A stretch of 54,017 nucleotides of DNA. Origin: Verrucomicrobiota bacterium (GTDB taxonomy: Bacteria > Verrucomicrobiota > Verrucomicrobiia > Opitutales > UBA953). Position numbers and translations under genes: made by a program. Shown here in pieces: positions 1-54,017 of this stretch. Under the pieces are notes generated by a model. The model searched no databases. It had not been told where the DNA came from and was given only the letters and a program-made list of their open reading frames with translations. The stretch spans positions 1 to 54,017 of the forward strand of contig BJHS01000014.1 of assembly GCA_014193315.1 (NCBI GenBank). Direction: 5' to 3'. Numbering within the stretch: the stretch's first letter is position 1; each line of letters begins with the position of its first letter.

Positions 1-1
1 G

Positions 2-616
2 GTCGTGACCGAGAAGTCCTTCGATGAATTCCATCTTTATACGCTAGGCAATCCGGTGACCTTGCGGGACAAGGAGACCAAGCAGGTCGAGTTCGTGCGC
101 GCCACGGGCGTGAAGGCCGAGCGCATCTATGTCTATGACGGCGCCTACCAAGGCGGAGCCGGCAAGGTCCAAGTCTACCGTGAGTTCAAGAACACCGAGG
201 CCAACAAACTCGGCCTCGCCCTGCCCAAGGGTAAGGTGCGCTTCTACTCCCAGGATGGCGACCGCCAGCTGGAGTTCGTCGGCGAGAACCAGATCGACCA
301 CACTCCGAAGGACGAGGTCATCCGCGTGCTCACGGGCAATAGCTTCGACCTCACGGGCGAGCATCGTATGACGAACGAGACCGAGGACGGCGCGAACCGC
401 GTCTCCACCCAGACCTTCGCGATCAAGGTCCGCAATCACAAGAAGGAGCCCGTCGAGATCCGCGTGCGTGAGCACGCCCATCGCAGCAACACCTGGACCC
501 TGACGGCCCAGAGCCAGTCGCATGTGAAGAAGGACGCCTCCACTTTCGAGTTCCAAGTGCCGCTGCAGCCCGACGAAGAGAAGACGATTACCTACACGAT
601 TCGTTATACTTGGTGA
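2..616 (+). CDS. DUF4139 domain protein, C-terminal part (5' truncated by window edge)
   Basis: The frame is open to the left edge, so only about 204 C-terminal residues are visible; the GTG at 5 is unlikely to be the true start. The opening FHLYTLGNPVTLRDKETKQV matches the conserved core of DUF4139 (mucoidy-inhibitor MuiA-like proteins), followed by a beta-rich tail ending in EKTITYTIRYTW, the usual end of this family. Members are typically exported proteins of over 500 residues with coiled-coil N-termini; their biochemical role is not established. The gene converges on the DUF1501-1 unit and its stop abuts a long palindromic island. Confidence 0.8.
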   Translation, partial: VVTEKSFDEFHLYTLGNPVTLRDKETKQVEFVRATGVKAERIYVYDGAYQGGAGKVQVYREFKNTEANKLGLALPKGKVRFYSQDGDRQLEFVGENQIDHTPKDEVIRVLTGNSFDLTGEHRMTNETEDGANRVSTQTFAIKVRNHKKEPVEIRVREHAHRSNTWTLTAQSQSHVKKDASTFEFQVPLQPDEEKTITYTIRYTW

Positions 617-857
617 TGCGGTTGGCGGTTAGCGGTTAGGAGAGACAGTGGCTCAAAGGTAGACCGCATAGGATGCGGCTACATTTTCAGGTCTCAGGTC
701 TCGGCCTTCAGGTTCTTGGTTCAGGTGTTCAGGTTCGGGTGCGGGTCCCGGGGCTGATACCTGAACCTGTTCCCAAATCCGTACCTGTAGCCGAGACCTG
801 TGACCCGAAATGAATGTCTCTCCCATCCGCTAACCGCGAACCGCCAACCGCTACCAC
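612..857. repeat. Long imperfect palindrome island A
   Basis: The whole gap between the stops of the two convergent genes folds back on itself. Perfect arm segments are 618-630 with 839-851 (13 bp, GCGGTTGGCGGTT) and 695-705 with 790-800 (11 bp, CAGGTCTCGGC), with many partly matching bases between. The left arm is G/T-rich and made of the words GGTTAGCGG and CAGGTTC; the right arm is the A/C-rich complement. A smaller hairpin, CCGCAT-AGG-ATGCGG, sits at 664-678. Position suggests a bidirectional 3'-end structure. No ORF of note lies inside. Confidence 0.8.
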
Positions 858-1085
858 CTATCTCTTGAACTCCGGCAACAACTCAGGCGTAGCCCCTGAT
901 CGGGGACGGTTTGTGGGGCCAAACTGCGCGACCATCCCGCGGTGGAGGGCGGCGGCGCGGGCTCGGGCGGCACCCGCCTTGGCCCGGGCACCTGACGGGT
1001 CCTTGGCTATGGCCAGCACCGCGTCGGGCAGGCGGGCCACCTGGGTCTGGATTAGTTTCAAGGTCATGACGGAGGGTGATTTCAT
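858..1085 (-). CDS. Small hypothetical protein coupled to DUF1501-1
   Basis: A 75-residue ORF whose ATG overlaps the DUF1501-1 stop as ATGA (1082-1085), the standard arrangement for translational coupling, and whose TAG stop sits exactly at the edge of island A. It has no signal peptide or membrane segment. The middle is Ala/Arg-rich (KAGAARARAAALHRG) and probably helical; the tail ends TPELLPEFKR. I do not recognise a family. Its placement as third gene after PSD1 and DUF1501 suggests it is real, but Ala/Arg richness is also what chance ORFs look like in GC-rich DNA. Confidence 0.55.
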   Translation of the reverse strand: MKSPSVMTLKLIQTQVARLPDAVLAIAKDPSGARAKAGAARARAAALHRGMVAQFGPTNRPRSGATPELLPEFKR

Positions 1086-2512
1086 GCGATGAGCTTCTTG
1101 ATCGCCGTGCCGCCGAACTGACTGAGCTGCTTGAAGCGGCCGGCGTGGTAGTAGGTGAGCTTGTTGTCGTCGAGGCCGAGGAGGCGCAGGAGGGTGACAT
1201 GGAAGTCGCGGACGTGGGCTTTTCCTTCGACGGCGGCCATGCCGAGTTCGTCGGTGGCCCCAATGGTGTGACCGGCATTACAGCCACCCCCGGCCAGCCA
1301 CATGGTCATGGCGTTGGCATTATGGTCGCGGCCATAGGCGATGCCGCCACGGACGCCGTTGTCGGGGGTGCGGCCAAACTCGCCGCACCAGACGATGAGG
1401 GTGCTCTCGAGGAGCCCGCGCTGCTTGAGGTCGGTGATGAGGGCGGCGATGGGCTGGTCTACGCCACGAACGAGGTTACCGTGGGCGCGCTCGATGTAGT
1501 CGTGGCTGTCCCAAGAGCCCTTATACAGTTGCACGAACCGCACGCCTTTTTCGATGAGCTTTCGGGCCAGGAGACATTTGCGGCCGAACGAGTCCGTCGA
1601 ATCCTTGCCGATACCGTAAAGCTCCTTGGTCTTCGCGTCCTCCTTCGAAAGGTCGAGCGTCTCCGGCACCTGCATCTGCATGCGGAAGGCCAGCTCGTAG
1701 TTATTCATGCGGGCCGACAGCTCGTCATGTCCGGGGTGCTGCCCGGCGTGGGCGGCATTGAGCTTGGCCATTAGGTCGAGGTTCTTGCGTTGTTGATCCT
1801 TCGTCACTCCGGCGGGCGGCGTGAGGTCGAGGATTGGGGAGCCTTTGGCGCGCAAGGGTGTTCCTTGGAAATTGGCAGGAAGGTATCCGTTGCTCCAGTT
1901 GGCGGCGCCACCTTGGGGGTAGCTGACTTCGGGGAGTACGACGAAGCCGGGCAGGTTGCGATTCGATGAACCGAGTCCGTAGTTCACCCAAGCGCCTAGG
2001 CCGGGATCGCCCCCGAAACGGTTGCCACAGTTCATCTGATACATCGCGGTCGGATGGTTCACGCTATCGACCGTACAGCCTCGGAAGAAGCAGAGATCGT
2101 CCGCGACCTTGGCGAGATGCGTCCAGTTGTCCGCCATGTCCGCACCGCTCTGTCCCGCCTTGATGAACTTGAAGGGACTCTGCACGTAGTAACGCTTGCC
2201 GGTTTCCATGGCTGACTTCTGCTTGCCGTCGCGGGTGAACTCCTGAAGGTGCAGCTTTTCCAGCTTCGGCTTAGGGTCGAAGGTATCGATGTGCGATGGG
2301 CCTCCTTCCATCATGAGGAAGATCACGTTCTTCGCCTTGGCACCCGGGAAGTGGGCTTGGGTATTCGTTGATAACTGCTTCGCCTCCTCGGCCAACAGGG
2401 CGCTGAACGCGACGCTGCCGAGGCTGGCTCCCAGGCCATAGATGAAGTCGCGTCGGGTCGGCGCATGCAAGGCGCGGGCGCCGGCGCAGGGGAAGAACGG
2501 CTTAGTAGACAT
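1082..2512 (-). CDS. DUF1501 protein 1, Tat-exported
   Basis: A 476-residue DUF1501 protein, a family of unknown activity that resembles the sulfatase/alkaline-phosphatase fold. The twin-arginine motif TRRDFIYGLGASLGS near residue 20 predicts folded export by Tat. Family landmarks present are MMEGGPSHIDTFDPKP, WDSHDYIERAH, EFGRTP and GRDHNANAMTMW; the stretch between EFGRTP and GRDH is a few residues longer than in the other three copies. I chose ATG 2512 (MSTKPFFP) over the longer frame because upstream codons lie inside PSD1-1; it overlaps the PSD1-1 stop by 11 nt. Second gene of the PSD1-1 unit. Confidence 0.9.
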   Translation of the reverse strand: MSTKPFFPCAGARALHAPTRRDFIYGLGASLGSVAFSALLAEEAKQLSTNTQAHFPGAKAKNVIFLMMEGGPSHIDTFDPKPKLEKLHLQEFTRDGKQKSAMETGKRYYVQSPFKFIKAGQSGADMADNWTHLAKVADDLCFFRGCTVDSVNHPTAMYQMNCGNRFGGDPGLGAWVNYGLGSSNRNLPGFVVLPEVSYPQGGAANWSNGYLPANFQGTPLRAKGSPILDLTPPAGVTKDQQRKNLDLMAKLNAAHAGQHPGHDELSARMNNYELAFRMQMQVPETLDLSKEDAKTKELYGIGKDSTDSFGRKCLLARKLIEKGVRFVQLYKGSWDSHDYIERAHGNLVRGVDQPIAALITDLKQRGLLESTLIVWCGEFGRTPDNGVRGGIAYGRDHNANAMTMWLAGGGCNAGHTIGATDELGMAAVEGKAHVRDFHVTLLRLLGLDDNKLTYYHAGRFKQLSQFGGTAIKKLIA

Positions 2513-5333
2513 AGGAGAACTCGTTGGAGTTGAGCAGGACGAGGCAGACCTCCGCGAGGGCGCGGGTGCGGGCATCGACATCGGCCGGTTGCAGGTCGGG
2601 CACGAACTCAGCGTTCGCGTAAAGCTTCTCGTCGAAGGAGAATTTCTCGCCGGTGTTCTCTTCGACCGCGTCGCGTCGGACCACGAGCGGCGGCCGGATG
2701 GCAGCTGGCTTGATGTCGGCCGCCGCCGAAATCATCGCGGCCCAGTGTTCGCGGCAGTTCTCGAGTTCAGCGGCCGTGGGCGACCGCGAGAAGGCGAGGG
2801 TGAAGAGACGGGTGATGGCTTCGGCGTCACCATTCGTCTCCTTGATCGCGCGGTTGGCGAGGGCGAGGGCGCGGGAGCGGGTGCTCTGACCGTTGAACAG
2901 ACTGAAGACCTGGGGGGTGACGTTGGACGATTCACGTTTTTCGCAGGAGAAGTCAGGCATCGGCGCGTTGAATACTTCGAGCTGAGGGTCGGGCTGACCG
3001 CGGGTCTTCAGCGAGTAGATCGACCTCCGGTGGCGCTGCGAGGGGAGGGGGTTGAGTGTCCAGGCTGAGGCGAAGGTTCCCATGACCTGACGAGGCTGTA
3101 GCGCCGCCTCCAGGTTGATCTCGGGACGATTAGGAATGCCGCCGAGCGTAGAATTGAGCTCACCCGTCGCGGTGAGCATCGCATCCCGTAATTCCTCGGC
3201 CGTGAGCCGGCGAGGCTTGAAGACCGCGTAGCTGGTCGCGGTGGGATCCTTCTCCGCGACCAGTTTCCGGTCGGGATGGGTGGCGCTGCGACGATACGTT
3301 TCCGAGTTCATGATGGCCCGGTGCAGGGCCTTGAAACTCCAGCCTTTCTCGACGAATGTCGCCGCCAGCCAGTCGAGGAGCTCGGGATGGGTGGGTTTCT
3401 TACCGGTGCTGCCGAAGTTGTTCGGATTGCCGGCGATGGCTTGGTCGAAATGCCAGAGCCAGACCCGGTTCACGATGGCACGGGTGGTGAGCGGGTTCTC
3501 GGGGCTGGCTACCCATTCGGCGAAGGCCTTGCGGCGGCCTTCGATGGTTTCCGGAATCGGAGTCTTCTGCACCTCGCCCAGTACGCTGAGTACCCCGGGC
3601 TTAACTTTTTCGCCGGACCCCAAGGGGTCTCCGCCCGTGAGGATGCAGGACGCCTCTAGTTCCCCTTCGGTCAGGTGATTGTTCGGCCTGCGGAAGGGAG
3701 CGTAGATGGATGTCACCTGCGGTGTGCGGCCGTCGTAGACGGTGAGCGCCACCGGCTCATAGCGGTCGAGCTCCCACTCCAGGCGCTCGAGTCCTTTCCG
3801 CGCGACTCGATCGATGCCGAATTGTTCCGGGGTGAAGCCGACCAATTTCGGAGGATAGTCGCTCTCAGGCATTCCCTGGTCTTTGACCCGATCACGCACA
3901 CGCGTGAAAACGTCGGCGAAGCCGAACTTATTCTTGGCTGACGACTTGCCGATGACTTCGGCCGCGGCCACCCATTTGGTGACGTCTTTCTTGTTCTCCT
4001 TATGCCAGACCAGGGCGTTCCGGAGAAGGACATCGTCCAGGATCCCCAACTGTTTGAGGTGATCAGCGCGGCTGAGTTCGAGGAATTTCTTTTCTTCGAA
4101 TCCCTGCTTGTTCTCTTCGTCCAAGAAGGGCGCAGCCCGTTCGCTTAGCTGGGTCGTGGCGAACACGGCCTGGAGCGAGTAGTAGTCCTTAGTCGGAATG
4201 GGGTCGAACTTATGATCGTGACAGCGGGCGCACTGCAAGGAGTGGGCGAGGAAGGTCTCGCCTACGCTATTGCTCACGTCGTCAAGGAAGCGCTGTCGGG
4301 CGATCTTCGGCACCTCCATCCCCGTCAGCTCCCATGGGCCCATGCGCAAGAAGCCCGCCGCGATGACCATCTCCGGGTTGTCTGGCTGGATCTCGTCGCC
4401 CGCGATCTGCTCGCGGATGAACTGATCGTAGCGCTTATCCGCGTTGAAGGAACGCACCACGTAATCCCGATAACGCCAGGCGTTCCCTCGCTCGTAATCA
4501 TTGGAGAAGCCGGAGGAATCGGCGTAGCGGGTCACGTCGAGCCAGTGCTGGGCCATGCGCTCTCCGTAGTGCGGGGACGCCAGCAGCCGGTCGACCAGGG
4601 CGGCGAAGGCCTCGGCCTCTGGCCGAGGGTCCTTGACGAAAGCCGCTACTTCTTCCGGCTTAGGGGGCAGGCCAAGCAGGTCGAACGTCGCGCGGCGGAT
4701 CAAGGTGACGCGGTCGGCAGCCGGGGCGACCGCGAGTCCGGCCGGCATCTTCCCCATGATGAAAGCGTCGACGGGGTTACCTTGGCTCGCGAGAAGCGCA
4801 GGTTTCTGGACGGGCTGATAAGCCCACATGTCCTCGGGCTTGTATTTTCGGTTGGTCCATTCGGGAGACAGGCCGCCGGAGGTCTTCATGATCGTGCCGT
4901 CTTCCGCCGACCACTTGGCTTCGTTCGCCTTAGCGATAGCCTGGGCGCGTGAGGCCTCCGGCCAAGGCGCGCCGCCGGCGATCCATTCCTTGATCCATGA
5001 CACCTGTTTTTCGTAAAGCTTGTCCGCTTCTTTCGGCGGCATCGCCTCCCAGTCTTCGTGCGTGCGGGTGACCGCCAGATAGAGCGGGCTTTCCTCCGGC
5101 TTACCGGAGACGAAGCCGGGTAGCTTACTGTCGCCGCCTTTAAGGGTCGAGGCCGCCGTCCTCATGTCCAGTCCGCCCTTGATCTTCGCCGCGTCCTTCC
5201 CGTGACAAGCGAGGCACTTCTCATGGAAGAGCGGGTTGATGCGTCGGACGAACAGCAGTTCAGCATCCGGGTTCTGGGCCATCGCAGGTAATGCGGCGTT
5301 GATACTCAAGAATATGACGCCCAGATGATACAT
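2502..5333 (-). CDS. PSCyt1-DUF1549-DUF1553 protein (PSD1-1)
   Basis: A 943-residue exported protein with a signal peptide ending about LPAMAQ. It has a planctomycete cytochrome-c domain (PSCyt1) with heme motif CLACH at 40-44, a DUF1549 (PSCyt2) region at about 180-390 holding a second heme-type motif CARCH at 368-372 followed by DHKFDPI, and a C-terminal DUF1553 (PSD1) region ending LLNSNEFSYVY. Two CxxCH motifs predict a periplasmic di-heme protein; the reaction is unknown. This copy has no inserted carbohydrate-binding-type domain, making it the shortest of the four in the window. It directly precedes and overlaps DUF1501-1. Confidence 0.92.
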   Translation of the reverse strand: MYHLGVIFLSINAALPAMAQNPDAELLFVRRINPLFHEKCLACHGKDAAKIKGGLDMRTAASTLKGGDSKLPGFVSGKPEESPLYLAVTRTHEDWEAMPPKEADKLYEKQVSWIKEWIAGGAPWPEASRAQAIAKANEAKWSAEDGTIMKTSGGLSPEWTNRKYKPEDMWAYQPVQKPALLASQGNPVDAFIMGKMPAGLAVAPAADRVTLIRRATFDLLGLPPKPEEVAAFVKDPRPEAEAFAALVDRLLASPHYGERMAQHWLDVTRYADSSGFSNDYERGNAWRYRDYVVRSFNADKRYDQFIREQIAGDEIQPDNPEMVIAAGFLRMGPWELTGMEVPKIARQRFLDDVSNSVGETFLAHSLQCARCHDHKFDPIPTKDYYSLQAVFATTQLSERAAPFLDEENKQGFEEKKFLELSRADHLKQLGILDDVLLRNALVWHKENKKDVTKWVAAAEVIGKSSAKNKFGFADVFTRVRDRVKDQGMPESDYPPKLVGFTPEQFGIDRVARKGLERLEWELDRYEPVALTVYDGRTPQVTSIYAPFRRPNNHLTEGELEASCILTGGDPLGSGEKVKPGVLSVLGEVQKTPIPETIEGRRKAFAEWVASPENPLTTRAIVNRVWLWHFDQAIAGNPNNFGSTGKKPTHPELLDWLAATFVEKGWSFKALHRAIMNSETYRRSATHPDRKLVAEKDPTATSYAVFKPRRLTAEELRDAMLTATGELNSTLGGIPNRPEINLEAALQPRQVMGTFASAWTLNPLPSQRHRRSIYSLKTRGQPDPQLEVFNAPMPDFSCEKRESSNVTPQVFSLFNGQSTRSRALALANRAIKETNGDAEAITRLFTLAFSRSPTAAELENCREHWAAMISAAADIKPAAIRPPLVVRRDAVEENTGEKFSFDEKLYANAEFVPDLQPADVDARTRALAEVCLVLLNSNEFSYVY

Positions 5334-5351
5334 CGGAATGAGAGTGTGACT

Positions 5352-5611
5352 CTAGGCCAGGGTCCAGCCGCCGTCAACCATCAGCACCTCGCCGGTGATG
5401 AGGATGGAATCAGGATGGCTGAGGAAGCGGACGGCGTGGGCGATGTCATGGATGCTACCGACGCGGCCGACAGGGATGCGTGAAAGCTCGGATTGACGGA
5501 ACTCGGCTTTTCGAGGTGAGGGCGGGTTCCCGGGGTCATGAGGTAGGTGGGGGCCACGGCGTTGACGGTGATGCCCAGCAGAGCCCACTCGAGGGCCATG
5601 CTCTTCGTCAG
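5352..5611 (-). pseudogene. Short-chain dehydrogenase remnant, frameshifted
   Basis: Only the C-terminal third of an SDR oxidoreductase remains, split over two frames. The first holds LTKSMALEWALLGITVNAVA, the classic SDR segment after the catalytic Tyr-Lys; the second holds RIPVGRVGSIHDIAHAVRFL and ends ITGEVLMVDGGWTLA. The frame changes near 5500-5520, around a short A run on the coding strand. The Rossmann glycine motif and catalytic YxxxK are missing, and the left part is replaced by transposase sequence, so no active enzyme is possible. It ends 18 bp upstream of the PSD1-1 start. Confidence 0.85.
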
Positions 5612-5710
5612 TATGTTCAGCTCCTTGCAGATTTCGGCCTGGCTCCGGCCGGATTCGTAGTCACGGATGGCCTTGATCTGGGCCTCCTTCGTGTGCCGTT
5701 TCTTGCTCAT
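5612..5710 (-). mobile_element. IS3-type transposase OrfA N-terminal fragment
   Basis: The ATG at 5710 starts MSKKRHTKEAQIKAIRDYES followed by GRSQAEICKELNI, the typical opening of the helix-turn-helix OrfA of IS3-family elements. After about 33 residues the frame passes straight into SDR sequence, with no OrfB and no recognisable partner end. This is a leftover of an insertion followed by deletion. A CCCC-containing stretch at 5773-5783 might be part of an old terminal repeat, but I cannot show a pair. Confidence 0.7.
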
Positions 5711-5792
5711 GTTTGTCTCGTTTATGGGGGTGGTTTGGTGGTTGGGCAACCCCCCGAGTAACATTTCAACTGGCCCCATTTAGCGTGACCCG

Positions 5793-5816
5793 ATCAAGTT
5801 CGCATCTCAACTTGAT
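5793..5816. promoter_or_regulatory. Inverted repeat upstream of the -35 box
   Basis: A perfect palindrome ATCAAGTT-N8-AACTTGAT lies just upstream of, and touching, the TTGACG box. An 8-bp arm with 8-bp spacer fits a dimeric transcription factor site for the gene starting at 5861. Its centre is about 40 bp from the centre of the second palindrome. The regulator is not identifiable here. Confidence 0.5.
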
Positions 5817-5844
5817 TGACGGCCTCTTTCATCGTGAGTATCAT
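5816..5844 (+). promoter_or_regulatory. Sigma-70-like promoter
   Basis: TTGACG (5816-5821), a 17-bp spacer and TATCAT (5839-5844) match the housekeeping consensus at five of six positions in each box. Transcription would start near 5851, giving a leader of roughly 10 nt before ATG 5861, which explains why no Shine-Dalgarno sequence is visible. Confidence 0.6.
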
Positions 5845-5852
5845 AAATACTC
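5836..5852. promoter_or_regulatory. Operator-like palindrome over the -10 box
   Basis: GAGTAT-CATAA-ATACTC is a perfect 6-bp inverted repeat covering the -10 box and the expected transcription start. A protein bound here would block RNA polymerase, so repression is the simplest reading. Confidence 0.5.
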
Positions 5853-5860
5853 AAAACTGT

Positions 5861-7744
5861 ATGAAGCCGACACCCCCTTCTGGCTATGCCCGCAGCCTTA
5901 GCCTGATGGCCCTGATCGGCGTCAGCTGCCTCGGTTCGGTGCAAGCCGCGCCGCCTCCCGCCGCCTTCGGGGTGTGGGACCGTGGTTCCTCTTTCGACCC
6001 GAAAGATTATCCCTTCCTGAAAGGCCTGGCCTTCAATCAGAAATGGGCGGACGTGGAAAAGAAGCCGGGTGTCTTTGACTGGAGTGCTTTGGACGATGCC
6101 ATGGATGCGGCGGACAAGAGGGGTCAGTACATCTACCTTTCCTTGGGCGTCGGGCCGGATGCGCCCGATTGGATCTATGGCCAGGGAGTTCCTCGCGTGG
6201 AGTGCAAGGATCAGAAGTTCGACGCTTGGCCTGCTTACCCCTTTTATCCTTCAAAGGAGTACAAGGCTCTCTTGGAGAGGCTGACCGCCGCATTCGGTAA
6301 GCGCATCCGCAGCTACACCCCGGAGAAGCAGGCGCGTATCGCGTTCATCCAGGTCAAGACCGGGTGCACGGGAGACGAATGCGCTTACAAGGGTAGTGTC
6401 ATCGAGAAGAAGTACGATTTGCCGACGAAATCCTCCGCCTGGCGCGAGTTCCGGTTATGGCAGTTTGATCTTTTCACGAAGACTTTTCAGGGCGTTCCTG
6501 GCCAGCCTCGGATCTCCCTCATGTTCAATAACGTGACCTCGGACGATGACGAGAGTGGTGGCAAAGGATTTGATGAAGAATGGAAGTGGGTGACGGAAAA
6601 CGTCACCGGGGGTATCGCCATCAAGCTTGCGGGTAGCGCCCGCGGGCATCACTTGAGCGGTGAGAGGACGATGATCGAAGCGTGGCAACACCGGTTGATC
6701 GCCTCGGAGGCCGCGCCTTTGTTCGCTCGGTCGGAAATGGACCAGACCTGGCAGCGCGCCATGTTCGCCCAGAACCTGCCGATGAGCTTCTACTGGGGCG
6801 CCCTGACCGGCCTGCAGAACGGACAGAGCGTCTGGGACATCACCTCCGGGGCGCTGGAGTCCTGCAAGGAGATGGGGTTCGACTACTCCTTCTATTTCTT
6901 CAACCGCTACGCCGGCCAGATTGACCCCCGGACGGCCACGGGCGCCTTTTGCGCCCTCCACAAGGGGTTGGATGCCGCCGATACCAAGGCCTATCCGGAG
7001 GCGAAGTTTGGCAAGGCCTCGCACAAAAACACCGAGCGCATGGAGAAGATCGTCGCCACCTATGCCAAGTACGGCGCGGCCGTAGATGATAAGAACGGGC
7101 TGACGCTGGGGCAGGTGCGGCAACGCGACACGCAGACCGGATTTAACGACGTAGGCTGGGATATCTGGCCGGAAAACTATGGCCGGTTCCTTTATCAGAT
7201 CGACGCCGATGCCACTTCGATTCCGCTCTGGCGCGTGGGCGGCCCGATCACCAACAAGTCTCCCATCTATTCGCGTTTCGCCCGCGGCTTCGAGCATGCC
7301 ACTGGCAAGGACTCCCTTTACTTCAAGCTGCACGACGGCTTCTCCCAGGGCTCCGCCCCGAAGGTCATGACGATGACCGTCGTCTGGTATGATGCGAAGG
7401 CAGGCTCGACCTGGAAGCTGGATTACGATGCGGGGAAGCCATCCATGAAGACGGCGCTGACGGTGACGGGCACGGGCGACAAGCAGTGGCACCATGAGAC
7501 CGTCACGGTAACGGACGCGGTGCTACGTCAGGGAGGCGCGAAGGGTTCGGATTTCGCCCTCGTGAACACGGATGCCGCCGACGATATCTTCAGCCTCATT
7601 GAGATTCAACGGGGCAAGCCGACGGCGCCGGTGATGCTGCCGCCGACTCATTTCAAGGTGTTAGACAAGGCGCCGAAGCCCCCCAAGGCGGATAAGCCAG
7701 AGAAGGGTGAGAGCCCCAGGGAGCGGAAGAAGGACAAGAAGTGA
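5861..7744 (+). CDS. Secreted glycoside-hydrolase-like TIM-barrel protein
   Basis: A 627-residue protein from ATG 5861 (MKPTPPSGYARS); the longer frame from 5816 would begin inside the promoter. A signal peptide runs to about SVQA. The following region, AFNQKWADVEKKPGVFDW and then GPDAPDWIYGQG, has the look of the first strands of clan-A barrels such as GH42 or GH5-like enzymes, but I cannot assign a family or name the two catalytic acids. The last 150 residues look beta-rich (TMTVVWYDAKAGSTWKLDY), perhaps a binding domain, and the C-terminus is a Lys/Pro-rich tail. It is the only plus-strand gene beside the large minus-strand degradation block and converges on the EF-hand sulfatase, leaving a 41-bp gap. 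Confidence 0.65.
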   Translation: MKPTPPSGYARSLSLMALIGVSCLGSVQAAPPPAAFGVWDRGSSFDPKDYPFLKGLAFNQKWADVEKKPGVFDWSALDDAMDAADKRGQYIYLSLGVGPDAPDWIYGQGVPRVECKDQKFDAWPAYPFYPSKEYKALLERLTAAFGKRIRSYTPEKQARIAFIQVKTGCTGDECAYKGSVIEKKYDLPTKSSAWREFRLWQFDLFTKTFQGVPGQPRISLMFNNVTSDDDESGGKGFDEEWKWVTENVTGGIAIKLAGSARGHHLSGERTMIEAWQHRLIASEAAPLFARSEMDQTWQRAMFAQNLPMSFYWGALTGLQNGQSVWDITSGALESCKEMGFDYSFYFFNRYAGQIDPRTATGAFCALHKGLDAADTKAYPEAKFGKASHKNTERMEKIVATYAKYGAAVDDKNGLTLGQVRQRDTQTGFNDVGWDIWPENYGRFLYQIDADATSIPLWRVGGPITNKSPIYSRFARGFEHATGKDSLYFKLHDGFSQGSAPKVMTMTVVWYDAKAGSTWKLDYDAGKPSMKTALTVTGTGDKQWHHETVTVTDAVLRQGGAKGSDFALVNTDAADDIFSLIEIQRGKPTAPVMLPPTHFKVLDKAPKPPKADKPEKGESPRERKKDKK

Positions 7745-7785
7745 TCCTTCAGGCCGCCCCGAGTTCCCGCGGACCAGGTGGCGCC

Positions 7786-9339
7786 TTATTTCGACGCTGG
7801 AAGCGTAGCTAAGAATTCCTTGAGGCTCAGGCTGCCGTCCTTGTCGAGGTCGCGGGCTTCGAAGCGCTCCTTGGCGACCTTCTTGTCGGCCATGCTGGCC
7901 TGAAACTCCTCGTAGGTGATCTTGCCGTCGTGGTCGGCGTCACGCTCCTTGAAGCGGGCGCCGCGGGGGTCGGCTTCCGTCTTCGGTGCGGCGGCCTTGC
8001 CTTTCTTGGGGCCGGGAGCGGAGTCGAGCTTTTCGCGGTAGTCCTTGAAGGACTCGGCTTGTTTCAGGAAGTATTCGTCGCGGGGTCCTTGATGCGCGGC
8101 CAGCACGGCCTGGAGTTTCGTCCGGATGGCTTTGGCTTCGGCGGAGAGGTCGGCGTCCTTCAGCGGGGACTTCTCTCGGTCGTCGGCGACGGTGTCGAAG
8201 AAACGGCCATCGGCGTAGAGCTTGTAGCGGGCCTCGTGCGCGAATTCGTATTGGGCGTTGGGCCCGCCGGAAGGGTTATACCAGACGTAGAGGGCGTCCT
8301 TCGGATTACCCTTTTCGCCGCGGAGCTGGGGGAGGAAACTACGACCGTCGAGCTTGAGGTCGGCCGGGAGCGGGACCTGGGCGGCCTCGCAGATCGTCGG
8401 GAGCATGTCGGCGGCCTCGATCATGTCGCCGCAGACCTTGCCGGACGCCACCTGGCCGGGCCAGTTCGCGATACCGGGCACGTGCGTCCCCCAGACGAGG
8501 CTGCTGCCCTTGCCGCCGGTGACGTCGCGTCCTCTGAAGCGGGAGGGCGTGCCGGCGCCGGTGCCGTTGTCGCCCATGATGACGATGAGCGTGTTCTCGC
8601 GGAGCTTCAGTTCTTCGAGCTTGGCGACGAGCTTGCCGATGAGCTTGTCCGCGTAGGCGACCATGTCGGGGAAGTGTCCGATCTTCTTCGTGCCTTCCTC
8701 GGACTTGCCCGTCAGGTAATCAGGGCTGTCGGGCGTCGCGTCGTAGGGCGAGTGCGTCAGCATCATCGGATAATAAAGGAAGAACGGCTGGTCCTTCTGG
8801 CGCGTGATGAAGTCGAGGGCGTAGTCGTTGACGATGTCGGGCCCGTATTCGTTCTGCTTGAAGTCGACCTGCTTGCCGTTGATTTCCAGGCCCGGGTTGC
8901 GGTAGCGGCCGGGACGTCGGTTCAGCTGCCAGAGGCAGTTCTCGTGGAAGCCGAAGAGGGCCGGTCCGGGCAAGTCGTTGCTTAGCTGCCATTTGCCGAC
9001 GACGCAGGTGGCATAGCCGGCCGCCTTGAAGTAGTTGCCGAAAGTCTGCTGCTTGGGGTCGAGGTGGCCGAAGCGCGTGTAGTTGCGCTTGTTGTTGAGG
9101 CCGGTCATCAGGGCCACGCGGGTCGGGGTGCACAACGGTTGGGCGTGGACCTGGTCGAGGCGGACGCCTGTCGCGGCGAGCCTGTCCATCACCGGGGTGC
9201 GGTAACTCTCGCCGCCGTTGGCCGTGACGCACTCGTAGCCGAAGTCGTCGATCAGGATGAAGACGACGTTGGTCTTCGTCGGCGCGGCGCCCGCGAGGGC
9301 GCAGACGCAGGATAGGGCGAGCAGTCGGAGCAGGTGCAT
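7786..9339 (-). CDS. Secreted sulfatase with C-terminal EF-hand pair
   Basis: A 517-residue family S1 sulfatase. A signal peptide precedes TNVVFILIDDFGYECV, the metal-binding start of the fold. The maturation motif CTPTR begins at Cys70, of the C-x-P-x-R form whose cysteine becomes formylglycine, and the following ALMTG is also typical. FFLYYPMMLTHSPY and MGDNGTGAG are later family landmarks. The C-terminus carries two canonical EF-hand loops, DADHDGKITYEE (about 467-478) and DLDKDGSLSLKE (about 497-508), after a Lys/Ala/Pro linker, suggesting calcium-dependent stability or anchoring. Last gene of a minus-strand unit with the DUF4091 protein, 8 bp downstream of it. Confidence 0.92.
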   Translation of the reverse strand: MHLLRLLALSCVCALAGAAPTKTNVVFILIDDFGYECVTANGGESYRTPVMDRLAATGVRLDQVHAQPLCTPTRVALMTGLNNKRNYTRFGHLDPKQQTFGNYFKAAGYATCVVGKWQLSNDLPGPALFGFHENCLWQLNRRPGRYRNPGLEINGKQVDFKQNEYGPDIVNDYALDFITRQKDQPFFLYYPMMLTHSPYDATPDSPDYLTGKSEEGTKKIGHFPDMVAYADKLIGKLVAKLEELKLRENTLIVIMGDNGTGAGTPSRFRGRDVTGGKGSSLVWGTHVPGIANWPGQVASGKVCGDMIEAADMLPTICEAAQVPLPADLKLDGRSFLPQLRGEKGNPKDALYVWYNPSGGPNAQYEFAHEARYKLYADGRFFDTVADDREKSPLKDADLSAEAKAIRTKLQAVLAAHQGPRDEYFLKQAESFKDYREKLDSAPGPKKGKAAAPKTEADPRGARFKERDADHDGKITYEEFQASMADKKVAKERFEARDLDKDGSLSLKEFLATLPASK

Positions 9340-9347
9340 GGGGTAGG

Positions 9348-11708
9348 TCAGAGGGAAGCAGGGGGCGGCAGGGCGGTGATCGGCCGGATGAGGCCGGGAT
9401 CCTGGGCGCGGGGGCGAGGGTCATGCGTACGCGCGCGAGGGGCCGGGGCTTGGGTGTCGAGCCAGGTGCCGAGGCGCAGGCGTAGCTCGGCCACGGAACG
9501 GGCGGCGCCGTCGCCGAAGGTCGAACTGCCGGCGTCGTCGGCGTAGGTCTTGACGGTCCCGGCGCGCAGGCCGGGCAGGTCGAGGACGGCCGCTCCGACG
9601 GCGTCACGGTCCTCGCCGGAGGTGGCGGCGTAGAGGGCCAGGTATTCGGCGAGCTGCTGGCCGGCGCGGAAGGCCTTCATGCGCAGGCTGGGCAGGGGTC
9701 CGTCGGGGCCGGGATAGAAGACCGCCAGGTCGTCGGCCTTGGTCAGCGCGTCTTTCTTGCCGATCGTCTGCCAAGGCACGACGCCATCGGCGCCGAGGGC
9801 CCAGGTTTCGGCGCACCAGGCGGCGTTGATGATGAGCGGCTGCCCGAGTTTGCTCACGGACCCGTACATGTAGGTGAGCTTGCCGTCCCGACGATTACGG
9901 CCGAGCACGCGGCGGGGGTAGTCGCGGAGCGTGCCGGAGACCACGTCGACGTTGCTTACTCCGTCGAGCAGGTCGCGTTGCCATTCGGGACGGGACACGT
10001 CGAGACGGAAGGCCGTCCGGACCTCCGGATAGGGGGCGACGGCTTTCCAGAACTCCGCTCCGAAGCGACGGAGAGCCCAGAAGTCCTGGGTGTGCTGCGG
10101 TTCGTCGAAGATCCAAGGCGCCGAGCAGACGTTCCAGCTGCCGGGCTTCCCGTTCTTGCCGTTCTTGAAGTAGACCTTGTTGTTGAGGTAGAACTCGAAA
10201 GTCGTCTCGTGCCAGCGCTTCTCGGCGAAGTGTCGGGCGAAACCTCCCGCGGCAGACCTGAATTCCTGCCAGTAGTCCGCGGCGTAAGCCTGCTCGATCC
10301 AATAGCCGCCTTTGAAATGCTGCTCATGGTTCATCGGCCAGTTCTCGTTCAGCGGCAGGTAGAACGCCTCCGTGGGTACCTGGCCGCGAGGCAGGTCGGC
10401 GAAGGCCGAGCCGTCCAGGAGCGGGCCGAAGCGTTCGTCCCAGGCTTGCCAGTCGAACGTCCCGTCGGCCTTGGGCTTCGGGGCGGCGGAGACGCGGCCC
10501 GTCCAGCCGTAGGGGAGGATGTTGAGGGTCAGCCGGTGCTCATGGGCCAGGCGGAACCAGTCGCGGGAGGTATCGTTCATCCCGTAGCCGTTCATCTGGG
10601 CGACGAAGGACAGACGGTCTGGCAGGGTGAAGTTCCAGACCGTGACCGAGAACGGCACGTCCTGGCCCTCGAGGCGCAAGGTGCCGCGGTGTTCGCCCGG
10701 CTTGGCATCCTTGGGGATCTGGAATTCCAGCAGACGTCCGTGAGGCGAGATGACCAGCGGATCGACATGGTCTCCGACCTTCGGGAGTTCGTAGCGGCGG
10801 ACAGGCAGGTCGATCTGCACCGTCTGCGGCGCACGCTCCAGCAGCATGGTCACGGCTTCGCCTTTGGCGGCGAAGAGGCGCAGGCCGGGAATCGGCAGGC
10901 CGGCGGCATCGGTGGCCTTCACCGCGGAGGGGCCGTCGGCGAGCTTCGGGATGGGAGGGAGTGTCGCCGCCTTGACGGGCTTGAGGGTGGGGTCGGGCGT
11001 AAAGGCGACCGTCGGTCCGGGGCCGTCCTCCAGCCAAAGGGTGAAATAAGGGGCCGTGGATTTCTTGCCTTCGCGGCTGGCGACGAAGCGGTTGGGGAAA
11101 GAGCGATAGGTGAACTGGTCGCCGTCGCGTTGGTACTCGCTGCCGACGTCATCCATCACCAGGAAACCGAAGCTCCGTCCGTCGAGGCGAGCCTGGACGA
11201 CGGCAGGGTCGATCGGGATCGCTTGCCAGCCCTTCGCGTCGGGCGGGGTCGGGTCGCCGAAGCCCCAGGCCGAGCCGCCGAGTCCGAGGGAAACGGCGGT
11301 GATATTCCTGCCGTCGTGGCCCCAGGCCAGTTCGCCGTTACGCGCCCAACGGAAGCTGCTCGCGCCGGGTTCCTTGGCGTACCCGGTGCCTTTGCCTTCG
11401 ACCCATTCCTGGGCGACGGTCGAAACCGTCGTGCGACCGAGGACGTAGGGTGACTCCAGGTGAAGGTGGAGCGTCGCCCGCACGACGCGTTTTCCCCGGA
11501 ACTTGGCCGGATCGAAATCGATGAGGAAGCATTCCTGCGTGCCTTTGAGCTTCAGCTTCGGCGCGCCCCCGTTGTTGCCTTCCTGTTCGGAAGAGTAGGA
11601 AGAGATCCAGAGGTCACGCGAAGTCTCCACGCGGAGAGGTTCCGCGGTGAGGACGGTGACCGCGAACAGGGTCAACAAGGAGGCTCCGGAGATGCCAGGG
11701 GTGGGCAT
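9348..11708 (-). CDS. Secreted DUF4091 domain protein (putative glycoside hydrolase)
   Basis: A 786-residue exported protein. The N-terminal part (about 22-240) contains RATLHLHLESPYVLG and GFLVMDDVGSEY, like the beta-sandwich found in DNRLRE-type proteins. The middle (about 290-370) is another beta-sandwich, and from about 370 a barrel-like region with ADLPRGQVPTEAFYLPLNEN leads to a DUF4091 region near 610-690 (IINAAWCAETWALGADGVVP). DUF4091 proteins are usually glycoside hydrolases of unassigned specificity. The last 35 residues are Pro/Arg-rich (PAPRARTHDPRPRAQDPG) and unlike the rest, perhaps a recent 3' extension from G-rich intergenic sequence. It lies between two sulfatases on the same strand, suggesting a common sulfated polysaccharide substrate. 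Confidence 0.75.
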   Translation of the reverse strand: MPTPGISGASLLTLFAVTVLTAEPLRVETSRDLWISSYSSEQEGNNGGAPKLKLKGTQECFLIDFDPAKFRGKRVVRATLHLHLESPYVLGRTTVSTVAQEWVEGKGTGYAKEPGASSFRWARNGELAWGHDGRNITAVSLGLGGSAWGFGDPTPPDAKGWQAIPIDPAVVQARLDGRSFGFLVMDDVGSEYQRDGDQFTYRSFPNRFVASREGKKSTAPYFTLWLEDGPGPTVAFTPDPTLKPVKAATLPPIPKLADGPSAVKATDAAGLPIPGLRLFAAKGEAVTMLLERAPQTVQIDLPVRRYELPKVGDHVDPLVISPHGRLLEFQIPKDAKPGEHRGTLRLEGQDVPFSVTVWNFTLPDRLSFVAQMNGYGMNDTSRDWFRLAHEHRLTLNILPYGWTGRVSAAPKPKADGTFDWQAWDERFGPLLDGSAFADLPRGQVPTEAFYLPLNENWPMNHEQHFKGGYWIEQAYAADYWQEFRSAAGGFARHFAEKRWHETTFEFYLNNKVYFKNGKNGKPGSWNVCSAPWIFDEPQHTQDFWALRRFGAEFWKAVAPYPEVRTAFRLDVSRPEWQRDLLDGVSNVDVVSGTLRDYPRRVLGRNRRDGKLTYMYGSVSKLGQPLIINAAWCAETWALGADGVVPWQTIGKKDALTKADDLAVFYPGPDGPLPSLRMKAFRAGQQLAEYLALYAATSGEDRDAVGAAVLDLPGLRAGTVKTYADDAGSSTFGDGAARSVAELRLRLGTWLDTQAPAPRARTHDPRPRAQDPGLIRPITALPPPASL

Positions 11709-11755
11709 GCCTTCAGTGAACCCACGCCGAGGGGGCTTTCCACCCCAATCCGCCG

Positions 11756-13210
11756 TTACTTGACCGGCACGAAACCGGCCGGGCGGCGTTCCGTGCCCTG
11801 GGTACCGGTCAGCTTGTCGCCCAGGGCGCGTCGCATGGGATCGGCCAGGGCGGAGAGCCGTGCGACGATGTCGGGGTGCTGCGCGGAAAGGTCACGGGTC
11901 TCGCCCGGGTCGGTGGTCAGGTCGTAGAGGGCGAGGGGTTGCGCGGCGACCTTCTGGCCGTGGCGGCTGGCGATGGCGTTCATCGACGAGTCCGTGATCG
12001 GGAGCGGGGTGTATTCGCCGTAGGCCGAGGGTTTACCGCCTTTGCCCGGGTTACCCATGTTCGTGAGATACGGGTGGGCGAAGTGGAGCTTCCACTGGCC
12101 TGAGCGCACCGCGTGGAGTTCCTCGCCGGCGTAATAGAACATGGCTTCATGTGTGGCGGCTTCGTCGGTGCCCCGGAGGAGCGGCAGGGCGGAGAGGCCG
12201 TCGATCTTAAGCGTGGGCGCCTTGCCGCCGATCGCTTCGACGAACGTCGGCAGCAGGTCGATCGACATGAAGGGCGTACCGCAGGTGCGTCCCGCGGGGA
12301 CCTGTCCGGGCCAGCGGACGATGAGCGGGGAGCGCAGGCCGCCTTCGAAGCAGGTCAGCTTGCCTTCGCGGAAGGGGCGGTTTGAGCCGGCGTGCTCGCC
12401 GTAGCTCATCCACGCGCCGTTGTCGGAGAAGAAGAGTACGACCGTGTTCTGTTCCAGGCCCGTCTCGCGCAGTTTGGCGAGCACCTTGCCGATCGCGTCG
12501 TCGAGCTCTTCCACGACGTCGCCGTAGAGTCCGCGGGAGGAACGGCCTTTGAACTTCGCCGAGGCGAAGATCGGCACGTGCGGCATCACATGGGGAAGGT
12601 AGAGGAAAAATGGGCGGTCCTTATGGCGTTCAATGAAGTCGACACCTTTGGCCGTAAAGCGAGCGGTGAAGGTCGATTGATCGGGGTCCAGCTCGACGAC
12701 TTTTTCACCCTCAATCAATGGCAAGGGTGGCATTTCAAACGCCAGGGAAGGATGGTATTTGGAATTATCATTCGAGTAGGGCAGGCCCAAGAATTCCTGA
12801 AAGCCGTGGCGGGTGGCGCTTAGTTCGACGGCCGTACCGAGGTGCCACTTACCAAAGCACGCGGTTGCGTAGCCGATATCGCGGAACATCTTGGGGAGCG
12901 TCCATTCTGCGAGGTTAAGACCGTTACGACTGGTGTGGTTGAGGGCGCCTTGCATCCCGACGCGGTTGGGGTAACAGCCGGTCATCAAGCCGGCGCGGCT
13001 GGCCGTACAGACGGCTTGGGCGACGTAGAAATCGGTGAAGCGAGTGCCTTGCTTCGCTAGCGCATCGATGTTCGGCGTGCGGATGTCCTTCGCTCCGAAG
13101 CAGCCGAGATCGCCGTAACCAAGGTCGTCGACGAGGATCAGGACGACGTTCGGCGGGCGATCCGCGGATAGGGCGGCGGTAGCAATGAGCAGGAAGAGGA
13201 GGCGGCGCAT
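11756..13210 (-). CDS. Secreted sulfatase with C-x-A-x-R motif
   Basis: A 484-residue family S1 sulfatase with an N-terminal signal peptide. PNVVLILVDDLGYGDLG is the metal-site start; the maturation motif is CTASR at Cys68 (AVCTASRAGLMTG), where the usual proline is alanine. GKWHLG, FFLYLPHVMPHVPIF and FFSDNGAWMSYG are the other expected landmarks. The substitution matters because the aerobic formylglycine enzyme is best known on C-x-P-x-R while the radical-SAM anSME accepts C-x-A-x-R. It is 10 bp downstream of the NHL gene and probably cotranscribed with it. Confidence 0.92.
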   Translation of the reverse strand: MRRLLFLLIATAALSADRPPNVVLILVDDLGYGDLGCFGAKDIRTPNIDALAKQGTRFTDFYVAQAVCTASRAGLMTGCYPNRVGMQGALNHTSRNGLNLAEWTLPKMFRDIGYATACFGKWHLGTAVELSATRHGFQEFLGLPYSNDNSKYHPSLAFEMPPLPLIEGEKVVELDPDQSTFTARFTAKGVDFIERHKDRPFFLYLPHVMPHVPIFASAKFKGRSSRGLYGDVVEELDDAIGKVLAKLRETGLEQNTVVLFFSDNGAWMSYGEHAGSNRPFREGKLTCFEGGLRSPLIVRWPGQVPAGRTCGTPFMSIDLLPTFVEAIGGKAPTLKIDGLSALPLLRGTDEAATHEAMFYYAGEELHAVRSGQWKLHFAHPYLTNMGNPGKGGKPSAYGEYTPLPITDSSMNAIASRHGQKVAAQPLALYDLTTDPGETRDLSAQHPDIVARLSALADPMRRALGDKLTGTQGTERRPAGFVPVK

Positions 13211-13220
13211 CGTTACGGAT

Positions 13221-14288
13221 TCATTTTTTCAGAACGCGGACGCGGTGGTTCTCGGAGTCGCCGACGTAGACCGAGCCGTCCTTGTCGACGAACACGCCGT
13301 GAGGGCGCGCGAGCTGACACTTTAACGGATCACCATCAGGGCCGTCGCCTTTGACGCCGGTGCCGATCTTGAGTTCGAGGTTGCCGGTCTTCATGTCGAC
13401 CATGCGGATTGAGTGAGATTCCGTATCGGCGATCCAGGCGTTGCCTTCGGCGTCGAACGCCACGCCCTTGGGGCCGCTGAGGGTGGCGAGCTTCGCCGGG
13501 CCGCCGTTGCCGGTGAAGCCCTTCTTGCCGTTACCGGCGATGAGCGAGATCTTGTCGGCCTTGAGGTCGAGTTTGAGGACCTGGTTGCCTTCGCGGGTGC
13601 AGACCCAGAGATTGCCGGCCGCGTCGAAGTCGATGGAGCGTGGCCCCTTGATCGGCGTGCCCTTGACCGGGGCGCCGTCAGGAGAATCACCCGCCTTGCC
13701 GGTGCCGGCGATGGTCGTGATGATGTGCGTCTTCATGTCGACCTTGCGGATGACGTTGTTGCCGATGTCGCAGATGAAGAGGTCGCCTTTGGCGTCGAAC
13801 TGGATGCTGTGCGGGTTCTTCAGCTGGGCCTGGTCGGCCTGGCCGCCGTCGCCGGTGTAGCCCGGCTTGCCCGTGCCGACGACCGTCGTGATGACGCCCG
13901 TGGTGGTGTCGATCTTGCGGACGGCATGGTTCATCATGTCGACGATGAAAAGGTTGGCGCGTTTCGGACCGAAACGGAGTTCGTGGGGCAGGTTAAAGGT
14001 CGCTTCGATAGCGGGGCCGCCGTCGCCGGTGTACCCGACCTTGCCCGTGCCGGCGATGAGGTGGATCTTGCCGTCCTTGTCGACGCGGCGGATACGCTGT
14101 CCGGTGTATTCGCAATACCAGATGGCACCGTCCGGGCCACGGACCACGCCGAAGGGATTATCCATCTTCGCTTCGGTGGCGGGGGCGTTGTCGCCCGAGT
14201 AGCCCTTCTGACCGTTACCGGCGAAGGTCGAGACGGAGGCGGCGGAAAGGGAGGCCGCGGCCAGGAGGGGGAGGAGGCGGAGGAGCAT
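13221..14288 (-). CDS. Secreted NHL-repeat beta-propeller protein
   Basis: A 355-residue protein with a signal peptide and six clear blades, each opening with a G(T/N)G-K-x-G-(Y/F)-(S/T)-G-D/N-G-G type loop (for example GTGKVGYTGDGGPAIEAT) and each containing IRKVD or a variant. Six NHL repeats make a closed propeller. Such proteins bind ligands or act as lactonase/lyase-like scaffolds; nothing visible fixes the function. First gene after island B, 10 bp before the C-x-A-x-R sulfatase. Confidence 0.88.
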   Translation of the reverse strand: MLLRLLPLLAAASLSAASVSTFAGNGQKGYSGDNAPATEAKMDNPFGVVRGPDGAIWYCEYTGQRIRRVDKDGKIHLIAGTGKVGYTGDGGPAIEATFNLPHELRFGPKRANLFIVDMMNHAVRKIDTTTGVITTVVGTGKPGYTGDGGQADQAQLKNPHSIQFDAKGDLFICDIGNNVIRKVDMKTHIITTIAGTGKAGDSPDGAPVKGTPIKGPRSIDFDAAGNLWVCTREGNQVLKLDLKADKISLIAGNGKKGFTGNGGPAKLATLSGPKGVAFDAEGNAWIADTESHSIRMVDMKTGNLELKIGTGVKGDGPDGDPLKCQLARPHGVFVDKDGSVYVGDSENHRVRVLKK

Positions 14289-14289
14289 T

Positions 14290-14428
14290 TATTTAGGGAT
14301 AGGGGTAGGGGTCGGGGTAGGGGTAGGCAAGCCCGAGGGAGTCTCTCGGAGCTATGAAAACGTGTAGGATGATGCGGCTTCCTTTATTCGCCTGCCCCCA
14401 CCCCTATCCCGACCCCTACCGCTAATGT
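14290..14428. repeat. Long imperfect palindrome island B
   Basis: Arms 14304-14316 and 14408-14420 are a perfect 13-bp inverted repeat (GGTAGGGGTCGGG), embedded in longer imperfect arms made of repeated GGGGTAG/GGGGTCG words on the left and the C-rich complement on the right. A small hairpin, CCGAG...CTCGG, lies at about 14332-14349. The island fills the gap between the stop of the ThuA remnant and the NHL start. Confidence 0.8.
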
Positions 14429-14603
14429 TTACTTCCCCGCCGCCCAGCGAATCGCGTTTTCCACGACCTTGATATTCTCGGGTTGCTTGAAGATGGGGTA
14501 GGTCTCGTGGCCTGGGCGGTAGTAGAAGACTTTGCCGGCGCCGACCTGCCAGGTGATGCCGCTGCGGAAATATTCACCTTTGTCCCAGCGTTCTTCGAAG
14601 ATC
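14429..14603 (-). pseudogene. ThuA-domain C-terminal remnant
   Basis: Read in a frame shifted from the upstream gene, this stretch encodes [20 protein letters not shown], then AGKVFYYRPGHETYPIF and ends VVENAIRWAAGK with TAA. That is the conserved C-terminus of ThuA-like (trehalose-utilisation) proteins, a glutamine-amidotransferase-like family. The preceding 150 or more residues are missing, and sequence of the 259-aa gene runs directly into it, so it marks a deletion or recombination junction. Confidence 0.75.
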
Positions 14604-15353
14604 GTAGGGTTTGCCGGCGAGGCTCTCTTTCAGGGGTGGTACGAAGTTGACTTCAAAGGCGTGCAGCACCTGCACGCCTTCCGTTCCGCAGTCGCGACGC
14701 GCCTGCTCCACCGCGGCCTGACGCGCGTTGATCCAGTCCGTCATGCCTTGGTAGGCCGTGTCCCAGGTCGACGGTGCCGCGTCCTTGAGCGCGTACTTCA
14801 TCACGTTATCCGCTTCCCAGTTCTGCAGCACGAAGGTCTTGCCGGTGCCACGATAGCGGGTGAGCAGGTGGCAGGTGAGCCGATAGATCTGCGCGTGGAC
14901 TTTCTCCCGGTCGGGCGTGCCAAGCCCTTTCTGCCAGAAGTTCTTCCGCAGGCCGAACTCCTCTGTCTCCAGGACGTAGGTGTGGAATGGCATGGCAAAG
15001 ACGGCTTCATAGTAGGGCGTCTTGGCCAGCGATTCGAGGTCGGGCACGCCTTGCGGCCACGAACTATGCCATGCGTATTGTTCGGCGTAGATCGGGTAGA
15101 ACCAGAGCTTGAGCACCTTGGATCCGAGTTGCTGCGTAGCGGCGGCTCCCTCGAGGAGGAAAGGCTTCTCGCTGAGGGCATATTGTCCGTTCACATGGGT
15201 CACGCCCAGGATATCGGAGATCTTGCGTCCCTTGAGCAGGGTGCGGGTCTCCGCCGTCGCCTCCGTCACGGTCAGCTTCTGGCTCGGTTCGGCGGCGGAG
15301 CCGGAAGCCGCGCACAGAAGGACCAGGAGGAGGCGGGGCATTGACCTGATCAT
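14574..15353 (-). CDS. Exported protein of unknown function, probably C-terminally truncated
   Basis: A 259-residue protein with a signal peptide ([17 protein letters not shown]). The ATG at 15353 overlaps the upstream propeller gene stop as ATGA. The body has alternating strand and helix character ([32 protein letters not shown]) and may be part of a barrel like those of glycoside hydrolases, but I do not recognise the family. The last residues, [12 protein letters not shown], come from out-of-frame reading into ThuA sequence, so the natural C-terminus has been lost at about 14600. Function of the product is doubtful. Confidence 0.6.
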
Positions 15354-16981
15354 TTCAGCGTCACGTCTGACAGGATCGCGTTATCGACGGTGACCGGCTG
15401 ATGAGAGCAGAAGCCGATGCCGACATAGAAGGGGCCTTCGAGACGTAGTTCCGTCGAGGTGCCGATCTGTCGGAGCGGTTCGCCGTCGAGGCTTGCGAAC
15501 AAGGCATAGGTGTCGCCGTGTTTCGCGATGCTGAGCCGGATAGGCTTGGCGTCGGGCGGCCTACCCTCGGCCTTGAGGCGGGCGCTTTCGGTGATCTTCT
15601 GTCCCTTTTCGGAACGTTGGGCCAGATGGATCAGGCCGCCGCCGTGCAACGCCACCATGACCGTCTTCGAGTCGTCGCTCAGGTCCTGCCTGAACATGAG
15701 CACGGCCTTGCGGTCGAAATAGCCTTCCTGGTAGGGGAACTCGATGGTGGCGCTCAGCGTCGCATCGCCTTCCATCTTTTTCCACACGTAGCGGAACTCG
15801 TCACGTGTGTACCAGATGTTATAGCCTGCGGAAGTCAGCCGATAGCGGCCGGTGCGCGCGTCGAACGTGCAGTTGCCGGGCAGGAGGGGGCCGCCGACGT
15901 CGGCCTGGCCCTCGAAGATGCCCATCGGCTGGTTGAGCACTACCGACGGACGATGGAAATCGGCGGGCGGCGGAACCTGCTTATGGAAGTTCGGCTTAGG
16001 CATGCCCGGCAAGGACCAGTCCGGAGGCACCGGCTTGGTGACGCTGACGAAGGCGAGCTTCTTGCTGTCAGGCGACCATGAGGCGACGTTGAGCGTGCCC
16101 TGACCTCCGAACAGCTTGACCAGGTCGCGGATCGGGCCGCCGCCGACAGGCATGAGACGGATGATCACCTCGCGGTTCTCGGGATGGTCATCGGCGATGA
16201 CATCCTTGCCGAAGCTGATGTATGCGATCCATCTGCCGTCCGGCGAGATATGTGGGAACCAGTTACGACGCTCATCGGCGATGACCCGCTCCTGGGCGGA
16301 GCCGTCCGGCTTCATCCGCCAGATCTGCATGGTGCCGTCGCGTTCGGAGTTGAAATAGATGTGCTTCCCGTCCGGGGAATATTCCGGGCCGTCGTCCAAT
16401 CCCCGGTTGCTCGTCAGGCGTTTTTCGACCCCGCCTGCCGCCGGGATGGAGTAGATGTCGAAGTTGCCATCGCGTTCGGCGCAGTAGACGAGAGTCTGGT
16501 CGTCGGGCGACCAGCCGTGCCAGTAGGAAGGAGTGAGCGGCGTCACCAGGCGTGCTTCGCCGCCCGCGATTGGCAGGACGTAGATCTGCGATTTTTTCTC
16601 CTCGGTTCGTGCGCTCACCGCGAGGAGCCGCCCGTCGAAAGAGATCCCGTGGTCATTGTTGCATTTGCTTGCCGCCCCGGTGTCGAGCTTCAGCGGCTTG
16701 GCGGCGCCATCGGCCGGAATGCGATAGATGCCGCCTTTGAAGTTGAAAAGCATGTAGCTGCCATCGCGCGACCAATTCGGTGCTTCGATGTGGTCATAGG
16801 TCCGGTAGATTGTCTGACGCTCGCCGGACTCGATGGCGACGGTCTCGAGCTTGTACTCTAAGCTAGGAGGTTTGCCGGTAGGTGCGGCGGTCTGGGCGGA
16901 GGCGGTCGTCAGGCCGATGCCAAATGCCAGCAAGGCTGGCAGCCAGGCGGCTCTATGGGTCAGGTGGGCGATGGTGTTCAT
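15350..16981 (-). CDS. Exported TolB-like WD/PD40 propeller with C-terminal concanavalin-like domain
   Basis: From ATG 16981 ([13 protein letters not shown]) the protein has 543 residues with a signal peptide ending about TTASAQ. The frame extends to 17077, but the added residues encode the arm of island C, so the inner start is preferred; ATG 17005 is possible. PD40-type repeats include [40 protein letters not shown] and [16 protein letters not shown], as in TolB and DPP4-like propellers. The last 150 residues ([19 protein letters not shown], then [15 protein letters not shown]) resemble a DUF1349/LamG-like sandwich. The substrate is unknown. It is the first gene of its unit and couples to the 259-aa gene. 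Confidence 0.82.
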
Positions 16982-17002
16982 GGGGAGGGTGGGGCGTATG
17001 TT

Positions 17003-17251
17003 CATGGTTCGTTGTTCTTGGTTACTTGTTCTGGGGGGCTTTGTTCCAAGGTATCGCTGAAAGGCGGCGAGCTTCATTGGTCATCTGCGGTTGAGCGAGG
17101 GCGCTCAACCCTACCTAGGTATGCCTATGTCGTGACGCGGTCCCTACCCTACCCACGGCAGGAGGGAAAGCGCTAACCTTGGTCCGTCGAGGGCTTGCCG
17201 TCTCATTGAGCTTAGGAACGACGAACGAAGAACCCAGAACCAAGAACTTCC
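17003..17251. repeat. Long imperfect palindrome island C
   Basis: The outer arms pair 17014-17023 with 17238-17247 (10 bp perfect, GTTCTTGGTT), continue in register with GTTCT and GTTCC blocks, and use the repeated word GTTCTTGG. The centre holds a strong small hairpin GGTTGAGCG-AGGG-CGCTCAACC at 17089-17110. The island separates the DUF1501-2 stop from the propeller-gene start. Confidence 0.8.
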
Positions 17252-18739
17252 TCACGCCAGGATCTCCTTGATCACGTGTCCATGGACGTCCGTGAGGCGA
17301 CGGTTGGCGCCGTTGTGACGGAAGGTGAGTTTCTCGTGATCGAGGCCGAGGAGGTGCAGGACGGTGGCGTGGATGTCGTAGCCCATCGTGAAGCGCTTGC
17401 GGTCGGCAGGCTTGAAGCCCCATTCGTCGCTCTGGCCATGGGAGACCCCGCCCTTGATGCCACCGCCGGCCAGCCAGTTGGTGAACACGAAAGGATTATG
17501 GTCGCGTCCCTTGCCGCCCTGGGCGCAGGGCATGCGGCCGAACTCGGTGGTCCAGAGGATGAGGGTGTCCTCGAACATGCCGCGATCCTTGAGGTCCTGG
17601 ATGAGTGCCGCGGTGCCTTTGGCCATGCCGAGCGAGAGCGGGGCGTGGTCGCGGGCGATGTCCTCGTGCGAGTCCCAGTTGCGACGCGGGAACCCGTTGT
17701 CGTTGCCGGACCAGATCTGCACGAAGCGGACGCCGCGCTCGAGGAGACGTAGGGCGGTCAGGCACTTGCGGCCGAAGGCGTCCTGCTCCTCGGCGACATT
17801 GATCTCCTTCGGCCAGACCTTCGTGGAGTTATCGATGCCATAGCGGGCCTGCGTCTTTTCCGATTCCTGCGAGAGATCGAGGGCGTCCGGCGCGGCGAGC
17901 TGCATCTTGGCGGCGAGCTCGTAGCTGCGGATGCGGGCTTCGAGGCGCGGGTCGGCTGGATGCGTATCGGCATGGGCCCGGTTGAGCTTGCCGAGGAGCT
18001 CAAGTCCGGCGGTCTCGCCGGAGGGCGTGATGTAGTCGGCGGGAGGCGGGGAGAGGTCCGCGATGGGCTTCGCGGCGTTGACGCGCACCTGCGTGGCCTG
18101 GTTCTGACCTGGGAGGAAGGCGGAGTCCCAGTTCTTCTGGCCGTTGGACGGTAGCCCGCGGATGTCGGGTAGCACGACGAACGTTGGGAGGTTGTCGTTG
18201 AGCGAGCCGAGGCCGTAGCTCACCCATGCGCCGACGCTCGGGTAGCCTGGGATCAGGAAGCCAGTGGACTGCAGCAAGGTGGCCTGGCTGTGCACACCGG
18301 AGCGGCCGACGACATTATGCACGAAGGCGATGTCATCCACGACGTCACCGATGGGCGCGACGATGTCGCTGAGCATCTTTCCCGACTTGCCGTAGGGTTT
18401 GAATTTCCATGGCGACGCGAAGGTCGAGCCCGGGCTGCTCTGGAAGAGTTCGACGGCTTCACCCGGATCCCACTTCTCGCCGTGCTTCTTCTCGAGCAGC
18501 GGCTTGTAGTCCCACATGTCGACGTGGCTGGCGGCGCCGGCCATGAAGAGCTGGACGACGCGCTTGGCCTTGGCGGGGGCGTGGAGGGCGCCGCTGGTGG
18601 GCGTGGCGGCGAGGAGGGATTCCTGTCCGAGCAGGCTGGCGAGGGCGATGCCGCCGAGGCCGCCGCCGGAGCAGAACAGGAAGTCGCGTCGGTTCATCGC
18701 GGTGACACCGGACTGACGATGGTAGGGAGAGTTGTTCAT
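17252..18739 (-). CDS. DUF1501 protein 2, Tat-exported
   Basis: A 495-residue DUF1501 protein. A Tat signal starts at NRRDFLFCSGGGLGG (about residue 16). Family landmarks are VVQLFMAGAASHVDMWDYKP, NWDSHEDIARDH, EFGRMPCAQGGKGRDHN and WLAGGGIKGG. It begins 2 bp after the PSD1-2 stop and is the last gene of a four-gene run, ending at island C. As in the other copies, the role is unknown, but export in folded form suggests a bound cofactor or metal. Confidence 0.9.
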   Translation of the reverse strand: MNNSPYHRQSGVTAMNRRDFLFCSGGGLGGIALASLLGQESLLAATPTSGALHAPAKAKRVVQLFMAGAASHVDMWDYKPLLEKKHGEKWDPGEAVELFQSSPGSTFASPWKFKPYGKSGKMLSDIVAPIGDVVDDIAFVHNVVGRSGVHSQATLLQSTGFLIPGYPSVGAWVSYGLGSLNDNLPTFVVLPDIRGLPSNGQKNWDSAFLPGQNQATQVRVNAAKPIADLSPPPADYITPSGETAGLELLGKLNRAHADTHPADPRLEARIRSYELAAKMQLAAPDALDLSQESEKTQARYGIDNSTKVWPKEINVAEEQDAFGRKCLTALRLLERGVRFVQIWSGNDNGFPRRNWDSHEDIARDHAPLSLGMAKGTAALIQDLKDRGMFEDTLILWTTEFGRMPCAQGGKGRDHNPFVFTNWLAGGGIKGGVSHGQSDEWGFKPADRKRFTMGYDIHATVLHLLGLDHEKLTFRHNGANRRLTDVHGHVIKEILA

Positions 18740-18741
18740 GG

Positions 18742-21705
18742 TCAGTCGATGAAGTTGAATTCGTTGAGGTTGTAGATGAGCCGGCAGAGGTTCGTCAGGC
18801 CGTGCTCACGGACATAGGCCGACATGGCCGCGGCTTCCTGCGACGAAGGCGGCCGGCCCAGCGCCAGGCGAAAGGCCAGGTCGACCTGGGCGGACGGGGA
18901 GGAGGCCTCCTTGGCTACGCGGGCCGCGAAGTGCCTCGCCATCGCGACCGTCAGGCGGTTGTTGCGCATGGCCAAGGCCTGCAGGGCGTTGACGGTCTCG
19001 TTGCGGCTGGCGACCGACATCGAGGGGTCGGCGCAATCCAGCACGGTGAGGAAAGGTTGCGGCTGGGAGCGGACGATGAAGCGATAGACCGAGCGGCGAT
19101 GGGACTTGGGGTCCTCGACGTCATGCTGGTCGTATTCGTAGTGCGGCGAGTGCTGCGGCTTATCGATGACGAAGTCCTGGAAGCCCGGGCCGCCCATCGT
19201 GAGGTCGAGCTTGCCGGCGACCGCGAGGACGGAGTCATTGACCGCTTCGGCCTCGAGCTTGCGCCGGTTCATGCGCCAGAGGAAGGCGTTGCCCGTGTCG
19301 ATCTTCTCGTTGGCCGGATTACCGAGCGAAGACCGGCGGTAGGTCGCGCTCGTGACGATGAGGCGATGGAGTTTCTTCAACGACTGCCCGCCGTCGCGGA
19401 AGTCGACCGCCAGCCAGTCGAGGAGCTCGGGGTGCGTGGGCTGGCTGCCCATGCGTCCGAAGTCGTTCGGCGTGTCGCTCAGGCCCCGGCCGAAATGGTA
19501 ATGCCAGACCCGGTTCACGATGACGCGCCAGGTGAGCGGATTGCGGTCATCGGTGATCCATCTGGCCAAGGCCACTCGACGGGAGCCTTCGGGGGCGTCC
19601 CCGGGCAGCTCAAACTGAGAGGCCAGCTCCTTGGCGAAGGGCAGGGTGCCCGGACCGACCTCCTTGTCGGGCTGGCTCAGGTCGCCGCGCTTGAGCACGA
19701 AGATGGGACGCGGCTTGCCGCCGTTGGCGCCCGTGCCCGCGAAGGAGCCCGTGCCTTTGTGGATCGTGCCCACGTAGGCGACCTGCGGAGCCGGGAGGGC
19801 GGCGAGTTCCTTGGCGACCCTGGCGCGGGCGGCGGTGAGTTCGGCGAGGCGGTCGCTGTCGGCCGGGGCGACCTTGTTCGAACCCTTGCGGATCTCGGCG
19901 CGTTCGCGTTCGAGGAGGGCGAGGCGGGCGTCATCGCGTTCGGATTTCGGACCATAGGAGTAGCCGTCGGTCAGGTTAAGGCGTCCCCAGCGCGGTGCGG
20001 CTTCGATGCTGTCGAGGGAGATCACGTTGGCTCCCAGGGCGACGTTCCGGCCCTTGGGGTCGATCGCTTGGAGCTCAGCCAGCGCGAAGATGTAGTCGTT
20101 CTTGCGAAGCGCCAGCTTCGTGGCCGTCACGCGCAGGTAGCGCCCTTTCAGTTTGGCCAGCGCGAAACGTTGCGGCTTCACGCCGGGATTCGGGACATCG
20201 GCGGCGGTGAAGTCGGCGACCGTGGTGACGCCTAGGGCGAATTTGGCGTCATCGGAAAGCTCGACCTTGTAACGGGCCGGGAAGCCGAAGCCGGCGCCGA
20301 TGTTGTTATAGGTATCGTGGCAGCCGGTCAGCACGATTTCGGTGAGTTCGCGGGCGACCCCGAGGTCGACCTGGACCCACTTCGTGGCGGACTGTTCCTT
20401 CGAGATCGCGCTGTGGTATCCGTATTCGGGACGTTCGACGGCGGCGGTGCCCTGCTTCAGTTCATCGATGATCTTGCCGATGAGCGTGACGCGGCGGGAG
20501 TCGACCGTCGCGAGCTTGTCGTTCAAGGCCTTGATCTCGCCGTCGAGTCGGGTGCGTTCGGCGACCAGCGGGTCGCGCCGCTTGGCGGCCTCCGGGTCGA
20601 CGTCGAAAGTCTTGTCGGCCCGGTCGAGGGCGGCGAAGACGGCCTGGAGGCGGTAGTAGTCCTCCTGCTTGATCGGGTCGAACTTATGATTATGACAGCG
20701 GGCGCACTGGGCGGTCGTGGCGAGGAAGGCGCCGGTCGTATTCGAGACCATGTCGTCTCGGTCGAGGGCACGGGCGATCTTGCCGTCGAGTTTGGTCTCC
20801 GGGAGTTCGGCGTGCCCGATATAGTCCCAGGGGCCGGCCGAGATGAAGCCCTGGGCGACATGGCCGTCCAGGGTGTGCGGGTAGAGCGTGTCCCCGGCGA
20901 GCTGTTCTTCGACGAAGCGGGCGTAAGGCTTGTCGTCATTGAAGGAGCGAATGACGTAATCGCGGTAGGGCCAGGCGTTGGGGCGGAGCTTGTCCTTATC
21001 GTAGCCGTGGGTGTCGCCGTAGTGGACCACGTCGAGCCAGTGGCGCCCCCAGCGCTCGCCGTAGCGGGGCGAGGCCAGCAAGCGGTCGGCGGCCCGGCCG
21101 ATGGCGGCGGGTAGATCTTGGGCCGCGTCCTTCTCGAAGGCAGCGAGTTCATCGGCCGTGGGCGGGAGGCCGATCAGGTCGAAGGTGAGTCGGCGGAGAA
21201 TCGTACGTGCGTCCGCGACGCCCGAGGGCTGCAGTCCCTTTTCCTGAAGCTTGGCCTGGATGAAGCGGTCGATGGGATGGGTGGCGGCGCCGGAGGGCAG
21301 GGCGGGCTTGGTAAGGGGCTTCAGCGACCACCAGTCGAGCGGGTCGGTCTTCTTCAGGGAGGCGGATTCCGGCCAGACCGCGCCTTCGGCGATCCAGCGC
21401 TTCAAGGTGTCGACTTGGGCGGCAGTGAGGCGGTCGCCTTTGGGCGGCATGCGCGTGTCGTGATCCGCCGTCGTCACGAATTTGATGAGAGGGCTTTCGG
21501 CGGCTTTTCCCGGGAGAATGTTCGGGGCGTGGCTTTCGCCGCCGTGCAAAGCGACCTCACGGTCATCGAGGCGGAATTCGCTCTTTTGCTTTTTCGGCCC
21601 GTGGCACTCCATGCAGTGCTTCTCGAAGATCGGTTTCACCTCCGACTCGAATGACACGGCGGCCTGCGCCAACGCCGTTCCGAGGATGAAGAGGAGCGAC
21701 CGCAC
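18742..21705 (-). CDS. PSCyt1-DUF1549-discoidin-DUF1553 protein (PSD1-2)
   Basis: A 987-residue exported protein with a GTG start 6 bp after DUF1501-3. Heme motif CMECH is at 31-35 in PSCyt1; DUF1549 follows, with CARCH at 334-338 and NHKFDPI. A discoidin (F5/8 type C)-like domain is inserted at about 425-590, seen in TKWVQVDLGVARELTEIVL, GRYLRVTATKL and FALAELQAI. DUF1553 then runs to the end (LIYNLNEFNFID). F5/8C domains usually bind sugars, so the insert probably directs this copy to a particular glycan. Predicted periplasmic di-heme protein of unknown reaction. Confidence 0.9.
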   Translation of the reverse strand: MRSLLFILGTALAQAAVSFESEVKPIFEKHCMECHGPKKQKSEFRLDDREVALHGGESHAPNILPGKAAESPLIKFVTTADHDTRMPPKGDRLTAAQVDTLKRWIAEGAVWPESASLKKTDPLDWWSLKPLTKPALPSGAATHPIDRFIQAKLQEKGLQPSGVADARTILRRLTFDLIGLPPTADELAAFEKDAAQDLPAAIGRAADRLLASPRYGERWGRHWLDVVHYGDTHGYDKDKLRPNAWPYRDYVIRSFNDDKPYARFVEEQLAGDTLYPHTLDGHVAQGFISAGPWDYIGHAELPETKLDGKIARALDRDDMVSNTTGAFLATTAQCARCHNHKFDPIKQEDYYRLQAVFAALDRADKTFDVDPEAAKRRDPLVAERTRLDGEIKALNDKLATVDSRRVTLIGKIIDELKQGTAAVERPEYGYHSAISKEQSATKWVQVDLGVARELTEIVLTGCHDTYNNIGAGFGFPARYKVELSDDAKFALGVTTVADFTAADVPNPGVKPQRFALAKLKGRYLRVTATKLALRKNDYIFALAELQAIDPKGRNVALGANVISLDSIEAAPRWGRLNLTDGYSYGPKSERDDARLALLERERAEIRKGSNKVAPADSDRLAELTAARARVAKELAALPAPQVAYVGTIHKGTGSFAGTGANGGKPRPIFVLKRGDLSQPDKEVGPGTLPFAKELASQFELPGDAPEGSRRVALARWITDDRNPLTWRVIVNRVWHYHFGRGLSDTPNDFGRMGSQPTHPELLDWLAVDFRDGGQSLKKLHRLIVTSATYRRSSLGNPANEKIDTGNAFLWRMNRRKLEAEAVNDSVLAVAGKLDLTMGGPGFQDFVIDKPQHSPHYEYDQHDVEDPKSHRRSVYRFIVRSQPQPFLTVLDCADPSMSVASRNETVNALQALAMRNNRLTVAMARHFAARVAKEASSPSAQVDLAFRLALGRPPSSQEAAAMSAYVREHGLTNLCRLIYNLNEFNFID

Positions 21706-21711
21706 GACGGC

Positions 21712-23118
21712 TCAGGCGAGGATTTCCCTCACGACCTCTCCGTAGACATCGGTGAGGCGGAAGTCGCGGCCGCCGAAGCGATAGGTGAGCTTCGCGTGGT
21801 CGATGCCGAGCTGGTGGAGGATGGTGGCCCAGAAATCGTAGACGGTGAGCGGCTTATCGACGGCGTAGTAGCCGAGTTCATCGGTGGCGCCGAAGACGGT
21901 GCCGGGCTTGAAGCCCCCGCCGGCCACCCAGAGGCTGAAGCCGTAGGGGTTGTGGTCGCGTCCGTCGCTGCCCTGGGAGAAGGGCGTGCGTCCGAATTCG
22001 CCGGAGAAAATGACGATGGTATGCTCGAGGAGTCCGCGTTGCTTGAGGTCCTTGAGGAGCGCGGCGATGGGCTGGTCGACCTGATGGGCCATCATGCCGT
22101 GGCCTTTGACGATCGCGCCGTGGTGATCCCACGGATTGGCCGCGTTGCCGCCGCCGAGATTGCCGGAGAGACAGCTAAGCTCGACGAAGCGGACACCTTT
22201 CTCGACGAGCCGGCGGGCGAGCAGGGCCTGACGGGCATAACCGGCGGTGAGCTTGTCCGGGGAGTCGAGGCCATACATCGCCTTGGTGGCTTCGGATTCG
22301 CCGCTGAGGTCGCAGATCTCAGGCACCGCGGCCTGCATGCGGTAGGCGGTCTCGTAATTGCGGATGGCCGCTTCGACCTGCGGTTCACGGGTGGCCTCGG
22401 CGAAGGCTTGGTCGACCTGGTTGATGAAGCCGAGACGTCGACGCTGGGCCGCGTCGGCTTCGCCGGGCTTGATGTTGGCCAAGGGCAGGGGGCCGTCGGC
22501 CTTGATGACCGAGGCTTGGTGCTGGCCGGGCAGGTAACCGTTGTTGAAGAGGCCTACGCCGCCGTGCGGGATGCCGGCGTTGCCGCTTTGGAGGACCACG
22601 AAGCCGGGGAGGTTCTGGTTCTCGCTGCCGAGGCCGTAGTTGAGCCAGGCGCCAGCGCTGGGGTGGCCCATGAACGGAAAGCCCGTGTGGAAGAAGTAGT
22701 TTCCTTGAGCGTGTTCGCTGACCTTGCTCGTCATCGAACGGATGACGGTGAGGTCGTCTGCGCACGCGGCGATCTGCGGGAAGAGGTTCGTCATTTCGAT
22801 GCCCGACTGGCCGTAGCGCTTGGCCTCCCACGGGCTGCCCATGATGTTGCCGTTGTTGTTGAAGACCGTGCGCTGGACCGGCACCGTCATCGGCTTGCCG
22901 TTGAGCTTGGCGAGGGCGGCCTTGGGGTCGAACGAGTCGACGTGCGAGACCCCGCCGGACATGTAGCAGAAGATGACGTTCTTGGCCTTGGCTTTGAGCG
23001 GGCGCTTGCCGGCGGATTCGGCGCCGAAGGCGGGAGAGGAGAGCAGGCCGGACAGGGCGATGCTGCCGAAGCCTAGGGAGCAGCGGCGGAGCAGTTCGCG
23101 ACGGGTGAGCGGGTGCAT
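21712..23118 (-). CDS. DUF1501 protein 3, Tat-exported
   Basis: A 468-residue DUF1501 protein with a Tat signal [20 protein letters not shown] near the N-terminus. Landmarks are [50 protein letters not shown] and [11 protein letters not shown]. Its ATG is one base after the PSD1-3 stop and PSD1-2 starts 6 bp after its own stop, so the four genes between islands D and C read as one transcript. Confidence 0.9.
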
Positions 23119-23119
23119 G

Positions 23120-26100
23120 TTATTTGAGATAAAGGAACTCCTTGAGGTTGAGGACGGATTGGGCGAAGTCCTGCCAGACCAGGGCCGGCTTATCGGCGTG
23201 GGTGACCTTGAGGTCCGCCAGGTAGCGCGCCGCGGCCGCCTGTTCGGTCGGGCTGGCCTTGCGGGCGAGGGCTTGGAGGAAAAGCGTGTCGACCTTGGCG
23301 GCGTCGGGCTGATTACGATCGAGGGTCGCCGCCCACTGCTTGGCGGCGTCGATGACGAAAAGGTTGTTCAGCAACGTGAGCGATTGGGCGGGCACGTTCG
23401 TGGCGTCGCGGCGCCCGACCGTCGTGAACGGCTTCGGTCCGTCGAACGTGGTGATGAGCGGGTTCAGCGAGTTGCGCCGGATGGTCAGGTAGACGCTGCG
23501 GCGGACCTGCTGGCCCGGGGCGGCCAGGGCGTTGTCGCCCGGACCGTACATCCGATGGTCCATTTTCCCGGCGAGGGTGAGGAGCGAGTCGCGGAGCGCC
23601 TCGCCCTCGAGGCGCCGGACGCAGGCGTGGGCTAGCAGGTCGTTCGCCGGATCCTTGGCCAGGGCCGACGCCGTGGGCAGGCTGGCCCGGCGGAAGGCCG
23701 CGGTCAGCAGGAGCTCGCGGAGCAGCGTCTTCACCGACCCTTGCTGTTCGACGAAGCGGCGGGCCAGGTGGTCCAGCAGCTCCGGATGCGTCGGCTGGTC
23801 CCCGAGTCGGCCGAAGTTGTCGACCGTGCCGACGAGCCCGCGGCCGAAGACGTGATGCCAGAGGCGGTTGACCATCACGCGCGCGGTGAGCGGATTGTCG
23901 GGCGCGGCGATCTTGTCGGCGAGTTCCAGGCGGCCGCTGCCGTTCGTCGCGAAGGCTTTGGTGTCGAAGACCTCGAGATAACGACGCGGGACGATGGCCG
24001 CCGGATTCTTGTATTCCCCGCGCACGAAGAGCGGCATGTCGATGCCTTCGGCTTCGAGGAAACCTGGCGCGCGACGCGGGGAAGGGAGCTCAGCCTCGAG
24101 CCGGCGGAATTCGGCGGTCAGGGTGGCGAGCTTGGGTGACGCGGCCGTGGAGGCGTCGAGCATCCCATGTCGCACTCCGGCATCGAGCAGCGCGGCTTGG
24201 GCTTCGTTGGCTTCATCCCGTCCCCAGGCGGCGGCGGCGGCGGAGAGGGCGCTGACGACCTCCTCCACGGTGGGAAGTTTCGGTACCGCCGTGACGATCG
24301 CTTCGCCGGAAGGCCCGGCGGCTCGGCTGGCATGGAAGACCACCTGGCGGATACTATAGAAGCCGTCGGGGCCTTCGGCTTTCCGGTCCGGATTCGGTGA
24401 GTCGTCGGGCAGGGTGAGTTCGAGGTAAGCGTAGGAGCCCTTGCGGTACGCAGTGTCGAGGGTGATCCAGACCGGTTTGGCCGAATCGATGGAAGCTTTC
24501 GGGAAGCGGGAACCACCGGGGGAAAGCGGGTAGTTGTCGGGGATGAGCCGCAGCGTCGCCCCCTTGCCCATGGCCTGAACGCTGATGAAGTCCGTGGTGA
24601 CCTTGAAGCGGGGTGACGTCAGGACGGCGCTGTGCTTGGTCGAGAGCGTGTGGGAGTGCAGGCCTGAGGGAAGGATGCGGCCAAGGACGGCTTCGCCTTT
24701 CGTCTCGACCCGGAAATCTCCAGGCGCGAAGCGACCGTCGAGGCCGTTGCCATGCCGAGGCCAGGAGGCGGAGGTGCGGTCGCTCAGGGTCCAGTCGGGC
24801 TTTTCGCTCCGCGGTGCCTTGGGTTCCTTGGGCTGAAGGCCGACCCGCAGGAAGGTCGCGGCATGCAGCGGATGAGTGGGGTCCGCTTCGCCTTTGACCA
24901 GTCCCTCGTCGAGTCTGGCGTCGGTGGCTCCCAGCGCTTCGAGGCGTGCCCGTAATCGTTTCGCCTCGGCGCGCCGCGCGTCGAGCGACTCGTTCTTCGC
25001 GGCGACGGGCGCGAACTCTCCGCGCAGGGTGCCGGCGCGGAAGGAGTCGGCGACCTGCGCGGCGGTGAGGGCGAAGCCGTAGAGGCGGGCTTCCTCCAGT
25101 TCGCCGCGGAGGAACGCGTTGCCCCCGCCGGTGTGGCGGCGGCCGAAGAGGAGGCGGGACTTGCCGGCCGTGAACGCGGTCGGTCCAGCCTTTTCGTTGG
25201 CGGGAGCGTAGCCCTGGCCATAAGGCTGGCCGTTACGGTAGAGTTCGATGCGTCCGTCGGGCTGATAGACGATCGCGAGGTGGATCAGGTCGCTGGGCTT
25301 GGCAGTCTCGGCCGGGCCGTCGACGTTCCGGGTGCGGACGCCGTTGTTGCTGCCCGCCATCCACTTGGCCGGCTGCCTTTCGCCGAAGACGATCGCGTCG
25401 AAGACCGCGCCGCCGACGGACTCGACCGTGACGACGCCGCCGCCGCGCTGCGCGAGGGTGGGCAGGGCGACCCACGCCTCGAGCGTCTTGGCCGCGAGGG
25501 TCTCGGCGATCGGGCCGGTCTCGGCGAAGGCATCCGCGCCGTCGAGAATCAGGCGTCCGTGGCGGACGACGGCGGCGCCGTTGAGTTGCGCGTCGAGCCG
25601 ACCGACGAGGTCGCGGCCGTCCTCTTCGAAGGTCCACCAGTGGCTCGGCGCCGGTCCGGCGCCCTGGTCGGACTTGAGGCGACGCCGGAAATCGTCGGTG
25701 GCGAGGCTGCTTTCGATCTTCGCCAGTTCGTCCTGCAGGCGGACGCGTTCGTGGGAGGTGGCGCGGATGCGTCCGAGGGCGGCAGGCAGGTCCTTGGCCT
25801 GCTGCACCCACTGCGCGGAGAGTTCCGAGCGGATGGCCTTTTTGAGTTCGGTCAGGCGGTCCCGGTGCTGGTCGAGCAGGGCGGGGGAGTCCACGGTCAC
25901 TTGTCCCGGGCGGGCGGACGCGAAGATGCCGTAGAAGGCGGTGAAGTCGGCCTGACTGATGGCGTCGAACTTGTGGTCGTGGCAGCGGGCGCACGACACC
26001 GTGAGACCGAGGAAGGTCTTGCTGACGACGTCGATCTGGTTGTCGACGTTACGGACCTGTTCATCGATCGTGTCGACCGGCTGGAAGCCGTGTTCGATCA

Positions 26101-27043
26101 TGCGGAAGTGGCCGGTGCCGAGGGCGGACTCGTTGAGTTTTTCCGAAGGGTTGATGCGCGGGGACTTCAGCAGGTCGCCGGCGAGCTGTTCGCGGACGAA
26201 CTGGTCGTAGGGGACGTCGGTGTTGAAGGCGCGGATCAGGTAGTCGCGGTAGCGCCAGGCATGCGGTATGGCCGGATCGCCTTCGCTGCCGTGCGTGTCG
26301 GCGTAGCGGACGAGGTCCATCCAGTGGCGAGCGAAATGTTCGCCGTAGCGAGGCGAGGCCAGTAGGCGGTCGACGACCTTGGCGAAAGCCTCAGGCGAGG
26401 TGTCGGCTTCGAAGCTGGCGATATCGGCGGGCGTGGGCGGCAGGCCGGTCAGGACGTAGGTCGCCCGACGGATGAGCGTGGCCTTGTCGGCCTGGGCGGA
26501 GGGAGTGATGCCGGCGGCGGCGATCTTTACGTCGAGGAAGCGGTCAATCGGGCTCACGGATTTACCCGTAGGAACGACAGGCGAGGTGATCGGCTGGAAG
26601 CTCCACCAGTGACGGCGGACCTGAAGGAGGTCGGACCACGCGGGCGTGATCGAGTCCTCGGGGGCTTTGGTGCGCGGGTCGGGGGCGCCGCGGTTCACCC
26701 ATTCGACGAAGTCGGCGATGATCTGCGCATCCAGCTTTGGGCGCTTCTTGGGCATCACCAGCGTCTCATGGGTGTGCTCCATGGCCTGGAGTAGGAGGCT
26801 TTTCTTCGCATCACCAGGCACGATGGCGGGACCTTCTTCGCCGCCCTTGAGCAGGCCGGCGCGATGATCCAGCCGCAGTTCGCCTTTCTGTTTCTTTGCG
26901 TCGTGGCATTCATAGCACTCCGCGACCAGCACCGGGCGGATCTTCGCTTCGAAGAATTCCACGTCCGCCGGCTTGAGGTCGGCGGCCAGGGCGGTGGTCA
27001 GCGAAAGGCTGAGCCAGGAGAGGATGCGGCAGGGCGAGGCCAA
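23120..27043 (-). CDS. PSCyt1-DUF1549-LamG-DUF1553 protein (PSD1-3)
   Basis: The largest copy at 1307 residues. CYECH is at 43-47, CARCH at 351-355 followed by DHKFDAI. After a coiled-coil-like stretch (about 385-450) a LamG/concanavalin-like domain spans about 465-665 ([17 protein letters not shown], then [18 protein letters not shown]), and a further beta-rich insert (about 750-900) precedes the C-terminal DUF1553 region ending [13 protein letters not shown]. The only suitable start in frame is TTG 27043, so the exact N-terminus is uncertain, although the signal-like segment [15 protein letters not shown] follows. First gene of the run downstream of island D. Confidence 0.9.
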
Positions 27044-27247
27044 AGGGGCGGGGTGCCTTGGTTATCGCCTCCGGAGGAAGGCATGCAAAGGCCTAAATAG
27101 GACAGCGGCACGGTCCCGAGGTTGCGGGGTCATTTTCGGGTGGCGGACTGACGGTCGGAGAGCCCTCCCATGTCTCAGGCCCGACGCAAACTACACGGTT
27201 TCCGGTCTCCTTTAGTGCGTTTTACCCAACCGCCACCCGCTAACCCC
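27044..27247. repeat. Long imperfect palindrome island D
   Basis: A perfect 10-bp inverted repeat CGGGTGGCGG pairs 27137-27146 with 27230-27239, flanked by looser matches (GCGGGGT against ACCCCTC-type sequence). It is the least regular of the four islands but has the same layout: G-rich left arm, A/C-rich right arm next to the 3' end of the upstream minus-strand gene. No supported gene lies within. Confidence 0.65.
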
Positions 27248-29308
27248 TCACTCCAACATCTGGATATGATTGATGCTGGTGAACTGGCGGTGGTCGGTGA
27301 ACTGGCGGACGAGCTTCTTATGGGCGTCGACCTCGAAGATTTGGGCGGTGGCGCCGAGGTGGCCGTGGCCGAGCCAGTTCATGACGATCGTGTTGCCGTT
27401 GGACAGGCGTTCGACGGAACTGGCGAGGTAGAGGTGGTTGTCGGTGACTTCGTCGCGGCCGATGTTCCAGACGACCTGGCCGGACTTGTCGTATTCCACT
27501 ACGCCATCGCCCTCGCCGAGGGCGACGAGCCAGTTGCCGTTGGCCAGCTCGCGGACGTCATGGACGTCGCCGTTGACCGGCAGCTTGCGCAGCAGCCTGC
27601 CTTCGGTGGAGAGTTCGAGGACCGCGCGGTCGCCCTTGGCGCTGACGAGGTAGCGCCCGTCGGCCGTCTTGCGGCAGCCGCGCATCTGTTCGTGGGTCTT
27701 GATGGTCGACGTCAGCGGCACCTTGATCTCCTTGGCAATCTTGCCGTCGCGGCCGATCTCCAGGAGGCGCCCCGGGCCGCACTCGACCACGAGCACGCGT
27801 CCGTCGGCCAGCGGCTGGCAGCCCTGGATCTCGGTCTTCCCGTCCGCCACGTATTCCCAGGCGACGGACTGGTCTGGCTTCACTTCCTTGGCGCCATGGA
27901 CGTGGCTGAAGAGCACGTTGCCGTTGGGCAGGAGCCAGGAGTCCTGCGGCTTCTCGGCCGGGGTCGACCACTCGACGCGGCCGTCGGCGGCGACGATCGC
28001 GACTTTGTTGCCGACGTAATCGCTGACGAGCAGTCGACGTCCGAAGGGCTTGGGTTCGAGGCTGGTTTGCGGGCCTTGGGCGCGGTCGCCGAGGGCGTTG
28101 CGATTATTCTTCATCACGGGAGGCATGGGGACTTCCCATCCGGCGGGGGCGTTGACGCTGACCACCTTGCGGAAAGTCACGTCGCCGAGGCGGAGGTTGT
28201 CGGCGATGACGCCGTTCTTGGAATGGCGCCAGCAGTGAATGGCCTCGCCGTCGCTCTTGATGTGGTTGCCGATGACCTCGTAGCCGTCCAGGTTGAAGTT
28301 CGGCTCGATGGCGGTGAGCTTGGTCTCGAAGTAATTGTAATTACAGCGGACATTGCGGAGCTGTCCGCGGAAAGAAGGATGGCCGAGCAGGGTGCCGCTA
28401 CCGTTCGGATTAAGCGTGCGGGTGAACTGCACCGTGATGTTCTCGGCGTCGAACGATTCGCCGGGGCCGACCTTGCCGCCGGGGAGGAATTTCCCCGAGT
28501 GCTCGCCGTACATCATCACCGCGCGCATGGTGTCGGTCATCGTGATGCCCTCGACGAGGACGTTGCGGACACGGCCATGGATGAGCACGCAGGCGTTGAT
28601 GTTCTTCACCAGGCCGCTGGGCAGGTCGTTATGGGAGGCGTTGAGGTCGATGGTGCCCTTGCCCGTGATACGGACGCCGGAGATGGTCTCCGCCTGGCGG
28701 CCGTGGCCGATGCGGATGCCGTAGGCCTCCGGGGCGTCGTAGGACACGAACCAGAGGCTGCGGGCGCCATGGCCGGTCTTGTTCGCGAAGCGGATCTTCA
28801 CCCCGTGGCTGAGTTCCTGCCAGTCGCCCGTGATGGGGATGCCCTTGTGCGGGGTGTCGAAGAGCTTGCCGTCGCCCCAGGCGATGGTGTCAGGGGCGCC
28901 GTTCTTGCCGCCGGTGACGATGATCGTGTAGACCGTGCTGCCGAAGAGCTCGGAGCCGTCGACCTTGCCTTTCATCATGTCGTAGGTGCCGCCGATCTCG
29001 AGGTCGTCGATCTTCTTGTCCGAATCCTGGTCGGTGGTGATCTCGCCGACGCCCTCCTTGCGGCAGACATTATCGGCGAGCTTGAGCGTCGCGCCGGCCA
29101 TCATCTCGATCTCGACGGACTTGTCGACGTAGAGGATCGCGCGGTGCTTCGTGAGGCCGTGCTGATGCAATCCAGGCAGGAAGGTCAACTTGTCGCCCGG
29201 CGCGGCGGCATTCATCACCGCCTGCGGGTCGTCCCCCGGCTTGATGCGGTATTCGGCGGCGCCGGCGGCGGCGGCCAGCAGGACGAGAGCGAGCGATGTC
29301 AGGCGCAT
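27248..29308 (-). CDS. Exported right-handed beta-helix plus beta-propeller protein
   Basis: A 686-residue protein with signal peptide (LALVLLAAAAGAA). Residues about 20-390 form a parallel beta-helix with typical rungs (GVRITGKGTIDLNASHNDL, RNVLVEGITMTDTMRAV, YEVIGNHIKSDGEAIHCW), the fold of pectate lyases and polygalacturonases. From about 405 a propeller follows, with repeats such as RRLLVSDYVGNKVAIVAADG, SWLLPNGNVLFSHVHG and ANGNWLVALGEGDGVVEYD, like those of PQQ or arylsulfotransferase-type propellers. Fusion of the two folds is unusual. It follows DUF1501-4 by 3 bp, so it belongs to the pectate lyase/PSD1-4 unit. Confidence 0.8.
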   Translation of the reverse strand: MRLTSLALVLLAAAAGAAEYRIKPGDDPQAVMNAAAPGDKLTFLPGLHQHGLTKHRAILYVDKSVEIEMMAGATLKLADNVCRKEGVGEITTDQDSDKKIDDLEIGGTYDMMKGKVDGSELFGSTVYTIIVTGGKNGAPDTIAWGDGKLFDTPHKGIPITGDWQELSHGVKIRFANKTGHGARSLWFVSYDAPEAYGIRIGHGRQAETISGVRITGKGTIDLNASHNDLPSGLVKNINACVLIHGRVRNVLVEGITMTDTMRAVMMYGEHSGKFLPGGKVGPGESFDAENITVQFTRTLNPNGSGTLLGHPSFRGQLRNVRCNYNYFETKLTAIEPNFNLDGYEVIGNHIKSDGEAIHCWRHSKNGVIADNLRLGDVTFRKVVSVNAPAGWEVPMPPVMKNNRNALGDRAQGPQTSLEPKPFGRRLLVSDYVGNKVAIVAADGRVEWSTPAEKPQDSWLLPNGNVLFSHVHGAKEVKPDQSVAWEYVADGKTEIQGCQPLADGRVLVVECGPGRLLEIGRDGKIAKEIKVPLTSTIKTHEQMRGCRKTADGRYLVSAKGDRAVLELSTEGRLLRKLPVNGDVHDVRELANGNWLVALGEGDGVVEYDKSGQVVWNIGRDEVTDNHLYLASSVERLSNGNTIVMNWLGHGHLGATAQIFEVDAHKKLVRQFTDHRQFTSINHIQMLE

Positions 29309-29311
29309 AGG

Positions 29312-30742
29312 TCAGCCGACGATTTTCTTGTAGGGCTCGCCCTCGTTCTGGGTCGGGCGTTCCGGGCGGCCTTTGTAGCGGTAGGTCAGGCCCATGTTGT
29401 CGATGCCCAGCAGCCAGAGGATGGTCGCATGGAGGTCGTGGACGTGCAAAGGGGTCTCCTGGGCGCGCAGGCCTAGCTCGTCGGTGCTGCCGATGGTCTG
29501 GCCGCCCTTCACGCCGCCGCCGGCCATCCACATGGTGAAACCGGTCGGGTTGTGGTCGCGCCCATCGCCTTTCTCGGACATCGGGGTACGGCCGAACTCG
29601 CCGCCCCAGACGACCAGGGTGTCCTCGAGCAGCCCGCGGGCCTTCAGGTCCTTGAGCAGGCCGGCCACCGGTTTGTCCATGGAGGCGCAGAGGCCGGCGT
29701 GGTTGCTCTCGATCTTGGCGTGGGCGTCCCACTTCGAGCCGGCGCCATGGTAGATCTGCACAAAGCGGACGCCTTGCTCCACCATCCGGCGGGCGAGCAG
29801 GCAGAGGCGGCCCATGCCTTCGGTGGTCTTGTCGTCGAGCCCGTAGAGCTGGCGGGTCGCCTCGGTCTCGCCGGTGAGGTCCACGACGCCGGGGGCCTCG
29901 GCCTGCATGCGCGCGGCCAGCTCGTAGCCGGCCAGGCGCGCGCCGAGCTCGGAGCGGTCGGGGTAGCGGTCGGCGAACTCCTTGTTCACGCTGGTGATCA
30001 GCTGCAGCTTGCTCTTCTGGAGGTCGGCGCTGACGGCCTCGGGCGTGTTGAGGTGCGGGATCGGTTCGGCGCCGCCGGAAATGCGCACGCCCTGGTAGAC
30101 GGCGGGCATGAAGCCGGCCCCCCAGTTGCGGGGCCCGTTGATCACGGAGGCCTGGTTATCCTGCATCACGATGAACGCGGGTAGATTGCTGTTCGCGGAG
30201 CCGATGCCGTAGTTGATCCAGGAACCAAGCGAGGGCTTGCCCGCGAGGATCGATCCGGTGTTCATCTGGCAGACGCCGGCGGAGTGGTTGATGCCGTCGG
30301 CCTTGCAGGAGCGGATGACCGTGAGATCGTCGGAGCAGGAGGCGATGTGCGGGATCCAGTCCGAGAACCATTGGCCCGACTGGCCGTGTTGCTTCCAGGC
30401 GCGCTTGGAGGCCAGCAGGGGCGACTTCGTTTCGCCCATCGCCGTGATGACGGAGCCAAAGCTGTCCGGGAGGCGTTGCCCCGCCAATTTATTCAGCAGG
30501 GGCTTCGGGTCGTAGAGGTCCATCTGTGACGGGCCGCCTTCCATGAAGAGGAAGATGACGCGTTTAGCGCGCGGTTTGATCTGGCCGACGCCCGCCGGGA
30601 GCGGGGTGCCGGGGGCAGGGGCCGTCAGTTCCTTGGCGAGCAGGTCGCTGAAGGCCATGGCGCCGAGACCCAGTCCCGCGTTGAAGAGGAAGTCGCGGCG
30701 GGAAGACGAGGCTTCGACGCGATGGCAGCGGGGGTCGTTCAT
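29312..30742 (-). CDS. DUF1501 protein 4, Tat-exported
   Basis: A 476-residue DUF1501 protein. SSRRDFLFNAGLGLGAMAFS is a clear Tat signal. Landmarks are VIFLFMEGGPSQMDLYDPKP, KWDAHAKIESNHAGL, EFGRTPMSEKGDGRDHN and WMAGGGVKGG. The start overlaps the PSD1-4 stop as ATGA (30739-30742). It is followed within 3 bp by the beta-helix/propeller gene. Confidence 0.9.
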   Translation of the reverse strand: MNDPRCHRVEASSSRRDFLFNAGLGLGAMAFSDLLAKELTAPAPGTPLPAGVGQIKPRAKRVIFLFMEGGPSQMDLYDPKPLLNKLAGQRLPDSFGSVITAMGETKSPLLASKRAWKQHGQSGQWFSDWIPHIASCSDDLTVIRSCKADGINHSAGVCQMNTGSILAGKPSLGSWINYGIGSANSNLPAFIVMQDNQASVINGPRNWGAGFMPAVYQGVRISGGAEPIPHLNTPEAVSADLQKSKLQLITSVNKEFADRYPDRSELGARLAGYELAARMQAEAPGVVDLTGETEATRQLYGLDDKTTEGMGRLCLLARRMVEQGVRFVQIYHGAGSKWDAHAKIESNHAGLCASMDKPVAGLLKDLKARGLLEDTLVVWGGEFGRTPMSEKGDGRDHNPTGFTMWMAGGGVKGGQTIGSTDELGLRAQETPLHVHDLHATILWLLGIDNMGLTYRYKGRPERPTQNEGEPYKKIVG

Positions 30743-33700
30743 TCGACGTAGAGGAATTCGGAGGAATTAAGCAGGGCGTGGCACAGGGCGGCCAGCGGGG
30801 TCCGGTCGGCGCGGGTTGCTGGAGCTTTCTTGGCGTTGTCGACGGTCAGGTCGCGACCTTGGCCGGAGGAGTCCTTCATCAGGCCGGTTTTGTTCTCGAA
30901 GCGCCAGAAGCCGAGCGTGGATGGTTGTGCGTCCTCGGAGGTGTACAGCAGGCGCGCGTCCGGCAGAGCCCCGGCGCTCAGGCGGACATCGTCGATCACG
31001 CCGTGGAACGAGCCTTCGGGTTCGGCATGCTTGCCGCCGGGGTGGAACGGGTGCGTGCCGGTGTCGAGGCGGGCGAGTTGCCCGGCCACCTGGTCGTGCA
31101 GCAGCGGCTCGTCGTCATTCGCGAGGTCCTTGAGGGTGAAGGCCACGTGGCCCGGCCGACCGTCCTTGGCGAAGGTCAGCGCGGCCGCCACGTAGTACGG
31201 TTTGTGCATCGTGAGCCGTAGGTTTGAGAAGTAGACCGCTTCGCCGAACTTGCCGTCGGCGAGGTCGCCGTGGCACTGCAACACCAGCACCATCGGGGCG
31301 CGGCGCGACTTCTGGCCGGTGATGCCGAACTGCCAGGAGGCTTCCTTCTTGCTGGTCACGCCTTGGGCGGCGATCGCGCGGACCGCCCCGCTGTCGCTGA
31401 CCGAGCGCGGTACGATGACCGCCTCGATGGTGAAGCCGTTCGCAAGGTCGAGGCGGGTGGTCCGTTCGGCCGTCAGGAGGTGCGGGTTGCCCGCCTCGAG
31501 GCGCAGCCCTTGGCCATCGCGGAAAGGCACTTTTTCGAGGGTGAACTCGAGGGCCGCCGCGGTCTGGGCCGTGGCGTCGGGCTTCTGGCCGCGGACCTCG
31601 GCGAGGAAGGCCAGCGCCCGGGCCGACTCGGCGGGGGCGGGGTCGCGGGCGAACAGGAGCCGGTAGAGCTGGCGCACCTGGGTAGGCTCATTACCAGGGA
31701 CTTCCTTTCTGAGGCGGTCGGCCAAGGCCTCGCCGCGCTTGAGCATGAAGGGGCTATTCAGAAGTAATAATGATTGGATCGGGGTCGTGGTGACATCGCG
31801 CGAAGCCGCGCTGCCGAACCACTGCGGTGCGTCAAAGACGTCGGCCAGCGGGTCGCGGTTGTTGCGCATGATGCGTGTGAAGATGCTGCGAATCGGCTCG
31901 CTGTACACCTGACCAGGCCCCGCCCGTTTCTCCACCTTTAGTTCGCCGGTCGCGGCGAAGAGGGCGTCGCGGATTTGTTCGGCTTCCAGTCGCTGCGGCT
32001 GAAAGCGCCAGAGCAGGGTGTTCTGGGGGTCCTTGAGGTTGCCCGCGTTCGACTCGGGGTGGCGGGAGGATTGCCGGTAGGTCGCGCTCGTCAGGACAAG
32101 GCGGTGCATCGCCTTCTGGTCCCAGCCCTTCGCCATGAACTCGGCGGCGAGCCAATCCATAAGCTCGGGGTGCGAAGGCGGTTCGCCCAGGCGGCCGAAA
32201 TCGCTGGCATTGGGTGTCAGGCCGCGTCGGAAGTACTGCTGCCAGAGGCGATTCATCGCGAGGCGGGCGGTGAAGGGGTTGGTGGGCTCGGTCAGCCAGC
32301 GCGCCAAGGCGGAGCGTCGGCCGGTGGTCTGGCCATCGGCCGGCGGGGTGATCTTGGCCGGCGGCGCCGGGACCGTCGCGCTCAGCACGGAAAGGAAAGC
32401 CGGCGGGACGACCGTGCCCTTTTTCGGGATGGTCACGTCGAGACCGACCGGACCGGTTTCCCTCACCGCCAGGACCAAGGGCGGCGGCGCCGGTTTCAGC
32501 GCGTCCGCCTCGGCGAGTTTCCGCTTCAAGTCGGCTTGCTTCACGCTGTCCTCTCCTTTGATGGAGTTCATCAGCTGGTTGAACTTGTAGTCGACCTGCC
32601 GCCAGGCGAGGGCGGAGACCTGCGTCTCAAGCGGCGAGCGTTCCGCGGCCGGCTTGCGGATCATGGTTTGGATATCGTCCGGGAAGACGCCCACGGCCTC
32701 TTTCTCGGCGTTGTTGCGATATTTCCGCTCGAGCTGGGCGAGGCCGGCGCGGGTCTCGGCGGTGCGTTTCTCCCAGGCGGCTTGTTTGGTCGCGTGGTCG
32801 GCCGCTTCCGCGGTTGTCCAGGCGGCGCGGTCCTCCACCGGCAGCACGTTGGCGAAGAAACTGCGGAGCGCGAAGTAATCGCGCTGCAGGATCGGGTCGA
32901 ACTTATGGTCGTGGCAGCGGGCGCACTGCATGCCCGCCCCGAGGAAGACGTCGCCCGTCGTGTCGGTGAGGTCGTTGAGGATCGTCTCCCATTGCCCGCG
33001 GGCGTCGCGGTTATTGTATTCGTAGATCCAATGGCGCAGGTAACCCGTCGCCGTCAGCGCCGCCGGGTCGCCCGGAAAGAGCTCGTCCCCCGCCAACTGC
33101 TCCTGCACGAAGCGGTCGTAGGGCTTGTTCGTGTTGAAGGCCTCGATGACATAGTCGCGGTAGCGCCACGCGGTCGGGCGGAAATCATCGATGCGGAAGC
33201 CGTCGCTGTCGGCGTAGCGCACCAGATCGAGCCAGGCGCGGGCGTGCCGTTCGCCATAGGCGGGGGAGGCGAGCAACCGGTCGACCAGTTTCTCATAGGC
33301 CAGCGGGTCGGGGTCGGCCACGAAGGCCTCGACCTCGGCCGGGGTCGGCGGCAGGCCGGTGACGTCGAAGGTGGCGCGGCGGATCAAGGTCGCCCGTTCG
33401 GCGGGCGGCGCGGGCGCGAGACCGGCCTGGCTCCGGCGGGCGTCGACGAAACGATCGATCGGGTTGGTCGTATTTCCGGCCGGCGGTTCGACTCGCTGGA
33501 TCGGTTGATAGGCCCACCAGGCCCGTTCCTTGGCGCCGATGGTGCCGGGTAGGTATTTGGCCGCGCCCTTCGCCGTGGCTCGGCTCGCCGGCCAGCTCGC
33601 CCCGGTCTGGACCCAGTCGGTGAGCAATCGGACCTCCGCCGTCGTGAGCCGATCGCCCTTCGGGGGCATCATCTTCTCGGGGTCGGTCGCAAGGATGTTC

Positions 33701-33960
33701 CGGAGGAAGCGGCTCTTCTCCGGGTTGCCCGGGATGAGCGCGGGTCCGTCGTCGCCGCCGGCGAGTAGGCCGGCGAGGGAATCCATGACGAGACCGCCCT
33801 TGTTCTTGCCGGCGGCATGGCTGTGGCACTTGAAGCAACGGGCTTCCAGCAGGGCGACGGCTTTTTCGGCCTGCTCCCCGTCGCCGGCCCAAGCGACGGA
33901 AGGCCCGGCGGCGAGGGTCGTCAGGGCGAGGAAAAGCGGGACGGACGGACGCACGGGCAT
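30739..33960 (-). CDS. PSCyt1-DUF1549-DUF1553 protein with LamG inside DUF1553 (PSD1-4)
   Basis: A 1073-residue exported protein. CFKCH is at 42-46 and CARCH at 346-350 followed by DHKFDPI. The DUF1553 domain is interrupted: after RALAFLAEVRGQ (about 780) a LamG-like domain of roughly 240 residues is inserted (LANGFTIEAVIVPRSVSD, then FHGVIDDVRLSAGALPD), and the family's last motif resumes at about 1053 with RTPLAALCHALLNSSEFLYVE shortened to the end. So this copy puts its binding module at a different place from PSD1-2 and PSD1-3. It lies 62 bp after the pectate lyase gene. Confidence 0.9.
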   Translation of the reverse strand: MPVRPSVPLFLALTTLAAGPSVAWAGDGEQAEKAVALLEARCFKCHSHAAGKNKGGLVMDSLAGLLAGGDDGPALIPGNPEKSRFLRNILATDPEKMMPPKGDRLTTAEVRLLTDWVQTGASWPASRATAKGAAKYLPGTIGAKERAWWAYQPIQRVEPPAGNTTNPIDRFVDARRSQAGLAPAPPAERATLIRRATFDVTGLPPTPAEVEAFVADPDPLAYEKLVDRLLASPAYGERHARAWLDLVRYADSDGFRIDDFRPTAWRYRDYVIEAFNTNKPYDRFVQEQLAGDELFPGDPAALTATGYLRHWIYEYNNRDARGQWETILNDLTDTTGDVFLGAGMQCARCHDHKFDPILQRDYFALRSFFANVLPVEDRAAWTTAEAADHATKQAAWEKRTAETRAGLAQLERKYRNNAEKEAVGVFPDDIQTMIRKPAAERSPLETQVSALAWRQVDYKFNQLMNSIKGEDSVKQADLKRKLAEADALKPAPPPLVLAVRETGPVGLDVTIPKKGTVVPPAFLSVLSATVPAPPAKITPPADGQTTGRRSALARWLTEPTNPFTARLAMNRLWQQYFRRGLTPNASDFGRLGEPPSHPELMDWLAAEFMAKGWDQKAMHRLVLTSATYRQSSRHPESNAGNLKDPQNTLLWRFQPQRLEAEQIRDALFAATGELKVEKRAGPGQVYSEPIRSIFTRIMRNNRDPLADVFDAPQWFGSAASRDVTTTPIQSLLLLNSPFMLKRGEALADRLRKEVPGNEPTQVRQLYRLLFARDPAPAESARALAFLAEVRGQKPDATAQTAAALEFTLEKVPFRDGQGLRLEAGNPHLLTAERTTRLDLANGFTIEAVIVPRSVSDSGAVRAIAAQGVTSKKEASWQFGITGQKSRRAPMVLVLQCHGDLADGKFGEAVYFSNLRLTMHKPYYVAAALTFAKDGRPGHVAFTLKDLANDDEPLLHDQVAGQLARLDTGTHPFHPGGKHAEPEGSFHGVIDDVRLSAGALPDARLLYTSEDAQPSTLGFWRFENKTGLMKDSSGQGRDLTVDNAKKAPATRADRTPLAALCHALLNSSEFLYVE

Positions 33961-33972
33961 CGGGGCAGGCCT

Positions 33973-33991
33973 TTCATAAAGGCATTATGAA
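33973..33991. promoter_or_regulatory. Operator-like palindrome upstream of PSD1-4
   Basis: TTCATAA-AGGCA-TTATGAA is a perfect 7-bp inverted repeat 13 bp upstream of the PSD1-4 ATG, in the only gap of its unit. It resembles in size the palindrome over the promoter at 5836-5852, though the sequence differs. It could be a regulator site or a small hairpin in the transcript. Confidence 0.4.
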
Positions 33992-34022
33992 CTATGAGTG
34001 CAAGCCGATGCCGAGGGTTTCG

Positions 34023-35054
34023 TCAGCGGAGGGACTGCTTCCAGGCCGGGTAATCCTTCGCCACCAGGTCGCGAGCGTATTCACCGAACCAGCTGTAGCC
34101 GTTGCGCCGCTCGGAGCCGAGGTCGGCGAGGTTCGGCTTGGGGACGCCGTCCCGGTCGCAGACGAAGGGCTGGCCGGTCCGGAGGTCGTAGAAGCGGGCC
34201 CACAGGGCGGGAGCCTTAGGGTCGGCGGCCATCACGAGGTTGGACTTCCCGTCTTGGTCCGTTTCCTTGCTGAGGCGGCGGCCGGTGACCTTGTGAGCCT
34301 CGAACCAGCGCACGGCTCCTTCGATGGCGGCCTTCACCTCGGCCGAGGGGTTTTCCAAACTCATGAGTAGCCGGACGATACCCACGGACTCGGCACCGCT
34401 GAAGGAGGGTAGTTCGTAGGCGCGGGCCTTGGCGGGGGCCAAGGTCACCTCGTCGTGTTGCGCACACCAGACGGTCGGCTGGCCGTCGACGATGATCTGG
34501 CACTTCAGGATGCAAGTGACGCCGAGGTCGAAGGCCTTGCGGCAGGCCTCGCGCGTCGGCGCCTCGAGGAACGTATAGGTTGGTTCAGTGGCCACTTCAC
34601 GCACCAACCGAAGCACGCGCACCATGGCATCGTCGTTGAAGGTGATGTGATCCCAGTAGCCCTGGCGCAGTGGGAAGAACTGCGGCCAGCCGCCGTTCGG
34701 GTACTGGGCGGAGAGCACGTAGGCCAGGCCGCGGTCGAACGACTGACGGTACTTCGCCTCCTTGGTCGCATTAAACATCCGCGCCATGAAGCGGAGTTCG
34801 TCCACGGTCGCCTTGTTATCGAAAGTCGGCATGAGCTTCGTGCGGTCGCCCGCGTAAGCCTTGCTGATGGTATCGGTGTTTTTGGGCCACCCGCCGGACT
34901 CGCACTGGAAACTCAGGACGATCGCCGCCACTTGGCGGGCCTCGGCCGAGGCGAACCAAGCCTCCGGGTTCCGGAGGAAACGCCGGACGCTTTCATCGGC
35001 GACGAGGGGCAGGTGCAGCCCGAGGCAGGTGAGGAGGAGCAGGGTGGGGCGCAC
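34023..35054 (-). CDS. Secreted pectate lyase, family PL10
   Basis: A family 10 pectate lyase of 343 residues, cleaving polygalacturonate by beta-elimination. GTG 35054 gives a clean signal peptide MRPTLLLLTCLGLHLPLVA; the frame also allows TTG 35072. Conserved PL10 features include QCESGGWPKNTDT, TFDNKATVDELRFMARMF, YPNGGWPQFFPLR, HITFNDDAMVRVL and LPSFSGAESVGIVRLLM, with the alpha/alpha-toroid spacing of the family. The C-terminal GYSWFGEYARDL is also typical. It is the first gene of the unit with PSD1-4 and is transcribed divergently from maf. Confidence 0.92.
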   Translation of the reverse strand: MRPTLLLLTCLGLHLPLVADESVRRFLRNPEAWFASAEARQVAAIVLSFQCESGGWPKNTDTISKAYAGDRTKLMPTFDNKATVDELRFMARMFNATKEAKYRQSFDRGLAYVLSAQYPNGGWPQFFPLRQGYWDHITFNDDAMVRVLRLVREVATEPTYTFLEAPTREACRKAFDLGVTCILKCQIIVDGQPTVWCAQHDEVTLAPAKARAYELPSFSGAESVGIVRLLMSLENPSAEVKAAIEGAVRWFEAHKVTGRRLSKETDQDGKSNLVMAADPKAPALWARFYDLRTGQPFVCDRDGVPKPNLADLGSERRNGYSWFGEYARDLVAKDYPAWKQSLR

Positions 35055-35107
35055 GGCTGGCGGGTCGCTCAAGGGGTATCGGCCGTGGGTCGGGAGTAAA
35101 CTCGTAA

Positions 35108-35755
35108 ATGCCCCGGCCGCTTGCGGTTGTCTTCCGCCGGATATTCCGCTTGTTGGTCGGGGTGCCCTCGCCGCTCTTCCTTATCCTTGCTTCCGCGTCG
35201 CCTCGTCGCACGGAACTGCTGCGCGAAGCCGGTATTCCTCACTCCATCCAGGTGGCCCCGGTGACCGAGCACGAGGACCCGCGGACCGACCCGCGCGAGA
35301 TGGTCCTGCATAATGCCCGGATCAAGGCCGCGGCGGTCGCGCGTCTCCACCCCGACGCCTTGGTGCTCGGTGCCGACACCACGGTGGCTCTCGGCGATCG
35401 CGCGTTGAACAAGCCTGCCGACCTCGCGGAGTCGCGGGCGATGCTCCGCCGCCTTTCCGGTCGGGAGCACACGGTCCATACGGGGATCTGCTTGCTCGCC
35501 CCGGCCCTCGGTATCGATGAGGTGCACGATGTGACGGCGTGGGTGCGATTCCGGAGCCTTTCCGACGAAGACATCACCCGTTACCAGTCCCTCGTGGATA
35601 CCTTGGATAAGGCCGGGGCCTATGGTATCCAGCAAGGTAAGGAGATCATCATCGACGACTTTCAGCGGCCGATCTCCACAATCATGGGCTTACCCGTCGA
35701 GTTTGTGCACTCCCGCCTGCTTGCTCTCGGGGTCCTGGGGAGGCTCGTCGCATGA
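35108..35755 (+). CDS. maf: Maf-like nucleoside triphosphate pyrophosphatase
   Basis: A Maf/Ham1-superfamily house-cleaning enzyme that hydrolyses non-canonical or bulk nucleoside triphosphates to monophosphates. LILASASPRRTELLREAG is the signature start, GADTTVALGDRALNKP carries the catalytic-type acid, and AGAYGIQQGKEIIIDDF with NIxGLP-like STIMGLPVEF close the site. ATG 35108 gives 215 residues; most Maf proteins start just before the SASPRR motif, so GTG 35162 (197 residues) may be the true start. Its stop overlaps the next gene by 4 bp. Confidence 0.92.
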   Translation: MPRPLAVVFRRIFRLLVGVPSPLFLILASASPRRTELLREAGIPHSIQVAPVTEHEDPRTDPREMVLHNARIKAAAVARLHPDALVLGADTTVALGDRALNKPADLAESRAMLRRLSGREHTVHTGICLLAPALGIDEVHDVTAWVRFRSLSDEDITRYQSLVDTLDKAGAYGIQQGKEIIIDDFQRPISTIMGLPVEFVHSRLLALGVLGRLVA

Positions 35756-36663
35756 AGGCCGGCTGGCTATTGCTGCCGGCCTTGGCGCTGGCGCAGGTCC
35801 CCGCGGTGAGCGGTGATGCCGAACTCGCTGGCATCGTCGGCGGGAAGCCGCTTGTCATCCGCACGACCTCCCGGCTGGCGGGCGCCATCGATTCGCTGAA
35901 GTGGGACGGGGTCGAATTCATCGATTCGCATGACCATGGCCGGCAGCTTCAGTCTGCGCTCAACGCGGACGTCGACGGGGTCTTCCATGTCGAGTGCTAC
36001 AACCCGACCGAGGCTGGCTCCGTGGTCGATGCGTTGGGGCCGCGTTCGACCAGCCAGCTGGAGTTCCTCTCCGTCAAGGATGGCGTGCTCTCGACCCGGA
36101 CGCGGATGGCTTATTGGCTTGTCCCCGGAATGCGGTCGCACGGCCAGCTAGCCCAGAATCGCGAGGCGCTTTCCCAGCATCGCCTGAGCAAGTCGGTCCG
36201 CATTGGTCGGCCGGGCATGGAGCATGCCCTTGACTATCGCGTCACTTTCACCGTCCCGGCGGATCGCCCCCACCAATTCCTCCAGTTCGAGGCCTTGACC
36301 GGCTACATGCCGATGACCTTTGCTCAGGAACTGCGTTTTGACGCCCGCACCTCGAGTTTGCAGCCGCTCCCCCGGCAAGATGGCGAAATCGCCTCCCCGG
36401 TCGTCCTCTCGACGGCCTCTGGTTCCCATGCCATGGGCGTTTTCTCCCCGTCGCGTGGGCTGGTGGGCCAACTTGGCCCTGGTTATGGGCGGTTTCAATT
36501 CTCCCGGGAGCAGGTTGTGAAGTGGAATTGCGTCTTCCGCCTGCGTCAGGGGGTGCCGATCGCGCCTGGTGACCACACTTTCCAACTTTTTGTGGTCGTT
36601 GGGACGCGTGAGGACTGCCGGCGCACCCTGACGGACTTGCACCGCGAGTTCGCCCCCCGCTGA
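35752..36663 (+). CDS. Exported mutarotase-like beta-sandwich protein, unknown function
   Basis: A 303-residue protein with signal peptide (LLLPALALAQVPAVSG), starting within the maf stop (ATGA). The sequence is rich in beta strands; IDSLKWDGVEFIDSHDHGRQ followed by LQSALNAD resembles the start of galactose-mutarotase/lyase-type sandwiches, but I cannot name a family. It ends LTDLHREFAPR. Coupling to maf probably reflects operon packing rather than a shared pathway. Confidence 0.65.
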   Translation: MKAGWLLLPALALAQVPAVSGDAELAGIVGGKPLVIRTTSRLAGAIDSLKWDGVEFIDSHDHGRQLQSALNADVDGVFHVECYNPTEAGSVVDALGPRSTSQLEFLSVKDGVLSTRTRMAYWLVPGMRSHGQLAQNREALSQHRLSKSVRIGRPGMEHALDYRVTFTVPADRPHQFLQFEALTGYMPMTFAQELRFDARTSSLQPLPRQDGEIASPVVLSTASGSHAMGVFSPSRGLVGQLGPGYGRFQFSREQVVKWNCVFRLRQGVPIAPGDHTFQLFVVVGTREDCRRTLTDLHREFAPR

Positions 36664-36704
36664 CCGACCTTGAAGTCGGGCCCGATGGTGTTAACTTCCG
36701 GGGT

Positions 36705-37616
36705 GTGCAGGCAGAAACACGCAGCGACTTGCGGATCATGGCGTTCGCCGCCGGGGCTTCACTGCTCCTGCACGTGTTGCTCGTTCTCCTGACTCCCGCC
36801 CACTTCCAGACACGGCAGATCTTGCTCTTGCGCCCCTTGGAGGTGCAGCGTTCGACGGCAACGGTGCCCGACAGCCGGCTCGCGCCCTCTATGCGGCAGA
36901 TTCCGATCGAGACCAATGCCCAGGCCAACCGGGCGGCTCCCATCCTGCCGACGCCCTATGTGGCGGCACGCAACCAACGGGCCGCCCAGCCGGTGCCGGA
37001 GAAAGCGCCCACTAAGTCCTTCTTGCCGGCTTCGCCCGGAAAAGAGGAGACCGCCCTCCGCGTGGCCCAAGGAATCCCGAAGAGTCAGGAGGAGGCCGCT
37101 AAGATGTCGACGGAAGGCCAACCTGGCACCGCTTCCGCCGTGGCGGGCCTCATGCCGAAGGTCGGCCAAACCACCAAGCCTTCCCCCGCGCTAGCGCCGG
37201 CGGTGGATACCGATCACCCGCGGGTCCGGGCGGCTCCAGCTGGTACGACCGGCATGCTGCTTCGGCGAAATACCGGGGTCAATCAGGCCGGTATGGTGGC
37301 CGTCGACGCGCGTTTCAGTAATTACGGCGACTATGCGCAGCGGATGAGCGAGGCGATCCAGTCGACCTGGTGGGATATCCTCTTCCGCGCCCGTATCCCA
37401 AATTACGAGACCGGCACGGTGCTCGTGCGCTTCAAGTTGCACCGGGATGGTGCCGTGACCGACCTCACCGTCATGCAGACGAGTGTGCCCACGATGCAGA
37501 CCTTTGCCTGCAAGGATGCGATCTCAGCTTGCGCCCCTTTTGATGTCTGGCGGCCCGACATGGTCGCGCTCTTCGGTGAAGTGGATGTTGTTACCCTGCG
37601 CTTCAACTATTATTGA
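36705..37616 (+). CDS. TonB-like energy-transducer protein
   Basis: A 303-residue protein with a GTG start. One transmembrane helix near the N-terminus (FAAGASLLLHVLLVLL), a long Pro/Ala-rich linker (about 60-200) and a C-terminal TonB-like domain: YAQRMSEAIQSTWWDILFRA, then VLVRFKLHRDGAVTDLTV and FDVWRPDMVALFGE. This is the layout of TonB/TolA proteins that cross the periplasm from an inner-membrane motor to outer-membrane partners. ExbB/ExbD genes and TonB-dependent receptors are not in the window. Confidence 0.75.
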   Translation: MQAETRSDLRIMAFAAGASLLLHVLLVLLTPAHFQTRQILLLRPLEVQRSTATVPDSRLAPSMRQIPIETNAQANRAAPILPTPYVAARNQRAAQPVPEKAPTKSFLPASPGKEETALRVAQGIPKSQEEAAKMSTEGQPGTASAVAGLMPKVGQTTKPSPALAPAVDTDHPRVRAAPAGTTGMLLRRNTGVNQAGMVAVDARFSNYGDYAQRMSEAIQSTWWDILFRARIPNYETGTVLVRFKLHRDGAVTDLTVMQTSVPTMQTFACKDAISACAPFDVWRPDMVALFGEVDVVTLRFNYY

Positions 37617-37621
37617 CGGGC

Positions 37622-38473
37622 ATGAGCGCGCTCGAATGGATTCCCTTTGGTCGTGGTGTGCGCGTCTTGGAGCAGCATCCCTGCGGGCTGTTTGCGGTCG
37701 AGAAACCTGACGGCATCTTGGCCCACCCCAATCCGGGCGAGCCCGTGGAAAAGGGCGAAGTGCTCATCGCGGGCAATTACTCCCTGGAAGAGGAAGCTTT
37801 CCATGTGCGCGACGGCCAAGGAGGGATTCGCCGCGTTTACCTCCTCAATCGCCTCGACTCCCCGACCAGCGGGGTCCTCTTGCTTTGCTTGGACGAAGCA
37901 ATCGCCAAACTAGTCCGGGAACTATTCGCCAAGTCTCAGGTCGCCAAGAAGTACCTCGCCCTGGTCCGCGGTCGGGGGCTGCGCACCCCGCGCGGCACTT
38001 GGCAGGATCAGCTGGTGAAGACCCGCGGCCCGGGTAACAGCGTCCGTTCCGCGGCTACCGAGGGTGGCGGGATGTCGGCGGTCACCCTCTACCAGTGGGA
38101 ACGGTCGGCGACCGGCGATTTGCCGCTCTCCTTGCTGAGGTTGGAGCCGCGCACCGGCCGGACCCATCAATTGCGGGTGCAGACGGCCAAGCATGGCCAC
38201 CCGATCCTAGGCGATCGCACCTACGGCGACTTTGATTTCAACAAGGCCGTGGGGACCGGCCGCGGTTTCAAGCGCCTGTTTCTCCACGCTTTCTCGACCG
38301 AGGTGACCTTTCCCTGGCAAGGAGCTGCCGTGCGATTTGCCGCGACGGCCCCGATGCCCGCGGAGTTCGAACGTGCCTTGAAAGGACCGGAGAGCGAAGG
38401 GGATGGGCCCCGCAAAAAGCCGTCCGGCCCGGTCGGCAAGCAGGTTTCGCCGCGGCTAAGGATCCGACTCTAA
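37622..38473 (+). CDS. RluA-family pseudouridine synthase
   Basis: A 283-residue RNA pseudouridine synthase from ATG 37622; the frame also offers TTG 37613. FAVEKPDGILAHP is the family start, LLNRLDSPTSGVLLLC carries the catalytic aspartate (Asp79), VAKKYLALVRG and EPRTGRTHQLRVQTAKHGHP are the remaining motifs. It converts uridine to pseudouridine in rRNA or tRNA; the exact site cannot be read. There is no S4 domain. A Pro/Lys-rich tail of about 30 residues extends the C-terminus. It converges on the next gene with 2 bp between stops. Confidence 0.92.
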   Translation: MSALEWIPFGRGVRVLEQHPCGLFAVEKPDGILAHPNPGEPVEKGEVLIAGNYSLEEEAFHVRDGQGGIRRVYLLNRLDSPTSGVLLLCLDEAIAKLVRELFAKSQVAKKYLALVRGRGLRTPRGTWQDQLVKTRGPGNSVRSAATEGGGMSAVTLYQWERSATGDLPLSLLRLEPRTGRTHQLRVQTAKHGHPILGDRTYGDFDFNKAVGTGRGFKRLFLHAFSTEVTFPWQGAAVRFAATAPMPAEFERALKGPESEGDGPRKKPSGPVGKQVSPRLRIRL

Positions 38474-38475
38474 TC

Positions 38476-39228
38476 TCAGGGGGTTCCCCAGGCTTTTTTC
38501 AGCACGGCCACCATGGCCGGGTCATGCGCTTCGAGTTCCTTCCGGTTGTAGGGGAAGAAGTCGTTCTGCCCGAAGAAAGCTTCGGTGGTCTCCGAGAAAT
38601 ATTCCATCGGGGTGGTCATCGCGTAGGCCTTGACACCCTCGGTGATCCTGCCCTGCCAGTTCTTACGGCTGACGTTATCGTAAGATTTGTTGGCGACCGC
38701 TTGGTCGTAGCAGGCCTTGATTTCCGGGTGGTTGAAGCCGAGCACCTGATCGTGGTAGGCATGGGCGAGTTCATGCAGGGTGAGCAGGGGCATGCGCAGC
38801 ACTTCCTTGTCGAGGTTGGCGACGCCGGAGAATTCGACGCCTTTGACCATGGCGGGATTGCGGCCGTTCTGCTTGAGCCAGCCGGCGCCCGGGTGATACT
38901 CGGCACCGGCGCCTTTACCGTAAGGAGGTGAAAGCCACAGGGTCACCTTCTTCATCTGGGCGACCGCTTTGGCCGGCACAAGGCGCTCGACGTCCTCAAG
39001 CTGCTTGCCGATCAGCACGAGCCCTCGCTCGGTCTCGGCCCTCTTTTCGTCGGTGAGGAGTTCGAGGCGAATCATGACCGACCAGCCACGAAGTATCCGC
39101 GACTCGTAGCGCAAGGGCAGGGGCGCCGCAGCCTCCGAGCTGGCAGAGGGCTTGGCAGGGGCGGTCTCGGCGGCCGTAAGGCAGGTCACCAGGGTCAGCC
39201 AGAGGGCGGGGCGGAGCAAACGGGGCAT
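38476..39228 (-). CDS. Exported HExxH metallopeptidase-like protein
   Basis: A 250-residue protein from ATG 39228, with signal peptide LLRPALWLTLVTCLTAAE. HELAH at 152-156 followed by AYHDQ is a zincin-type site, and EYFSETTEAFFG about 60 residues later supplies a likely third ligand. RYESRILRGWSVMIRLELL marks a family seen in Planctomycetes and Verrucomicrobia; its substrates are unknown. A run of nine G on the coding strand (39230-39238) lies immediately before the ATG and may serve as ribosome-binding sequence; the frame stays open upstream to 39273. Confidence 0.8.
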   Translation of the reverse strand: MPRLLRPALWLTLVTCLTAAETAPAKPSASSEAAAPLPLRYESRILRGWSVMIRLELLTDEKRAETERGLVLIGKQLEDVERLVPAKAVAQMKKVTLWLSPPYGKGAGAEYHPGAGWLKQNGRNPAMVKGVEFSGVANLDKEVLRMPLLTLHELAHAYHDQVLGFNHPEIKACYDQAVANKSYDNVSRKNWQGRITEGVKAYAMTTPMEYFSETTEAFFGQNDFFPYNRKELEAHDPAMVAVLKKAWGTP

Positions 39229-39252
39229 ACCCCCCCCCTTATCAGGGGCGAC

Positions 39253-39377
39253 CTGAGGTCTAGCAAGCCTCAACCTTCGCCGCTGGGGTCGTAGAGGCCT
39301 TGCCGGACGACATAGCGGATGACGCCCGCGACATCGTGGACCCCCAGCTTGCGCATGAGGTTGGTGCGGTGGTTCTC
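39253..39377 (-). repeat. Direct repeat, copy 1 (3' end of a LuxR-type gene)
   Basis: This 125-bp block matches 41330-41454 with two mismatches, the last 104 bp being identical. It covers the C-terminal HTH codons, the stop and a small hairpin TGAGG(T/C)-CTAGCAA-(G)CCTCA just after the stop. Beyond 39377 the two copies fall quickly to clearly lower similarity. Confidence 0.85.
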
Positions 39378-39635
39378 GGCTGTCTTGGTGCGGATATTGA
39401 GCTTAGCAGCCGCTTCCTTGCCGGTGTGGCTCTTGGCGAGCAGGACGGCGATCTCGCGCTCGCGCGGAGTCAGCAGGTCGATCATCGGGTCGGCATGGGT
39501 GCCGGGTTTAGCCAAGGCGTCACGCACGGACTTGCTGAAATGATTGTTAAACCACGTGTTCCCCTCGGCGATGAAGCCTAGGGCGAGCAGGGTTGCGAGG
39601 ACGGTGGTGCGAAATTGGCGGAACGCGATTTTCAA
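39270..39635 (-). CDS. LuxR-type HTH protein lacking a receiver domain
   Basis: About 121 residues. From residue 24 on it matches the second half of the two response regulators at 41347 and 42145: NTWFNNHFSKSVRDALAKP then LTPREREIAVLLAKSHTGKE and KTAENHRTNLMRKLGVHD. The receiver domain is missing. The only start is TTG 39635 with a stop 15 bp upstream in frame, and the first 20 residues are hydrophobic and unrelated. It is probably a truncated duplicate; if expressed it would be a bare DNA-binding domain able to compete for sites of its full-length paralogues. Confidence 0.6.
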   Translation of the reverse strand: MKIAFRQFRTTVLATLLALGFIAEGNTWFNNHFSKSVRDALAKPGTHADPMIDLLTPREREIAVLLAKSHTGKEAAAKLNIRTKTAENHRTNLMRKLGVHDVAGVIRYVVRQGLYDPSGEG

Positions 39636-39653
39636 AGCATCGTGCTGTTCCTA

Positions 39654-41309
39654 TCACTTGCCGAGGCGGTTTGGCGTGTCGCCACCTCTGGCAACGTTCA
39701 AAAGATCGCCCAGCGGGTCGTTGTGTGCATCGAAAGCGGTGAGCACTGCTTTTCCCCTGCTGTTGGCGATGACGCGAAGGCGCGCCTTGGATGTGGTTTG
39801 CGGGACGATGGTGCAAACGAATTCGCCGCCGACGCCCCGGCCATTGAAGCAACTCTTCCACTGCGACTTTTGGTCATCCCAGGTTTCGATGATGTAGCGC
39901 GAGATGCCGGAGGCCGGGTCTTCTCTAAGTTTGAATTCGTTGATGGAAACGGGGCGTCCGAAATCGAGCATAAATGCAGGGACCGTCGCGCCGGCAGCAG
40001 CGGCAATCTCGGTCATCTTGGCGGGATGTTTCGGCGAACTGCAGGCAGCGCCGAGATTTTTGACGAAGCAGTCCTTGAAGGTGGAGCGCTTGTCTTTTTC
40101 GCGATCCATCACAGCCATGATGCCCTCGCCTTTGGAGAGGTAGAATCGGCATTTGTTCCAGGTAGCCTCGGTCCAGTCGGTGGTGTTGATGATAGCTGCG
40201 CGGACGCGCGGCTGCAGGGGGCGCTTGGATTTCGCGTTAATGACGCAGTTTTCCATGACGATGCCCATGTTGGGATGCCCATCCGACGCATAGCAGCAGA
40301 GGAGGAAGCCGGGGCCGTCGGTATCGTGGAAGTTACAATTGCGCATAATCATGTTGTCGCAATTACCCTCGAAGTCGAAAGCCTCGCCATCGCCGCTACC
40401 AAGGCCGATGTCCACGAAGCCCCACTCGCTATCCTCGAAAATCCAGTCTTTGCAACGGAAGAACATCGCTCCTGCCACACCGTTGAAGGAGCGGAAGCCG
40501 CGACCAACATCGTGCGTGACGCAGTTTTTTACGGAGCCCTTGATCACGCCACGGATGCCGAGCTGCCACTGGTAGCCTTCTTCAAAGAGGCAGTTTTCAA
40601 AATTCAGGTTGGCGAAGTTGTAAACGAAGGATGCGTTCTTGTTGAAGTTGTCGGGACTGTTCGTCCAGAAGCCGGATGCCAGTCTACGGAAGACACAGTT
40701 TTTCACCATGATGTCCTGCATGACGATTTTCTTGTCGGTTTCCCACGAGAAGAGGCAGACGCCGAGGCCGATCTTGCGCTTCGGGTAGTCCTCGTAGCGC
40801 CCGTAAAGCAGCGAGTCACGGAAGTAGCAGTCTTCAATCCAAAGGTATTTCTGGGTCGGAGCGCCTTTGGCGTATTCGGCGTAGATGCCGGTCATGCAGC
40901 GGGCGAATTCGATGCCCACGATCTTGTAGCCGCCTTTGTTGTCGAGGCGGATACCGGTGCGGTCCTGCTTGAAATCCTCGCGGTCGATGAGGGGCTTATT
41001 GCCCTGCCCATAGGAACCGATTAGGATCGGCTTCTCGGGTGTGCCACTACCTTTCGGGGTGAATTCTTCGTTCCAAGTGTCGCCCTTTTTGAGAAGGATG
41101 CTGTCGCCGGCCTTATATTCGATGGAGGCTTTGGTGAGCGTTTTCCAAGGGCCTTTCGCTCCCGCCTTGGCGGCGGCGAGTCCGTCGAGACTGTCATCAC
41201 CGGTGGACTGGCTGACGTAATAGGTCGCCGCCTTGGCGGTGAATCCGCCGCAAAGCAGGGCGGCTGCGAAGAGGGAAATCTTACAGGTAGCGCGGAAGAA
41301 GCGAAGCAT
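39654..41309 (-). CDS. Secreted right-handed beta-helix protein with discoidin-like tail
   Basis: A 551-residue protein with signal peptide (ISLFAAALLCGGFTAKA). Residues about 25-400 show beta-helix rungs rich in Asn and Cys-containing turns (IVMQDIMVKNCVFRRLASG, NLNFENCLFEEGYQW, DNMIMRNCNFHDTDGPG). The last 120 residues (FMLDFGRPVSINEFKLRED, then YIIETWDDQKSQWKS) resemble a discoidin sandwich. Likely a polysaccharide-binding or lyase-type protein of the cell surface. Its base composition is visibly less GC-rich than neighbours, and it sits between two near-identical HTH gene ends, so it may have arrived by duplication or transfer. Confidence 0.82.
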   Translation of the reverse strand: MLRFFRATCKISLFAAALLCGGFTAKAATYYVSQSTGDDSLDGLAAAKAGAKGPWKTLTKASIEYKAGDSILLKKGDTWNEEFTPKGSGTPEKPILIGSYGQGNKPLIDREDFKQDRTGIRLDNKGGYKIVGIEFARCMTGIYAEYAKGAPTQKYLWIEDCYFRDSLLYGRYEDYPKRKIGLGVCLFSWETDKKIVMQDIMVKNCVFRRLASGFWTNSPDNFNKNASFVYNFANLNFENCLFEEGYQWQLGIRGVIKGSVKNCVTHDVGRGFRSFNGVAGAMFFRCKDWIFEDSEWGFVDIGLGSGDGEAFDFEGNCDNMIMRNCNFHDTDGPGFLLCCYASDGHPNMGIVMENCVINAKSKRPLQPRVRAAIINTTDWTEATWNKCRFYLSKGEGIMAVMDREKDKRSTFKDCFVKNLGAACSSPKHPAKMTEIAAAAGATVPAFMLDFGRPVSINEFKLREDPASGISRYIIETWDDQKSQWKSCFNGRGVGGEFVCTIVPQTTSKARLRVIANSRGKAVLTAFDAHNDPLGDLLNVARGGDTPNRLGK

Positions 41310-41329
41310 GCCCTACGCCTAGAGGCCCC

Positions 41330-41454
41330 CTGAGGCCTAGCAAGCCTCAGCCTTCGCCGCTGGGGTCGTAGAGGCCTTGCCGGACGACATAGCGGATGAC
41401 GCCCGCGACATCGTGGACCCCCAGCTTGCGCATGAGGTTGGTGCGGTGGTTCTC
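41330..41454 (-). repeat. Direct repeat, copy 2 (3' end of a response-regulator gene)
   Basis: Partner of 39253-39377, including the hairpin TGAGGC-CTAGCAA-GCCTCA at 41331-41349 which overlaps the TGA stop. No U-rich tract follows on the minus strand, so a classical terminator is not supported. Confidence 0.85.
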
Positions 41455-42027
41455 CGCTGTCTTTGTGCTGATGTTGAGTTTAGCCGCCACTTCCTTGCTG
41501 GTATGGCTCTTGGCCAGCAGCACGGCGATCTCGCGTTCGCGGTCGGTCAGGTTGATCCCCATCTGGTCTACCCGGGTCTCGGGGCTGTTCAGCGCCTCGA
41601 CGAGGGCGCGGTTATACACTTCGCTGAACCAGGGCTCGCCCTCGGAAATGGCATCCATCGCTTTGCGGAGTTCGGAGAGCGGCGCGGACTTATTGACGAA
41701 ACCAAGCACGCCTTCTTTCAGGAGGCCGCGGGCAAGTTGCTTTTCGGATTTACCGGAGAAGACCAGGACGCGCAATTCCGGGAGCGTGTTGCGGAGGCGA
41801 TGCAAGACTTCGATGCCCGAGATGCCGGGCAGAAGGATATCCAAGATCAGGATATCCGGTTTGAGCGTGAGGGCGAGTTCGACCCCTTCGGCGCCATCCG
41901 CCGTCGAGCCGATGACTTTGAATTTACCTCGACCTTCGAGCATCTCGGTGACGAGTTCCCGGATGGCGGTTTGGTCTTCGATGATGACCACGCTCTTGGT
42001 CTTCTGGGCCGGGGCTTTCATTTGCAT
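41347..42027 (-). CDS. NarL/FixJ-type response regulator
   Basis: A 226-residue two-component response regulator. The receiver begins SVVIIEDQTAIRE (acidic pair Glu17-Asp18), the phospho-acceptor is Asp63 in ILDILLPGISG, and VFSGKSEKQ holds the conserved Ser and Lys positions. The LuxR-type HTH spans about 160-205 (LTDREREIAVLLAKSHTSKE, KTAENHRTNLMRKLGV). No histidine kinase is nearby. It lies next to a second, older paralogue and upstream of the beta-helix gene on the same strand, 37 bp from it. Confidence 0.93.
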   Translation of the reverse strand: MQMKAPAQKTKSVVIIEDQTAIRELVTEMLEGRGKFKVIGSTADGAEGVELALTLKPDILILDILLPGISGIEVLHRLRNTLPELRVLVFSGKSEKQLARGLLKEGVLGFVNKSAPLSELRKAMDAISEGEPWFSEVYNRALVEALNSPETRVDQMGINLTDREREIAVLLAKSHTSKEVAAKLNISTKTAENHRTNLMRKLGVHDVAGVIRYVVRQGLYDPSGEG

Positions 42028-42144
42028 GTTAGGTGTAGGCGATGGGAGGGTTCGGGTCGAACATTAACCAAGTAAATCATCCAAATAGAATTCTTTATTG
42101 GTAGGGTGTTTCCCTTAACGCCCGCATCTTTTTAAAGATTGGTT

Positions 42145-42876
42145 TTATTCATTAGTAGGGTCAACCAGACCTTGACGAACGAGGTAACGGACGAGGCCAG
42201 CCACATCCCGCACGCCCAGTTTGCGCATCAGGTTGGAGCGATGGTTTTCCGCGGTCTTGATGCTCAGGCCCAGGCGGCCCGCGACTTCCTTGCTGCTGTG
42301 GCTGAGGCCGATGAGTAAGGCGATTTCGCGTTCGCGCGGCGTCAACTGCTCGATCTGTCGGTCGGTCTGCGCCCGGGGATTGGCCAAGGCTTCGCGAACC
42401 GTCTGCCCGAAGGCGTCATCGAACCAAGTACCCCCGTGGCCGACCCTCTCGACCGCTTGCCGTAAGTCGGCGAACCGTTGTGACTTGTTGACGTAACCGT
42501 GGATGCCTTCCTGGACGAGACTCCGGATCACTTGCGTCTCTTGACGGGCCGAGAAGACGAGTACTTTGGTCCGGTCCGTGGCGCGGCGCAGCCGGCGCAG
42601 GAAATCGATGCCGCTCATTCCCGGCATCTGGATGTCCAGCAGGACGAGGTCCGGTTTCTCCTTGGTCACTAGTTCAAGCCCCTCGCCGCCGGTCGCCACC
42701 GCGCCGACAATGGCATGCCCGCCTTGCCGCCCTAGTAATTCGACCAGCATCTCGCGGATGGCGGCTTGGTCTTCGATGATCGCGAGACGGAGCGGGCGCG
42801 TGGCGGGTGGGTTGGTCGTCGCCGGCTGTAAGGCGAGGGGTCGAGTGACTCGGATTTTAACGCGGCGCGATTTCAT
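42145..42876 (-). CDS. NarL/FixJ-type response regulator, paralogue
   Basis: A 243-residue response regulator with a 28-residue basic/Pro-rich N-terminal extension before LAIIEDQAAIREMLVELLG. The phospho-acceptor is Asp81 in VLLDIQMPGMSG; the HTH region is LTPREREIALLIGLSHSSKE and KTAENHRSNLMRKLGVRD. It is clearly related to the 41347 gene but more diverged in DNA. The 117-bp gap to its neighbour is unusually A/T-rich and holds the palindrome ATCTTT-TT-AAAGAT (42126-42139); it probably contains the promoter of the second regulator. Divergent from the cassette protein gene. Confidence 0.93.
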   Translation of the reverse strand: MKSRRVKIRVTRPLALQPATTNPPATRPLRLAIIEDQAAIREMLVELLGRQGGHAIVGAVATGGEGLELVTKEKPDLVLLDIQMPGMSGIDFLRRLRRATDRTKVLVFSARQETQVIRSLVQEGIHGYVNKSQRFADLRQAVERVGHGGTWFDDAFGQTVREALANPRAQTDRQIEQLTPREREIALLIGLSHSSKEVAGRLGLSIKTAENHRSNLMRKLGVRDVAGLVRYLVRQGLVDPTNE

Positions 42877-42948
42877 GGGAGGATGGCGTGAGGTGTCTCC
42901 GAGTTTGCACCGCGTGAGGCAACAGAAACGGTGTGAGGTTCATCATCC

Positions 42949-45480
42949 ATGAGAAGCTCCCGTGCCTTTGCTTTGCTCGCTGTCCTCTTTCTTTTAAGCG
43001 GCTTGGGCGCCCTCTGTTGCTTGGTTTGTCTTGGGCTGCCGCCCTCGCGTGCGGAGGTCACCGCGGCGCAGTCGCGGCAGCGACTACACCGCGATGCCTT
43101 CGCCCTTCTCCAGCTCGCCCAAGCGGAGGTGCAGCAATGGGCGGGAGCGGATACCGTCGCCACCTCGATGGACGATGGGGCGATGCGGGTTGCCCGGTCC
43201 AGCGCGGCGGGGCTCGAGACGTTTCGCCTCGCGGGTGATCGCGTGGTGGATGGCGTCCGCTGGTCGTGGCATTGTGAGGATATCTCATGTCGCTTTGACC
43301 TAGCGGGGGCGGCCGCCACGGCGGTCCAGTCATCCCGTTGGGCCCGGAGTCAAGTCGGGCGGCAGGCTATGGCCTCGGGGGAGGCGGCCGCTCCCGCTTC
43401 GCCCGCGGCTAAACTGGCCTGGCAGATGGACGACGTGGGGTTCTATCGCGCCGCCATCGGTCGGGCGAACGTTGCCGGGACGGACTGGGGCGGGCGGGGA
43501 TTACTGACGGACCCTGTGCGTGGGGGCTGGCGACGGGACTTGGCTTCCGCGGAGGTTCTCTCCGCCCTGGTTGGTCCAGAAGTGGCCGATGCTTTCAAGG
43601 TGGCTGATTTGCGGGAGGAGCGGGGGCTGGGGCTGGGGTTCTCCGTGGCTCGGGGACCTGCGGGCCAATTCCGACACTTGGCGCATGTCGCCGACCTTCG
43701 GCTGAGCTTCGGGGTCTTCAACGCACGTTCCGATGGTCGGCATCGGTTCCGCTTCCATGTCTCCGGGCTTCTTTGGAATCCCGCCTCGGCCCCCTTGCTC
43801 GCCGATTCTTCCGGTCAGCTTTACCTCCTCGAGGTGGTGGGCGCGCCAGAGATCACCGTTCGCAACTTGGATTCCGGCGCCGTGCTCTCGACTTGGCTGG
43901 ATGCCTGTCCCGTCGCCGATTTTGGGATCTTCAATCAATACCCACGCGAGGCTGGCTTATGGTCTTGGTGTGAGGTGGAAGATGTGGCGCGCTACGGGAT
44001 GGCCCGTCGGGGCTTGTTGCCTGGCGAGGCCTACGCCTTCCTCAGTCCGTCGCCCGCGGTCCAGCCGCAAGGTCTCTCGCGCGTCCTTGGTCGCGAAACC
44101 TGGCGATTGGAGTCGGTGGTGCATGGGCCGGGCTGGAAGCGGCCTTCGCCTCAGGTCTTCCTTCCGACGGATCGCATCGAGATCACTTGTCGTTTCCTTG
44201 CACCGATGTCTTTCCGCTTCCGGCCCGCGGCGGGAGAGCCTGCTCGGGAAAAGCCCATCGCGGATTACCCTTCGCCGGTCGTGCATGAGATCGCCCAGGT
44301 TTGGTTCCCGGATTTTCGGCTCGAAGTCAGTGGGCGGGATTATTCGCGCGAGGACAGCGGAGGGTATACCATCGAGGAGCGACGGGCGTGCCTCCGGGTT
44401 TCGTGGGTACCCCGCGGCGTCGGGCAGCTGACCCATGCCGTGCGTTCGACCGAACTGCTTCGGACGCATTGGGATCTGTCCCGGCCAGAGGAGGCGGCGC
44501 AGTGGGTCGTGGGTGCGCCTTTGGCGGCTTCGCTGCTTCCCTTGGACTGGGCGGGGGCGTCCGGGGTCGGTGCTTTGCAGGATACGACGATCAACCAGCA
44601 TCTGGCGAACACCCCGGGGGCTTATGCTGACCTTAGGCTTACTCCCTTACCAGGGTGGCCGTTGCCTTCGGTCGGTGCCTTGCGGCATCTGGGGGGCGCG
44701 ATGGACTGGGCCCGACTCGATGACAGTTTTAATTCGGCCCCCCTCAAGGTTGCCGAGCCGGGGAGTTGGTCGGAGAACCCTCGCCTGACGCCTTGGGCGA
44801 CCGCGACGCCCGTGGTCGCGGCCGACTGGTCGGTGAGTGGGCCGTTCAACGTCAATAGCACCGACCCGGATGCTTGGTGGGAACTTTTGCGAAGCTCGGG
44901 CTCGCCATGGCAGGTGCAAGCGGGCGGTCCCTTTCCAGGGTCGCCGTGGCACCGCCCGTTTTTCCCGACCCATCCGGCGGGCGCCCAGTTGGCGGCCTGG
45001 GCTGCCCGTGCGAGCCCCCAGTGGGTCGACGAGGCGCTGGTGGGATTGGCTGGGGTCGAGCTGGCCGAGGCCGCGGCGCGCCAGGGACTTCGGCTGCCGA
45101 CCGATGCCGCCATGGGGGAGTTGGCACGCCAAGTGGTGCGTTTGGGTCCCGAGTGCGGCGCCCCTTTCCGTTCGCTCGAGGCCTTCGCCCGTTCGGGCTT
45201 ATTGGATAAGGCGTTGGCGGCATCGCGGTTCAACGAGTTCGCTCCGGCGGGAGAGGACGTGGCACCGATGCTCGTGCGCGGTGCGGACTTGCTGGAGTTA
45301 TGGGCGCCTTTCCTGACCGTCCGTGGGGATACGGTCCGCGTGGTGGGGCAAGTGTCCTTTCAAGATCCCCGCACCCCTGGGTCGCTGCGAGTGGAGGCGG
45401 TCTTGCAACGTCAACCGGAGTCACATGAAGTTCGGCGTTTTGGGCGGCGTTGGCGGGTAATTCGGGTGCGCCTTTTATAA
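42949..45480 (+). CDS. Verru_Chthon cassette protein A-like protein
   Basis: An 843-residue protein beginning with a prepilin-like hydrophobic segment (RAFALLAVLFLLSGLGALCC) and then a helical stretch RLHRDAFALLQLAQAEVQQW, as in type IV pilin and GspK-like minor pilins. Later EIAQVWFPDFRLEVSG and GPFNVNSTDPDAWWELL match the character of the Verru_Chthon cassette protein A family, found in Verrucomicrobia as part of four-gene pilin-like cassettes; it is somewhat short for that family. Proteins B, C and D are not adjacent: the next gene is Bax-inhibitor-1-like. Possible part of a pseudopilus or envelope structure. Confidence 0.65.
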   Translation: MRSSRAFALLAVLFLLSGLGALCCLVCLGLPPSRAEVTAAQSRQRLHRDAFALLQLAQAEVQQWAGADTVATSMDDGAMRVARSSAAGLETFRLAGDRVVDGVRWSWHCEDISCRFDLAGAAATAVQSSRWARSQVGRQAMASGEAAAPASPAAKLAWQMDDVGFYRAAIGRANVAGTDWGGRGLLTDPVRGGWRRDLASAEVLSALVGPEVADAFKVADLREERGLGLGFSVARGPAGQFRHLAHVADLRLSFGVFNARSDGRHRFRFHVSGLLWNPASAPLLADSSGQLYLLEVVGAPEITVRNLDSGAVLSTWLDACPVADFGIFNQYPREAGLWSWCEVEDVARYGMARRGLLPGEAYAFLSPSPAVQPQGLSRVLGRETWRLESVVHGPGWKRPSPQVFLPTDRIEITCRFLAPMSFRFRPAAGEPAREKPIADYPSPVVHEIAQVWFPDFRLEVSGRDYSREDSGGYTIEERRACLRVSWVPRGVGQLTHAVRSTELLRTHWDLSRPEEAAQWVVGAPLAASLLPLDWAGASGVGALQDTTINQHLANTPGAYADLRLTPLPGWPLPSVGALRHLGGAMDWARLDDSFNSAPLKVAEPGSWSENPRLTPWATATPVVAADWSVSGPFNVNSTDPDAWWELLRSSGSPWQVQAGGPFPGSPWHRPFFPTHPAGAQLAAWAARASPQWVDEALVGLAGVELAEAAARQGLRLPTDAAMGELARQVVRLGPECGAPFRSLEAFARSGLLDKALAASRFNEFAPAGEDVAPMLVRGADLLELWAPFLTVRGDTVRVVGQVSFQDPRTPGSLRVEAVLQRQPESHEVRRFGRRWRVIRVRLL

Positions 45481-45537
45481 CCGGAAGGAGGCAGTCGGAT
45501 TCTTGACTGTCCGGGTAAACCCGCCAAGGTTAGCAGC

Positions 45538-46257
45538 ATGGAATCCAACCCGTTCATCGTCTCCCAGGCGCCGGCCTCCGATCGCGTCGCCTTCTTCAAG
45601 CGCACCTACCTGCATGTGGCGGGCGCCTTCGCCGCCTTTGGCGCGCTGCTCTACGCGTTCTTCGTGACCGACGTCGCCCGATCCATCATGCAGGGTTTCG
45701 GCTCCATCATGAGCTCCATGGGTGGGTTTGGCATCCTGGTCGTCATGCTGATGTTCTGGGGTGGTACCTACGTCGCCCAGAAGTTGGCCGAGAACCGGGC
45801 CTCCCGTCAGTCCCAGTACCTCGGTCTTGGTCTCTACGTCGTGCTCCAAGCCATCATCTTCGTGCCCCTGATCTTGATGGTCGCCATCAAGACCGGCGGT
45901 AATCCCGGCGAGGTTCTCATCCCGGCCTGCGCCGTCACCGCCGCCTTGGTCGTCGGCCTGACTGTCGCCGTCTTCACGATGGGCATCGACTTCTCCTTCC
46001 TGCGCGTGGCCATCGTCATCGGCAGCGTCTGCACCCTCGGCATCATCCTCGTGGCCGCCTTCACCGATAGCCAGCTGGGTAACTGGTTTTCGATCATCAT
46101 GATCCTGCTGATGGCCACGGTCATTCTCTACCAGACCCAGGTGATCAAAGACAGCTGCCAGACCGACCAGCACGTCCTGGCCGCCTTCATCCTCTTCTCG
46201 GCCTTCGTCACGCTCCTCTTTTACGTCATCCGTCTCTTCGCCGGCCGTCGCGACTGA
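45538..46257 (+). CDS. Bax inhibitor-1/YccA-like membrane protein
   Basis: A 239-residue integral membrane protein with about seven hydrophobic segments. The N-terminal FFKRTYLHVAGAFAAFGAL and the later GIDFSFLRVAIVIGSV fit the BI-1/TMBIM family (YccA, YbhL), and the conserved C-terminal Asp pair region is seen in YQTQVIKDSCQTDQH. Bacterial members act as pH-sensitive calcium leak channels or interact with FtsH; the role here is inferred from the family. A TTGACT sequence at 45503-45508 could be a -35 box, but no convincing -10 follows. Confidence 0.88.
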   Translation: MESNPFIVSQAPASDRVAFFKRTYLHVAGAFAAFGALLYAFFVTDVARSIMQGFGSIMSSMGGFGILVVMLMFWGGTYVAQKLAENRASRQSQYLGLGLYVVLQAIIFVPLILMVAIKTGGNPGEVLIPACAVTAALVVGLTVAVFTMGIDFSFLRVAIVIGSVCTLGIILVAAFTDSQLGNWFSIIMILLMATVILYQTQVIKDSCQTDQHVLAAFILFSAFVTLLFYVIRLFAGRRD

Positions 46258-46282
46258 CCTGCGACTGGCGCCTCTCTGCTTT

Positions 46283-47119
46283 ATGCGACTTCTCCTCCTG
46301 TTCCTGTGTTCCCTCCTGGGGGCCGTTTCCCTTCCGGCCCAAGGAAAACTCCGAGAGCTGCTGACGGCCAAGGCGCCCGAGGGGCTCAGCGAGCAATCTT
46401 GGATGGTCGACGGCGTGAAACGTACCGCCTTGGTTCGGGTCCCGAAGGACGCCAAGGGCCCGCTGGCGGTGGTCTTCTGCTGGCATGGGCATGGCGGCCG
46501 GGCCGCCCAGGCGGCTGGTCGCTGGGGCTACGAGCAGGCCGACACTACCTCCATTCTGGTCTTTCCCCAGGGGTTACCGACCGTTTCGCCCTTGGTGGAT
46601 AAGGAAGGTCGGTTGCCCGGCTGGCAGACGGCTCTCGGCGGTGAGGGTGATCGAGACGTTCACCTCTTCGATGCCATGTTGGCCGACCTCCGGAAGGCGC
46701 AATCGATCGACGAGCGTCGGGTTTATTCCATGGGGCATTCCAACGGTGCGGCTTTCAGTTACCTGCTCTGGCAGGCGCGCCCGACGGTGCTCGCGGCGAT
46801 TGGTTCCGTCGCCGGTGCCTTGCACGGCGACGCCAAGGAGCTTGCCCCGATGCCGGTGATCCATGTCGCCGGCGAGAATGACCCCTTGGTGAAGTTCGCC
46901 TGGCAACAGGCGACCTTCGTCGCGGTCCGGCGGTTCAATCATTGCGACGCGGCCGGTAAGCCATGGGCGAAAGAGGGTGTCCTGGAGGCTGCGATCTATG
47001 AATCGGACCACGGCGCACCGCTGGTGACGGCGCTGCACGTCGGTGGTCACGAATACCCGAAGGGTGCCTCGGAGCTTATCGCCCGGTTTTTCAAGACGCA
47101 GCTCCGGCCGGCCCGCTGA
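46283..47119 (+). CDS. Secreted esterase, PHB-depolymerase/LpqC-like
   Basis: A 278-residue exported alpha/beta-hydrolase with signal peptide (LLLLFLCSLLGAVSLPAQ). The nucleophile elbow is GHSNG with Ser153; VFCWHGHGGRA forms the oxyanion loop, GENDPLVKF supplies a likely Asp, and the GGHEYP near the end the His. This is the layout of polyhydroxybutyrate depolymerase-like and feruloyl/acetyl-xylan-type esterases; the substrate cannot be told. Its 3' end overlaps the convergent methyltransferase by 29 bp. Confidence 0.82.
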   Translation: MRLLLLFLCSLLGAVSLPAQGKLRELLTAKAPEGLSEQSWMVDGVKRTALVRVPKDAKGPLAVVFCWHGHGGRAAQAAGRWGYEQADTTSILVFPQGLPTVSPLVDKEGRLPGWQTALGGEGDRDVHLFDAMLADLRKAQSIDERRVYSMGHSNGAAFSYLLWQARPTVLAAIGSVAGALHGDAKELAPMPVIHVAGENDPLVKFAWQQATFVAVRRFNHCDAAGKPWAKEGVLEAAIYESDHGAPLVTALHVGGHEYPKGASELIARFFKTQLRPAR

Positions 47120-47822
47120 CCTTGCGGGCGACGTAGAAGCGCGTCTCGCCGCAGAAGGCTCGGACGGCCGCGGACTCAACGGCGACCTCAGAGCTGAGCG
47201 GGGAGGCCAGCACCTTGAAGCCCGCTTCCTGGAGTTCGGCGTAAGTCTCCGCCTCGGTGCTGCTATGCATGAAGACCGGGGAGGTGGACGTCTCGTGCCA
47301 ACGGTCGCCCGGCGTCTCGTCAGGTGCTTGCTTCGCCCAGTGGGGGGCCAGTGCCCCTTTCGCCCGGTCGGAGCCGGAGCCGAAGAAGATGCCGCCGGGG
47401 CGAAGCACGCGATGGAGCGAGCGCAGGGCCCGGGCCCGATGGGCCGCATCTGGCAAGCACATCAGGCCGTTGAAGGCGTAGATGACGCCATCGAAACTCG
47501 CCTCCGGGTAGGTCAGGGCAGTGGCGTCTTGGAGTTCGGCGCGGGCACCCCAGCCGGGTTGGGCTTGCTCCAGGACTCCTTGGGTCACCTCCACCATCGC
47601 CGCGGAGAAGTCCGTGGCCGTGACGTCAAGGTAGCCGCGTTGCAGGAGCCCGAGCGCGACGCGGCCGCCGCCGCAGCCGACTTCCAGGAGCCGGGCCGCC
47701 CGGTCGAAGTGCTCGGCGATGAGTTTTTCTTCCGATTGCCAGAGGCCGACTTTCAGCGCGGCCCGCCCGTACTCGACGGCAGTGGCGAGTTCCTGCCAGT
47801 GGGCTCGGGGGTCGCGGGGCAT
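47091..47822 (-). CDS. SAM-dependent methyltransferase
   Basis: A 243-residue class I methyltransferase. Motif I is LLEVGCGGGRVALGL at about 45-59, the acidic residue of motif II lies in DVTATDFSAAM, and LRSLHRVLRPGGIFFGSGSD is the typical post-motif region. I chose ATG 47822 (MPRDPRAHWQEL); ATG 47855 is possible and would overlap a TTGCC-AGCAT-GGCAA palindrome (47846-47860) in the divergent gap. The frame continues upstream, but over the opposite-strand lipoprotein gene. The methyl acceptor is unknown. Confidence 0.88.
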   Translation of the reverse strand: MPRDPRAHWQELATAVEYGRAALKVGLWQSEEKLIAEHFDRAARLLEVGCGGGRVALGLLQRGYLDVTATDFSAAMVEVTQGVLEQAQPGWGARAELQDATALTYPEASFDGVIYAFNGLMCLPDAAHRARALRSLHRVLRPGGIFFGSGSDRAKGALAPHWAKQAPDETPGDRWHETSTSPVFMHSSTEAETYAELQEAGFKVLASPLSSEVAVESAAVRAFCGETRFYVARKVSGPAGAAS

Positions 47823-47880
47823 CGGTTTGGTCAGCCAAGCGAATCTTGCCAGCATGGCAATCTTCGGAACACTTGGCGGG

Positions 47881-48390
47881 ATGTATCGCCTGTTTCTGGT
47901 GCTCGCCTGTCTCGGATTGCTCGCCTGCGATAACCAGACGCCGCGGCCAGCCGCGCCCGTGACCGAAGAGGCCGGCATCGAGGTGCGTTTTCCGCTCCGG
48001 TTAGGGGCGGTCGCCACCCGGCAGCGCCTGGCCGCCACCGAACTCGAGAAGGCCCGCGGGCTGATGGGCACGCCCAGCCTGCCGGAGGACGAGGGGATGG
48101 TTTTTCTTTATCAGGAAGACCAGCAGATGCGTTTCTGGATGAAGGATACCCCGCTGGATCTGGATATCGCCTTTGTCGCGGCGGATGGGACCATCCTGGA
48201 GGTGCGGACGATGCAGGCCGGCGATACCAATACGACCGTGTCGGCCTCGGAACGCGTCCGCTTTTCGGTGGAGATGGCCGCCGGTTGGTTTGCCCGCCGG
48301 GGGGTGAAGCCCGGTGACAAGGTCGACTTGGCCGCGTTGCGGGCGGGCCTGACGGCCCGCGGGTTCGTCGCCTCCCGCTACGTACCCTAA
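47881..48390 (+). CDS. DUF192 lipoprotein
   Basis: A 169-residue DUF192 protein. The N-terminus MYRLFLVLACLGLLACDNQ is a lipoprotein signal with lipobox LLAC (Cys16). The domain shows ELEKARGLMGTPSLPEDEGM, MRFWMKDTPLDLDIAFVAAD and GWFARRGVKPGDKV, the three conserved segments of this small fold. Members are widespread, exported and of unknown activity. Divergent from the methyltransferase; its stop is 4 bp from the stop of the next small ORF. Confidence 0.88.
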   Translation: MYRLFLVLACLGLLACDNQTPRPAAPVTEEAGIEVRFPLRLGAVATRQRLAATELEKARGLMGTPSLPEDEGMVFLYQEDQQMRFWMKDTPLDLDIAFVAADGTILEVRTMQAGDTNTTVSASERVRFSVEMAAGWFARRGVKPGDKVDLAALRAGLTARGFVASRYVP

Positions 48391-48394
48391 GCCG

Positions 48395-48499
48395 TCAAAG
48401 GGAAAGCCAAAGCAAGCGGAGGCCGCAGGCGACGGCGAGCAGCGTGAGCAGCAGGGCGAGGGCCAGGCGTTCCGAGCGAGTCGTCCGAAATAGCATCAT
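48395..48499 (-). CDS. Small single-span membrane protein
   Basis: A 34-residue ORF beginning ATGATG across the stop of the polyprenyl synthetase gene (48496-48499). After a basic start (MMLFRTTRSER) comes one hydrophobic helix LALALLLTLLAVACGL. The overlap with the upstream stop argues for coupled translation. No family recognised; too short to be certain. Confidence 0.45.
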   Translation of the reverse strand: MMLFRTTRSERLALALLLTLLAVACGLRLLWLSL

Positions 48500-49446
48500 G
48501 CCTGGGGAGCCAGCCGCGCGGCGGCTTCGCGGAGAAACGCCGTGAGGCGGAGCAGGAAGAACGGGGAAGGGGACCCCTCGATCGGCCGCAAGGCTTGCTC
48601 GGCCGAGGCGATCTCGGCGTCGAGCCGGCGGAACGATTCGCGCCAAGTCTCGGCGGAGATGCAGGCCCGGGGCTCGTCGCCCCGGCGGAGTGCGACCAGA
48701 ACCCCTGGACCGGAGCGGTCGCGCTCGAGCAACATCGGTAGGGTCAATTTGCCGCTGGCGGCATCCGTCCCGAGCGTCTTTCCGGCCTTGGTGTCATCCT
48801 GGAGAAGATCGACCAAATCATCGTAGATCTGATAGGCGATCCCGAGGTGCCGGCCGAATCGCGCGCAAGCCTCGATATGCCCCGCCGGGCGTTCGGCGAG
48901 CAGCGCCCCAACCCGACAGGCCCCCTCGAAGAGTTCGGCGGTCTTGAGGCGGATGTGCCGGTAGTAGTCATCGAGGGAGATGCCGTCGTTGCCCCGCGAG
49001 AACGTCTGGCAGACCTCGCCGGAGCACACTTCCCGGGAAGCTCTTGCGACGATGCGGCACAGTTCCGGGGTGGTGTATTCCGCTGCCAGCATCAAGGCGT
49101 GCGCAAAAAGGGCATCCCCGAAGAGGACGGCGGCATGGGCACCGTGGGTCTGGTTGGGGGTATCCGCCCCATGTCGGGTGTCGGCACCGTCGAGCACGTC
49201 GTCATGGACGAGCGTGGCAAGGTGGACGAGTTCGACGATGGCGGCGCCGCGGATCAAGGCGAGCGTCGGTGTTCCGCCGGCACCAGAGGCGAAGGCAAGG
49301 AGGGGGCGCAGTCTTTTGCCAGGGTGGGCCAGGACTTCGCGGACCATGGGTCGGACCTCGGGTTCGAAGGCCGCTTCCTGCTCTCGGAGGAAAGCCTCCA
49401 GCGCCCCAAAATGGGCGTCGAGACCGGCATGGAGCGTAGTGGGCAC
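48496..49446 (-). CDS. Trans-isoprenyl diphosphate synthase (polyprenyl synthetase)
   Basis: A 316-residue prenyltransferase elongating allylic diphosphates with isopentenyl diphosphate, for quinone side chains or similar. The first Asp-rich motif is HDDVLDGADTRHG (Asp82-Asp83...Asp86) and the second YQIYDDLVDLLQDD (about 209-213); GKRLRPLL is the upstream substrate-binding motif and TLGTDAASGKLTLPML follows as expected. GTG 49446 gives the usual family length; the open frame reaches 49635 but overlaps the neighbouring gene. Chain length cannot be fixed by eye. Confidence 0.9.
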   Translation of the reverse strand: MPTTLHAGLDAHFGALEAFLREQEAAFEPEVRPMVREVLAHPGKRLRPLLAFASGAGGTPTLALIRGAAIVELVHLATLVHDDVLDGADTRHGADTPNQTHGAHAAVLFGDALFAHALMLAAEYTTPELCRIVARASREVCSGEVCQTFSRGNDGISLDDYYRHIRLKTAELFEGACRVGALLAERPAGHIEACARFGRHLGIAYQIYDDLVDLLQDDTKAGKTLGTDAASGKLTLPMLLERDRSGPGVLVALRRGDEPRACISAETWRESFRRLDAEIASAEQALRPIEGSPSPFFLLRLTAFLREAAARLAPQA

Positions 49447-49499
49447 CCCGGCAATTTGCCTAGGTGGCCCTTCCGGGGCAAGCGCAGGATGGCCCCGGC

Positions 49500-50459
49500 T
49501 TAAGGCGCGAACTTCGTCTCGGTAACCAGCGGGAGTTTGCCAGCCCCATCGCAATCCTTGCACGGGGTCCGCTTGTCCTCGATTTTTCCCTTCTGGGCTT
49601 CCCGGGTGAAACCAAGTCCGCCACAGGTCTTGCAATTGATTTTCTCGGTGGTGATGACGCTGAGTTCGGCTCCCTGGTTGACGGCGTCGACGAATTTCTG
49701 CATCGCGGCGGGCGATTCATCGACCGGCGTGCATTGCAGGAAGGCCTCGCGGCGGAGCGTGAGTTTCTTGCCCTCGAGCGGGGGGAATTTTGCGGTAAAG
49801 GTGAGCGCGATCATGCCGACATGCAGGCCGGTACAACGTCCGACGGCACCGAGCTCGGCGGGTTTTTCCAGGACGAGGATGGCCAGGGAATCCTTACCTT
49901 CCAGGAGCGGGTCGCCGTTGAGCGCCGGCCAAGTGGCTTTGACGAGGTAGCGGTTCTCGCCCAGATCCTGGACGATGGTGTAGCTGATCGGGGCCATGCA
50001 GCCCGGGGCTTTCGAGAAGGCGCCGGTCGCGCCATCGAGCAGGTGTTGGGTGCTGAAGACGGCGAAGAGCCGTTGCAATTCGCGCGTGGTCTCGAAGGCG
50101 AGCGGCTTGTTGATTTTGGCGAAGTGGAAGGTGCGCGTTTCCTTGGGGGTGGGCAGCTTGGGCGCACGGAGGGGGGTGATGGTCACCTGCTCGGCGTCCT
50201 CTCCCTTGGCCTCCGCCTTCTTCATCTCGCCCTCGGGCACGGGCTTCTTTTCATCCGTGGCCTTCTCGCTCATCACAGGTTTGGCCTCGATGGTCTCGCC
50301 GGCCTTGGTCGCCTCCTTGGGGGCAGGGGTGGCCTCGGCAGGCTTGGTCGCCGGAGCAGGCTCCCCCTCTTTCTTCATCGGCGCCTCGGCCTCGGCCGCG
50401 ATGAGTGCCGAGCAGAACAAGAAGCAGAGGATCAGGGCGGACGGGTGGTGGCGGCTCAT
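49500..50459 (-). CDS. Exported protein with DnaJ-type CxxCxGxG repeats
   Basis: A 319-residue protein with signal peptide (ALILCFLFCSALIAAEAEA), a low-complexity Lys/Glu/Pro/Ala region at about 25-95, and a beta-rich body of unknown fold. The C-terminus carries CKTCGGLGF (Cys276, Cys279) and CKDCDGAGKL (Cys300, Cys303), two units like those of the DnaJ zinc-binding domain, enough for one zinc site. No J domain is present. An exported zinc ribbon of this kind is uncommon. It sits between tatC and the prenyl synthase, 6 bp after tatC. Confidence 0.75.
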   Translation of the reverse strand: MSRHHPSALILCFLFCSALIAAEAEAPMKKEGEPAPATKPAEATPAPKEATKAGETIEAKPVMSEKATDEKKPVPEGEMKKAEAKGEDAEQVTITPLRAPKLPTPKETRTFHFAKINKPLAFETTRELQRLFAVFSTQHLLDGATGAFSKAPGCMAPISYTIVQDLGENRYLVKATWPALNGDPLLEGKDSLAILVLEKPAELGAVGRCTGLHVGMIALTFTAKFPPLEGKKLTLRREAFLQCTPVDESPAAMQKFVDAVNQGAELSVITTEKINCKTCGGLGFTREAQKGKIEDKRTPCKDCDGAGKLPLVTETKFAP

Positions 50460-50465
50460 AAGGGG

Positions 50466-51479
50466 TCAGTCGAGCGAACTCAGGTCGCCATCGGCGGGCG
50501 GCGGGGTGGACTTGGCTTCACCGCCGGAGGCCTTGCTTGCCGGGTCGCTGGAAGTCGTGTCACCGGAGGAGGGGCGGCGGGGGCGGTCAGCGTCGACCTC
50601 TACCGTGTCGCCCTCATCGTCATCGTCGGGCAGGTCGTCATCCTCGGGGTTAGGCTTGTCCCCGCGAGCGAGCCGCTTGCGGCGGACGATGTACATCCCG
50701 ATGAACACGGCGGCGATATAGAAGCCGAACAGCACGCTCGTCATCACGATCAGCGAGAGGGGTTCGGCGATCGGGGTGATCAAGGCGACGAGGACCATGA
50801 TGCCGACCAGCATGCCGCGCCACGATTTGAGCAGGGTCTTGGGGCGGACAAGCTCGAGCCACATCAGGACGATGAGCGCCAAGGGGAATTGGAAGGTGAG
50901 CCCCGTCAGGAGGCTCATCATGACGACAAAGGAGTAATAATCCGAAGCCTGCCAGGTCACTTCCATCTTCATCCCGGCGGCGAAGTGCTGCCAGATCTGG
51001 ATCGACATGGGGCTGAGCCAGACGAAGGCCAGGGTGGCGCCCGCGATGAATAGCACCAGGGCGGCTAAGCAGAACGGAATTAACCCGCGTTTTTCCCGTT
51101 CGGTGAGCGCTGGCCCGACGAATCGGGCGGTCTCGTAAAGAAAGACAGGGGACGCGACGGCGACGCCGACCCCGAAGGCGGCGTACATCAGGACTTTCCA
51201 GACCCCCATGAAGGTGAACTCTTTCAGTTCCCCCATGCTGACCAAGCCCGGGTCCGGGTCGCTGAGCGCGAAGGCGATCGGCGACCGCTCGGGGTATTTG
51301 GCCCACTCCAGCGGAAGGCCGAGCAACCAGGGCGTCTCTTTGTAGAACACCAAGGCGGCGAGCATGCCGATGCCGAAGACGATCACCACCCGGATGACGG
51401 AGATGCGCAGGTCGTCGATATGCTCCAGAAACGTCATTTCGCTCCGGGGTCGGTTTCGGCGGATGATGTTGGTGAGCAT
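50466..51479 (-). CDS. tatC: Sec-independent protein translocase TatC
   Basis: A 337-residue TatC, the receptor for twin-arginine signals. MTFLEHIDDLRISVIRVV carries the conserved N-terminal FLxHLxELR-type motif, six membrane segments follow (about 27-45, 95-115, 135-160, 180-205, 220-240, 240-262), and the periplasmic loop ends in FVWLSPMSIQIW. A conserved Pro-rich loop ALITPIAEPLSLIVM precedes the last span. The C-terminal 60 residues are an acidic, low-complexity cytoplasmic tail (PEDDDLPDDDDEGDTVEV), longer than in typical TatC. It probably exports the four DUF1501 proteins of this window. tatA and tatB are not adjacent. Confidence 0.93.
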   Translation of the reverse strand: MLTNIIRRNRPRSEMTFLEHIDDLRISVIRVVIVFGIGMLAALVFYKETPWLLGLPLEWAKYPERSPIAFALSDPDPGLVSMGELKEFTFMGVWKVLMYAAFGVGVAVASPVFLYETARFVGPALTEREKRGLIPFCLAALVLFIAGATLAFVWLSPMSIQIWQHFAAGMKMEVTWQASDYYSFVVMMSLLTGLTFQFPLALIVLMWLELVRPKTLLKSWRGMLVGIMVLVALITPIAEPLSLIVMTSVLFGFYIAAVFIGMYIVRRKRLARGDKPNPEDDDLPDDDDEGDTVEVDADRPRRPSSGDTTSSDPASKASGGEAKSTPPPADGDLSSLD

Positions 51480-51483
51480 GGGG

Positions 51484-54017
51484 TCAGTCCTGTAGCAGGG
51501 CCTTGATGTCCTCGAGGTCGAGGCTGATGGCGGAGGAGACTGAATCTGACTCCGTCAGGAGTTTCCGCAACATCTCAGACTTGGACTTCTGGAGGTCCAT
51601 GACCCGTTCTTCGATGGTGCCGGCGGCAATCAGCTTGATACTGGTGACCGTCCGGGTCTGGCCGATGCGGTGGGCGCGGTCTGTCGCCTGGGCCTCGGCG
51701 GCGGGGTTCCACCAGGGGTCGAAGTGCACGACCGTGTCGGCCCCCGTCAGGTTGAGCCCGGTCCCGCCGGCCTTAAGCGACATGAGCATCACGGGGATGG
51801 TGGGCGTCGCATTGAAGGTGTCGCAGACCCCTTGGCGGTCCTTGGTCGAGCCGTCGAGGTAGCAGTACGGGATCCCTCGTTCCTCGAGCGACGCCTTGAT
51901 GAGTTGCAGCGCGGAGACGAAGGTGGAGAAGACCAGCAGGCGATGGCCCGCGTCCTTGGATTCTTCGAGCAATTCCAGGAGGGTCTGCAACTTGGCGGAG
52001 TCGGTCTCCTCCATCTTCGGGTTGAGGATGCGTGGGTCGGCGCACACCTGCCGGAGACGCAGCAACTGGTTGAAGGCCGCCATCTGCAGGTTCTGCTTGT
52101 TGCCGCCCTTCATCTCGAGCTCGAAGATCGACTGCCGCGTCGACTCCAAGGTCTCGGCATAGAAGTCCTTTTGGTTGGTCTCGAAGTCGCAGTAGACGAC
52201 CTGCTCGATCTTGGGCGGCAGTTCGGGCGCGACCGCGACCTTGGAGCGGCGGAGGATGTAAGGCGCGGCCATACGCAGCAGCCGGTCGTCATGCCACTTG
52301 CGGTCTTCGGCGGCGAGGCGTTCCTCGGGCTTCGGCAGGTAGCCGGGCATCAGGTAGCCAAAAAGCGAGCGCAGGTCCTCGAGGGAGTTCTCCACCGGCG
52401 TGCCCGTCAGGATGTAGCGTCCCTTGGCGATGAGCTGTTTCACCGCCTTGGAAGCCTGGGCCCGGGCGTTCTTGATGTTCTGCCCTTCGTCGCAGATCGC
52501 GGCCCCCCAGGAGACCAAGGCGAAGGTGCCGATGTCGCGGGCCAGGGTCCCGTAGGACGTGATGATCAGGTCGAACTTCTGCACGTAGGACAGGGAGGAT
52601 TCGCGCGCCTGGCCATGGTGGGCCAGGACCTTGAGGCTCGGCGTGAAGCGGCGCGCTTCTCGGCGCCAGTTTTCCACCAGCGAGGCCGGGCAGACCACCA
52701 AGCAAGGGCCGTCTTCCCGGCGATGAGTCCGCAGCGCCTCCATGAAGGCGAGCGCCTGCACCGTCTTGCCGAGGCCCATCTCGTCGGCCAGCAGGCCGCC
52801 GAGGTTGTTGTTATGGATATGCCAGAGCCAGGCCACGCCGACCTGCTGGTAGATGCGGAGCATCGTGTTGAGCTCGTCGCGGATCGGGGCAGGTTGCAGC
52901 TTCGAGAGGTTGCGGATCGCGGCGGAGCGCTTCGTCCAGGTTTCCGGCGGGGCGAAGGCGGCCTGCAGCTCCTCGGCGATGGCGTCGGCGCTGGCGAGGT
53001 CGGCCAGACCGATGGTCAGCTGGAGGTCGAGATCGACGTCGCGCTTGGACTCGCCGGTGATGCGGCGCTGGGCGTCGCGGATGGAGTCGAGTAGCTCGGG
53101 GGTGATGAGGCGCGGGCCGCGGTCCGTGTAGAAGAACATGCGGCCGCTGTTCAAGGCCTCTTGGACGACCTTCGGGGACTTGCCTTCCGGGTCGATGCCG
53201 ATGGCGAAGCGGAAACCCTTCTCCTGTTCGGAGGCGTCGCACTTGGCCTTGGCCAAGGCCACGTTGCGGAGCGAGTGGCCGAGGTTGTGGGACATGAGCG
53301 CGTCGTTCTGCTCGAAGAGCAAGCGGTGGTGACGCCCGAGGAAGTTCAGGACCTGGATGGTGCCGGCGAGGTACCATTCGCGGGTCGCGGTCTCGAGGGT
53401 GAAACCATTGCGCTGGAGGGTTTCGCGGAGTTCGGCGACCGGGCCGGAGGATTGCTGCGGGAGCCGGATCCGGAGCCATTTCATTGAGCCATCCATCCAG
53501 GTGCGATCCTCGCGGCCCCGATCCTGGGAGCGAACCTCCTGCTCACCATCGTCGTCGGGCGGGTCACCCGCGGCGTTTGTCTGGGGCGTCGCGACCGGCT
53601 CGCTCAAGTGTTCATGGACGTGCTCAAGCACGTCGCCGGCCCAGGCCAGCGGGACCTCCGGAGCGTTCGCCATGCGGAAGATCGCGAGGCCTTTGCCCAT
53701 CGAGAGCAATTGACGGAGGTGGCGGCGGGTCAGCGGGAGCAGGCCTTGGAGTTTGCCTTGGCAGAGGTTCTCGATGATCGCCAAGAAGAAAGTCGTGTCC
53801 GGGTCGATGGTCCAGGCCTTGCTACGGTCGAGGTTCTCGGGCGCGGTCTGGATACCCTCCACGCGTAATTCGAGGCGGCAGATGATCTCATCGCGCAGCG
53901 CGGCGGTCGCGATATTCGGCGGGATGATGAAGCGCACCTCGATCGGCGTGCCGCGCTTATCGGAGAGGGTGAGGGACTTGAGGCGAGGGCCGGCGGCCGG
54001 GGCGGGTTGACCTTTGC
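51484..54017 (-). CDS. SNF2/RapA-family helicase (5' end beyond window)
   Basis: The frame is open to the right edge with coding-like sequence (RLKSLTLSDKRGTPIE) before GTG 53937, so the N-terminus is missing; over 840 residues are visible. Numbered from GTG 53937: an N-terminal bacterial SNF2-associated region, an acidic linker near 115-145, then the ATPase core with Walker A DEMGLGKT (385-392), DEGQ box at 483-486, TGTPVENSLEDL, and the helicase C lobe with LVFSTFVSALQLIK, MLMSLKAGGTGLNLTGAD and RAHRIGQTRTV. It ends 4 bp before the tatC start. Acts on nucleoprotein complexes; specific role unknown. Confidence 0.93.
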   Translation of the reverse strand, partial: KGQPAPAAGPRLKSLTLSDKRGTPIEVRFIIPPNIATAALRDEIICRLELRVEGIQTAPENLDRSKAWTIDPDTTFFLAIIENLCQGKLQGLLPLTRRHLRQLLSMGKGLAIFRMANAPEVPLAWAGDVLEHVHEHLSEPVATPQTNAAGDPPDDDGEQEVRSQDRGREDRTWMDGSMKWLRIRLPQQSSGPVAELRETLQRNGFTLETATREWYLAGTIQVLNFLGRHHRLLFEQNDALMSHNLGHSLRNVALAKAKCDASEQEKGFRFAIGIDPEGKSPKVVQEALNSGRMFFYTDRGPRLITPELLDSIRDAQRRITGESKRDVDLDLQLTIGLADLASADAIAEELQAAFAPPETWTKRSAAIRNLSKLQPAPIRDELNTMLRIYQQVGVAWLWHIHNNNLGGLLADEMGLGKTVQALAFMEALRTHRREDGPCLVVCPASLVENWRREARRFTPSLKVLAHHGQARESSLSYVQKFDLIITSYGTLARDIGTFALVSWGAAICDEGQNIKNARAQASKAVKQLIAKGRYILTGTPVENSLEDLRSLFGYLMPGYLPKPEERLAAEDRKWHDDRLLRMAAPYILRRSKVAVAPELPPKIEQVVYCDFETNQKDFYAETLESTRQSIFELEMKGGNKQNLQMAAFNQLLRLRQVCADPRILNPKMEETDSAKLQTLLELLEESKDAGHRLLVFSTFVSALQLIKASLEERGIPYCYLDGSTKDRQGVCDTFNATPTIPVMLMSLKAGGTGLNLTGADTVVHFDPWWNPAAEAQATDRAHRIGQTRTVTSIKLIAAGTIEERVMDLQKSKSEMLRKLLTESDSVSSAISLDLEDIKALLQD

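Follow-up and report, generated by a model that had tools for sequence, protein, structure and literature searches.

A gene for a foreign beta-helix protein (BH) has very probably been inserted between a LuxR-type response regulator gene (R2) and a zinc-peptidase-like gene (M90) within a genus of Verrucomicrobiota (Opitutales; UBA953), and has since spread among congeners by homologous recombination in its flanks. The window, i.e., the 54,017-nucleotide stretch analyzed here (contig BJHS01000014.1 of assembly GCA_014193315.1; genome G000), contains the BH cassette inside a 145-kb contig, together with a receiver-less open reading frame (R3) on its far side (Table 1).

Near-identical repeats flank the beta-helix gene

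The original prediction described near-identical 3' ends of two LuxR-type genes on either side of a less GC-rich BH gene, and the measurements agree with this description. The two repeat copies (offset 2077) differ at only 2 of 125 positions (39259 and 39273), followed by a steep drop with 29 mismatches in the adjoining 123 bp (39378-39500). They span the 3' ends of R2 and of R3 (39270-39635) as well as a segment past the stop. Since the paralogues R1 and R2 show 38 mismatches over the 125 bp, this is not ordinary paralogue similarity, and a 257-bp repeat query against the 2.36-Mb genome returned 2 matches at E<=0.001, corresponding to both repeat copies. The GC content of BH is 57% compared to 63% in the surrounding 14-kb stretch. 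The prediction of a hairpin after the stop held in part: the segment past the stop is included in the repeat and a stem-loop can be drawn, but its folding is barely above that of shuffled sequence (z -1.3 and -0.3) and no T-run was seen behind it in the sequence, so that a terminator is unsupported.

Table 1. Features of the BH locus, with positions in the window.
Feature	Position	Strand	Basis
R1, receiver + LuxR-type HTH response regulator, first of conserved tandem pair	42145..42876	-	Pfam Response_reg + GerE; R1-R2 tandem conserved in genus
R2, receiver + LuxR-type HTH response regulator	41347..42027	-	Pfam receiver + GerE
Upstream repeat copy, R2 3' end + after-stop segment	41330..41454	-	2 mismatches vs 39253-39377
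R2-BH intergenic segment	41310..41346	-	Related to R2-M90 intergenic of empty site G082 (side-by-side junction table)
BH, beta-helix protein, 551 aa, signal-peptide-like start	39654..41309	-	Pfam Beta_helix
R3 part 1, GDSL hydrolase 5' end (signal-peptide region), TTG start	39567..39635	-	Alignment with L077, L083, L104
R3 part 2, ~99 bp R1-type linker from another clade	39468..39566	-	Comparison with R1 of G032
R3 part 3, R2-type HTH + 3' end	39270..39467	-	Last 99 nt: 98 identical to own R2
Downstream repeat copy	39253..39377	-	Sequence comparison with 41330-41454
M90, zinc-peptidase-like, next gene at empty site	38476..39228	-	Weak Pfam Peptidase_M90
Inferred imported tract, ~2.7 kb: R2 3' end, BH, R3, M90 5' part	38750..41454	.	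Synonymous-divergence profile vs G082, G014, G021:C1

The Pfam match underlying the M90 label is weak (21.7 bits, cutoff 26.2), and the labels maf, aldE, tonB, rlu (rluA), gspK, bax, est, mt, and pecA were assigned by eye rather than from family searches. A comparison of the left junction revealed that BH opens with sequence resembling the start of M90, to which the remainder of the gene is fused. The ComEC and DprA families are present.

The beta-helix gene appears to be of foreign origin

BH was found in 6 of the 79 family genomes (E<=1e-30), on seven contigs that all belong to this genus. Between the two carrier clades, its synonymous divergence (dS) is 0.12-0.22, compared to 0.94-1.45 for R2, 1.11-1.77 for R1, 1.22-1.98 for M90 (based on 210 codons in G032 and G023), and 1.94-2.32 for rluA. 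For the window's genome, BH dS to clade B is 0.16-0.19, while R1, R2, M90, rluA, and bax range from 0.94 to 2.32. Within clade B, BH dS (0.04-0.10) is below that of R2 (0.06-0.22), but not always by much. Gene boundaries in these comparisons were placed manually on the basis of matches, so that some genes, including maf and aldE, were compared in part. Between species, the DNA of BH is thus much more similar than that of its neighbors, and therefore BH appears to spread by ordinary recombination, in line with the recent exchange that had been proposed for this locus.

The nearest copy outside the genus (89% amino acid identity, dS 0.28-0.35) comes from a Verrucomicrobia MAG labeled as another class (L077), beside which the copies from the seven carrier contigs group as a supported clade in the BH tree (29 of 38 loci plus the seven carrier copies; L072-L076 and L079, which are carriers themselves, as well as L099, L105, and L109 were left out). 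A GDSL hydrolase gene follows BH in L077, L083, and L104 (3 of the 10 non-genus loci with neighbors listed), with a Pfam assignment for L077 and L104; no hydrolase follows BH in the next-closest relatives, L078 and L080. Relatives of BH also occur in G054, G046, and G047. Phage carriage was considered as well, and one scan of viral contigs revealed no BH relative. Judged by divergence and phylogeny, these comparisons show BH to be foreign and horizontally acquired.

Empty sites and variable gene content in congeners

The site is empty (R1-R2-M90) in 12 congeners (G033, G020, G009, G017, G026, G025, G029, G001, G019, G005, G082, and G086), and in all five carrier contigs that reach M90, the R2-M90 interval is occupied by BH and R3. 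With BH missing from these 12 sites and far less diverged than its neighbors, a tandem regulator duplication that carried BH along, as initially suggested, is ruled out; only the 3' end of the regulator was duplicated. The interval between R2 and rluA varies in whole genes: among the 29 rluA-holding stretches of 55 fetched, it contains M90 in 11, BH-R3-M90 in 5, an FAD oxidoreductase gene in 6 (Pfam FAD_oxidored on two of these), and 3-9 bp only in 7, while 23 of the 55 have no BH, M90, or rluA matches and are uninformative on the interval. The sample comprises one genome per species, with the assemblies G021 and G088 each holding two locus versions.

The most direct comparison is that of the carrier G021:C1 with its near-conspecific G082, which is empty. 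Their left flanks are 99.2% identical over 2432 bp and their right flanks 98.2% over 2371 bp, and between these, approximately 1.83 kb is inserted in G021:C1, with about 243 bp of the G082 target matched twice. Farther out, rluA is 94.7% identical, and past this gene some of the G082 genes align in fragments. The existence of such a pair is consistent with the suggestion that recombination across the repeats could delete BH. Neither an integrase nor a transposase was detected among the ORFs of at least 90 aa in the BH-R3 interval, and none of the six inverted pairs (12-15 nt) in 39200-41500 has arms at both cassette ends.

The receiver-less reading frame looks like an insertion scar

In R3, Pfam detects GerE without a receiver, which had been taken for a regulator minus its receiver. 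However, R3 looks like an insertion scar composed of a hydrolase 5' end, a foreign R1-type linker of about 100 bp, and the 3' end of R2. The linker matches R1 of G032 at 86 of 99 positions, compared to 61 for the genome's own R1 and 51 for its own R2. A truncated R2 copy is ruled out because the first ~170 bp of R3 match the hydrolase 5' end and the R1-type linker; a truncated R2-type match at G092:C363 is merely a contig end. The joint between hydrolase and R1 linker is the same in G000, G021:C1, and G032, and two other joints were found, one in G021:C7, where R3 keeps hydrolase residues 4-68 at 77% with two stops, and one in G023 and G088. A 10-bp motif is shared at the L077 hydrolase/R1 joint, as seen in G032, and a 7-bp motif at the L104 hydrolase/R2 joint in G021:C7, although these joints may differ from the original one.

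The R3 frame of the window's genome is open over 121 aa with an intact GerE, as would be expected of a functional receiver-less regulator acting as decoy or competitor of R1 and R2. This is nevertheless highly improbable, as the frame starts with TTG, its 5' codons come from the hydrolase signal-peptide region, and the other four copies read through are broken: G032 has a stop close to the start, G021:C1 a frameshift and no start codon, G021:C7 several stops together with a truncated HTH, and G023 lacks the start region. With the frame open in only 1 of 5 copies, R3 differs from a receiver-less LuxR-type regulator in not being a conserved intact ORF.

A probable imported tract in the window's genome

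Comparing R2 of the window's genome with three clade-A relatives, pS is 0.61-0.63 over codons 1-160 and 0.12-0.16 over codons 192-226 (Fisher p 3.8e-5 to 2.6e-6). No such drop was seen in the 52 other R2 pairs, two of which reached p<0.05 in the opposite direction (11 genomes, 55 pairs, with G088, G017, and G086 left out; the pairs share sequences and are therefore not independent). On the other side of BH, M90 pS rises along the gene from 0.20-0.27 to 0.42-0.62. As traced by synonymous sites, low divergence thus begins at R2 codon ~192, continues across BH, and ends at codon ~120-160 of M90. This suggests that R2 codons 1 to ~191 are native and the last ~35 imported, and that M90 codons 1 to ~120 belong to the imported tract. 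Outside the tract, bax also has a low pS between G000 and clade A (0.26-0.28) and mt is intermediate (0.44-0.45), so the divergence of the locus is uneven for other reasons as well. Because the tract starts at R2 codon ~192, the sharp edge of the repeat is probably a crossover of the imported block.

This bears on the claim that gene conversion or recent exchange had made the repeats alike. Exchange is well supported; conversion between R2 and R3 is not required in G000, since the sharp edge coincides with the left end of the imported tract. A stronger version, in which ongoing conversion within each genome keeps the 3' ends alike and the cassette is old and vertically inherited, draws on the similarity of the repeats across carriers. 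Repeats that had diverged normally in the same arrangement were not found: in all 5 carriers where both copies are comparable, identity between the R3 end and R2 within the genome is 91-96% over 104-248 bp. Over the last 105 nt, no R2 matches better than the genome's own in 4 of 5 carriers, counting G021:C1, whose ungapped comparison is spoiled by a 1-bp deletion, and both repeats of G021:C1 share changes absent from G082. For G023, R2 of the empty-site relative G020 is closer (95 vs 94%). Vertical inheritance, however, is at odds with the several-fold lower between-clade divergence of BH relative to R1, R2, M90, and rluA, with the 12 cassette-free congeners, and with the imported appearance of the R2 3' end in G000 itself. 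We therefore regard this version as quite unlikely, and conversion may act across the genus in addition to import rather than in its place.

Some features of the flanks fit the import reading less well. They give mixed signals on the direction of transfer: in clade-B carriers, the segment separating R2 from BH is A-like and the sequence after R3 is B-like, while clade-A R3 copies carry a B-like R1 linker. R2 and R3 also do not always track each other, as G088 combines a G032-like R2 with a G023-like R3 start. The clade-B pattern is what a single crossover would leave if RecA recombined the R2 end with the R3 end, releasing a circle that re-inserted into R2 of another cell. The direct repeats around BH, as well as its presence and absence in near-conspecifics with the target matched twice, would fit such a circular donor too, but the imported tract in G000 reaches into M90, which a BH-R3 circle would not carry. 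A circular route is thus possible, if on balance unlikely, compared to import through the flanks.

Proposed history and related systems

We infer the following order of events. BH, together with no less than the beginning of the GDSL hydrolase gene found behind it in the likely source lineage, would have entered the R2-M90 interval of an ancestor belonging to the genus, leaving a second R2 3' end (up to the M90 start), but not a whole regulator, beyond the insert. Deletions would then have shortened the hydrolase gene, and one lineage would also have gained a patch of R1 linker, to yield the fused remnant R3. Subsequently, the cassette would have moved between species through homology in the R2 3' end to the left and in the R2-type copy and M90 to the right, apparently with no integrase involved, and the window's genome would have imported its ~2.7 kb in this way, with the repeat edge as the left crossover.

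A literature search on the locus, BH transfer in Verrucomicrobiota, the general arrangement, and short-patch illegitimate recombination returned nothing on point, with subscription papers mostly outside its coverage. The locus resembles the minimal mobile elements (MMEs) of Neisseria in its position between two conserved genes, which are adjacent in the empty congeners, in the different whole-gene contents of the R2-rluA interval between species, and in the presence or absence of BH in near-conspecifics. As for the incorporation by homologous recombination only that characterizes MMEs, the tract edges lie within the coding regions of R2 and M90 and the BH-R3 interval has no evident recombinase gene, while the junctions imply that one side or both of the original insertion must have joined without homology. 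Unlike in MMEs, the 3' end of a flanking gene is duplicated on both sides of the cassette, and the variation, apart from one near-conspecific case, is between species of a largely uncultured freshwater genus.

In translocatable units and unconventional circularizable structures, DNA between direct repeats can leave as a circle by repeat recombination. Direct repeats flank the DNA here as well, but they are the ends of a host regulator, and a circle would be hypothetical. The BH cassette also differs from site-specific integrative elements and transposons in having neither an integrase or transposase gene nor terminal inverted repeats. In T6SS effector-immunity arrays and Rhs loci, foreign genes are reported to be inserted next to a conserved gene, older pieces are left behind, and spread occurs by homologous recombination (PMC5361080, PMC3240628). 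This homology-facilitated illegitimate recombination with displaced 3' genes is similar to the present case in the insertion by a conserved gene, the piece left behind, and the subsequent homologous spread; here, however, there are no toxin or immunity genes, and the piece left behind is the decaying 3' end of a regulator. Recombination of this kind has one homologous and one illegitimate (microhomology) end; at the BH locus, the present R3 joints show the shared motifs of 10 and 7 bp. In pneumococcal transformation, incoming DNA is reported to be able to produce tandem duplications in which the intact target persists beside a version that bears the cassette (merodiploids; PMC3784515), but they extend over about 100-900 kb, whereas the surviving duplicate here is a few hundred bp.

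We tentatively suggest, as an idea more doubtful than likely, that any cargo whose accidental insertion duplicates the 3' end of a conserved host gene may become a self-arming mobile cassette. The duplicated ends would be portable homology arms, already present in every congener, and the cargo would repeatedly leave cleanly, circularize, and enter other species without a recombinase gene, with widespread paralogous regulator tails as a common docking site.

Two cautions follow for annotation: a 'receiver-less regulator' with a complete one beside it may represent the scar of an insertion, and where near-identity between paralogues ends abruptly, the border can reflect the crossover of an import and need not point to gene conversion. 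The locus provides a natural example of the entry and spread of a single gene in uncultured bacteria without a mobile-element gene, one that resolves a likely source lineage, the empty site, a target duplication of measured length, right-hand joints of three kinds, a mosaic scar, and crossover edges.

Structure of the locus in the window

The genome that contains the window (G000) comprises 2.36 Mb and is 97% complete, the window being its contig 14. Here, two tandem regulators with receiver and LuxR-type HTH domains (R1, R2) are followed by a beta-helix gene (BH), a receiver-less frame (R3) and an M90-like gene (M90); BH and R3 together are referred to as the cassette. The original prediction that the 3' ends of R2 and R3 match over 125 bp with two differences, and that similarity drops sharply upstream, was borne out: 2 mismatches in 125 bp adjoin 29 mismatches in 123 bp. 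R1 and R2 differ by 38 mismatches over 125 bp. A 257-bp query derived from the repeat matched only the two repeat copies in the G000 genome (E≤0.001). The M90-like protein showed a second weak, sub-threshold match, to the zinc-metalloprotease domain family ATLF (16.9 bits vs a cutoff of 27.4), which we read as a shared zincin fold only.

Features of the locus and of upstream genes mentioned in the text
Feature	Positions	Strand	Remark
R1	42876-42145	minus	
R2	42027-41347	minus	
BH, beta-helix gene	41309-39654	minus	
R3, receiver-less LuxR-type frame	39635-39270	minus	TTG start
M90, M90-like zinc-peptidase gene	39228-38476	minus	weak match, below cutoff
gspK	42949-45480		label by eye
bax-inhibitor-like gene	45538-46257		label by eye

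Distribution of the cassette

R2-type genes are present in 47 of 55 genomes of the genus, and 55 stretches around R2-type matches were taken for comparison. BH is carried by 6 of 79 genomes of the family (E≤1e-30), all within the genus, on seven contigs that were assigned to clade A (G000, G014, G021:C1) and clade B (G032, G023, G088, G021:C7); the G014 contig stops inside BH and the G088 contig inside R3. Elsewhere in the order, three genomes (G054, G047, G046) contain remoter BH relatives. The BH signature pattern (≤2 mismatches) occurs once per carrier genome and twice in G021, and is absent from two empty-site genomes, G082 and G020. Since the cassette sits inside the 145-kb contig G021:C7, an assembly artefact is argued against. 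In both the G021 and the G088 assembly, the R1-R2 locus occurs in two divergent forms (L035 and L036; L111 and L120), and therefore these bins probably mix two species.

M90 directly follows R2, with BH absent, in 12 genomes. The interval between R2 and the neighbor rluA, surveyed in 29 fetched stretches that include rluA, consists of M90 alone in 11 (G033, whose stretch stops short of rluA, completes the 12), BH-R3-M90 in 5, a gene for a FAD-dependent oxidoreductase of approximately 537 aa in 6 (Pfam run on two of them), and only 3-9 bp in 7. The oxidoreductase gene (L121:6339-7952; L124:2768-4384), which occupies the place of M90 in these six congeners, is an alternative cassette at this site.

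Cassette-bearing G021:C1 and empty-site G082 align for 2432 bp at 99.2% identity on the R2 side and for 2371 bp at 98.2% on the M90 side, with approximately 1.83 kb of G021:C1 lacking a match. The two alignments share approximately 243 bp of G082, beginning near R2 codon 162 and ending in the first M90 codons; this part of the target is duplicated in the carrier. Identity is 99.6% in both R2 and M90 and 94.7% in rluA, while maf and aldE of G082 match in broken pieces.

Origin of BH and composition of R3

BH is foreign. Its synonymous divergence between clades A and B is 0.12-0.22, as compared to 0.94-1.45 for R2, 1.11-1.77 for R1, 1.22-1.98 for M90 and 1.94-2.32 for rluA; the contrast is weaker within clade B (BH 0.04-0.10, R2 0.06-0.22, R1 0.04-0.31, M90 0.19-0.46, among the pairs listed). 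With dN/dS of 0.10-0.19 among the carrier pairs listed, BH is under purifying selection. A single scan of the genome collection yielded 38 loci that encode BH relatives, nearly all labelled Verrucomicrobiota or Planctomycetota, and the carrier copies form a single supported clade adjoining L077, a copy with 89% identity from a MAG labelled Prosthecobacter. This label may be wrong, since neighboring ORFs of L077 are common to L083 (labelled Spartobacteria) and L104 (labelled Chthoniobacteraceae). A hydrolase gene of one family follows BH in these three of the 10 loci with examined neighbors (Pfam assigns those of L077 and L104 to GDSL), and none was found after BH in L078 (82%) or L080 (78%). 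Beyond the pair in L104, ORFs resembling by eye a secreted protein, an oxidoreductase and a transporter (10586-14376) suggest that the region is possibly part of a larger utilisation locus. Separately, L103, an Akkermansiaceae MAG contig, encodes two BH-family genes approximately 2 kb apart (515-2068 and 4265-5917).

From its composition, R3 is best described as a scar. In G000, G021:C1, G021:C7 and G032, the sequence after BH aligns to the 5' start of the GDSL-family hydrolase gene, of which G021:C7 retains residues 4-68 (77% identity, two stops); other hydrolase matches in the genus, ≤51% identical among those listed, are other paralogues. In G000, G021:C1 and G032, the hydrolase start passes into approximately 100 bp of R1 linker and then an R2-type end, with the G032 joint lying at a 10-bp motif common to the R1 linker and the L077 hydrolase. 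The joints of G021:C7 and of G023/G088 differ from this type. The G032 R3 linker is identical to G032 R1 at 95/99 positions, and that of G000 matches G032 R1 at 86/99, its own R1 at 61/99 and its own R2 at 51/99. The R3 frame is open in G000 only and broken in four others read through.

R3 is 91.1% (G000), 93.5% (G021:C1), 94.4% (G032), 95.4% (G023) and 96.2% (G021:C7) identical to the R2 of the same locus. Over the last 105 nt, G000 R3 matches its own R2 at 99%, three other clade-A R2 at 94-96% and five clade-B R2 at 77-79%; G023 R3 matches its own R2 at 94% and that of empty-site G020 at 95%; and G021:C1 R3 matches its own R2 best, a 1-bp deletion spoiling the ungapped comparison. In clade A, approximately 35 bp were lost at the left joint and an M90-like start is fused to BH, while in clade B the left joint of the foreign DNA lies approximately 25 bp upstream of the BH start. 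In clade B, A-like sequence separates R2 from BH, and B-like sequence separates R3 from M90. Signals of transfer direction across the locus are mixed: the left flank looks A-like and the linker B-like.

A probable imported tract in G000

Against G014, G021:C1 and G082, pS of G000 R2 is 0.61-0.63 at codons 1-160, 0.45 at codons 161-191 and 0.12-0.16 at codons 192-226 (Fisher p 3.8e-5, 1.6e-5 and 2.6e-6). No comparable drop was seen in the other 52 pairs, two of which had p<0.05 in the opposite direction. In 40-codon windows, pS remains at 0.03-0.29 throughout BH (vs G014 and G021:C1) and is 0.20-0.27 at M90 codons 1-120, followed by 0.42, 0.53, 0.57 and 0.62 (vs G021:C1 and G082). Neighboring genes range from 0.57 to 0.70 (R1, rluA, tonB, aldE, maf, gspK), with est at 0.52-0.54 and mt at 0.44-0.45. 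According to this profile, the low tract begins at R2 codon ~192, the end of the 125-bp repeat (41454), and ends within M90. We read it as a single imported block, with the left crossover at the sharp repeat edge.

The bax-inhibitor-like gene shows pS of 0.26-0.28 to clade-A relatives, vs 0.5-0.7 in most neighbors, which suggests a separate exchange or strong constraint; the low value shows that other exchanges, or constraint, are also at work at the locus. The long gene upstream of R1, gspK, evolves very fast: its pS is 0.68-0.70, and it shares 51-59% aa identity with clade-A copies and about 40-42% with clade-B copies.

Mechanism and relation to known systems

Most likely, a non-homologous insertion in an ancestor would have duplicated the end of R2, the hydrolase would then have been trimmed, and the cassette would have spread via homologous recombination within R2, R3 and M90. 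A search for inverted repeats of at least 12 nt gave none with arms at both cassette ends. The G000 genome encodes members of the ComEC and DprA families; since E. coli and other control genomes score for both as well, their presence only permits natural uptake.

In location and variety of cassettes, the locus fits a minimal mobile element as defined in PMC3898611, and its likeness to effector-immunity arrays and Rhs loci (PMC5361080) lies in displaced pieces after insertion. Duplications made by transformation are known from pneumococcus (PMC3784515). No published work on this locus was found within partial literature coverage. The case is real and well resolved, and shows known processes at work in a group that has received little study. 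Its unusual twist is that the duplicated ends of a host gene would serve as portable homology arms.
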